A stretch of DNA of 64,000 nucleotides from Xiphydria camelus (Eukaryota > Arthropoda > Insecta > Hymenoptera > Xiphydriidae), in NCBI GenBank assembly GCA_963678675.1, contig OY783201.1:1498001-1562000 (forward strand), read 5' to 3'. Every line of letters starts with the position of its first letter. Position 1 is the first letter of the stretch. Position numbers and translations under genes: made by a program. Positions 1 to 64,000 of the stretch are shown here, one piece after another. Below the pieces are notes generated by a model. It worked only from the letters and a program-made list of their open reading frames with translations. It had not been told where the DNA came from and searched no databases.

Positions 1-1491
1 AAGACAGGAGAGTGCGTTGTATCGTGGAAAAAATGAAGAGAAAATACGTCTCCCCCTGTCTCTCGAGCGAAGCGTCGTCGAAAATTAAATGACGCCGCGT
101 AGTCGTGTAAAAATTCACGACAAAACACGATACGGCCGAGCAGGCATTTTCTGAGCGGCGGTAATCGCACGAAGGCTCGGATGAGAAGATCAAAAAAAAT
201 GAGACCCGTTGAATGGAACTCTTACGCGTTGCTCCGCGAAGGTATAATCGATTCGAATGTAAAAGTGATTTCACCAGGGCAAATTTATATTACAGCAGAG
301 TTGCCCAAAAGCCTGCGCGATCTTCATTCTTGCGACACGCGCAAAGCGTTTTCTAATTCCACGACACGCTCATAAGTTATAAATATTTGAACGCTCTCGT
401 CGGCGGGTCGCGCTGGGCTGAGCCCAAAGAGCGCTCCCCCACGTGTACACGACCACGGCTACTTTCCTGCGGCGAAAAGCGCGGAGCGAATTCCCCGTAG
501 AAATCACGCGACATTCGCTGCTGCGGGAACTGGGCCGAAGAAAAGAACTAGACGTATGGTACCTATATCCGAAGTCGAACCTGGGTTCAACGCGCATCGA
601 TCAACGTCCCGCCGAGATACAACCTGACCACTGATCGCCTTCCTTCCGAGCTCAGATCAAATCGAACTCAACCGACGTGCGATCGTCAACGTCGCGCGTG
701 TATCGAAGAGAAAATAAGAGAACCAGTTCCTCCTCCCCCCGACAGGCGCTTCCTCCTCACGATCTTCCATTCGTCGAGCTCGCGTCGCAACATCCGTGCG
801 AATGAAAGTCCCGGCGACAATGTACGCGATCTCGCGACGAGCCGCATCGCGCCCTGTTGCACCGCGTGTGTCTGATGCGGTTTCGAACTTCGCTGCATAT
901 TATATAGACACGTTTCTCGCGTTCGAAAGAGAAATCCTCTCTCCTCCGGCTCATCCTCCTCGGTCACGGTTGGTTTCGAGTCATCGAAATGATAAATATC
1001 GCGCGTCTCACCTCGTCTCCTCTTTCATCGTCGCGAGAGAGGACGAGAAAAAGAGCACACCCGGCGGTTGGGCAAATTCGACGCGAACGCCTCCCCCACG
1101 TTTTCACCGACCGTTGAGTCCCTTCTCCCTTCCCCTTTCAACGCACACACGAGCGGCCGATCGTTTCGCCGCCGTGCCTCGTTCAGCGTGCAGCGCGAGA
1201 GAATCGACTCGCGCGTAGCATCCTTTTTTTCATTGCGCAAATCATCGCGGTGTGTCGCGAGAGAAAGAGAGAAAGAGACGAGCGCGAGCTCGGTACGCCA
1301 CCACTACCACCTGGTACCCGTGCTTGCGCTTCGCCGCGTATAGTGTGTGGGTACCAGATTGGACCCCCTCCAGAATGGACACGGGGTCTCTACGGCGGGC
1401 CGAAGAGCGGCTGGTCCCCGTGTGGCACCGAGCGCGTCGCGGTACCCCTTCTCGAAATGTCCCCGCGCCCAGGGCTACGGCTAGGCGTCGC
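1..1491. other. CpG-rich upstream region, no gene recognised
   Basis: This stretch precedes the first gene. Open frames exist on both strands, but all are short and low-complexity (Arg/Ser-rich), as expected of CpG-rich DNA with few stop codons, and none shows a recognisable motif. It probably holds the distal promoter of the gene starting at 1582. The end of an unseen upstream gene cannot be excluded. Confidence 0.5.
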
Positions 1492-1499
1492 TATAAAAG
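1492..1499 (+). promoter_or_regulatory. TATA box of WK1
   Basis: TATAAAAG lies 90 bp before the ATG at 1582. The expected transcription start about 30 bp downstream (near 1523-1530, around GCCAGAGCAGTG) would give a 5' UTR of 50-60 nt. A TATA box fits a strongly, stage-specifically transcribed structural-protein gene; that expression pattern is inferred. Confidence 0.7.
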
Positions 1500-1581
1500 C
1501 GACAGAAAACACGGCGAATTCGCCAGAGCAGTGACGAACCGGAAAAACGGCAGTTTTTGCCGCGACTACCCCGAAGCCAAG

Positions 1582-4465
1582 ATGAGGTCTACCCTGGTTA
1601 GTGTGCCACGAGCCGAGCTAACGGTTTTAGTCCAGTGACACGTGAAAGTGCTGGTGTGCGCGGTCGGCGGATAGATGCGCGAGGAGCGAGTGAAGATTAC
1701 CGAATGATCGCGTGATGATAGAACAAAAAAAGGAATTCAAAAAGAATTCCATCGGAATATCGATCGAAGGATGGATGAAACTCGTCTCGTCTCGACACTC
1801 CGGCGCGATATCATTTTCTTTCACCGCGTGGGATGTGACAGCGCGAGTCGTGTGCCCGCGATCGGATACGCGCGTACGATTTTGATTCGTTCGTCTATCA
1901 ACGGACGACGAGAGAACACGATGTCTCTCCCGCGGGAATAAATCATTGACGGTTCTCGATGTGTCGTTCTCGGAATTCGACTGGAACGGAATTCCGATCG
2001 GTATCGCCGATCGCGCAGCGAGATTACGGGTAAACCTTAGCACGCGATCGTTGATATGGGATCGACCACCGTCTTCCCCTCGACGCGTTGCCGCTCTTCC
2101 AGTCGGCGATAATCCGTGCCTCCGAGATGTCACTCGTGATGTACCGAGTGATTTATGTAAATTACAAACGCGGCGCCGTGCACGAATGGCTTATTCGGAA
2201 CGAGCCGTGGCGGGCAATGATGTACCCGCGGCGCTTACCGTTGCCGGGAATAAACGAATGATAATTTATTCATCGCCTTTGGTCCTTGATCTTGACTCCA
2301 TGCGCGTCGCGCAATTGTAACGCCCGTAATGTTACCGCTAAAATAACATTATGGGACGAGAATGATTTATATCCACGCTTGGAAGAGAAGCGACGGATAA
2401 AAAGCTCTCTCGGCGGCTGTCGCGATGTATTCCCACTCGTTGGACACGTGTCTCTATTGGATACAATCGGCTTATCGGCGCCCGGTGCGTGTTTCCGATT
2501 GGTACGCGAAAAAAGAAATCAACATTGATCGATGGGGCGCTATTTGAAGGATAATTCTCGTAGACGCATATCCATACCTTATCCGGCGCGGAAGTCGAGA
2601 CTCTCGGAACGACGAGATCGAGGGCTGCGCGACCCGTTTACGGGCCGTCGCGGTAGTTCTTGTCTTTCGCGCGACTTTCATTCCCCGGTCCTCTCGCGTT
2701 CCCGCGCTTTCGAAGGCGCGAGCATCTATCGCGCACACGAGCTCGTGTCCCCGGCGTGAATGGAATTCGAAACGCGTATAGGAAGAGAAATGACGCGGGG
2801 TCGAGGTTCAAATTAGTATACTCTGCTCGGTGGAAGCGACTCGGCAAATATGGCACATATGCATATATCGTCGCTAATAGATTTTAGGCAACGACGCGCG
2901 AGTTATTGAAAAACGACGTAGGAAAGTTGCCTTTCCTTTTCTAACGACGCGCCGGCTCTCTTCGCGCAAAAAATCGCTCGCTCGAATGACGTGAGGTGGC
3001 GCAGCCCACGCGCTTTCGGACGGATATGTTAACGAGATTGAATTTCAGGTGTTGCTGGGGTGCTTGTTCATCGCCTCCGTCCTCGGAGAACCCATCAGAG
3101 CCAAGAAAGAGTGAGTTTCATACTTGTCAATCCGGTCTGGCACATCCTGGTAGCAAAGAATCGAACGCGATTCGATAACTTTCATCGATCCGCAGAGCGC
3201 CCAGTCCGGATTACGGAGCACCATCGACCCACCTTGGTCCTCCGGCGACTTCCTACGGCGTCCCCGACGCGGGACTAACCGATACCTACGGTGCACCACC
3301 GGCCGACAGTTACGGTCCCCCGTCGTCCAGCTACGGAGCGCCGGCGGCAGAACCGGCGTCGAGCTACGGTCCACCGGCTACCGGCTACGGAGCACCGGCG
3401 TCCGATCACGGATCCTTCGGGGGTGGCTCCTTCGGAGGAGGAATAGACGAGCACCACGGGGCCGATTTCGGGGGAAACCTCGGCGGGGGTTTCTCAGGAG
3501 GTCACGGTGGTGATTTCTCGGGAGGTCTCGGGGGTGGCTTCTCCGGAGGCCACGGCGATGGCTTCTCCGGAGGTCACGGGGGCGGTTTCGGGGGAGACCT
3601 GGGAGGCGGATTCGGAGGAGGACTGGGACCTGTCTACGGGGCACCGGCGGTGTCCTACGGCGCTCCCGCGCACGACGCTCCCCACGGCGTCTGGAAGAAG
3701 AAGCTGACCTGGAAGGCCGAGCTGAAGCAGATCTGGAAGACCGAGCAGAAGCTCACCTGGAAGCAGGAGTGGAAGAAGATCCAAGTACCGGTCTGGAAGG
3801 AGGTTCAAGTGCCGATTTGGAAGGAGGAGAAAGTGCCCGCTTGGAAGAAGGTGCAGAAGCCGGTGTGGAAGGAGATCCAGGTGCCGATTTGGAAAGAGGT
3901 TCAAGTGCCGGCGTGGAAGAAGGTCTGGAAGCCGGTCTGGCGGGCGATCGAGGTGCCCATTTGGAAGGAGATCCAAGTGCCGGATTGGAAGAAGTCGTAC
4001 GTGCCGGAATGGGTCAAGGTAGGCATTCCCGGCGAGCAATACGTCGGCAAGGATCAGCACGGCTGGCAGTACACGAGCCACGACCTGTGGAAGAAGAAGC
4101 TCATCTGGAAGCCGGTGTGGAAGAAGGTCTGGAGGACGGAGAAGAAGCAGGCCTGGGTGACCGAGAAGAAGCTGGAGTGGAAGGAGGAGTGGAAGCAAGT
4201 GTGGAAGACTGAGAAGAAGCAAGCGTGGGTCACCGATAAGAAGCTGGTGTGGAAGGAGGAGTCGGTGCAGGTGTGGATACCGCATAAGAAGCAGGTTTGG
4301 GTCACCGAGAAGAAGCAGGCTTGGAAGGACGAGTGGAAGAGCCGGTGGGTACCGGTTTGGAAAGACGTCCAGGTACCGGCGTGGAAGAAGGTTTGGAAGC
4401 CTGTATGGGAGAAAGTTTGGGTTGCCGAGGAGCACCATCACGACGATCACGGTTACAAGTACTGA
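1582..4465 (+). CDS. WK1: secreted Trp/Lys-repeat protein with resilin-like N-terminal half (3 exons, 448 aa)
   Basis: Exons are 1582-1596, 3049-3110 and 3196-4465; the introns are GT-AG with phases 0 and 2 and the frame closes at TGA. The start is the first ATG after the TATA box and gives a hydrophobic signal peptide, probably cleaved near Gly18. Residues about 27-97 repeat S-Y-G-A-P / S-Y-G-P-P, as in resilin-like elastomers. Residues about 97-175 are GGF/GGH-rich. From Trp192 to about 434 the protein is a Trp/Lys repeat built of WKK-[IVL], WKPVW and WKEIQVPAW units, with 37 Trp by my count, nearly all 4 or 8 apart. A non-repeat linker (298-328, with GIPGE and HGWQYTSHDLW) splits the repeat into two blocks. 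The tail is His-rich. No catalytic motif is visible. It is paralogous to the gene at 14410. I do not recognise a named family; a structural cuticle or matrix role is inferred from secretion, YGAP repeats and cross-linkable Lys/His/Tyr. Gene model confidence is high, function low. Confidence 0.88.
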
Positions 4466-4948
4466 TGTCTCTCGTCGATCGATCGACCGACCGACCGGGT
4501 TTTTACTCCGTGGAGCGTGACCAGTATCGAATGCGCGTCAAATTTCCGCAGACGCGAGCCTCGACGCGGAGAACTCGAGAGCATCTTTTCCCTTGTACAC
4601 GTAGTCCGGAAGAGCCTCGCGAAGAATCGAAGGACTCTTTCTGTCGCTTCGGAGAAGTCTTGCCGAACGATATCTATCGAGATTTCGTCACGTGTTCCAA
4701 ACGTAATTGCGAGTCCAATTATACATAAGAATTATACATTCGTCAACGACGCTCCACCGACGTCGGATTAGAAAGAATTGTCGGAAGAAAGGAACCCGGA
4801 AAGAAGAGTCGCCTGCGGAAGTGGAAGCGACGCCATGAACGATATTGCGAGTGTCAACGGTACCCTTGGTATTTCTATCGCATGTGAATTTGTAAATAAC
4901 GATAGTACTCTATGTTATATTTTTGTACGTTACTCTCTACTTTTGTAC

Positions 4949-4954
4949 AATAAA
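4949..4954 (+). terminator. Polyadenylation signal of WK1
   Basis: AATAAA lies 484 nt after the WK1 stop, followed by a T/G-rich stretch (GGTGTTTTCTGCC). It is the first canonical hexamer downstream, so the 3' UTR is about 0.5 kb. Confidence 0.6.
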
Positions 4955-6356
4955 AACGTTTTATACCACGGTGTTTTCTGCCTTCCTTTTCACTAATTCT
5001 ATTATAAGATCGTTTCAACATGACCGAATAATTATCACCGCATGATCCATATAAAAAGAAAATCTCGCTGCACTCGCGTCAGTTTATATCGCGACGCCTT
5101 CATGTTACGGAGCCACCGAAATTCTACGTCTACCGACTCAACATTTTCCGGAGCCATTTCGGCTGCGAGATTTATCGACGAAAAAGAGATTTACCGCCGG
5201 CGCCCGTAAATCTTTCGTGTAAATATTGAGAGTCTAATTATAAGAAAAGCAGAATTCGCTAGCCGCGTGAAAAATAATAAAATCGAATGAACTTCGAACG
5301 ATCCCGAACAAATCCTCGCATGTGTGGCGAGAGCGCGCGGAAGAATACCCGGGTAAAAGGTTACTTCCGCGCGGCGCTTTTACTTCCTCGTCGTCGAAAC
5401 GAAGTGTTACATACCCGCACGCGGGATGACGGGAGGTGACTCACTAATTACTTCTCTCGAGTTAAACGCTTCAACTCCGCACGCGCCGCATCGCAATCGG
5501 ACGAGCGTCTCCGGTGATTTACGCAGAAGCAGCGGCGAGTTTCTAACGGGACAGCGCCGCGACGATACTTTCTAGGGATAAGATACGAGATTCACAAGTT
5601 GAATTCTCCCAGGGCTGATAGAACGGGTCACGAGACGAACCCGCGGCGACCCCGACTTTCTCCCCGCATTCGCACTTTGACTTTCCTACACGCTGCGCAG
5701 TCTCGCGTGCTCGCGCCGTCGCGTCTTCCCTTTCGTGCGTGCTCGGTCACGGGGCAGCCGGAAGAAGAGATACGGAACCGCAGTGGGGGACGTCTCCGTA
5801 CAATACGAGTGTCGGCGTAACACCGCGAACGAGTCGCGGAGTCTTCCCGGACGGCTTTTTACGCGCCATTTCCAGCGATTTCGAGCCGACCGAGAAACAA
5901 CGACTGCTGCGGGAATGCGCGATTCATAGCTGCGTAATTACCGCGCCGCCAGCCATTCCCACGAGAGTAAAAGCAGCGCCGCGCGCGTCCCTTCAGCCGC
6001 GCGAAGAGCGCGCAATTACGCGTGCCGGGCGTCGAATCGCTGCCGTTTTCTCGCGACCGATCTCACGTGGTACATTCTTTTCCCCGATCCTCCGTTTTAA
6101 CCCGTCCCGTTCTCGAGGGAAAGCCTCTCATGCCTGCGGCGCGCGAGCGCCGGATCTTTATCGACTTCTCCTTATTCGCCCGATGCAAATGTCCCGCTCG
6201 TGGGAAAGGGACAAACATATTTCTCGACGGCTTTCGAACACCCACGACTCGACGGAAACTTTTTAATTCCTCGGCGACCGCTTCGGGGCGAATTCCATTA
6301 GCATATAATGCCGTGCGAAATGGGCGCGCGTCGAAAAAGCTCAGATTTACGACCTT

Positions 6357-6570
6357 GCGCGAAAGTGAAATCGTCGTCTTCCGCGTCGCCGGAGATGATT
6401 TTGTCGCGAGTACGAAAAATAAGAGCAGCGCGTCGATCCCTTTCCTGTACATACCTACGTTGCGCAACGATGTTGCACGATGGACTCGAAGAGAGCTACG
6501 TACGTTTATCGCGCGAAAGTGAAATCGTCACTTCCGCTGTGCAGGGCGGAGCCGGAGACGATTTCGAACC
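6357..6570 (+). repeat. Imperfect direct duplication, 154-bp offset
   Basis: GCGCGAAAGTGAAATCGTC occurs at 6357 and again at 6511. Both copies are followed by related sequence (CTTCCGC, then GGAG and GATTT blocks). It is a decayed tandem duplication with no gene attached. Confidence 0.55.
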
Positions 6571-8242
6571 GCCGCGGAAACCAGAGCAGCGTCGGAATAT
6601 CGCTTCGATTATTTTCTTACACCGCGTTCGAATGCTGGATCGTAAATCGGGGATCGAGATCGGCGAGAAAACGACGTCGCGTGCCGCCCCAGGCGTGTTT
6701 TGCGCGGACATCTACGTGCACGTGCTGCGCAGCGGTATCATATTATTCGCACTAGGCCATGATCATTCCCGGTAAAGAGCAAGGAGGAATGCACGTTGGA
6801 TTTCTCTCCGCGCGACTGCCGCGGAGAAATAACGATGGCACTGAACTTCGGTCGCGTTTTAAAAGAAATCCTCCCTACCAGAAGGAATGATCCGATTGGT
6901 TCGGCATCGCCACCACTTCTTCAACATTTCTTCGAACGCTCTCCTCCTCTCCACTGCGTATATCCACTACGTGTACTGTTACTTTTACTACTACTATTAT
7001 ATACTGGCCTCTTGCGACGCGTCAGCGTCCACCATTTGGCTGCGAACCGACGCACGAGCAGGTTCTCGTCCTACACACTCGAAAGTCAACAAAGAATTCC
7101 GGATATTTTCGATGTGCCGTTTCCTTTATGCACAGCTTTCTTCGCCGTCTAAATAATGGACGGCGGAGTAGATATAAATTGGCGTAACCTTTGAACGAGT
7201 AAAAATCGCATCCGTATCTACGACGATCGGAATGCAAAATCCTCTCGTTTTCTATTCCGCGTCGAGAGTGTTCTTTTTTTTCTTCTGGAAATCGATTTTC
7301 TAATATAACAATGATATCTGAGTAACCACGTTTTAAAATCTTCGTTATTTCGATATCTACGAAACTTTCGCCGACCCCGAAGACGAGCGCCGAGTCGATA
7401 AGTGCGAGGATCAATAATGAGTCGTTCGGAGGAGCCTCTACACGAGCGTGCACCGGCACACGTGCGCACTCGCGCGGTGATGCCGGCTGAAAGAAAATCG
7501 AAGCATCGAAAGTTGATCATGCTTTATGTATGGCGCGCGTCGAGTAGCGACGACTTATACGATCACGCGTATTACCCAATAGAAAGCGAGACGTGCATAC
7601 GCGCCACTTATATGCCTGCAATCGGCAATCGTCTCTAGAAATATCTGAGAGCTTCGCGGTTCGGCGAGACGGAGGAAGCGCGCGTACCGGTTATACGCGA
7701 TCTCGAGGACGGAGGATTTCTAGGAAAGTCCGGGAGCTCTCGCGGAGAAAAGGCATCGCTTTTTCTAAAGTCCGCGAGGTCTGGCGGAGTCCTCACGGGC
7801 GACGAAAGAAATTTACCGCCGCCTGTCGGACGATTCGAAGAAAAGGGCAAGATTGTTCGCACCGATTTCACAGTGCTTCCGGAGGAATGCGCCCTATTCC
7901 GCGCATATGTAAACACATCCTGATATTTATTATTCTTTCGACCCACTACCAAGATGCAGTCGCTCCCCGATTTACATCCTGGTATGAATATATTTAGAAA
8001 TCCGGTTATTTTGGGCGCCGTGCGAATAGTTTCACAGTTTACGTCATTTTCGGTAAAATGTTGATGTAGGTCCACCGCCGGTTTCGTCGGATGGCATCTT
8101 GCTGTACATGTGTATATGTATGTATGCACGGTCGGAGGCCTCTCACTCGTGTCACCTGACTTTGCTACTTTTTTCTTTTCGAATCTGTTACGGATTCTGT
8201 GTGTGTATGCGAGTATGTATGTGTATACGAGTATGCATTTTT

Positions 8243-8720
8243 TCGTGCTGATTCCGAAAATGCCGGATTTATTGGGGAAATCTCAAAAGAAATTTGAAAT
8301 ATCGGTTATTTGTCGTGAAAAAATAATTTTTCTACACATAAGATCATTAATACCCCTTACGAGTATATTTACTTCCTTTGAGATATCGACCAAATAATCG
8401 TGCTTTTCGTAATCAGCATGAAAAAATACATAAGATAGGCTGGTCAAAAGTTCCATTCTAGAGATTTCGATTTTTGACAAAATGACAAAATGTCTTGACA
8501 TTTTTTCATATTTTTCGCAAAAATCGCAATCTCCGGAATAGATTTCTCGACCATCCTATCTTATGTATTTTTTTCATGCTGATTCCGTAAATAATAGATC
8601 AATTGATGAAATCTCAAAGGAGACCTGAGATACCGTCGATTTTATGAGGGGAAACAATTTTTCTTCGTCATAGAGTCGTTCATATATTAAGTTTTCTTTG
8701 ACATGTTCATCTTTTAATCA
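8243..8720. repeat. Foldback repeat family C, copy 1
   Basis: The core 8414-8581 is a long inverted repeat: CAGCATGAAAAAATACATAA at 8414 mirrors TTATGTATTTTTTTCATGCTG ending at 8581, with further matching sequence inside. Outside the core are three related arms carrying GCTGATTCC...GAAATCTCAAA, two in direct and one in inverted orientation. A related copy lies at 27957-28215. This organisation is typical of a foldback transposon or MITE; no coding capacity is seen. Confidence 0.7.
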
Positions 8721-11700
8721 GTGTATCGCCTGCTATTGCTTTGGCATCACACAGAACGATACGGCGACGGATATATATCGGGTCATATCTACTGGCCGCT
8801 GAATAGTTCCGATTGCCAGCATCGATACGAATCCGAATGAATCACGTCGAGTGGTGAGATTTGAGCTTCTCGATTATCGACGATAATCTTGACATGGTGA
8901 CTTTCATCCGGTGCGACGTTAATTGTCGCGCGAGAGCCGTTAATTAGCGATGCCTCGTAACAGCGAATATTCCTCGTTCTGCCGAGGCATTGCCGATTGC
9001 AGGCCTCGCGCGCTGCGAAACGCCATCGACGACCGTGACTCGCACGTCCGACCGCACGGGCTTCGCTTGCCCGTGGATCTTCCGCGCCCGCGCGCTTCGC
9101 CGTACATCGAGCAACACTCGTGTGCGCGGGTCGTGCGTGTTCCCGTACACGCGTATCGCGGGTTATGCAGAACGCGACTGGCCAGGAGGAACTATCACGA
9201 GTTGCGGGCTGAACCGAGCGCGGCCACTTTCACGTAACTATGTATGGAGAAGCATAAATATATACGAGAGCTCTTGCGTCCTTTTCTACCAGTTCAACTC
9301 GTCCAGCTTGGTCAATACGTGCTTTGAGAAAAAATTCACGGCGGCCGCCGTCGCGAGAAATAATGGCATCGTTCTCGACAGGCTGTGCTATCCGCGGAAT
9401 TGTAATCTCGGCTGAATATTTGCTCGCCTGATTTAGCGGTTTCGAAAAAAGGGGTGCAAGAGTGCTCCAGAGATATTTTTTGTTTATCTTCGCGCGAGGT
9501 CTAACGAAATTCGAAAATACGATTTCCCAACTTCTCCGGTTTTTTTTCAGAATTCCTCGATCGCTGAAAGCTGCTGCGTCGTCGCGTTAAAATTCTCCGG
9601 AAGTCGTCAGCCAGTCAGAGATCGTCCGTCACACGCGTCCATCACGCGTCAGTGGATTTTCCCCCGTTGAGACGAGGCTTACCTCAGGCTGCTCAACAGT
9701 CTCGTAAATCCAACGAGATATACTCACCGTTCCGCGGTATTTCACGGTCACGTGCTCCGTAACTTTCCCGTACGGGAGATCGCGGAACATGCGATCATAA
9801 CAGTCGGTTGAACTGCTTGACCCGAATGTTGTGTACAGAACTATTTCTCTTTTTGGTATATGCGATTGACACTGTGGAGATGAGGGGAGTAGGGGAGTGT
9901 CCAGCACGCAGTCGTATGTATAGCCACCGCTAGACCCTGGCAAAGGTCAAAAGCCACGGCAGAACGGGCGAGGAGAGAGAAAGGGATTTCCATCTTTCGT
10001 CGAAGCGCACAAGAATCCATCTCGAAACTATTTCCCTCTTTCCTCCCATTTGTTCTCTTTCGCGGTAGAGCACCGGCTTTCCGCTGCGACGAATATGAAT
10101 GTGCAACGGCTCGTACACCGTATAACGACAGCGACTTTGCTCGGTCACGGTTCAAGCGGCTCTTCGTGTTCAGCCGAGGCGCGCGACGCGAGATCTCCAG
10201 GCATTGGTGCGCCTTGGGTGGACCAACGGAGCGAATCCGCGACGTCCCATCCTTGCTGACGCACGCGACTCTCGCGATTAGAAATGGAGAGTGCCGGGTG
10301 GCACTGTCAAGGCTGGCGAAAATTCCCCTGGAAGAGAATCTCGTCTCCGCGCGTCGTGTTTGCTTCAAACTCCTTTTACGTCGTGCCGGTTTGCCCGCGC
10401 TTGCCCTAAATCGGAGATAATTCGCACAGAGAGCGGTATCTCCGCGGTTTCGTACAGACGCCGCAGCGTCGCGAAAAGGTCGCGATTTCCCTTTCCGACT
10501 AAAAGCGAATCGAAGTCAAAATCAGCGAGTTTCCTCGAATCCAAAGGTCGTCGGATCTGTGGTCCCTCTATTGAAATATTTCGACACAGACATTCCTCGT
10601 TTCCAATGCCTTTCCGGCGCAATTCTTCGTCACCTCTCGACGAAAACCTCGAGTTACTTTCTCACCGCGCGCGCCTGAGACTTCTCCGAATACCGAAGAG
10701 AGTATTATCAGGTTTCCCCTAAACGGCATATTTCCGCGGTATTGACATTAGACCGAACGCGACTGGTAACAAAATAAGGTTTCGGCGTAACACAATGACG
10801 AGTCCTCGTCGCGGCTCTTACATCAATTGCCCACTTATCACTTTCACTGAACTCCATTTACCCGACCGGATGAGCCGCGTTCGCCGGTGTCGCTGCGTCG
10901 GAGGCACGTGTGCGCCTGGCGACCAACCGCGTCGTTTCGACCGGCCCGCGTACGTGTAAGTATGCGCGCGCCTACGCGGGGCACGGATTTGTCGTAACCA
11001 GCGAAAACACGATTAGCACTTTAATTGCGCGAAGAAGCCCTCCCCCTCCCGATTGGGTAACATTTGCTTTGGATGGAAAGGCATAGCGCGCGGCCCGCGC
11101 GTCGTGCATCGGGGAGAGTGGTCAGGGCCGAAATCGAAGCAGGAGGGACAGCCGCTTGCAGTTGCTCGACGCGGAAGCGCCTTTCACTGCAGCACGCCCG
11201 CCCCGATAACGCGTAAACAAATAGACCACGTCCTCCGCTCGTGGTCCGTTCGTTTCGAGCCGGAGACATCGCGGGGAATTCGTCGTCGCTCGACGTCTGT
11301 ATAATTTGTATAACGGGCCTCTCTCATTGACTGAACGGTGGAGTTTTTTTCTATTCTCACTCCATTGAATCAGCGCGCGCGCGCGGTTCCCGTCAAGCGC
11401 GGAAAGGAGAACAAACGTTTCGCCTCGTCGCGGTCGGATGTAGAGAGGTCCAGATTCGATCCAGGAGAGTTGGAGAGGTATCGCCGAGAGGGTTTTGGAT
11501 TTGAAGAGAAATGGAATTTATATCGAGAAACACTCCCGCGGGGAAATGTACTCGCACGCGGTCGAGTTCCAGTGACAATGTTGTCCTCCGCGTGGCTCTC
11601 GACGTTCCCGCTGATAAATCTCGTCCTGGTTCTTCGACCTCTCTCTCTCCCGCCTCGTAATTATCACTCCAGTTTCGAGCAGGTACATCACGCGCGTTAG

Positions 11701-12043
11701 ATGAGAACACGAGACGAATAATTTATGCGGCGAAACTGATAAATCGCCGCTGGTGTTGAAGCCGGATTATACGCGCTCGCATAGAGATCGGAATGATTAA
11801 AAGTGCGAACGATCGCGCGCGGGTCGGTAGGTGTAGCGATGGCCCCAGGTGGTGAATTTCGAGAGGCCCTGGGCCGGGAAACGCTCCGTTGTAATTGGGC
11901 CGTAGAGATAGAAATTGGACGTAATTCGGGAACATTGAATACCACCGTGACCACCGCGTTGTCGCGCGAGAAACTCGCTCGCCGACGAGATGACGTTTAG
12001 TGCGCGCAGGTGTCGAGAGGTTGACACTTTGAATGGGCGCGGG

Positions 12044-12074
<31 letters not shown>
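12044..12074 (+). repeat. (GAC)n microsatellite
   Basis: About ten uninterrupted GAC/ACG units lie in non-coding DNA between the WK genes. Confidence 0.9.
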
Positions 12075-14305
12075 TTGACACGGTGTTACAGAATCTTTGA
12101 AGGACGCAAAAGAATTAGAAAGTGTTTTCGCCTAAATGTCGCGCGTACGTCGGGTGCGGAAAGAATTTCTATGGCGAATGTGTCAGTAACCCGTTGCTTC
12201 CTGAAATTACGGTAGCGGTTCTTTCTCTGGTCGGTATGATTCGGTTTTAGCGTTGTCTTTTTTTTTTTATTACAGATTCGAAGAATTTGGACAAAATTAT
12301 AAACCCCGTTTTTTTTTCATGTTTCATTTTCCATCTTATCCAAGGTTGAAAAATATACTTTGAATTGCAGCTAAGTCATAGTCTAGTACTATCTCCTTCG
12401 CATTCATTGCTTGGCGTAGCGTCCTCATCCACTTACATCTCAGTTGATCCGCTGACCTTCATCCACTTATAGGTAACTCAACGAATAATTATTTTTTCGA
12501 GTCGTTTCTCTTTCGTTTTTCATTGAATACGTATACGGATTACAAATGAGATTTAAAAATATGAATATTTGTTTACGTTAAGACCGAATTGCATCGCGGC
12601 ATCCGAGCGGTGCAGGTTCCACGTACCGCGCGCACGCGGGACGTGTAATTGCGCCACACCGAACGCGGCGCGCGACCGGGAAGTCGCACGAGAGTTCTGC
12701 CATCGGGGAAATTGATTTATGGCCGGTCAGCGCCCGGCGGCGGGCCGACGCGGTGAAATCGTTTCTGTATCTGGATTCTGGAAAGCGACGCGCGGCCGAA
12801 TGTCAAGATTCGAAAATCTGGAGCAGCTGTGTAACCTTGTCGCGTACGGCCGTTGCCCGCGTTTCATAAACCGGAATAGAGGAAGGCGGCGGCGGCGGCG
12901 ACGCGCAAGAGTTTCGTTTTCTACGATGGAACCGGCGTTTCTCCGGAATTGAGAGTCGCGGCGGAAGCCTTATTCCCCGAGAACTCGTTAGATAACACGA
13001 TCATCCTTCGCGCTATACTAATTTCCACCGGCGGAATTTAGACGCAAGCCGCGCATGCACGGGAGCGCGCGGTAATTGCTCAAATTGCGAGATGTAAACG
13101 GTCGATGATTTGCGATAAGTGTACCCGTCAATGCGAATAAATAGATTCCACTTCATCTACCGGCGAGCCGGCAATACCCGGCGAATGAAATCGTACTGCT
13201 CTTCCTCGCGGAACGAACTCGTACGCGATGGCTATCGCGAAAAAGAAACGAGTGCGCAGCGTGTACGTAACACAGTTTACGCGTCGACGGATATACAGGA
13301 CGATTTATATGATCAAAGTTGTCATCGGTCGAAACGTACGATGATGACATTGCTCGGAGACGAGGACTTTCGCGCATGGAAGTATAAAAATACCTCTCGA
13401 TTACGAATCGCGCCGGATACCACATCCACGCCATTCGTCACCCAGTTACGGACGCGTCACTTATCACGTCGCTCAAAACACCATCGCGATGAAAATCCCT
13501 CCCCGCGCGTCGCGAATCCACCGTGACGAATGGCGTGTTGTCCGCGACTCGTACGTCTTCTCGTCTCCCGGCTTCTCTCACCTTTCGCGACCTTGAGCGC
13601 GCGCGCGCGCGGCAGGAGGGCGGCTCTCCTTTTCGCGCGTTCCGATCCTCCCGCGTGTCCGCCCGCCACGCGACTCATCTACTTTGTTTCTCGCGCGACG
13701 CGCTTTCCTCGTGACCAGGTAAAACGGCATCCCGTCCTTCGAGGTTTCGGGACCAGGCTTCTTCTCCGAGCCGCGGTTTATTCGGGCGGACAACCCTGCG
13801 AATCGGGGTTGAGCCGTTCCCGCGGGGTAAACCGTTAGCCGGACCAGGACTGCTCCTGCGCGCGGGGTCGAGGTAAAAAAAACTCGCTGGCTCGCTCGAG
13901 TAACCTTGCCATACGTAACCTTGCGCCTGAACTTCGCGGGTGTCGGGCGGCGTCGACGCGGACGAGAGAGACGCGTGGACGACGGCGATCGCCGCGGTCC
14001 ACCTAGCTCGCCCGGCCCCGCTTCTCGATCACTTTCTCCGCGAGCGACGGCCCCACCGGGAGCGAGATAAACAACGCGAGAGGAGAGGAAGGTTCACGTA
14101 AGCCTTTCCTGCAGCGGCGTATCCCGGAGCCGCGCGCGAACGCGGGAAGAGCCCGCGCCGCACGCCGCGCCCGCCGCGTACCACGGCTTCCACCACCTTC
14201 CGCTTCCCACTTCCAAGCGACCGCTCCGCCACTTCGCCGCCGCGGTTCTCCACCACCTGCCGCGCGCCGTTCGTCCTTCCCGGGCCACGGGGGAGGATAC
14301 GCGCC

Positions 14306-14312
14306 TATATAA
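14306..14312 (+). promoter_or_regulatory. TATA box of WK2
   Basis: TATATAA lies 104 bp before the WK2 ATG (14410), about the same spacing as in WK1 (90 bp). The implied start site is near 14336. The similar promoter layout supports a tandem duplication that included the promoter. Confidence 0.65.
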
Positions 14313-14409
14313 CTACGACGTTCCGCTGATTGGACGAAGTAAGCCAAGTTTACCTGCGCCCAGGGAACAAGAAAACGCGCCCGAGCCCAGCGGGCGGCAC
14401 AAGGACAGT

Positions 14410-17199
14410 ATGAGGATTCGCCCGAGATGCGCGGTCAGTTGACAAGCGTGAGATACATATCGGTCGCGAGGAGGTCGAACGTTTGAGTCGCGGCGAGGCG
14501 AGGAAGGACGGACGCGAATCGGTGGACAAATTTTTTGGTGAAATTCGCTCGCGGTTTCGGGACTCTTCCTTTGTACACTTGGAACGAGTAACCGGGTGAT
14601 CGCGAGAGGTACTCTCGGTGGGTCGGTGCAGCGGAGTTGACGTTCTTCGCGTGAGAGAATCTGCGCGCGGAAGGACGTGCTTGTGGTTCCGGGAGCCGTA
14701 CGAGGGTGGCCGGTGGTCGAGTAAGGGAAGCGAAATTAATTTCTCTCCGGCACTGTTCCCATTTTCGCACCTACGAATCGCCGGAGGTCGTTCACATTTC
14801 TCTTAAAGTCTCGCACGACCGATCGACGAGTTTCGCATTAATTCGGGCAAGCGCGGGCTCGTTAATTGTTTCATTAAAAAACGACTATTAATATTATTAT
14901 AAACGTCAATAATATTATTTTCGCCGCGAAGAATTTTTGCACATCGATCAATTTTTTTAATACCTCACAAATTGTTTCCTTCTCGCGGGCTCAGATCTGC
15001 AAAATCGAGCATGGATTGAGTAGCGATTAAATTGCACAACGCGTCATGGCGCACGTAATAAATTCAAAATTAGACGATTGCAAAATGAAAAGAAATATTT
15101 TTGACGTAGAAAAATGGGAAAAACCCGAAATTCGTCACACGAGTCCCCGATGCACCTCGAAACGTCTTCCTCGGATAAATCGAAAGCAATCGCGTCTTTC
15201 TAATTTGCCTGCGAGAAGAGAGGAAGAGAGAGAGAGAGAGGGACGAGACGGGGAGAAAGAAGATAGAAAGCCGACTATTTTTATTTGTGTTTCTATACCG
15301 CGCGATTCTTCGGCGCCGCGCAACTGGACCCACCGGAGGCTATCGTGATTCACGGAGCAGTGAAAGAAAGGCGTTTTGAATAAGTCGCCCGCTTTGTACA
15401 CGTAGAAGAGCGATCGATTACCACGCCGATCGGACGATCGAACGGTGCTCTTTGTATCGCGTCGCCTCGAAAGGAGGACTCGAAAGAGAGCGTGAAAGCG
15501 GGCCGCGTTTCACGGCGCGACGCGCGTTCGTTAGTGCAATTAATTAATCCGCGCGCGCGCGCCCGTTAATTTCGCAGGTCGCATTGGTTGTGCTACTGCA
15601 AGCCGTTCTTGTGGCGAGCAAGGCATTGGATCGAACGCAGCTACAGCAGCAATCGCAGCAACAAACCCCGTAAGCATTTCATCTTCTTTTAGCGGTCACA
15701 TTCTACTTTGATTCAAACGTGTGGTTGGACCGGTGGACGAAAGAAAAAATGAAATAAATAAATAAACGGGCGATCGTTATTATCGCACGAATCAATCGCG
15801 GTGTACGATCGGATCGGGAGAAAGCAAAATAAATGTTAACGATGTATTCCGTCATTTTTTTTCCTCATCCTCAATTCGTTGCAGATATGGCACTGAGGTG
15901 GCACAAAAACGATGGGGTGGTGACGAAGGCTACGGACTCGATTTAGCTGATCACCACGATGACCATCACGAGGAGCACCACGATCACCACGATCACCACG
16001 ACCACCACGATCCGGGATACTGGAAGAAGAAGCTGATCTGGAAGCCGGGTTGGAAGAAGATCTGGAACCCCGCCAAGAAGCAGATCTGGAAGCCGGCGTG
16101 GAAGAAGATCTGGAAACCGATCTGGGAACCGACCAAGAAGGCCGTGTGGAAGGAGATCCAGGTGCCGGCCTGGAAGAAGATCTGGAAACCCGTGTGGAAG
16201 GAGATTCAGGTACCGGTATGGAAGGAGATTCAAGTGCCGGCGTGGAAGAAGGTCTGGAAGCCCGTCTGGAAGCCGATCCAGGTCCCGGCCTGGAAAGAGA
16301 TCCAGGTGCCGGCTTGGAAGAAGATCTGGAAGCCGGTCTGGAAGGAGATTCAGGTGCCCGCCTGGAAGGAGATTCAAGTGCCGGCCTGGAAGAAGGTCTG
16401 GATACCCGAGTGGGTCAAGGTCGGCATCCCCGGCGAGCACTACCACGGCACCGACCACCACGGCTGGCAGTACACCAGCCACGACCTCTGGAAGAAGAAG
16501 CTCGTGTGGAAGCCGCTGTGGAAGAAGTACTGGAAGCCCGCGAAGAAGCAGATCTGGATACCGGATAAGAAGCTCGAGTGGAAGGAGGCGTGGAAGCAGG
16601 TGTGGAAGCCGGCCAAGAAGCAGATCTGGGTGGACGACAAGAAGCTGGTGTGGAAGGAGGAGTGGAAGCAGATCTGGCGGCCGGACAAGAAGCTCACCTG
16701 GATCCCCGACAAGAAGCTCGAGTGGAAGGAGGCCTGGAAGCAGGTGTGGCGGCCGGACAAGAAGCTCGAGTGGATCCCGGACAAGAAGCTCGCGTGGAAG
16801 GAGGCGTGGAAGCAAATCTGGGTGCCGGATTGGAAGGAGATCTGGGTGCCCGGTTGGAAGAAGATCTGGAAGCCCGTGTGGATATCCGAGTGGTTCCCGA
16901 GCGAGGACCATCACGATCACCACCACCATCACGGCGGATGGGAGGATCGCAAGGACGAGCAAGCGCGAAGCGCTCAAGTAGTACCGTACAGTCCGCAATC
17001 GGTGGACGCGCGAAATTCCGGGGGGGAGCAGCAGCAGCAGCAACAGCAATTGACCGATAACAATAAGGTCAACTGGGAGAGATCCTTCCAGGCCAAACAG
17101 CAGCGAGAATCCCCGAGCCAGGATCTCGTACCGCCGTCGGCGGTGGCACCGAACGCCGCTCAGACGAGCGGGAGCAATTTGAAATTTCCCAGTCGCTAA
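14410..17199 (+). CDS. WK2: secreted Trp/Lys/His-rich repeat protein (3 exons, 476 aa)
   Basis: Exons are 14410-14433, 15578-15669 and 15885-17199, with intron phases 0 and 2 exactly as in WK1. Exons 1-2 encode an Arg-rich n-region and a long hydrophobic core ending near ASKA, a clear signal peptide, then a Gln-rich stretch. Residues about 60-83 are His/Asp/Glu-rich. Residues 85-375 form the Trp/Lys repeat: 51 Trp by my count, W-x3-W or W-x7-W almost throughout. The N-terminal block uses WKEIQVPAW and WKPVW; the C-terminal block uses WIPDKKLEWKEAWKQ. The two are separated by the same GIPGE...HGWQYTSHDLW linker as WK1 (215-245). After residue 376 come a His cluster, a polar tail and a 7-Gln run. 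The YGAP and Gly-rich parts of WK1 are absent. No enzyme motif is seen. A structural extracellular role, perhaps metal- or quinone-linked through His and Lys, is inference. I do not recognise a named family. Confidence 0.9.
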
Positions 17200-17433
17200 C
17201 GCGAGCGCCCGAAGCGTCGCGGTCGACCGCGATTGCGCGACGTAAAAGAGGCGCGAATGTAACATAAGCTGCTGTACATATTAATTGTAAGCTACCGTAG
17301 GTACTTGGAGCGCTCGCTACTCGACTGATGTGCCCTATCGTCGATAGGGTTTGTATAAGTTGTGCGTTACTCTTGTCTCACGAACAACGCCGTTGTTGAT
17401 TGTTTTCACTGTTTGTTAACTAATGCCGTTACG

Positions 17434-17439
17434 AATAAA
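17434..17439 (+). terminator. Polyadenylation signal of WK2
   Basis: AATAAA lies 235 nt after the WK2 stop, followed by an AT- then GT-rich stretch (GGGCTCGTTTTGTGTTTC). Confidence 0.7.
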
Positions 17440-19943
17440 ACGTACTATTAATATTTTGTTAAAGGGCTCGTTTTGTGTTTCACGTATTCACATCTAAGGA
17501 CTCGTATCTGAGGACGTCAAAGGCGATGTGACGCAACGTACGAACGAACGTCGAGCGCGTCTTTTATTCAGGCAGAACGCGCGCGCGCGTAGCGGTGTAA
17601 GAAGCTGCTGCAGTAGGTACTCCACATACCTATACGCGTGTGCGACTCCGTGCGGAACCTCGCGGAGAAAGTAGACTCCTGTTATATGGCGGGAACGATA
17701 CGGTGGAGTTTGGCCGAGGAGAAAGTCCCCCGGTCACCCACACTCGTCGGGTCGAAAGCATAAATTAATTCATAGGTATAGTGGCGTGTCTTTCCCCGCG
17801 CGCTCCTTTTTTTCTGCCCGTACGCGGACGCGTATTAGCGCCGGGTGAAATGCGCGATCACATTCGCCCGCGTGTGAACGCGCGACGCGTCGCGGGGCCA
17901 CGAAATCTCTCGCCGCGCTGGACCGGCGACCTGCGCGGGATGCTGCGGCTGGGGGGTATGCGTGAGTATCCGCGTCTTTACGTATCCTCGGATTTCACCG
18001 GGCCGAATGTATCGTGCGGATTTCGCCGCGTCATCCGAATAAAAAGAAATAGGGCAACCCGGGAACGCGTACAGTCGAATCTCGAAGTTGGGGTAAAAAA
18101 TATTCCTCGATTCCTTCTGCAGAGGGAGAGAGAGAGAGAGGGAGAGAGACGCAGCACTACGCGTGTGGCACGCCGTCGTGCCGTCGAAATGTTGGGGTAC
18201 GCTCGCTCGAATTTCACGCCGTTAATTGTTCCGGGATTCTGAGCCGGCCGCTCTGCGCGTCCGGCGGAATAAAAAACCAGTTACCCGGGGGGCTTAATTG
18301 CTTTTTAGAGACGGCGCACGAAAACTCGCGGTGAAACGAGGTAAGCCGGTATTAGACAAAACGTATTCCGAGGCGTTTCGGCAGGGAGAAGTTGATCGGC
18401 GTGCGTGTAGCGCGTCTGTATACGCGCGGGGTCACACATGTGTGGTGTTCACTTTCCAAAAAGGAGCAGGTGCGGGGCGCCGTCCGACTCGAAAGTGGTC
18501 GGCGCGTCGTGCGATCGGGAGGAGGATGTGTTTTTATATCACCGGCGATAAAATGCGCTAAATTCGGGGTAAGTTTAATCTCGATTCATACAGCGAGAAA
18601 GGAAATTGTAGATTTGACTAAATTGGCGGCCACGGGCAGGGGAACGCCGATCAAGTTATTTGAATTAAATAATTTGGTTATAATGATTAGAAATTGTTTG
18701 ACGAAAACAAGCTGTGGTCAGGTCTAGCAAATTATTTGTTCAAGTTCCCCCGCCCATGACCGCTAATTTAGTCAAATCTATCACATTTTCTTCTCAGCGT
18801 ACATATTTCTAGATGCGGCATCGAAAATATAGGAGCTCTCGGTAGCCCGGAAGCATCTAGATTGAACGTCCTCGTGGGAAGCCGAGAGAAATTGATTTTC
18901 GGTTAGCACCTACACTCCGCGCATAGTTAACATATAGAAACTTGACCATCGCTGTTAATCGGACGGCGCGCGGTGACACTGCGGTGAAATCTTGGTATTT
19001 CTACTGGCGCCGCGCGCAACGCCACTTGTTATATCTTGCGACATGACGTTTATATGCTTCCGACCACCGGAGAATGCTTTTTACGTGTTCGCGATTCTGG
19101 ATTTCCAATGGAAAAGTTTCGAATTGCTATTTACGAGGATATATATATTCGAGCTACGTTTCGCGTGACGAATACACGCGCGGAATACCGAGTCGAAAAG
19201 AGATGCCGCGTCGGTTTTAGAATCAGCCTCGGTGTAAGTATCTAAGGAATATATGTATATGTACTTATAAAACGGATGCAGCGCGCGGAGAATTGGAAAT
19301 GCAGGCGACTTCCTCGCGCGGACGGACCACCTTATCAGGACGGCGGGAGGCACGAAGCTGCGAGATTCGCGTGCATGGAGTTTATTAATTTAACGTTAAT
19401 CTACCACCAACGCTGATTACTTCTTCTATACATGTATGTATAACAGGGATTCCATTTAAATGAGGTGAACAAGAGGGGAATGGGTGAGATAACGTTTTCT
19501 AAGTGAGATTACTGTCCGAGCGATGACTCGACATTGAAGTAATCTCCTTCTTTCTCCTCCTCGTGACGCTTGTGAAAGCTCATCACGATTTTATTAACAT
19601 GTCGCTCGGTTGACGAAAGAACTGCATTATTTTACGCGCCCTTATACTGCGCCTATTTCGCGGAATTAAATGTATTAATTTAAAGATTTCCTCGGTATGG
19701 AATTCTTTGCAGATTGGACAACGCCGTTTGTACAGTGTCGCGAAAAATTTTGAGTGCGCTTCGTTTACAGAGCTGCGCCTGCATTATATCGAACAATGTA
19801 TCTGTGTAATGACTAGCGATGGTCTTATCGAACGGTGGTCTTTGTTCAATCATAGGCAAGTTTTTTTTTCATCGAATACGCGACGATATAACGATATCGC
19901 CTGTCCTTAGAAATCGCTGGAAATTTTGAAAGAATTATATTAA
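17440..19943. other. Spacer between WK2 and the piggyBac remnant, no gene recognised
   Basis: CpG-rich at first and turning AT-rich after about 18.6 kb. It contains a (GA)n tract near 18121-18150 and the MITE at 18609-18780. Short frames are present but none has recognisable content. Confidence 0.5.
18609..18780. mobile_element. MITE family A, copy 1 (172 bp)
   Basis: The terminal inverted repeats begin TAGATTTGACTAAATT on both strands, and similarity continues through GGCGGCCACGGGCAGGGGAA on the left and the mirror of a GGCGGG-type block on the right. The ends are TA...TA, suggesting TA target duplication as in Tc1/mariner elements. The interior is too short to code. A second copy forms the outer part of the element at 25085-25488. 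Confidence 0.82.
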
Positions 19944-21007
19944 CACATTGCGTACGGCGCTCTGCGCATTCAACGCGCTCTCAAGACCCGCACATTTTTG
20001 GACGTTTCAGAAGCATGCTTTACTTGGCAAGCAACAGGAAGCGGATACGCACATTTCTAATTTGTATTTGGTATTATATTCATATAAATTGCTATTAAAT
20101 ATTACTATAGATATAGTTAATATGTCTATTTATTGCATAAGTTTTTTACATGTTAACTATTATTTATTTCAGAAACTTAAATAACGCTTTAGAGTGTGAT
20201 ATCTGGTAAAACGTACTCCATATTGCGCAATGCTGTTCGGCACAATTTGCAACGGTATCTTGTTTCGCTCCTTTTTCCATTGGACGAACAAACTTTACAT
20301 TGTTTGGTTGGGAACTTCTTCTTGCCTTTACTCGTTATTGGTTCAAGTAGATGCTGTTTCATATTACCAACGAGTCTATATCTATGGTAGGTCGATGCGT
20401 AGATGATTTGTTGTATTTGAAGTACCTTGTTCTATATCCATAAATGTATCCATTGATTTTTCATCCGTCGTCTATAATTTCATCACAGCAAGTAGAAAAT
20501 CTTTATATTTCATTTTTTCATCATTATACACGAATTATAAATCTTGAATGCATTGAATATACCGCAGTTGATGAGATATAATACTAACTTTTACGGCCAT
20601 TTGATTGTTTTTCTCAATATTGAGTAATATGATAGATACTGATCAGCAATGTCAACACCGTTCATGTTTAAATTATAGTCTGCGCTGCATTTCGGTTTCT
20701 GCATGGTTTTATATTTTCCAATACATTCAACCATTTCAAATTTATGAATTATCGAAATCATTCGTACCTCTCTCTTATCTTTCCAAATTTGCAACAAAAT
20801 ATCACCCTTTTTTTTAGATTTGACGACTTCATTTTTTAAAACATTTTGGCAATCTATTGGCGCGTATTGTGCCACATATTCGTATTTTATTTTGTAATAA
20901 AAATTCGCCGACTCATTGGAAAAAACATGAAAACGAGATATCTCGTGACCCGTACGCAGCGTTCAATTCGCTAAAAACGAGATATCTCGTGACCTGTACG
21001 TAATGTG
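19944..21007 (-). mobile_element. Degenerate piggyBac-like element
   Basis: The left end TTAA|CACATTGCGTACGG and the right end (reverse complement CACATTACGTACAGG) form short terminal inverted repeats. The left flank is TTAA, the usual piggyBac target; the right flank (AAGG) no longer matches. Near the right end AACGAGATATCTCGTGACC appears twice, each copy with a 12-bp palindrome. A C-terminal transposase relic lies on the minus strand inside. At 1.06 kb it is much shorter than an autonomous element, so it is internally deleted and inactive. Confidence 0.75.
20196..20912 (-). pseudogene. piggyBac transposase, C-terminal fragment
   Basis: Reading from about 20912 downwards, one frame gives CGTIRANRLPK, a typical piggyBac block (CGT.R.NR.G.P). 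After a frame change, 20875-20591 encodes KDKREVRMISIIH and NMNGVDIADQYLSYYSILRKTIKW, the M-x-GVD-x-x-DQ part of the DDE_Tnp_1_7 domain. Further down is a cysteine-rich end (CKVC...GKRSETRYRCKLC) like the family's C-terminal zinc finger, again frameshifted. The N-terminal half of the transposase is missing. It is a clear pseudogene with at least two frame breaks. Confidence 0.8.
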
Positions 21008-21353
21008 AAGGGGCAAATTTTACAGCAAGATAAGGTAGGCAGGTTTCTCTCTCTCTCTTTCTTTTACGTATTGACTGCTGAAGATGCATCTATGTATCTA
21101 CGAGCGTCATGCATCGCATCTATGGGCTTCCGAACCACTTCTTTTATCCGGTATACGTATAAATTCGGCGTGACAAGACGATTCGAGGCGCAGTGACGAG
21201 CGTCGAGCATTGTTACGAGGCAGGAGGAAAGAGTCTACGTACAAAACAGCTTCATGAAAAGACTCGCCACATGAAAAAGGTATTTTTGTCGAAGGCCATG
21301 GAAGTCACGCTGATAATATCACTGTGGAGGCACCAAAAATGTTTCTTCCGAGA

Positions 21354-21360
21354 TATAAGA
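21354..21360 (+). promoter_or_regulatory. TATA box plus initiator of the first P450
   Basis: TATAAGA at 21354 is 31 bp before the A of TCATTAG (21385), the ideal TATA-to-initiator spacing. Transcription would start only about 16 nt before the ATG at 21401, giving a very short leader. Confidence 0.6.
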
Positions 21361-21400
21361 TAGGCCGGCACGGCTCGACCGATCATTAGTGCGTTCGAAG

Positions 21401-24035
21401 ATGTGGCGTACGGTTCTCTGGCTCTGCCTCCTCGCGCTCTGCGTTTTCTGCATCTGCAGCTGCATCAAGCCGTCCAACTTTCCGCCAGGTGGGCATGCGC
21501 GCGTGCTTTACGATCGCTCGAGCGTGTCGCATACGCGTAAATGTAAAAAACGACTGGCCGTAGTGAAAAGAATCATCCGGGTTGTTGCATAAAAATTAAA
21601 AAAAAAATGCGCCTGTGTAAAGAAAATTAAAAGAAAATCGTATATCTTGGCGACGCGCACCGTTTCTCGCGGCAGGTCCTCATTGGTATCCCCTGCTGGG
21701 ATGTGTCCCAATTTTCCAACGATTGCGAACGAAACACGGCTATATGCACCTGGCCTGCCAGGAGCTGGCGGATAAGTACGGTCCGGTTCTGGGTCTGAAA
21801 TTCGGCAAGCAACGATTGGTGGTGGTGTCCAGTTACGATCTCGCGAAGGAAGTTCTCCTTCAGGACGAATTCAACGGTCGCCCGGACGGGTTTTTCTTCC
21901 GAGTACGCGCCTTCGGCAAGAGGAAGGGTGAGTACAGTCGCCGCGTATCCCTGGCTCTGCTTCTCTTATTTCGTCGGTCCGTCGCGCCACGACTTTCCCC
22001 GCGGGCCCCGCGAAACCTGTTGTTTGATTCGTTTCAGGCGTCCTGTTCTCCGAAGGCTCCCATTGGTATCAGCACCGACGCTTCTCGATGCGTCACCTGA
22101 GAATTTTTGGATTCGGACAGGCCGCGATGGAGAATTACCTCACGGTGGAGGCTCGGAGTCTCGTCGAGCACCTTCGCAAGCTGAGCGAATCGGGCCCGGT
22201 ACCGATGCACACCGCCTTCGACGTATCGGTCATCAACGCCCTGTGGGTCATGTTCGCGGGGCACCGATTCGAGTACGACGATCGGAAGACGAAGGAGGTG
22301 CTGAAAGTGTCTCACGATGCCTTCAGGTGGGTTGGGCGATTCGTCTCGCGCGTCCGATTCTCGCTTTCTACTGGATTCGCGATGACTCGCGCAAAAAATC
22401 GCGACGGAAAAAAATAAGTCGTAGCACTTACAAAGTTCGTGGTAAATTTCGGGGTAAGGCCAATTGCAATTATTATTGCGATGACTGCGATTTTAATAAA
22501 AATTACAGTAAAACTTGTAAAAGTTGCAAGCGTTTCTGTAATTTTTACTAAAATTGTATTGGACATCGTAACAATTCATTGGCTTTAAACCCCGAAAATT
22601 ACCACAGACTTTGTAAGTGCTACGATCAATTTTTTTTTTCCGTGTAGGTTTCCTTCCGGGTCGAGAGCGCCGCGGATGACGAACGCTCGTTCCGTGGTCC
22701 GCGAGACCTCCATCGATGTCGCCGATTGGAGGCAATGAACGTCGTATTTATGCACTCTCGCCCGCCAGGTTGATGGACACTCTAGGAGGAGTCTTGTCCC
22801 AAATGCCGTTTCTCCGGTTCGTGACCCCGGAGCTGTCGGGCTATAACGAGCTGATGTCGATACTCGAGAAATTGTGGGCCTTCCTGGACGAGGAAATCGA
22901 GGCGCACGAGCTCGCGCTTTCGAGCGACCAGCCGCGAGATTTGATCGACGCTTTCTTGATCGAAATTGGTAAAAATGGCTCGTCCGACTCGATATTCAAT
23001 CGTGAGTATGGTCCGTTGCGCATCCGTTCTCATTACACGCGATAATTCGTCGGAGATACTTTAACGGCGAGACGCTTTTCGAGGGAAGGCGAAGATCTGA
23101 TAATATTGTGCCTGGACCTGTTTCTGGCGGGCTCCGAGACGACGAGCAACACCCTGGTCAACACGATCATGTACCTGACGCTGTATCCGGAATGGCTGAC
23201 GACGCTTCAACGGGATTTGGAAGCTGTGGTGGGCAGAGATCGTCCGCCGACGATTGCCGACAGGCAGTCATTACCGACGATAGACGCTTTCTTGGCCGAG
23301 GTAATTGAGAAAATCATATACCTACACGCGCGGCGTGGACGTGCCCCGCGTGGAAGCGATTGTATGTAAAGTTTCACATTTTGATTCGTACGATCACCGT
23401 CCCCCTTCGATCCGCAGGTACTGAGATACTTGGTGTTGGCTCCCCTCGGCGTTCCTCACAGGACGACGAAGGACACGACATTGGGCGGCTACAGTATTCC
23501 CAAGGTAAAATCGCGAGCGCGAACGAAAAACCGTTTCTTCCTCGTGGCTCCGATTGATTACCTCGCACATTTGCCGCAGGATACGATCGTTCTCATAAAT
23601 CTCCAGAGCATCCACAGCAGCGAAGCTTATTGGGACAAGCCGAAGGAATTTCGGCCCGAGCGATTTTTGAACGCGGAAGGCCAGTTCTGTCAGAGCGACC
23701 ACGCCATACCTTTTGGCATGGGTAACGCGCTCCCCCCTGTTATTTTTCACTCATGCGATCCGCACCTTATTGAAACGCAATTACCTCGCCGCGATATGAA
23801 TAGCATTGACCCGCGGTTGAAAAAATACATTTTCTTTTCAGGCAAACGTCGCTGCCTCGGAGAGTCGCTGGCCCGCGCCTCGTTGTTCCTCTTCTTCGCG
23901 TACCTCATTCACTACTTTGATTTTGAGATTTCACCGGAACACGGCGCCCCGAATCCCCACGGCTACGACGGTTTCACCGTCTCGCCGAAGCCCTTCCATC
24001 TCAAGCTCTCACCGAGAGCGGACGTGAAAGACTGA
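21401..24035 (+). CDS. Cytochrome P450, CYP2 clan (CYP15/CYP305-like), 8 exons, 498 aa
   Basis: Exons: 21401-21488, 21676-21927, 22038-22326, 22769-23001, 23089-23300, 23418-23504, 23580-23721, 23842-24035; all phases agree. It is a haem-thiolate monooxygenase with an N-terminal membrane anchor (residues about 5-22), so microsomal. Visible motifs are the FPPGP hinge, a C-helix region with HWYQHRRFSMRHLR, the I-helix AGSETT (301-306), ExxR (E358-R361), FRPERF, and the haem loop FGMGKRRCLG (432-441, Cys439). All key residues are intact and length is normal. The acceptor at 23089 is weak but is the only one keeping frame. By overall look it resembles insect CYP15A1 (methyl farnesoate epoxidase of juvenile hormone synthesis) or CYP305; the family call is tentative. 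It converges on the P450 at 24375, and a MITE fills most of intron 3. Confidence 0.93.
22404..22643. mobile_element. MITE family B, copy 1, in P450 intron 3
   Basis: The ends are ACGGAAAAAA...TTTTTTCCGT, and subterminal CGTAGCACTTACAAAGT is repeated in inverse at the right end, followed by GTGGTAAatTTCGGGGT on both arms. Inside is a second palindrome around AAAATTACAGTAAAACTTG. It is about 240 bp with no coding capacity. A related core is nested in the element at 25085-25488. Confidence 0.8.
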
Positions 24036-24374
24036 AACCGCCATATGGAAACCACCTGAAATAAGTAAACCCTCGCGCGCAAACACACATTTCGGGCCGT
24101 TCCACGAATCTAGCGCACTTCTTCCCCCGCGACGCATTTCGAACGCGCCCCTCTTTGCAATGCTCGCGCGTTGGCAGAGCCGCGTGATTCATCCCCGCGG
24201 ACACGAGTGTACCTAGACGAGCAATCGTGCATCGAATCAAGGTGGCGTAGGCGCGTATTAAGATTTATTCGATCGCTCGTACGTCGAGGAGCCAGACCGT
24301 GGAAATACCCTTGGTGTAGGTACAATTTCGCCCGAATATGCCGTCGCGAAGCGGGTGAGACGATGCGGACGAGC

Positions 24375-27300
24375 TTACGTCGCAGCCGTGCAGTTGTCGG
24401 TCGGAAGTTTGCGCGGCACGAGCAGGACCTCGTAAGGTTTCGGTGAAAACGTGAGACCCGGTATCGGAGCCAGGTCGGGAGGCTCTTGTCCCGGCACCGG
24501 AAGTAGTTGGTATCGCTGCATTACGCCGACAAATAGCATGTACATCGCGGACTTCGCCAAAATCTCACCGGGACACCGTCTTCTTCCTGCGAAGGGAAAA
24601 CAAGACGGAGCAGCGATCCGCTATTTGGGACGACGAATAATTTCGATTGTAACGCGGGTCATTTCTATAAAAAGTGAAAGAAAATATTGTATGAGAAACC
24701 AACCGGTTTTCGTTTGTCCGCCTATGACACATCCTTCGAAATTTAATTTCGTAGCTCGAGTGAAAGAGAATACTCGTATTTGAGTGTAGTTACTTTAATC
24801 ATCGTCTCCGGAGTTTCGGAGAGAAAGAAAAGAAACTCGCGATAACATCTCGCACAGCGTCACGGATATCTCCTCGCAAGGTTGTTCATGCAGGGTGTGT
24901 ACGTACATATGTACATTTATTACGGCGACCGTTGTGTGGAACGATCGGAAATTTATACGCGCGCGGAAAGGAAGAAAACGAAAGTTTTCATCGTAAAGTA
25001 CCTATGCGTTACACCTCGTTGGCCTTTCTGCGCGCTGATACGCGCAGATGAAATTTCAAATTCTAATGCTACACAGAAAAAAATGTAGATTTGACTAACT
25101 CTCTCAGTGGTCACGGCCGGGGGAACGCGGATCAAGTTACTCGAACTAATAATTCGCTAGACTTGACTGCAGTTTGTTTTCGTCTGACAATTTTTAATCA
25201 ATATATTGATTCAATTATGTAATTCAACGCGGAAACAAAATTTATGGTAAATTTCGGGACAAGGCCAATTTCTTGCTACGATGATTACAATTTTAGTAAA
25301 AATTATAGTAAAACTTGCAGAAGTTGCAAGTGTTTGCTGTAATTTTTACTAAAACTGTAGTTATCGTAACGATAAACTGGCCCTGTCCTGCATTTTACTA
25401 CAAACTTTGTTGATGTTACGATTTATTTTTTCCGTGAAGTAACTAAATCGGCCGTCCCCCGCCCGTGACCGCCAATTTAGTCAAATCTGCTATTTTTTTC
25501 TGTACACCAATCACTGGGAATTCGCGCGTGCGCGAATAATTACCTCGTCCGAAGAACAAGAGCTTGTCGTCAGCCTGGAAGGCGCCGTCCTTGACGAATC
25601 TCTCCGGCTCGTATTTGTCAGGATCGGGGTAGTACAGCGGATCCATGTGGACGCTCCAGATGTTTATCAAGATCGTGGCGTTCTGCGGTATCGTGTAATC
25701 CAGTAACTTGGTGTCACGCAGAACCCGACGTGGACCGATTATCGGCATGATGGTGAATCTTCGCTGAGTCTCCGTGAGCACCGCCTCGGTGTACACGAGT
25801 CTGAGTGAAGCGAAACCGTCAGAAATATTGAGCTTCTCAGATGCAACTCACCGCGTCTCACTTTTACCATTTCCGCGAGCCCGGCCGAGCTGCGGAGAGT
25901 AGATACGGCTATCTCGTGCGAAGAAATGATTTATTCGCGTTCGCGAAGCCAACGGAAAAGTGTATTTTCGACGAGTGAGAAGCTGTTTGCATACTTTCCC
26001 CCCCTATATAAAATGTACGAAGGACCACGAGAACATCGCAATGGCTATACGTACTTCGGCCGGTCATCGAGATCGGGCAGTCTCTCGAGGCCGATGACTT
26101 TGTCGATCTCCTGGTGCAGGAGACGCTGCTTGTCCTGATGCGTCGTCATGGCCAAAAAGAGGAAATCCAAGGTAGTCGCCGTGGTGTTGGCGCCGGCGAT
26201 GAAGAGATCCATCAGTATCATCACCAATTGCTGCTCTGGGAAAATAAACGACCGGCGCATTCGTTACGCGTACGCGCAGGGGAAAGTGAGATAACGCGGA
26301 ACGTCCGAGTTGTCCCTCAATTACCGCGGCGGGCCATCGAACGCGTCGTATTCAATCCCACTTTCCGCCGTATACGCGTGTGTATACGGGAGATATAACG
26401 AGTATATAACGTAGAGGGGTGGCGCGCGTTCCACGAGAGAGTTTATGGTGAAAACACTTTCTCCTGCGTGGATGCTTCCATTAGCGCACTCGATCATATG
26501 AGGCGAGCTCTGTGGGCAATGATTTTTTTCTTCGTCCTGTCGGCGAATAAAAACATTCCGCATGATGGCCCGAGGCGAAACCGGAGTGACAAGGGTCGGG
26601 AGCGCGAGTCCAACCAGAAGAGACTATAGTTCGCGCGTTAGTGCACCAGAAACGGGAGCAGTACCGGTAATGACCGTTATCGCGCATCATCGACATCGTC
26701 AATCGCAATAGGATCGGTGAGTAACGCGGTTACCGCTCGTTACGCCTTACCGTTGTAACCGGAAGCCGGACCTTTTCCGGTGTACACTTCGCGGAGGAAG
26801 ATGTCAATCAAATCGTTTTCCTTACCGGCGACGTAATTCTTTTTGTGCTCCTCGATGGTCTCCTGAATCGATACGGAATTAAAAGTCGATTGTTTTTAGT
26901 TTACTTCGCTCACCTCTCTGTAGAAGGGCATAGAAGTGCCCGCCCCCGCCCGCGCTATAATTGACGATAGGGGGTAGGGGCCGGCTGATACGTATATTTG
27001 TACAGTACGAATTATATAATTGCTCTACCAGTCGCTTACCATTAAAAATCCCTTGAGCTCGTTGTTCAAAGTTACGAGAAGATTGTATCCCGTGTATTCC
27101 GGCGCGAAATATCGAAGCCAAGGGAAAGTGGAGAGAATTCCTCCGGACATGTCGAAGAGACGCGCGCGACGTTCCATCATCGCGATAAAAGTCTGTAATC
27201 TGTGCAATATGATGCGAATGTACATGTTGCGATGGTTTCAATATGATGCGTACCGATAGTCCAATTTCTTAAGTAACCGCATTCTACGACAAGAAGATAT

Positions 27301-30300
27301 GTTCGGGTTTCTAATTTCAAAAAGGCAATGATTAGATCGACAATGAGAATAAGCCACGGCCTTCTAATGTGCCGCCACTATAGTGGCCGGTCGTATTGAA
27401 CGTGTTAAGATAAATTTGTAAAATCTGTTGGGGGCGATCTGGAATCGAGGATTTCATTTATCTTCGCAGTTTTAATCGATCGTTAATGTGTTGCACCTAT
27501 ACGAGCAATCGTGCAGAAAAATCGGCGAATTCGCATACTTTGATCCGTCACAAAGCCGCTTTCCTGTTGCCAAGGTCCAGATGACGTTAATAACAGCGGG
27601 TGCAATAATAGGTTTTAAGCGACGCACGCCACCACCCTTTAAGTTTTCCAAAACTTCCACGATTTCGTCCTTGATGAGATAAGTCATTTCATCACGGCCA
27701 AATCCTATAGTTCTGAATGCTCGCATTAACCATGCGCGCATCTCTCTCCACTCTGGGCCATCGACCATAGAGATTCCTGAAATACGAGACGATTAATGCT
27801 TGTCCGAAGAACCAAAAATGTTTATATCTATATCTATATTTAGATGTACTGATAAAAAAATGTAATTCAATTAACTAAGCGTCGTTAGTTGACTCTTTAC
27901 TAATTGACTCAGATGACATATGTATAGATTTTTAAAAGGATTTTTAAATCCTCTAACATCTCTGCAAAAATCGAAATCTTTGGAATCGAATTCTCGTCCG
28001 CTCTATTTTATTTATTTTTTGTGCTGATTCCTAAAAATAACAGATTTATTGCGGAAATCTTAATGGAACATCGTGATATCTGTGATTTATGGTGGAAAAA
28101 TAATTTTTTCCTCAATAAAATTGCTGATATTTTATATTTACTTCGAGACATTGGTCTATTAATTGTGATTTTTGTACTCAGCACAAAAAATACTTTCGAT
28201 AGGTTTGCCGATTTTTGATAATATATCAACATCTTGAAGTAAATGGCGGTAGAGGAGAAAAGGAAATTTCAAAAGAAAGAGTGTGAGAATACATACAAGT
28301 ACCACATGTCTTTTACCTCTTTTAGCGCCCATATTTCTCAATTTGATGAATTCGTTCCACGGTCTTCCATCGTATTCGTCGCCGTACAATACTTTTTGTA
28401 TGCAGTCTAAACCGGAAACTACTATAACGTTACTCGTGGCGAGACGGAAGTTAATAACATTGCTACCGTACTGTCGACAGAGTTCCAAGAAAGCAAGATG
28501 TTGAGCTCCGTATTGACGAGACAGACGTCGCACTAAGTGTACATTGCCGATGATGGGCCATGGATAAGGACCTAAAGGAGTTTCATATACGTGGGTAGAC
28601 TAATGATATATTTATCAGTGTATATATTTTGAGTGATAAATTGTCGTAAAATAGGATGATACTGTACGGATCAGGCCCTACAAGGATTTGTTACTAAATA
28701 AATACAAAATATACGTCAACGATACCTACTACGTATCTTTCAGTACACACGTCTGCGATTATATGAATACATACATAATATGCCTCGTGTTACGATCTAA
28801 TTAATCTGAAAAAACCTCGGATTACCGCCTAATGGCATAAGATACTATTACGCCATAATACATACACATATAGATTCTACATATATGATTTCGCATTTTT
28901 ATATGCGTGCTTGTGTAAATATGTACTCAAATACTTAAACAATATGTCTATTTTTCGTATACCATATATATGCACACGTTGTGTCTATAGATGTTTTAAC
29001 GTAAAATGTACATATTGAATCTACGTACACGTGTTGTATGGGGTACACGTCTACTAATAAGTATCGAAGATCTCTCTGGAAAAATAAGAAACAGTGTTTC
29101 TATTCTATTTAATTGAGATATGTTTTTCGAGCACAGACGCAATTTTTGAATTCATATTAATGTATTTTGTAATTTATTTAGATATGTAATCAATATTTAA
29201 ATACTAGTCTTGGTATTATCAGAAGCATATTTTTAGAACTATAAACTTCTGACTTACGTTGGTTTAATTCTTTTTTGGAGCTCGAAATTTGCTCTAGGAA
29301 AAAATGTTATGCCAACTCAGTCCTAGAGTTCATAGACAAGGAGAGACCTAGTGGTCAAAGGTGATCAAAATAATATAACTCTTCCGGTATTAGAATTTAT
29401 CGATATCTTGCATTTCGAGTGTGCATATATTGTCCGTAATTACACTATCTATTGTATCGAATTTACACGCGGATAGAATGCAAAGGGCTGTAATATCGCT
29501 GCATTTTTGGTCGAGTTCTTTATTCCAGACGTAGCGCGCTAGCATATTGCTCGGGCATTGACGGGAAGTACCTGTATCTGTCCATGGGAATGCAAACTAT
29601 GCAGGCTCATATTTTACTACCTGAGAGATTAAGTTGTCTTGTGTTTGACAAAGAGGTTCAGCAGGTAACAAATACGGGCTTGTGAAACACTGCATCTTAG
29701 AAACTAGAAGAATAAGTGCAAAATATCACCGAAAGCTTTCTATAAGAATTATTATCCCCTGGTAGTTTTTAAAAAAATATTTTTCAAATCTCAATATTTA
29801 AAAATTATAGATTATAATTTTAAAGTCTCAGTTAATATCTTTCTTTAGCATGTTGTATAGCGAGAATCATCGTAGATATTACAACATTCTATGCAATATT
29901 TATAATTATTTAACGAGAGGTTCTAATGGTATTTTTAAAATGAACGCGATAAATTAAAATCTACATTAATATAATAAAGAGGAAAGTTTGTGAGTTTGCT
30001 TGATTGTCAGTGGTAATCTTTGGAACTGCTGATCCGATTTAAAAAATTTTCACTAATAAGGAGCCTGGACTTTCTGAATTAGGGTAGATTATATTTTATG
30101 TGGTTTTGATAAGAGGTAGCTGACGGATGATAATTCTAGTGACATAATAGGTCATCGTAAAAATGGACGAGTTTTTGAAAAACGTTACTTTTACAGTAAA
30201 AGAAATATAAAAATGATATACACAGGCGAATTGTAGAACACAAATAGATCTATAATAAAGTCCGCGATAGCACATAGGTATAGCGTCAATGCGAACAAAG

Positions 30301-30481
30301 TCGTGGGCGGTTGCTAATTATTATAATTAAAAACGATCTCAATGAGGCGACGATATAGTTCGGCAAACGTAATTGTTTGCCATGATTACTCACCTGGTGG
30401 CTTATTTTTTCTCTTCTCACGAAAGATCACACCAATGATCACTAAAACAATTGCGACTGTTAATAATAATCCTGCTGCCAT
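24375..30481 (-). CDS. Cytochrome P450, CYP2 clan (CYP305-like), 8 exons, 500 aa
   Basis: Exons in transcription order: 30481-30394, 28571-28317, 27776-27539, 27199-27040, 26862-26751, 26235-26055, 25800-25544, 24586-24375. It has a hydrophobic anchor (residues about 3-22), then KPPGPYPWPIIGN. Motifs are the C-helix WREMR, I-helix AGANTT (298-303), ExxR (E355-R358), YEPERF, and the haem loop FGRGRRRCPG (428-437, Cys435). Length is normal. The acidic residue usual before Thr-Thr in the I-helix is Asn here. Exon 1 is 88 nt with phase 1, identical to the neighbouring P450, so the two are ancient relatives; this gene has an extra intron after FLM. It resembles insect CYP305, whose substrates are not firmly known; the assignment is tentative. 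Intron 1 is 1.8 kb, and introns 2 and 7 carry repeat insertions. Confidence 0.92.
25085..25488. mobile_element. Composite MITE: family A ends around a family B core
   Basis: The outer ends match family A (TAGATTTGACTAA on the left; mirror of AGATTTGACTAAATTGGCGG on the right, then GTCACGGGCGGGGGA). The inside, about 25225-25440, matches family B (GGTAAATTTCGGGAC...GGCCAATT, the AAAATTATAGTAAAACTTG palindrome, TTTTTTCCGTG). It is either a nested insertion or a longer family member. It lies in the last intron of the minus-strand P450. Confidence 0.75.
27957..28215. repeat. Foldback repeat family C, copy 2, in P450 intron 2
   Basis: GTGCTGATTCCTAAAAATA followed by AACAGATTTATTGCGGAAATCT at about 28020 matches the arm at 8243. 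Flanking GCAAAAATCGAAATCTTTGGAAT (27965) matches the core of copy 1. A mirrored CTCAGCACAAAAAATA lies near 28178. It is the same foldback family, degenerate. Confidence 0.6.
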
Positions 30482-30610
30482 GTCTCGAATTTTAGTCAAA
30501 GTTCCGGAAACGTCACTAGCGTAAAAAATTTGCTAACGCGCACCCGACGAATTCAAATGACGGTTTTCCGGCGGAGTGGTATGTCTGCTCGCTCGTCTCG
30601 TCACTTTAGC

Positions 30611-30618
30611 CTTTTATA
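30611..30618 (-). promoter_or_regulatory. TATA box of the minus-strand P450
   Basis: Read on the minus strand, TATAAAAG lies about 130 bp before the ATG at 30481. The start site would be near 30587, giving a leader of about 105 nt. Confidence 0.65.
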
Positions 30619-31212
30619 AAGTGCCAGCTGCAGCTAAGAGCGCCCACGTGTACGGAGCATAAACTCATTCTGTATTCAAAACCACCGTCGATAATATTCT
30701 TGCCCACGTCACGATTTATTAAACCGGAGACAACCTTTGAATTGAACACACCATCAGCTACTGCATGCATGTGTGAATTCTGTGCTGCATGATAAATCCC
30801 TTTTCAATATCTACCTTGACAAGTGTCTTTAATTACCACAGGATCATTGATTAAGTTGGGTGGGAATAGGTAATATTGTTCCAAAAAAAATACCCCATTA
30901 ATTACGTCGCGCACTGTTTCTGTGCAAATTAGATTGATTTATCGATAATCGTCGATTGCTGAATTGTGCAAGAGGAATTTCATAAATAAATTTAAGGATT
31001 TGAAAAGCGGGAACGTATAGGAATTCGAATTTCCGACTAGCAGATTTTATCTCGCGTAGGATTAAATTATAGTAAAACTGTGTCACTTTAGTATTTATGA
31101 TAATGTGTATAACATCATTTATATTATTTTCTTAACCAGTAAAAACATCCAATCATCTGTACAATCCATTAAAAAATCATAGTGTGTCAGATACATTATG
31201 AATATTATTATC

Positions 31213-31334
31213 TACGAGGGCAGAGTGAAGTTAGATACTTTTCTAGTAGGCGACTATGTTGAAAAATAAATGAACAATTCGTAAAAAAGTGTGATTAATT
31301 TAAAAAGTATGGGACTTTTCACTCTGCCCTCGTA
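31213..31334. mobile_element. Mariner-type MITE (122 bp)
   Basis: TACGAGGGCAGAGTGAA at the left is matched by its exact reverse complement at the right, with TA at both outer edges. Both arms continue with ATACTTTT. TACGAGGG...AAAGT is the terminal pattern of mariner elements. It is an internally deleted, non-autonomous copy, 48 bp beyond the UTP20 stop codon and so possibly inside the UTP20 3' UTR. Confidence 0.82.
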
Positions 31335-31381
31335 TAGGTACGGTACACTTTGACTTCACTTATATAGTACCGTAAAAATTA

Positions 31382-34300
31382 TTACAATAGATCTAAATCG
31401 ACTTCTTTCCTCGGCTTTTTCCGAGGTACCTTTCGCCCTTTCAAGCCATCCAATTTTCGTTTCTTGGCTTCCTTTTTTCTTTGTTGCCTCGCGATTTTCC
31501 GTTTCGCAGCTACTTCCGGATCTGTCACGAGCTGCGGGGTGTACACATACAAATGATTAATATTCTTATTTTCTTCTACACGTTGTCAGCATCTCAAGAC
31601 GAACACGTCGCCCATTTAATCGATGTACCTGTTGCGAGCGGATCTTCTTCCTCTCAGCCCTTCTAGTATCGAGTCTTAATTGCACGGAATTAAGTAATCT
31701 CGCATACTTCTCAGTGTCCAAGCGTTTCTTTATCATGGTAGTTATCTCCTTCGCCATCCGACGCAATGGCAAATTCGACTCTTCAGTCGTGGCCATTTCG
31801 CGTACGAGTGGGGACATTATGTGAAACAATATCGGTTCCAAATATTCTATGGAAATTGTAGCTACTATACCAGCGAACCATTTGAACACCGCGGTTCGCT
31901 GTGATAGAGAACAAATTATACCCAGTTAAAGTTTAATGTCAGTCAAGAAGGATTAATGTTAGTTGATATGATATAAAATTTACCATAGACGTGGACTTTG
32001 GATTTTGCGTGACTTCGATATTAATAACTTTTCTCATTCTCTTCGCAAACCAGGGAAGAGATATCTCATCTTTATACTTGTCGTTACTTTCTGCCTCGTC
32101 TTTTATGCCCTCTTTATCAAATTTCGCAAATTTCACAACCTTCGCGATGAATACGAGATTTTTTACCACTTGATCGGCTAATTCCTCAAAGCACATGTTA
32201 GGCTGCAGTTGCGCTATTAAATCCAAGGTAAGACTTTTGATAGTGCCGACTGTATCGGAATATATGTAACCTCTTTCCGGAAAATAACTATCTGGAGTTT
32301 TCAGAAGTTCAGCCACCTCGTCAACATTTAGAGCGGCCAACACGAAGCCTATGAATTGCGACGCTGCTAGACGCACCCACAAGTGAGGATGGGCTAATAA
32401 CGCCTGACTGCATTCTGTAAAAAATAAAGCGATACTAAAATAATGTCAAGGATATTTTCTACCAGGCGATGATCCTATTATAAATTCACGGCCACTCACC
32501 GGCAAATAATCGCACGTCATTTTCGTACTTCTTATCGTTCAAAAATACTGTGCAATTGGCCGATATCTTCAGTAGTAATTGTAAAACTTGGAACAAATGA
32601 TGATCTTTCATTCTCTCCAAACTCTCGCTCTTTGAATTTGTCGTAAAAGGGTCCTCCTTCTCTTTGCGCAGCTTGACGAAACGGCCGGGCTCAGATTCTT
32701 TCGAATTTTCAATTTGAAATTGTTTCAAAATTAATGGTAGTACTTCCGCGAGACGAGATCTGAATGCTTCCTTTTCAACGGTAACGAATATACCACAGAG
32801 CTGTGCCGCTAATCTTCGATGAGATATCTGCACCAGACGGTTTTTCAGTATAAAAAGTAATGCTCGACAGTTTTTAATTTTACGTGCGATACATTTTACA
32901 GCTGGTTAATAATCGCTCACCTTGCTGTCTTTCATCCACAAAAGAACGATTTCGAAAAGCTTAGTCTTTTGATTGTGCACTACTCGTATAACCATTTCTT
33001 TGATACATTTGGCGCAAAGTTTACGACATGTCGGATCGTCGTCATTGACTAGCCTAGCTCCTACCATGAGGAATATAAGTCCAGATTGTTTAGAGAGAAC
33101 CTCCTAAATTAAACAGAGCAATATATCGTTGAAAAAGCGTAAAAGCATGGATTACACATTGTGATACAGGAAGACTATTTTGGTTCATTTCAATTCTCAA
33201 GCTGCCCATATCTAATGCCCAACTCACTTTAGGAAACCCTGTGACGATACTGTAGATCATCTCCAATGCGCTCAATCGTCCAGGTTGCATTTCGTAACTC
33301 AATTGCGTCAAGTAGAATAATACATGTTTCTCCAAGAGTTTGCCGAGTGGATATTCCATGAGAAACATATAAAAGACAGACCGCGACTGTTGTCTCACAT
33401 GTTCTAGGTCCGAGGAGATGCTCAACATGGCAACCTTCTCCATGACCGCATGCATTTCCGATACGATCATTTTGCGACTGATGATCGCCTTGAGCAAGCC
33501 GAACGCCGTAGCCTGTTTGTCGGAATCGTGCAAGTCCTGCTCCGCGTACAAAATCAAAATTTTCAATTGTTCAGTGCTAATGGTGAAGTCTTTTAGATCA
33601 CGCACGAGCACGGACATGCACTTAAACGCGGCCATCACGAGATCAAAATTGTCTCCCTTGCTGAGCCCGGCAGCCGCGTATTTGTGGAGAATTGCAAACA
33701 TCGATGCGCATATTTCAGTTATTAGAATCTTTACAGAGGATAAATCCATTTTTAGAATCCAGTTCATACACTGCAGAGCTAAGGTGCTCAACTGAAAGGC
33801 AAAAAAAAGGTCGTTATTCCGGTAAATATTTCCATTTCTTAAAAGCGATCGGTAGAGAGCCAATGTTTTGAATTTCATTCGCACTCTAAACTAGAATAAG
33901 GTATTATACCTTGACATGTTGGGATTTTAAACAATCTCTCAGTACAGACACAACAGGTTCCAAGTAAAGCTTAAATTCCGGACCGGATATTCGATCTCGT
34001 TTAAGCAAAACATGATACAATCGCAAACCAAATTCCACCATAACATGAGCGTTAGTATTGGCCGTTATTCTTGCCATGGTTTTTATACCCATCCGATTTT
34101 TTGGTTCTGCTGGTATTACGAAGCAGTCGGGCTTCTGACGTGCGATTGCTTCGGCCTCTTTTTCTGTGATTTTTTTCTTATCTTTCGTGGGCATCAATCC
34201 GGGTATGCTTTCCGATACGACGCCGTAGAGAAAGATGAGCAATTGATTTGTGGGGATGAAAGTATTGTCGGCTAAACCCAAGACGATTTGTCTCAAGCAT

Positions 34301-37300
34301 TCTACTGCTTTGCGCACTATTTTGTAGGAATGCGTTTTGACCAACACTTCCTTCACGGGCATAACTAAATCGAGCAAACAGGACTCGGTCACGAACTGCG
34401 CCAATATGTGGAAAATGTCAAAACTTTTGGTCGATTTGGCCTCAGACACATTTCTTACAATGCCTGCTACCTCCTTTTCCTCGGCCGTTAGACCGAATAA
34501 ATCGACTTTGCAAACCTTTTTGAATAAGACACATCGAATCATTAACTCTGTTAGAGAACTCATAGTAGAGAGTTTAATTTTTCATTAAAATTAAATTTGA
34601 ACTAAATCAGAACTCGAACGATAGAAAACCGATAATTTAGTTCCTATATTTAACATGAATCGGAGATTTCAGACTTACCGAAAGTATACTCTGCAAATTC
34701 TGATTGATGTGGAGAGGTTTGAAATGAGGTTTCAGTGAAATTAGTACGGCGTGTATGGTGTACACGAGTACGTGTACTTGAAAACCTCTCGTCAGTAAAC
34801 TGTTCATTTCGTATAATAAATGATGTAGGTAATCGGGTCCCAAAGTAACCATGACCTTTTGAAGTATCTCTCGCGCAGCTCGCCTTACCGAATCCAAGCG
34901 AGATTTCAGGAATGTACATAGCTTCATCAAAATGCTGAAACCAATCAATTGATTTAACGATAGGACGAATTCGATTCGGCAAGATTCGAATTATATTGAA
35001 ACTAGAATTGAACCTCACCCTGGTAGATTTTTATCCAACATACTCTCGGGTAGCTTTTGAAGTAGTTTAACTACGGCTAGAGCAATGGGTACCCTCATCA
35101 GTTCTTCCTCCTCTCTTTCAGCTCCAGTCTTTCGTCTGTTGACTTTATGACTGTCTTCGTGTCGAGTGCGGGCCATGATGGAGCGATCCAACTGTGGCAG
35201 TAAAACCTTGGATATGCCAAAGACGACCTTCTTTGCCGACGATTGAGAAAGAACTGTTTGTTTCTGCATCGCAGGGAGGACATCCTGCGGAACTTCTTCC
35301 TTCTCTTTCTGCTCACTTTCTTCATCATTCATTTCAGTATCGATGTCCAATTCTTCGTCCAGCTTTTCTTCCGATTCGCGATTCTCTTCAAAGTCTTCTT
35401 CGACGATGTCGGTATTTTCAGATTCTTTAATCGCAGATTCAATGTCGCTTTCAACTTCACTGCTCTTCTCCGTTGAAATGTTTAGCGATTCTAGAGTTTT
35501 ATACTTTGACAAATCGAAATGAAACGCATCTAAGATCGCTACGATGATTCTAATTAGTTGCCTTTGGAATTCCACAGAGGATTTCAATTTATTCAAATAG
35601 TATTTCAGAATGGTCTCGTACTGATGCCACGGCAATAGTTTGCATATGGTGCCGATAGTCTCGATTGCGGCGTCGATAATACTGTTCTTGTTGTGGAATG
35701 ACTCGTTGCACAAGTACGACGAAGCTAGCGGTAAGATGAATTGGGTCAAAGTCTTGGGATTCGGTGGTTTCTTCAGGGTCTTCGCAATGGTGCAAAATTT
35801 CAACAAGGCTCTAGCTTTTCTATGCAGTTGAAGATGCTGCAGATTCTCGAAGAAGTCCACTTCGGGGTCGACTTTATTGACTAGCATGGATAAGTCGCGG
35901 AGAATGGGATGTACGTCTGGACATTCCATGGCCATTTGTCCCAAAAACGCTATGGATTGCAATCGAACCACTTCGTTCTTGCTTCTTATTCCATTTCTAA
36001 CGATTGTCAGTATCGTATCTTCTACCAAATAACGTCTATCCGTGTTGTTCTCTTTAAATGTTCTGGCTAGAAGCGGCCCTATCGTTTTCAGACACTGCCC
36101 CGAACAATCTCGCAGAGCCAAATCCTTCTCGTTGGCCAAAAAGTAGAAACAATTGTGTATGATGGCGATTCCAAATTCCAGCATAATCGCACCCTTCTCT
36201 ATAGAGGCGTTAATTTCCGTGAAAGCATCCAGCCTCCTTTGAAAGTCCGGTTGATCGATCCATTTGGAATCCCATGCGTTGAGTGCGCTCAACAGACTGC
36301 AATTCTGTATCATCACGTTACGTCGATCTTCCGTCGACCCTTGCGCTATGGTATCGAACAACTGAATCAGCAATTTTCTAGCAGGTACCGACGAAACCAC
36401 ACTTATCAGTGGTATGATCAGTCTGATGTGAGTCTCGGGCTTTTTCACGTTTTTCATGAGGTTGATGATGGTGTTAACGAGCTCGAGAATTATATCTTCG
36501 GATGCCCCAGAAGAGGCTCTCTTCACCAAGATCGGCAGGATGAGCGTGAGCAAAGTGTCGCACGCTTCTGCGCTTGGCACCAATTCGGAAATTCGCGACA
36601 GGATGGTCAACTCGGTCCTACTGACTCGTTTATTGGGCTTCTTCAATTTTCTCTTGATGTACTCCAAAATTGAAGGTACATGCGGGAGCAGTATGGCAGA
36701 TCCGTAATTGATTCTTCCATCCCTTGCAGCTTGATCTACTTCCAGAACATTGGTCACGACTGGAGTCAGCGGGGGAGCTTTTGCCTCCACTTCCATTTGA
36801 TCCGTTTGCTCATTTTTGGTATCGTAATCCTGTAGAGTTAGCATTTTTACGACCATCTCCAATATGGCATTTACTACTGACGCGTGCGTTTTTGGTCCTA
36901 AGAGAAGATTCATCACATTCGGAAGGGGTGTGATGACCACGTTGTCTTCCAGATGTTTCACGAAAAGAGGATAATATCGTGGATTCTGACTCCAAGCCAT
37001 GAAGAGCTTCAACAGAGCCGTAGGGCTGTGGATACCCTCCACCGGCAACTTTTCCAGCCAAGGAAATACCGCAACGTTGAACAACGCGTTTATTTCGTCC
37101 ACCGTCCATTCGTAATTTTCATAGTGAGTAAAGAATCTTGCCAGTACGCCTATACAGCTCGTTCGTACATTTCGTATCGACGGCAAATATCCAACGTGGA
37201 CGTCCTGAGATCGTCGTGAGATGCCGGTCACTTGAGCGAGAATACAAATCAATATGGCCAATAAACGTGGTAAAAGTTTGTTGTTCATTTTCCCACCAAA

Positions 37301-40300
37301 CTGCTCGATCATGATTGCTAGTAAGTTCACGGAACTTTGCAAACGTTTTGGCGGTATTACATTGCACAAATCGATTTCGTCTATTATGGATCGAGTCAAT
37401 GCGTCTAGATTGATACAGTTTTCGGAGGAAATCGGTATATACTTGTGAAAGAGTTTAAAGGCCATTCTTGCGAATATCATCATTTCATCCTCCCGACTGC
37501 CAGCCAGGAAGCGCAAGATAATGGTCCTCCTTGCGAGACCACCTGCCTTTCCGCCAGTTCGCATTCCCGTCCGCATTACCATTTTTGTATAAATGATTCG
37601 CATCAAGATCGGCACGAGGCCTTCGCGATGTTCTTCCTGCACTACGTTGCTTTCCTGGTCGATCTTAAATCGGGCCAATTCGTTTTTCAGATTCTTCTCG
37701 TCGACTAGATTATAGAGCTGCTCCTTGTAAGGTAGGAGAAACTTGTGTTTATAGGTCAGCAGACAATTCAGAGCAGCTTTCTGTATTGAAGGATTTTTCG
37801 AGGAGAGAAGATCCAAGTAAATTTTGTACATTTCCGCCTCGCGGTACAATGTCTTCGGGTTTGTCATTTTGGAAAACATCTCCATTTGGGCCAGTAAAAA
37901 CTTCATTTGATATGTTTTGCTGGTTTGTAATTTTATGGACTTCGAAGCTATTCCAACAGCCTTCTCTTCTATTTCTTCGTTTTCTTCTTCTCCTTTCTCC
38001 TCTTCTCCTTCTTTCATGGGATGATTGAAGTCGGCTTTCTTATCATCCTTGTGTTTCTCAATATTGCATGACTTGGCATCTTCGGAATTTGATTTAAAGA
38101 TATTGGTTTCTACGTAGTCGATGAACAATCCAGTCAGATCCCTATTCCTTGCTTCGCAGAATTCTGGGAAGGAAGTCATGCACTTCCAGAGAAGAAGTTT
38201 GTAATTTTCACGATCGGGTTTCTCGTTACTTTCTACGGTCCGAACCGCAAGGGCGGATATGACATCGCAGCCGAATAATCCGAGTACATATTCCTGGGGA
38301 TTTTCTACTTCACCTTCGAATTTCAGTTCGTTTAGAAAAATTGGCCAGAATTGGGGACACTGTTTTTGCGCGTACGTTGATATTATGTTAATAACCGGAT
38401 CCCATAGTAGAGAGAAGTTAATGTATAAGTTCCCCATTAAATAATACAGCGGAAAATCGTAATATTTTGGATTCAAATTACACATCATTCGACTTTGAAA
38501 CGTCAAAGCCTGCAAATGCTGAACTCTGTCCCGATATTTGTGTACAGTCGCAGGCTCACCTTCGGCTAAGAACGGAAGTTTAACTACATTTTTTTCGGAA
38601 TCATCGTCAGAGAGAGTGAGTTCTTCGACATTACCAAATAAGAAATATAAATGCGCTACCGTCAAGCGTATTTTTTGAATAGGCGATCCTAATAATGGTG
38701 CTAAACATTCGTTCATAATATCGAACATTTCCTTATTAATGTAATTCTTTCTCTGCTCTGATCTGTCAATATGTGTTAGGCACAAATCTATAGAATTAAG
38801 GATGTTGCTGTTAGATTTGCATTTAGAAATAAGCGCCGTCAACTTTATATCAAACCTGGCAATGAAGTGGGAGAATGCATCGGGTTCTAAGATATGAACG
38901 GCGGAGTCGATTGCGAGCAAGAGTAAAAAAGTCAATTTATCAAATTCTCTGGTATCGTCATTGTCGTCGGACTCTAATAATTTTTTATATATGGAGACTA
39001 TTCCCTCCAGTAGTATGTCTTCATATTTTTTCGGGAGAGGATTCAAGTGAGGAAGAATTACTAAAGTTCTCAACGCGTTGTCTGGAATATTATCTCCAGA
39101 AAGGACGTTCAATGTATTCTCTAAATAATTGAGACTTTCGGCAGATGCCCTCCTGATATCTAAAGAAAATTTATTCCATTTATGTAAATTGACACCACTG
39201 AGAGAAGGTGTTGCTTTTTCTTTGATTATGCTAGCAAATAATCTCAAGGTTCTACTGTCCAGTTCTTTATTCATGTAATCATGCAAAATATGCGACAAAA
39301 TCAGCGTTTCAAACGAGGAATAGTGCACGAGCTGCTCGACAGTTTTAAACAACAATTCGGTATTCTTTATCGACAAAATTTTGAGCACAAGTTGACTCGC
39401 TGTTTCTTGAGCAAGCTTCACGTTAGAAGCTAAAAGAATCGCGGAGGCCAGAACAACAGCCTCATTTAAAACGTTTTCAGCATTTTCAGCTATGTCTATC
39501 ACATGAATCAGCTTTTTAACTAGTGAAACGGGGTCAATTAGCATTCGTCCATCTTTGTAATTAATGACGCGTAACAGGAGTTTTAGGAGAAAATACAAAC
39601 TATCATCCTTTTTCAATAGTTTTTCAGTCTCGTCGCATTTCTCTGTAAACTGATCGAGTAATTTCAATAGGACATTCCAAAATATGCTACTTTTCTGTGG
39701 ATGAATAGCGGATAACGCGCAATCGACTATCTTTTCACATACTTCATAGAGAGTTTCTGTGTTAATAGTTTGGTCGCGCAAGGATCCAAAGTAAAGCAAC
39801 AGCATTTGCTCTGCACATGAATGGAACTGACCAGGTATACCTGATACTACCTCAAACAATAACTTTCCGCAACCTGGTACTCTATCCTTCCTGCCCTCCA
39901 AAGCTTCTAGAACTAACTTTAAGAAGGCATCTTTATCCCTAACTTTCCTAACTACAAAGGCAAAGCTTTCCGCAGCAAAATTGTTCACGTAAACTGGCTT
40001 AGAGTCTGCTAACAGTGGTAGCAAGAGATCAAAAACAGTCCCTACATTCTTTATTAAATATCGCCACAGGAATTTAAATAAATACGCGAGCGTTGTGAAT
40101 GCATACTCCAGCTGTTCTGCATTTTTAGTCTGTAGCAAATCTATTATAACTAGTAAGAAATGTGGGAAGTATTCGTAGAATTCTTTTTGAAGATCCCTGG
40201 CTACAGCGACGACCAATCTATAATAAAGCAAATTAATCCTATCAGCAACTCGCGATGCAACCTTTCATTGGTATCTTTTGTAAAATTCAAAATTAACAGG

Positions 40301-40726
40301 GTGTTTTGAAGCTAGAGGGGTACTCACTCCAAAATTGGTTGCAAGCACAGTACGTCCTTTTTCTCCAAATACTTTAAGAGCGTATCAATTACATGCTGCT
40401 TTCTATTTAGTAACTGTGGTAATGTAATGATATCTCGCACTTCCTTTTTAAAGCTACCATAGTTCTCGGTAAGATTAAGGAGACTCCACTTTTGGAGCGC
40501 TTTGTGAAAATACGTTTCGGTATCCTCGTTATCGTCCTCGTTGCGATGCGCAACGCGATGAAATACATCGACATCGATATCGCATATTCTTTCGGAGAAT
40601 GGCTTAAACTGTAACGAGTAAATTACAGTTGTGCTGGATCCAAGCCAGGTTAGGATAACTACTCTCGCTCGAAGCACGTACCTTAAAAGTATTTGCCTCC
40701 TTATGTCGCGTCGGTTTATTCTTCAT
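31382..40726 (-). CDS. UTP20: UTP20, small-subunit processome component (11 exons, 2780 aa)
   Basis: Exons in order: 40726-40682, 40608-40328, 40217-35019, 34934-34679, 34545-33910, 33791-33228, 33103-32921, 32827-32500, 32414-31984, 31898-31629, 31531-31382. UTP20 (DRIM) is a nucleolar scaffold of the SSU processome, needed for 18S rRNA processing. It is an array of helical HEAT-like repeats without a catalytic site. The N-terminus (MKNKPTRHKEANTF), the NFAAESFAFVVRKV block near residue 200 and the Lys/Arg-rich end match the vertebrate protein along its length; vertebrate UTP20 is about 2785 aa, so it is complete. Two acidic low-complexity linkers lie near residues 850 and 1715. Exon 3 is 5.2 kb. 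The exon 5 acceptor (CAGAG|TTA) was chosen because it alone keeps phase 0. It is head-to-head with the gene at 41853. Confidence 0.96.
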
Positions 40727-41852
40727 CTCGTCGCGGTATATTCCAATCACATCAAAATTGCATGACGTTTACTTTACTATTTCTTTAACGTAAAATATGA
40801 TCAGCCGCTAATACTGTCACTCGTGCAGCAAAACACGTGGAACGAAATTGTTTTCACCTGCAGTTAAAACTAAAAGTACTAAGGTCGTAGACTGGAATAC
40901 ATACATACATACAGAGCGCGCACCACGGTTTCGCCCTCTATAGTTTATTGCTGTAGGTAGGTATAAGATGTGGCGACCTACCGTCAGGCGGCTACTACAC
41001 CGATCCGCCGGCTACCACGGCTCTCGCGTCCATCTACAGATCTTCTCACTAGTATTTCATCAGCACCCCGATTTCTATATATAACCGAGGCTCACCAACA
41101 CCAGTGGCGGGTAGGCGAGTGGCATCGGCGACGCACACATCATTTAGCTCGCCACCACAAAGAAAATGGAGATGGTACCATCTACATATGTATAAAGAAC
41201 CATGAAAACGCTTCTAGCCAGCATTTACGCGCGAAACATGAATTCATACGAAGAACCATTTCTTGGGTTGGAACGGTTGGAAAGCAAAGTAAATTTATTA
41301 GTGATCTTATTGCAAAATAATAGCGTACATTTCCTAAGAATTGAAATATTGTATTATTTTTGTATAGCTACTTCTGTAACAGAAAGCAAAATTATTAATC
41401 GTCTAATCTAATTGAGTCAGAATCGTCTTGTTCCTACGTTTAAAAGAGGTCAATGTACTCCGGTTGGAAAATCAGCTGTTCTCCACTCGTCTCTTGACGT
41501 ACTATAGTTATATGTACCTGTTATACCTATATATGTATTATGCCTTTTGCGAGCCATGTGCGAACTCAGTGTGTCAACGAACAATTAAAAATTACACGCC
41601 ATATGATAGAATGATTAAAATAATAATATAATGTAACGGTAGATATTAATCGAATACGACACAATGATTATAATCTGTTTAATACGGAGTGTTAAGCAAA
41701 GCACGCGTAGCTTCTATAAATTATTGCTCCCTTATTTACACGAACAGAATTCAAAGGAATGATAGGGCGTATTATGAATTATCTGTCGATTTATCGCGTT
41801 ATTACTTGTAATATATCAATGGGCACGGTGTAAATGTGATCAATTGTGAAAA
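40727..41852. promoter_or_regulatory. Divergent intergenic region, UTP20 / MPPED
   Basis: 1.1 kb separates the two divergent start codons. No TATA box is obvious for either gene. Some of it must be 5' UTR, and an upstream non-coding exon is possible. Short frames here are not convincing genes. Confidence 0.45.
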
Positions 41853-43130
41853 ATGAAGATAGGAATTCATCCTCTGACAGCTAATCCAACCGCTGCATGG
41901 CTCGAATTATCACAGCAACAAAAGGTTATTAAAATCAACGCAAAACCACCGACAAGCGATGCCCCTAGTGATAAGGTACGTCGAAAATTCCTGTTTTCCT
42001 ACTATAATTCGTTAACATTTGTGATAGAATGGGTCCATCTGAAAAACTCCATTTCTTTTTCAGCTTCGAGTCGTTTGTATGAGCGATACTCATTCATTAA
42101 CACCTTTCTTAAAATTCGACATTCCAACGGGAGATGTTTTCATTCATGCCGGAGATTTTACAAAATGTGGGAGCCTTCAAGAAGTTATAGAATTCAACAA
42201 TTGGATCGGTAAGTATTTTGACATCAGTAACTAAAAGAAATTGAATTTGAGAAATGAGCTTTCACTCTGAAATTCTCATTATAGGAAATCTTCCACATAA
42301 ACATAAGATTGTAATAGCTGGCAATCACGAATTGAGTTTTGATCCAACATTTACGCATCCATTTTCGACGCACACCAGTGGGGATCGACATAAACATACA
42401 GGAACCAGTATACTCGACGAGATACCCACCTTAGGAATGTCTAAGGATACGCTTGCAGAAGCTATCCAGACGACTAATGTCAAGGATTACCTCACCAACT
42501 GTACCTATTTAGAAGACTCTGAAATAATCTTATGTGGAATTAAGATCTATGGAACACCTTGGTAAATTTTAGTAGACCAAAATAATTTTTTGTATAATAA
42601 GAATTATCTTTCTGCTAGTCCTTGTCAACTGATTTACATTCAAGTCATTTATTGTACTTCAGGCAGCCAGAATTTTGCAAGTGGGCATTTAATGTACCCC
42701 GAGGCGAGCAGTGCCTCTCTAAGTGGGAAATGATTCCATCTGATACGGATATTCTCGTAACGCATACACCACCCGTAGGCCACGGAGATCTTTGTTGCAG
42801 TGGCGTGAGAGCCGGATGCGTTGAGTTATTGACTACAGTACAAAATCGAGTTAAACCTAAATACCACGTGTTCGGTCACGTGCACGAAGGTACGTCGATA
42901 ATTTCCCTTTGCACCCTGCATTATTAGTTTACTGTGGATTGTCTCCATCCACGATACTTGAGGTATGAACTTCATTACATTTCAAAATCTCTTTAATTTC
43001 AGGCTACGGTATATCGTCAGACGGTAAAATTATCTACATAAATGCGTCCACATGCGATCTCAACTACCTACCCAGTAATCCTCCTGTAGTATTTGATATC
43101 ACTTTACCACCAGGTGCAAGTAAATCATAA
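41853..43130 (+). CDS. Class III metallophosphoesterase, MPPED1/MPPED2 family (5 exons, 299 aa)
   Basis: Exons: 41853-41975, 42064-42208, 42285-42561, 42663-42889, 43003-43130; phases 0, 1, 2, 1 agree. The calcineurin-like metallophosphoesterase signature is complete: SDTH (first metal ligands), GDFTKCG, GNHE, THTPPVGHGD and GHVHEG. The C-terminal INASTC and NPPVVFDI blocks are specific to the MPPED family; vertebrate members are about 290-330 aa. The family hydrolyses phosphodiesters such as cyclic nucleotides in vitro; the in vivo substrate is not settled. Mammalian MPPED2 has Gly where the last motif has the first His (GGIHEG), which lowers its activity. Here His is present, so a fully competent site is expected. 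No signal peptide is seen, so it is probably cytosolic. The residues before SDTH (about 45) are poorly conserved. Confidence 0.93.
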
Positions 43131-44640
43131 ATTTTTTTTCATAGGTAACTTGTACTTCAAATGTGCAAGATATTACTCGCAGGAATGATTTGACTCAGTG
43201 TATGACATTCGAATTAGAAATAGATCAAGTGCACGCGGAACATAATATCGGACAAAGCACTTATACAAATCACACTCTAGTCTTGAAACGGCATTAATTT
43301 TAAGCTCATTATCAACTGCACGCAATTTTAGTCGCGTGATAAACACAATGCGTTCCCTATAATTACTATTCATGAATAGAAACAATTAAGATCCAGGGAT
43401 AGTTAATGCGCTTATTATGTTTTAATTCGCGGTAGGGGAAACAATATAGTCGCATATTTACTTATTGCGAAAAGCATCAAGAGGGGGATAGTTATTCCTG
43501 AGGCACAAGACCTGTAGATACTACAGCAAGAACGTATTTGAAATATAGTACTTCTTGGAAGTACGCTGGTGATATTCTTTTGAAGTGTATAATATAGGTC
43601 AACTCTGTAGTTAGTATTTATAATGATACACTGTACACGCATTGCAGTAAAGCATGTATGTGTACAGTATTGGTGCTGAATTGTTTAACATAAATCCATT
43701 TTCTTTGTCTTAATAAAAAAATTAATAATAAAATTTGACGTCTGGTCGAATCTTTTATTCGTGCAGATCAAATCGTAATCATACACATTTAGGGTTGCAT
43801 CGTATGTTGTTTATGTAGTTGATTATTTTCATCAATTTACAATGACGTATCCTAAATTAAAAAAATCTTTTGTCGCTATAAAATGGAAATTCAGATTCAG
43901 ATATACAAATACATATCTTTTCCAGAATTACTTCTTCATCTTGCACATCGAAAGCAAGAGTGTTGAACTCTTAAATTCATTTGACGTCCAATTATAAAGA
44001 ATCGTTCCAAGGTCGAACGATTTTTTAGAATATCTGTCAATACGATTCTAGCGAAAATTTAAAGATGTATTATTCTTTAAACCTACATAATCAATAATAT
44101 GATTTTCTAATTTAGCAATGTGAGTAAAAGATTACTCAACTACTTGTAGCCTCGCTAGACTGTTGCGAATGTAGATAAATGAACAATTATACCATGTCAT
44201 TTTAATCTTATACACAGTATAACGAGAATATCAAATCTGCAATGGCAAATAATGTAAACGTGAAAAATATAGCGTAATATAATTCTACAATTACGTCGCG
44301 GGCAAATAGAAATTTAACAATGCCAACAATTAGACTCAAAAGAATCCTCGCGCAGTTCCGAAAATATATTTGAAGTGCTACTCCATATCGTACCAATATT
44401 ATAGCCGATATATTATCAGCAACTCCTTTAAATTAATTTAAAGAAAAAGTTTCTTTGGAAGCAGATAAAAATAGAAACATAGCCTAGATATTCCAATCCA
44501 GAGTAAGCACCTCCGTTTCCCTGTATTCCCTGTATTGGTAAATCAGCTTCGATTCAAAGGATAGTAACTATAAATAACTAACGTATTATTACACTTTTCT
44601 TATATAAACGCGCTTAGATCTTTCAGGATATGATTCGCAC
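43131..44640. other. Tail-to-tail spacer with opposed polyadenylation signals
   Basis: The 3' ends of MPPED (+) and PRPS (-) face each other. AATAAA on + at 43712-43717 could end MPPED, and AATAAA on - at 43754-43759 could end PRPS. If both are used the 3' UTRs would meet or overlap slightly. The rest is AT-rich with no gene recognised. Confidence 0.5.
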
Positions 44641-51759
<7,119 letters not shown>

Positions 51760-51843
51760 CCTGCTCCGTAATAAACCCGCACAAGATTTCTCTAAGTTTG
51801 CGCGTAACAAACTCTTGGCACGCACTGGTTGTGAGACGGGCAT

Positions 51844-52699
51844 CGCTACAAACCACAGAAATCACCAAGCAGGTCGGCGTCGGCCAATCAGAGCGCCAAC
51901 CGCATATCGGACGTGACGTAAGTGATTATGCTCCGCCTCCGGGACCGCGAAACGCGTTTCTTATCGGAGTAATCAGACGTTTTTTTTTACAAATAGAGAA
52001 AAATACTACCGTACACATTTTGTTTTGTTCGGTATGTAGTATACATTACGAAATTAGATCGACACCATTTGATAAGTTGCTCCATCTTCGAGGAAAGAGT
52101 TTTATGAATATTTTAAGTACTTTATAAGAGTGATAACACGGTGATAATTTTTGTCGACTTTAACACCACTCAGTTTATGGAAGTACATTTCTCTGGAGAT
52201 ATTGGAAGATAAATTGCTCGTCCGATAAGTAATACACGTAAAACGGGTTTTTTGGGCGAATAATAAGAGATATTCGATACCAAATCATAATTATGACAAC
52301 TATAATAATTAGTCGTATCATATACGGTAAATGATCTCGATAAATATCGCTAAATTTTTCGTGCACTCGATCAGTAGCATTGATACTTGAATTTCGCGCC
52401 GTCACAGTTCGTGACGTGATTTCAGACAAAATTCAAAGGCGAGAGTGGAGACGGGTGACAGTCAACTTTTCCTATCAATGTGGCGCCGGCGGTGATTGAA
52501 TGATAAATTGGATGTGACCGCGAATGGTGATTTTGGACGAGAGCACGGGTTATATCGACCGTATATTTGAGTAGAAGGCCGAAAGTAATTCAATCATAAC
52601 CTTAGCCGAGGTTCTCATCAGTTGACGCTGTCAGGGAACTTAGTTAATTTATTCGAATGACGATGACAGTGTGCTGACCATTCTGCACAGTCGGAAGCC
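51844..52699. promoter_or_regulatory. Divergent intergenic region, PRPS / UBE2K
   Basis: About 0.86 kb lies between the upstream-most PRPS ATG and the UBE2K ATG. No TATA box is positioned well for either gene. It presumably holds both promoters and 5' UTRs. No other gene is visible. Confidence 0.5.
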
Positions 52700-55223
<2,524 letters not shown>

Positions 55224-57536
55224 TGATAGCTGTGTAGCTCTATTTGTCACACAACCACCAATCACTCCTTATTCTGGAACTCGGGCAGCATTACACTCAA
55301 ATGATCGTGCTACAACATCCTTACACAAAATTCAGCACCGATAACGACAATATAACAATGACAAAATAACGTCGAAAGTGATCCTTACCCAGACCTAAGT
55401 AATAGTCATTTATTTAATGTAACATAGACACAAAGAACAATAACTAATAAAATTTTCGGAATGGAAATTCAACTAGGCATACGCCTAGAGAAGAACACCG
55501 AATGAAGTATCATTTTGATTTATGTGCGCGCGCGTTATGCGTCATGCTTTATTTCCATTATAGCATCTTACACTTGTATTAATTTAGGCGATGAATATTT
55601 GAAGCAGTCTCTTTCCAGTTTGTTGTATAAAATAATCTTGGATACTGAGTATCTCACAGGTGGGTTTGTTTTATTTGAAAGCTCCACCTTGATTAATATA
55701 TCTATAATAATAAAAGTGTTTTTATGTAAACAAGAGATATGGTACTTTGCATCGATAGTTCTGTTATTTTCTTTGCCCTATAGTCAGGTCTGTCTCTAAT
55801 AAGGGAGTCTATGAAAAAAAATTTACCGTTTACAGTTTCCTTATCAGTAATAACTTGTATGTGTTAGTCGGTGATTTAAGCACATATATAGATCGTGTAA
55901 TTTCGTAGTCATTGTATTCTCGTCAAGTTTTCAAAGGCTTCATCGCTGATTAGGTCGAAAATGTACATTAATGAAGTAGATAACAATTTATTTAGCGTTA
56001 GATCACATTTGTATAAAGAATCATACATTTTAAAAAGGTATTGTTAGTATTTAAATTTTGTACATTTTTGGTGTTGGGTTACACGGCCGATCTAGCAAGA
56101 AGCTGCGTTTGTACCGTACGCATGTCATTTTCGTGTTTGAAGTGATGGGTTACATTCCAATCTCAGGAATATGGTTGCATTTACTCTATTGCGATTGATT
56201 GTATGCATAGAAATTCAACTTGGTCGCGAAATGCGTACCGCGGGAGAATTCGCAGTGACGCGTGAATATGTTTAAGAAAGATCTCTTACAGAAATTCAGA
56301 ATCTAGGATTGCATTAGATGTAAAATGTGCCTCGAATAAAATACCCGAGTATTGATTACTACGAGCTATCAATCTTAGGAGATGAGTGCGATCATGCTGT
56401 ACATACATATATTAGTCGTGACGTGAAATCATGGTTTCGTTGAAATTAAAATCAGGCGTGTACACTTAAAATAGATATAAAATAATGGAATGCAGTTTCT
56501 CGTGAGTGTAATAAAATTGCTATTGGTTCCTCTTTTAGTGAAGAATGCATGGGAATTAATCAAATACATATATTCATAATAATTATTTTATCATTGCATT
56601 AAATTTCAAATTGCCATTGACTTAGGGAAATTTGCGATACATATGGATGTGGTGTCGAGAGTGGTGTCGCCGATAGAATACGGAGAATGTGATTATTAGA
56701 CTATTGCGTACGATGCGAAATGCATATAATAAAAAGCGTTCTCGTGATACGAGAGAGGAAGATGAGAGGCAGCGTTATATGCGAGCAGATTCAGATACGT
56801 ACCATCATCCCAAGGTTTAATTAATGTAAATTAATATAAGATTTGGAAAATATTAATAAATAATTCTTTTTCAACATCAGCCTTCAAATACTAATGCATA
56901 AAATACCTTTGTGCACCTGTTACATCTACGTGAAATAAAAATATCAATTAATTAACAGCACAATGACAACTTCCTAATTATTTCCCACGTATGTATGTAT
57001 ATCTAATTTTTTAGTAGTTTTTTGTTTGTGATATATATTAACATTTGATTCTTAAAAATTCGTTAAAAAATGTAAGTATCCAAACTGTACATTTTTATCT
57101 ATACTATTTGTTCAATGTGTCACGTTTTTATGAGAAATGCGTTAGAGGAAAGGGATTTATACACCAACAAGACATGCAATTTTTCAGGTGAACACAAACT
57201 AACGTTTGTTTTTCACGATACCTTCTGCATGTATACATTTCACAAATATCATGGAATTTATACAAATACATTATGGAATTCTTGAAAAAAAAATTCCATA
57301 AATAAGGCTCTTTATTTTAATTGTTCAAGTCTCTTATAATGTTTAGAAGTTTTCCGTGAATATACCATCGTATCGTTATGAATGATTATTAACATGTATT
57401 TACATTTAACTGTAGAAAAATGTCATACTGGTTTGCATATAGAGTAAGAGTCAAATTTGTATACTCGTACAACGAGTGAGTAACAAGGCGACATTTTTTT
57501 AAAGTCGTATTCTCATAGCCCTTATCACGATAATTG
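55224..57536. other. Tail-to-tail spacer, UBE2K / RFWD3
   Basis: AATAAA on + at 55446-55451 is the first polyadenylation signal after UBE2K, with another at 56335-56340. TTTATT at 57311-57316 is a candidate signal for RFWD3 on the minus strand. The remaining AT-rich sequence shows no gene. Confidence 0.55.
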
Positions 57537-59675
57537 TTAGTTACTGTAAATTCTCAGTTTTTTCGCCGAGAGAGTCGCCAGATATAAGTTATTCTCAATT
57601 TGATAGGAACATAAATCCACTATAGGATCGGATATCGACAGACTGTGTATTCGATTTCCCGTTGATACACTCCACAATGGCACAGTTTGCGTAGATTCTT
57701 GATACGCGGCTATATAAGTGTCGTCTTCAACGTGTACGTGACACGGTCGAGACAATCGTTGTTGGGAATTTCCACCGTTAAAGACGTGAATGACGTTACA
57801 AGTGACAGCGTCTTCTTCTGCCTTTTCAACAGTGCACACCACATGCCTTGCATTTGGTTGCCTGGAGTTAGGACGCGAGGATATTAAGATATGTTTATTC
57901 TTCTCGTCGCAACGCACCGACACGAAAGGGCCCTCCAAAGGCAATTGCTTTCCAACGTATTCCGCGTTGTTCGGCACGTACGCGTAGCACGAATTTAGAC
58001 GACATGCTATGAAACCGCCTCTGCTGATTCCACCGCCGGGATTCGGGGGGATCGACGTGAGCGAAACAACCGGTGATCGGTCACTAGGATTTTCCAGAAT
58101 TCCAATCGCTCCAGAGGTTTGTCTTTTATCGAACAGAAATATCGATCCGTTTTGTGCACCGGCAAGGAAATTGTTTGAATTTTCTCCCGACCAACAGCAG
58201 CTCCAAAGCTGAGATTCCGTGGTGTACGTGTGCACGGCTATGTTCAAGCGTATATCTACCATTTTTATATTCTTATCAAAACTAACGCTCGAAAGTAACG
58301 TGTTTTCTACGGGATGAAACGACAAATCCCTTATTGCTTGGGTGTGGAGAAAAATAAGTTGTTCCCTCTCGAAATAATCCATATTTATTTTACGCACGCT
58401 GTAACCGGCGAAGAGAGAATTCGTCGATTTTTGCGATACGACTAGAGTTCTGTGCCACGGATTAAAAGCTAACACGCGACAGGTACCGTCTTTGCAAATG
58501 TCTAGGGACTTTTCGAGACTAAACTTCGCCTCCGCGTCTTGGGATACGCTTTGATTTATTCTGACGGTCATTACAGAGTGCTGGTTCTCTAGCTGTACGA
58601 CGCGATTCCTCAGGCCTGTCAATTGGTCATTGAGTAACCTTTCTCTGAGCTTGCAATGTGTATGCTCCGATTCGAGACGAGTTTTTTGGGCAGTTACGTT
58701 CAAGAGTTGTTGCTTTAGAGCCTCTATTTCGGTAGTGTCTATTGCGGACAATTTTTTGGCATAGATTACTCTGATGTCTCTAATCTTGGTCTTTTGATTA
58801 CATTGAGGACAACGTCGATTCCCTGCTTTGCATCCTACCTGCAGCCATTGCAGAATGCAGCTGTGTCCGAAGAGGTGTCCACAGGGCAAGGAACATAGAC
58901 GATGTTCACCAGCATTGCTCCATAGATCCAAGCAGATTGGACAGTTCTGACCAGTTTCTTCATCCTCAGGCTGACTCTTCTTCATGTCACCTGTTGTTAT
59001 TAATAATAATTAAAAAATCAAAGATCGCGATAAGGAAATTGAGGTCTCTTTGACTATGAAAAAGTGATTTTTTTGAGTCTTGCATAAAGAAAACTTACCA
59101 TCATTTACACCTTCGGCTTTGGAAGTCTGGCTGCTGACTTTTTCTTCCACCACTATTATGTCATCCCCGTCATCTTGATCGCTCTCGTTAGGTTCGTTTA
59201 GGGCTTCAACTGCTTCCTCCTCATTTTCTTCAATATCTGCCGCTTCTTCATCACCTTAAATAAATAAAAAATAGCTTGAAATATGTGGTGATATGACCTT
59301 TCGATAAGGATCATATTCCTAGGCACAGAGCTATAGAAATATGATCCTCATTGAATAAAGTTTACTCTGCTTTTTACATCCCGCCTTTATAGCACCAATA
59401 ATTATACCATATTAAATTATTTCGTTAAAGCTCCAAATTATTTTAAGGCGGTGAATTTTTCATTGAAACTCATTCCAGAGGATTTAAAGGTATTGCTCTT
59501 AAAATATTATTACGTCTATAGAGGTATATATAAACACATATCAATTTGACAGGAGATAATTTTTCAGTGAGGTGACTATGACAAATAAAAATATATATGA
59601 CAGTTAATTCATTATCATCTACACATAGAATTATGAAATTCGTGACAGCTACTTACTGTATTCCATAACCTCCAT
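57537..59675 (-). CDS. RFWD3: E3 ubiquitin ligase RFWD3 (RING finger + WD40), 3 exons, 542 aa
   Basis: Exons in order: 59675-59657, 59254-59099, 58990-57537; the introns are phase 1. RFWD3 is a nuclear E3 that ubiquitinates RPA and RAD51 at stalled forks and in interstrand-crosslink repair. Residues 7-45 are strongly acidic. A C3HC4 RING begins at Cys75 (CPIC, then CGHLFGHSCILQW, then RRCPQC). A coiled coil follows (about 125-165, Gln/Leu/Glu-rich). The rest is a WD40 propeller, with GNRIHSLSISDPIVDLCSYQ and NLYLATLSAKKLRIY near the end as in vertebrate RFWD3. Vertebrate RFWD3 is about 774 aa; this one is shorter because the disordered N-terminal region is reduced. It is head-to-head with mRpS30. 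Confidence 0.94.
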
Positions 59676-60176
59676 TTTCTATTTCAGCAGATGTAGGAAG
59701 CATGGGCTTACCACTGTCTTACCGCTCATTACAGAGCTTTTATTATTTATTGTATTTTGGGAATTATCAACAAAAAAAAGCAGCAAATGTGTATGAAGCG
59801 AAAGCCGGACTTCTGTGGCTTTTCTCATTGATGTTTATAGCAGTTGAATGCATTCGGATGTAAACATTGAGATGCGCCCATCTGCAAGGTGCAATGGCAA
59901 GCACAGAGAGTTCAATTTCTAGATGTGTGTATAGGTAGGTTCATTGGTCGGTTCAGCTGTTTTATTGGCAGTGCAACACGTGACCTACGAAGTGCTACGC
60001 GAGGGCGCTCTTTCGAAATTGTGCTTCAGTCCGAGTATTTCGGGTCGTGCTATCGAGTATTTCATGGAGGATGTAATCCTTGTGTCTTCGGCTCTTTTTT
60101 TGTGTATCGCGGTGTTCTGATGGGATTGAATTAACATCATTTATGAGAAGAATTGAATGATTTTGGTAGAGTAAAA
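59676..60176. promoter_or_regulatory. Compact bidirectional promoter, RFWD3 / mRpS30
   Basis: 501 bp separates the two start codons. It contains CACGTGAC (59977-59984), an E-box of the USF/bHLH type, and two ATTGG sequences (inverted CCAAT) at about 59943 and 59964. No TATA box is well placed. This layout fits a shared housekeeping promoter; site function is inferred only. Confidence 0.5.
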
Positions 60177-62373
60177 ATGTCACTGGCTAGAATTAACTGT
60201 GGTTTGCGAATTCGGTCCGTGTCTGTGATTCAAAATGGTAGACGAAATCACACGGTTCCTGCCGTGGCAGAGAGCGAATACAGCGAAGAACCGAAGTACG
60301 AACCGATATTAGACTTATCCCATCGAGCCAGAAAGGCGAGGACTTATGCAAGCTGGCATGAAGAAGTAAAAAAGGTTACTACCGTGGAGGGAAAGTTGCT
60401 CAAAATAAACATGCCACGATTTTACGGATGGTGCTCGGTAATGCTGCACGAAGGGGTTATTCCCTTCGATGGCTTGAGACAAGCGCAGTATGTTACGAGA
60501 ACTCATATAGTGGGAGATGCCGCTTTGCCGTCGTACTACAATAGCGTGATAAGTACCGAGAAACTCGACGCAATTACGAGCAAAGTCAAGAGTCTGATCG
60601 AAGATGCTTTGGAATTTGAATACTGCAGTAGGCTGTGAGTACTTACTTTTGTAAACCTTCTATTCTTCGTTAGACTTGGTACTGTCGATATATAAAATCA
60701 AATGGTTCGTCATTTGTAACAATTAATTTTCATAGTATCAATTTTCACTTTTAATATATTTCAGGCGAGAACAGGAGGTAAGCAAGGTAGATTTAAAGAG
60801 TCCCGAGGCTATGGATAAAATAATTAGCAAATCTGTAGCGCATCAAGTGAACAGAACGATGCTCGCCAGTCTTGCATCCGAATTTCCGCATTTATTGGAA
60901 GCAGAGGTTGATTTCGATCCACGCATCGAAGCTTTCTGGTTCACTGGCGGTATTAATCCTCCGACGGGTTTAGTGAAAAGGAAAAAAAAACATCCTATAC
61001 TTAAAGATATGGCAGATGATCCAATAGAACGCGCTTTTCAATACAGAGGAAATCCAATTCTGCAAGTGCGGCATAACTTGCCGCTTAAGGAAATCATTAG
61101 CCATAGCGAATCGGAAAATCCTGCTTTAGATGTTCCGCAATTTAAGTTCGATCCAAAAGTCTTGGGTTATAATAATAACTACCAACACGGCACTTCTATA
61201 CCAGGATTTTGGCCCGGTGATCCCAGCCAATTTGGCTTGATATCCTACAACAATCGTAGCTACATGTTAAAAAGATCTTTATACGGGGATGATATCGACG
61301 CGCTCAAAACTCAGGCAGTGCTGGGCTGTTACAGCTGGTTACTGTCGCAAGCCTGTTATCTAGGTAGTACTCAGCTGATGCATATCTCTATACATTTGTT
61401 AGCAGTTTTACAGAAACTAATCTTTTACTTCTGAAATTTTTACGGGTAGATCTCTCAAATTTCAATTATAGACTACACGTTTCGTATCAGCCCTACTGCG
61501 CACTAAGCGGCCAAGTCACACGACCAGTGGTTGCCGCTGCCAAAAAGCATTGCGATTTGTTCCGCGACCATGTGGCCAAGTGCGCGTTGTCCCATCAACT
61601 AATGCATTTTCTGTGGTGCGACTTGGCTGCTTAGTGCACGGTAGGGCTTAATATTTTATGGTCGAGAAGCATGGTATTTATGGTCTCGCAATATTGCAGG
61701 CTTCTCGACATTCAATGACGTAACGTACCCACTGACAACGCAAATGGTTATAACAAATGGGCAATGGTGGTCGTTTTGCGTGTATCAATTAAATACGACA
61801 TTATTGCACTCGAATAACATTGATGAGAATCCTAGGAGAAATGTGTGCTGGATTACCGATCCGATGAAACTGTTTGATACGGTGGAAAATGGCAAAGTTC
61901 TTGGTTTCAATGAAGAAGTATTAAAGAACTTGATCAAGTTTTACGCGAATACACCCGAGGAGCGAGTGGGGATCGATATGAAGCCGTACTTAGGACAGTT
62001 CGAACAAGTGGTGGCTGATATCGAGCACGACGAGAGAAGAGTGTTCCTTGAACAGCAATTCAAACATACGATGGCCAACAGACCAAAGCATAAGTATGAT
62101 ATAGATGGAATAAATAAATTGTACATAATGACGTACACATACATTAACTTTCATTTTTCATACAGACTCCTGCCAGAAATTTACAATTGGCAATGGATCT
62201 ACCACATTAGACACAAGACGCGACCGATGGACAAGAAGCGTGAACCATGGGAGTTTGGAATTAACATGATGCTACGTAGAATGGACGATCACCCTCCCGA
62301 ATATGTACCAAAATGTCTGAGACCCGATGTACCCAAGAACCGTAACAGATTTAAGAAAACGTATTATCCTTAA
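60177..62373 (+). CDS. mRpS30: Mitochondrial ribosomal protein mRpS30 (mL65 / PDCD9), 4 exons, about 552 aa
   Basis: Exons: 60177-60634, 60765-61363, 61700-62093, 62166-62373. It is an animal-specific protein of the mitochondrial ribosome, now placed on the large subunit as mL65. The start at 60177 gives a basic, non-acidic N-terminus fit for mitochondrial import. Diagnostic blocks are FWFTGG (vertebrate FYWVRG region), AVLGCYSWLLSQACYLGF, and VITNGQWWSFCVYQLNT followed by NPRRNVCW, matching PDCD9. The last intron (62094-62165, GTATGA...TTTTTCATACAG) is 72 nt and free of stops, so retention would give a 576-aa protein. I prefer splicing because the acceptor is strong and the inserted residues look like AT-rich noise. 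The C-terminal 70 residues extend beyond the vertebrate protein. A MITE lies in intron 2. Confidence 0.92.
61489..61648. mobile_element. 160-bp MITE in mRpS30 intron 2
   Basis: AGCCCTACTGCGCACTAAGC at the left is mirrored by the right end (reverse complement AGCCCTACCGTGCACTAAGC), and the match continues through GGCCAAGTC with scattered transitions. It is GC-rich against an AT-rich intron. No clear target duplication is seen, so the superfamily is undetermined. Confidence 0.82.
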
Positions 62374-62410
62374 TTTGGAGGCGCAATTAACGATGTAGAT
62401 ACGATTTGTC

Positions 62411-62416
62411 AATAAA
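62411..62416 (+). terminator. Polyadenylation signal of mRpS30
   Basis: AATAAA lies 38 nt after the stop codon, implying a very short 3' UTR. Confidence 0.7.
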
Positions 62417-64000
62417 TTTAATTATAGAAAATCGAATTAAACCTCTGTTTCTTTCCAACGGCGATATCAACGACTTTTCGTTACTGTTTTTTTTACGTGT
62501 GTATACGTTTTTATTACGTGCGTTTTACACGTGTATTACATACACATGTAAAAGACGCTGATGGCTCTTGTGTGTAAATTTAATATGGAATTACATGTAT
62601 ATTATCATATGCACAGAGTATTGCGGTATACATCCAAATTTATACTGCCTCTTTCACAGATTAGAATCTTTAGTTTGTTTTTCCCACCCTGAAGTATGAT
62701 TTTTAAATTACATATCGATGCAACTGATGTTGCCTACTCGCAGGGGTGATTGGAGATGGAATAGTGTGGCGTTCGGGTACGCCGGGGGTGTTTTGGAATG
62801 TAACATTTGGCGACATAATTTAGTAAAATTAGATAATGTCATTGAATATTACTAGATAATTAATAATAACAACTGATAGATATTACTACATTTTGTGGTT
62901 TGAAACGCACTCCAGGATGGTCGGACTTGACTTAAGGAAGTTTCCTTGATAATAGAATGAACAGAACGATTTTGACCAAATTCGGTAAATCGACAAATAT
63001 AAATATTAGAGCCCTTCAGTCAAATTTTTGGGATAATTTACTACCGAAGAACGACCTACAAATAGCTATTGCATACTAAGCTGTCGTTTTTTCCTCCGGA
63101 GACGTCGCCTTTATATTTGTACCTAATGTATTTTATTATGCAAATCGTTCTTATCGTTATTTCTTTCGGGCGAGTCATCGCTGGTACACATATTCTTATA
63201 TAATATAAGTTCCTGCTTTTTATAGACGTCCTTCCGATGAATATGTAGCTAGTGTCCTAAATATACACCATGATAAGATGGATTACTCGCTTGCGAATAT
63301 TGCCGTGTATCTCCGGCAGCCGGAAGTACTCCAAGGCTCTTGGAATTGGCACACAGCCGCCCATAGGAGCAGGAAATCCATCTTTTCGCGGAGTCTGTAT
63401 CGAGTCACATATCGTATACGAAAACAGACGATGCGACTGTCCAAGATGTACACTCACCGCATGAGCTTATCTTGAGCACATTAATTCCCGCCGCGTCGAT
63501 GAATGTGCAACCGAGAAATCGTGGATCTCTTTATACCTCTTCATGGGGTCTACGATCAAAGTGACGACGGTATAATCATTTTTGACCTTGCTGAACTTCT
63601 TTTGCGGTTCGCTTTAGCCTCAAACAATCTCGGCTCAACGAGTACATTATAAATTTTCCATTTCCCGGTGCATTCGGTTTTGCGATAGAGAAGAAATACT
63701 TAGAGTTGCACATGTAGGCGACGCTGTCTAATTCGAAATCGAGGAGCAAAATGTACTTGCCATGTGCTGTATCATTAAAAAAGTCGAAGTCGATATCTAT
63801 TAAAGTTTTTTTTTTAGTTTTTGTACTTTTTCAATGCAATACTTGGTTCTAAAGTAGTATTTTTAAATATGGATTTATATTATTATCCAAGTGGAAAAGA
63901 TGTCGATCTGATTGATTTAAAAATATGCGTCGGAAAAAATCCAGTCGAGCGACTAAAAGTTTGGAATATCGTGCATCAGGCACGTAACGGAATATATAGG
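62417..64000. other. Right-end region with coding-like fragments, no named gene
   Basis: The first 800 bp is AT-rich and empty. On the minus strand about 63790-63470 reads as plausible protein in alternating frames (GKYILLLDFELDSVAYMCN, VVTLIVDPMKRYKEI, then FIDAAGINVLKISS before a GTGAGT donor), suggesting a decayed or frameshifted gene. On the plus strand an ATG at 63871 opens a frame of at least 44 codons that runs off the window. I recognise neither. Confidence 0.35.

Follow-up and report, generated by a model that had tools for sequence, protein, structure and literature searches.

The Pfam model DUF4816 describes a 43-residue unit and assigns no function to it; the arms of equal length and the linker between them, reported below, lie outside the model. 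Among described insect proteins, the mosquito CPLCW cuticular proteins are, like WK1 and WK2 of the present study, of low complexity with tryptophan as a characteristic residue, a comparison made by description from the accessible part of the source (PMC12426002). According to an extract of another report, CPLCW proteins had not previously been annotated in Hymenoptera (PMC7497268). The CPLCP/Vajk proteins, also compared by description, are low-complexity insect proteins as well, and Vajk-4 is said, in the part of the source that was available, to be an orthologue of CPLCP3 and to take part in cuticle barrier formation (PMC8667434). Vajk was considered as a lead to the identity of WK1 and WK2 and was rejected, since the literature pointed to CPLCP and not to DUF4816. 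Designed Trp-zipper peptides have roughly 12 residues. Extracts of two papers describe cross-strand Trp in the beta hairpin of designed trpzips (PMC10593748) and a Glu-Lys salt bridge in trpzip1 (PMC9049704); the former also reports a circular dichroism band near 228 nm for such peptides.

The 64,000-nucleotide stretch of Xiphydria camelus DNA that was analysed (the window) encodes WK1 and WK2, which, as sequences, are ordinary members of a catalogued family. Pfam PF16086 (DUF4816) matched the open frame of WK1 (3179-4462) in 8 stretches (E 6.9e-57, 189.6 bits) and that of WK2 (15766-17196) in 10 stretches (E 1.9e-75, 248.9 bits), and both passed the gathering cut-off of 29.4 bits. An earlier sequence-only reading of the window had known of no named family for the pair, which has to be corrected. 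It had also held that a match to a characterised family of known function would speak against an undescribed system; the family found is catalogued, with neither a function nor a paper for DUF4816/PF16086 in the 5.39 million open-licence papers that were searched. The literature on Trp-rich cuticle proteins and on His-rich, zinc-bearing mandible proteins yielded nothing on the DUF4816 family, and the sequence of the repeats led to a single paper, on antimicrobial peptides. In a Pfam search of the exon-3 frames of WK1 and WK2 at E up to 10, the Rebers-Riddiford (CPR) chitin-binding domain was not found, and the other matches (Mucin-like, ZrgA and Cornifin) were all below cut-off.

Database searches, two of which scored about 8,000 candidates each, yielded at least 23 further proteins (13 + 1 + 9). 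Two of these (P0022 and P0023) lack the DUF4816 domain and look like low-complexity matches; the gathering score was passed by all ten homologues that were scanned. Among the matches listed, all 12 named species carrying DUF4816 are insects, and the carriers comprise flies, a beetle, a plant bug, a stick insect, three thrips, two Odonata and a mayfly. The named matches included no hymenopterans, in a collection that apparently holds few eukaryotes. The public gene models P0001, P0012 and P0014 join DUF4816 to a DUF5641 stretch, a Forkhead domain and TPX2 domains, which are probably annotation errors.

The two genes lie on the plus strand, with the start codon of WK1 at 1582 and the stop codon of WK2 ending at 17199, as had been claimed earlier; the description as a tandem pair of secreted proteins was also upheld, both genes being spliced with a signal peptide readable in each. 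A TATAAAA box (1492..1498, +; consensus match only) is found 90 bp before the start codon of WK1. Coding exon 1 of WK1 (1582..1596) encodes MRSTL, the first part of the signal peptide, and is joined in frame (donor CTG/GTTAGT) to exon 2 (3049..3110; AG acceptor, GTGAGT donor), which encodes the remainder of the signal peptide (VLLGCLFIASVLGEPIRAKKE). The spliced product has 448 residues, and its N-terminus, MRSTL followed by VLLGCLFIASVLG, reads as a signal peptide that is split by an intron after five codons. Exon 3 (3196..4465), with the DUF4816 match, encodes an N region rich in YGAP/YGPP and Gly, arm A (3692..4012; 106 residues from the first W to the homologous end residue), a linker of 25 residues (4013..4087; VKVGIPGEQYVGKDQHGWQYTSHDL) that resembles the linkers of WK2-type homologues, arm B (4088..4408; 106 residues), a short His-rich tail and the stop codon.

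The putative promoter of WK2 has a TATATAA box (14306..14312, +; consensus match only), and two overlapping candidates for coding exon 1 (14410..14447) lie ∼100 bp downstream of it: 14410-14433 (MRIRPRCA, donor GTCAGT) or 14427-14447 (MRGQLTS, donor GTGAGA). Exon 2 (15578..15669; beginning VALVVLLQAVLVASKA) encodes the hydrophobic core of what, in the spliced sequence with a candidate exon 1, also reads as a signal peptide. Exon 3 (15885..17199) carries the DUF4816 match and encodes a His/Asp-rich region, arm A (16021..16413; 130 residues), a 25-residue linker (16414..16488; VKVGIPGEHYHGTDHHGWQYTSHDL), arm B (16489..16881; 130 residues), a His-rich region and a Gln-rich tail that ends with LKFPSR before the stop codon. 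In several WK2-type proteins, a basic site of the AQKR/AQQR/QSR type (window 15886-15945) precedes the His-rich region and might be a processing site. Several also carry, at their C terminus or close to it, the motif (W/F/L)xFP (LKFPSR, FKFPGA, WQFPSS and WTFPEA; window 17100-17199, P0001, P0003, P0007 and P0008), and a comparable xFP motif is repeated several times near the N terminus of the mayfly protein P0010. Elsewhere, the window contains a cytochrome P450 fragment (23385-24032, +; Pfam E 3.1e-31), UTP20 (31942-40264, -), RFWD3 (57540-59009, -) and mitochondrial ribosomal S30 (60736-62370, +), a content that fits the nuclear DNA of an animal.

The repeat domains contain 37 Trp in 246 residues (WK1) and 51 Trp in 291 residues (WK2), and 33 of the 36 and 47 of the 50 Trp-to-Trp gaps, respectively, are exactly 4 or 8 residues long (92-94%), in agreement with the counts and spacing of the sequence-only reading. 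The fraction of gaps that are multiples of 4 was 0.92 in WK1 and 0.94 in WK2. In 20,000 composition-preserving shuffles per domain, this fraction averaged 0.19 for WK1 and 0.18 for WK2 and never exceeded 0.47 and 0.42, respectively; no shuffle came up to the observed share. The extraordinary Trp density and the regular indole/lysine lattice reported earlier were confirmed. Lys makes up 22-24% of the two domains. The earlier account of Lys-Lys or Lys-Pro between the Trp residues was a simplification of more varied units, namely WKE(I/V)QVPx and WKKIWKPV in arm A and WKPAKKQI, WVPDKKLE, WKEA and WKQV in arm B. As multiples of 4 also account for 72-94% of the Trp gaps across 21 homologues scored, the lattice is not a frame artefact. 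It is carried in the window by the two open frames given above, and the densest other frame (at least 60 residues and at least 6 Trp) has 6 Trp in 72 residues. Cys is absent from the exon-3 products of both genes.

The alignment showed a common order: a signal peptide (in complete models), then a region of variable sequence rich in His/Asp or in Gly/Tyr/Pro, followed by arm A, the linker, arm B and a tail. The linker (consensus-like VKVGIPGEKYLGKDxxGWEYTSHDL) is kept in most aligned members and has 25 residues, with 18 in Frankliniella and 15 in Thrips palmi. Arms A and B both start with W(K)KK(L/V)xW and share a related motif at their ends, and each arm was taken to begin at its first Trp and to finish at the homologous counterpart of the Trp in PVW, so that the ends were set by sequence pattern and not by length. 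Fifteen of 25 sequences (2 from the window and 23 fetched) were used for the count; P0004-P0007, P0011, P0016, P0017 and P0021 (incomplete or one-armed) and P0022 and P0023 (no domain) were set aside. In 14 of the 15 complete proteins, some of which are closely related (Ischnura with Ladona; the members of the thrips group) and which hence represent fewer than 15 independent cases, arm A and arm B had exactly the same length. Five lengths occurred: 130 residues in WK2, Musca, Nesidiocoris, Timema and Asbolus (arm B of the last two derived by hand from end positions); 106 in WK1, Frankliniella and P0015 (arm ends placed by hand, arm B beginning with S instead of W); 107 in Thrips palmi and P0019; 58 in Ischnura, Ladona and Neocloeon; and 56 in Drosophila busckii, the model of which is labelled partial. 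The sole exception was Megalurothrips (99/107), whose arm A lacks 8 residues that Thrips palmi has. Among the sequences set aside, arm A of P0004 and arm B of P0006 and P0016 have 130 residues, and P0011 gives a length of 172 in what is seemingly an unspliced reading. In isoform X2 of Drosophila biarmipes (P0007), arm A is joined to arm B at the common WKPAKKQIW, omitting the hairpin tip and the linker; this may be a false intron or a genuine isoform without a tip. Counted by hand, arm B of D. biarmipes would have 80 residues, provided that the junction in X2 lies at the expected repeat. The equal-length, two-arm architecture, absent from the sequence-only reading, suggests that the lattice zips a hairpin; neither the equal-arm rule nor the hairpin reading was found under the DUF4816 name in the open-licence literature.

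The pairing of charges between the two arms was analyzed in antiparallel and parallel registers. In the antiparallel register L+2, in which a+b equals arm length + 2, there were 140 opposite and 7 like-charged pairs in 11 proteins (a count that omits the near copies P0009 and P0019, P0013 with its unequal arms, and P0015). In 10 of the 13 proteins that were tested individually, L+2 outranked all other tested registers; it came third (tied) in Frankliniella and fifth in Musca and Neocloeon, and it placed facing W-W pairs in WK2 (14), WK1 (6) and Ischnura (8). Shuffles of arm B in four-residue blocks reached the observed score 43 (WK1) and 20 (WK2) times in 5,000, 3-7 times for Nesidiocoris, Timema, Asbolus and D. 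busckii, and 15-71 times for P0019, T. palmi and Musca; the score was not significant for Neocloeon (2,045), Ischnura (281), Ladona (306) and Frankliniella (456). Block-shuffled arms already score well, with a mean of 11.3 for WK1 against 17 observed. High scores were also obtained for the control pairings, pooled over 10 proteins (also without P0018), of B with B (154:18 at L-7) and A with A (64:5 at L+10), and A with B reached 104:14 at L-7, the register preferred by Musca; charge alone is therefore not proof. Charge covariation among five orthologues, analyzed over 22 registers, gave permutation fractions of 0.017 for L-3, 0.042 for L+2 and 0.050 for L+4. Parallel pairing was disfavoured, with 13 opposite against 232 like charges for the in-line register and 122:31 for the best other parallel one. 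Antiparallel pairing of arms A and B is likely.

For the Ischnura member (17 sequences), AlphaFold predicted two unbroken strands of 66 residues, 78-143 and 163-228, the end positions of which add up to 306 on both sides and are thus mirrored. Block pLDDT was 89-96 inside the strands and 71-87 at the strand ends, in a model with a mean pLDDT of 68.5 and a pTM of 0.31 overall. The arms of this protein are predicted to form an intramolecular antiparallel hairpin, where the strand pairing, here as in WK2, was deduced from strand ends and not from coordinates. The WK2 model (22 sequences) is all beta, with a mean pLDDT of 63.8 and a pTM of 0.27; at this low mean confidence, the outer and tip-side strands, 26-63/281-318 and 137-161/183-207, are mirrored with a sum of 344, while the middle strands mirror imperfectly and much of mid arm B is below pLDDT 50. 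In both models the register is L+4 (a+b equals arm length + 4), which differs from the charge register by two residues. L+4 yields 72 opposite against 157 like charges in the 11 proteins, Lys faces Lys in 19 pairs of WK2, and W-W pairs number only 2 in Ischnura and do not rank with the most frequent pairs in WK1 and WK2. A search of solved structures gave no convincing match. The arms are rich in Pro, which is unusual within strands and counts against a ribbon. An alpha-helix, as the 4-residue spacing might be read, was rejected, since Pro occurs throughout the arms and neither model has a helix there; the helices of the Ischnura model are outside the arms only.

We read WK1 and WK2 as secreted structural proteins, most likely cuticular, in which the DUF4816 region forms a long two-stranded antiparallel beta ribbon, and assign a probability of roughly 0.6 to this reading. 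The hairpin is predicted by AlphaFold; the cuticular setting, the indole ladder, the salt bridges and the anchoring we infer. Arm A would run out, the linker would turn and arm B would return alongside, residue by residue. Trp at each fourth position would lie on one strand face as a ladder of indoles, and Lys would form cross-strand salt bridges with Glu/Asp on the partner arm, so that indole stacking and salt bridges would stiffen a ribbon with a Lys-rich surface. At 0.34 nm per residue, its length would be ∼44 nm for arms of 130 residues, 36 nm for 106 and 20 nm for 58. The His/Asp-rich (WK2) or YGAP/Gly-rich (WK1) flanks may join the ribbon to the matrix, with His- or Tyr-rich ends available for matrix crosslinking. 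Structural self-assembly, which had been put forward from the letters of the window, agrees with this reading and is a likely role.

The arms may instead pair between molecules and build antiparallel many-chain sheets, such as amyloid-like or domain-swapped fibrils, in which equal arms would provide regular packing. The charge and Trp pattern would work equally well there, arm B is strongly self-complementary, and a Trp-zipper peptide with Gln and Val substitutions forms nanofibres and gels according to an extract of PMC10593748; the conserved linker that joins the arms in most aligned members and the confident intramolecular hairpin predicted for Ischnura, though from single-chain prediction, speak against it, and we consider pairing between chains unlikely.

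As to the tissue, the occurrence of the family from a mayfly to flies and the YGAP/YGPP repeats of WK1 and Nesidiocoris point to the cuticle, as judged from sequence. Cuticle protein genes commonly have a short first coding exon that interrupts the signal peptide, and YGAP repeats are reminiscent of these genes. Both features, as found here, count against structural proteins of another kind (eggshell, silk, tracheal or gut-lining, or eye-lens proteins), as does the presence of homologues in insects whose eggs and silks differ greatly; secretion and low complexity would suit any of these tissues, which nonetheless appear improbable as the setting.

The history of the arm lengths bears on the ribbon itself. 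Arms A and B of one protein share 40-59% identity (ten proteins; 41-53% in the 130 class), whereas the same arm shares 68-86% between species of the 130 class and, when orders are compared within the 130 and 106 classes, 58-86%. The two arms of a protein have thus diverged more than the same arm has between orders, and their equal length is not the result of recent copying: the arms separated earlier than these insect orders did, and they have remained equal ever since. A midpoint-rooted tree, in which the thrips and P0015 have some long branches, grouped the proteins with arms of 130, 58 and 56 residues in a single clade (100/99) that excludes WK1, the thrips and P0015. The lengths require four changes or more, of 72 (58 versus 130), 74 (130 to 56), 24 or 48 (106 class) and 1 residue (107), and the arms are equal after each. 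Under the ribbon reading, a change in one arm would be matched in the other because the arms must stay paired. The arms contain 24-residue (72-bp) repeats, and slippage of such units could explain changes of 24 or 72 residues; the shifts of 1 and 2 residues are not explicable in this way. In D. busckii, one Trp gap per arm is 2 residues shorter (A 34-40, B 22-28), and these intervals overlap when mirrored and do not coincide in parallel numbering, which fits the antiparallel prediction and disfavours parallel pairing. The thrips have gained one residue in each arm (A 14-27, B 30-47) at places that are not mirrored, and under antiparallel pairing these gains would need two compensating bulges. 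Low-complexity, largely disordered arms, equal only through duplication of one arm and shared repeat-unit mutations, would gain or lose 24 or 72 residues easily, given the common arm starts and ends and the 24-residue repeats, but they are quite improbable, since later changes occurred in both arms after their far deeper divergence, the shifts of 2 and 1 residues are not repeat units and AlphaFold is confident for the short-arm Ischnura member.

A bolder version of the ribbon reading, which we put forward tentatively and at somewhat less than even odds, is that the DUF4816 family represents giant tryptophan zippers made by nature: antiparallel beta ribbons of one chain, up to ∼44 nm long, which matched arms and complementary charges would have held in register since the origin of the winged insects and which would act as rigid, fixed-length struts of the cuticle, with arm length as a heritable ruler that admits only paired indels. 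A catalogued but unexplained insect family thereby gains a concrete, testable shape, and the rule of equal arms is simple enough to be checked in any insect genome. If true, a design like the Trp zipper would exist in nature, at no less than ten times the designed length, as a rigid extracellular ribbon, which would be relevant to cuticle biology and to biomaterial design.

Of the systems compared, the CPLCW proteins differ by description, since the accessible part of the source presents them as restricted to mosquitoes and as having a conserved domain with invariant Trp (PMC12426002). The arms of the DUF4816 proteins differ from the designed trpzips in being natural, in having 56-130 residues per arm with Trp at each 4 residues, and in a Trp-Trp pairing that is putative; the likeness between the two would be a resemblance in working, not kinship.
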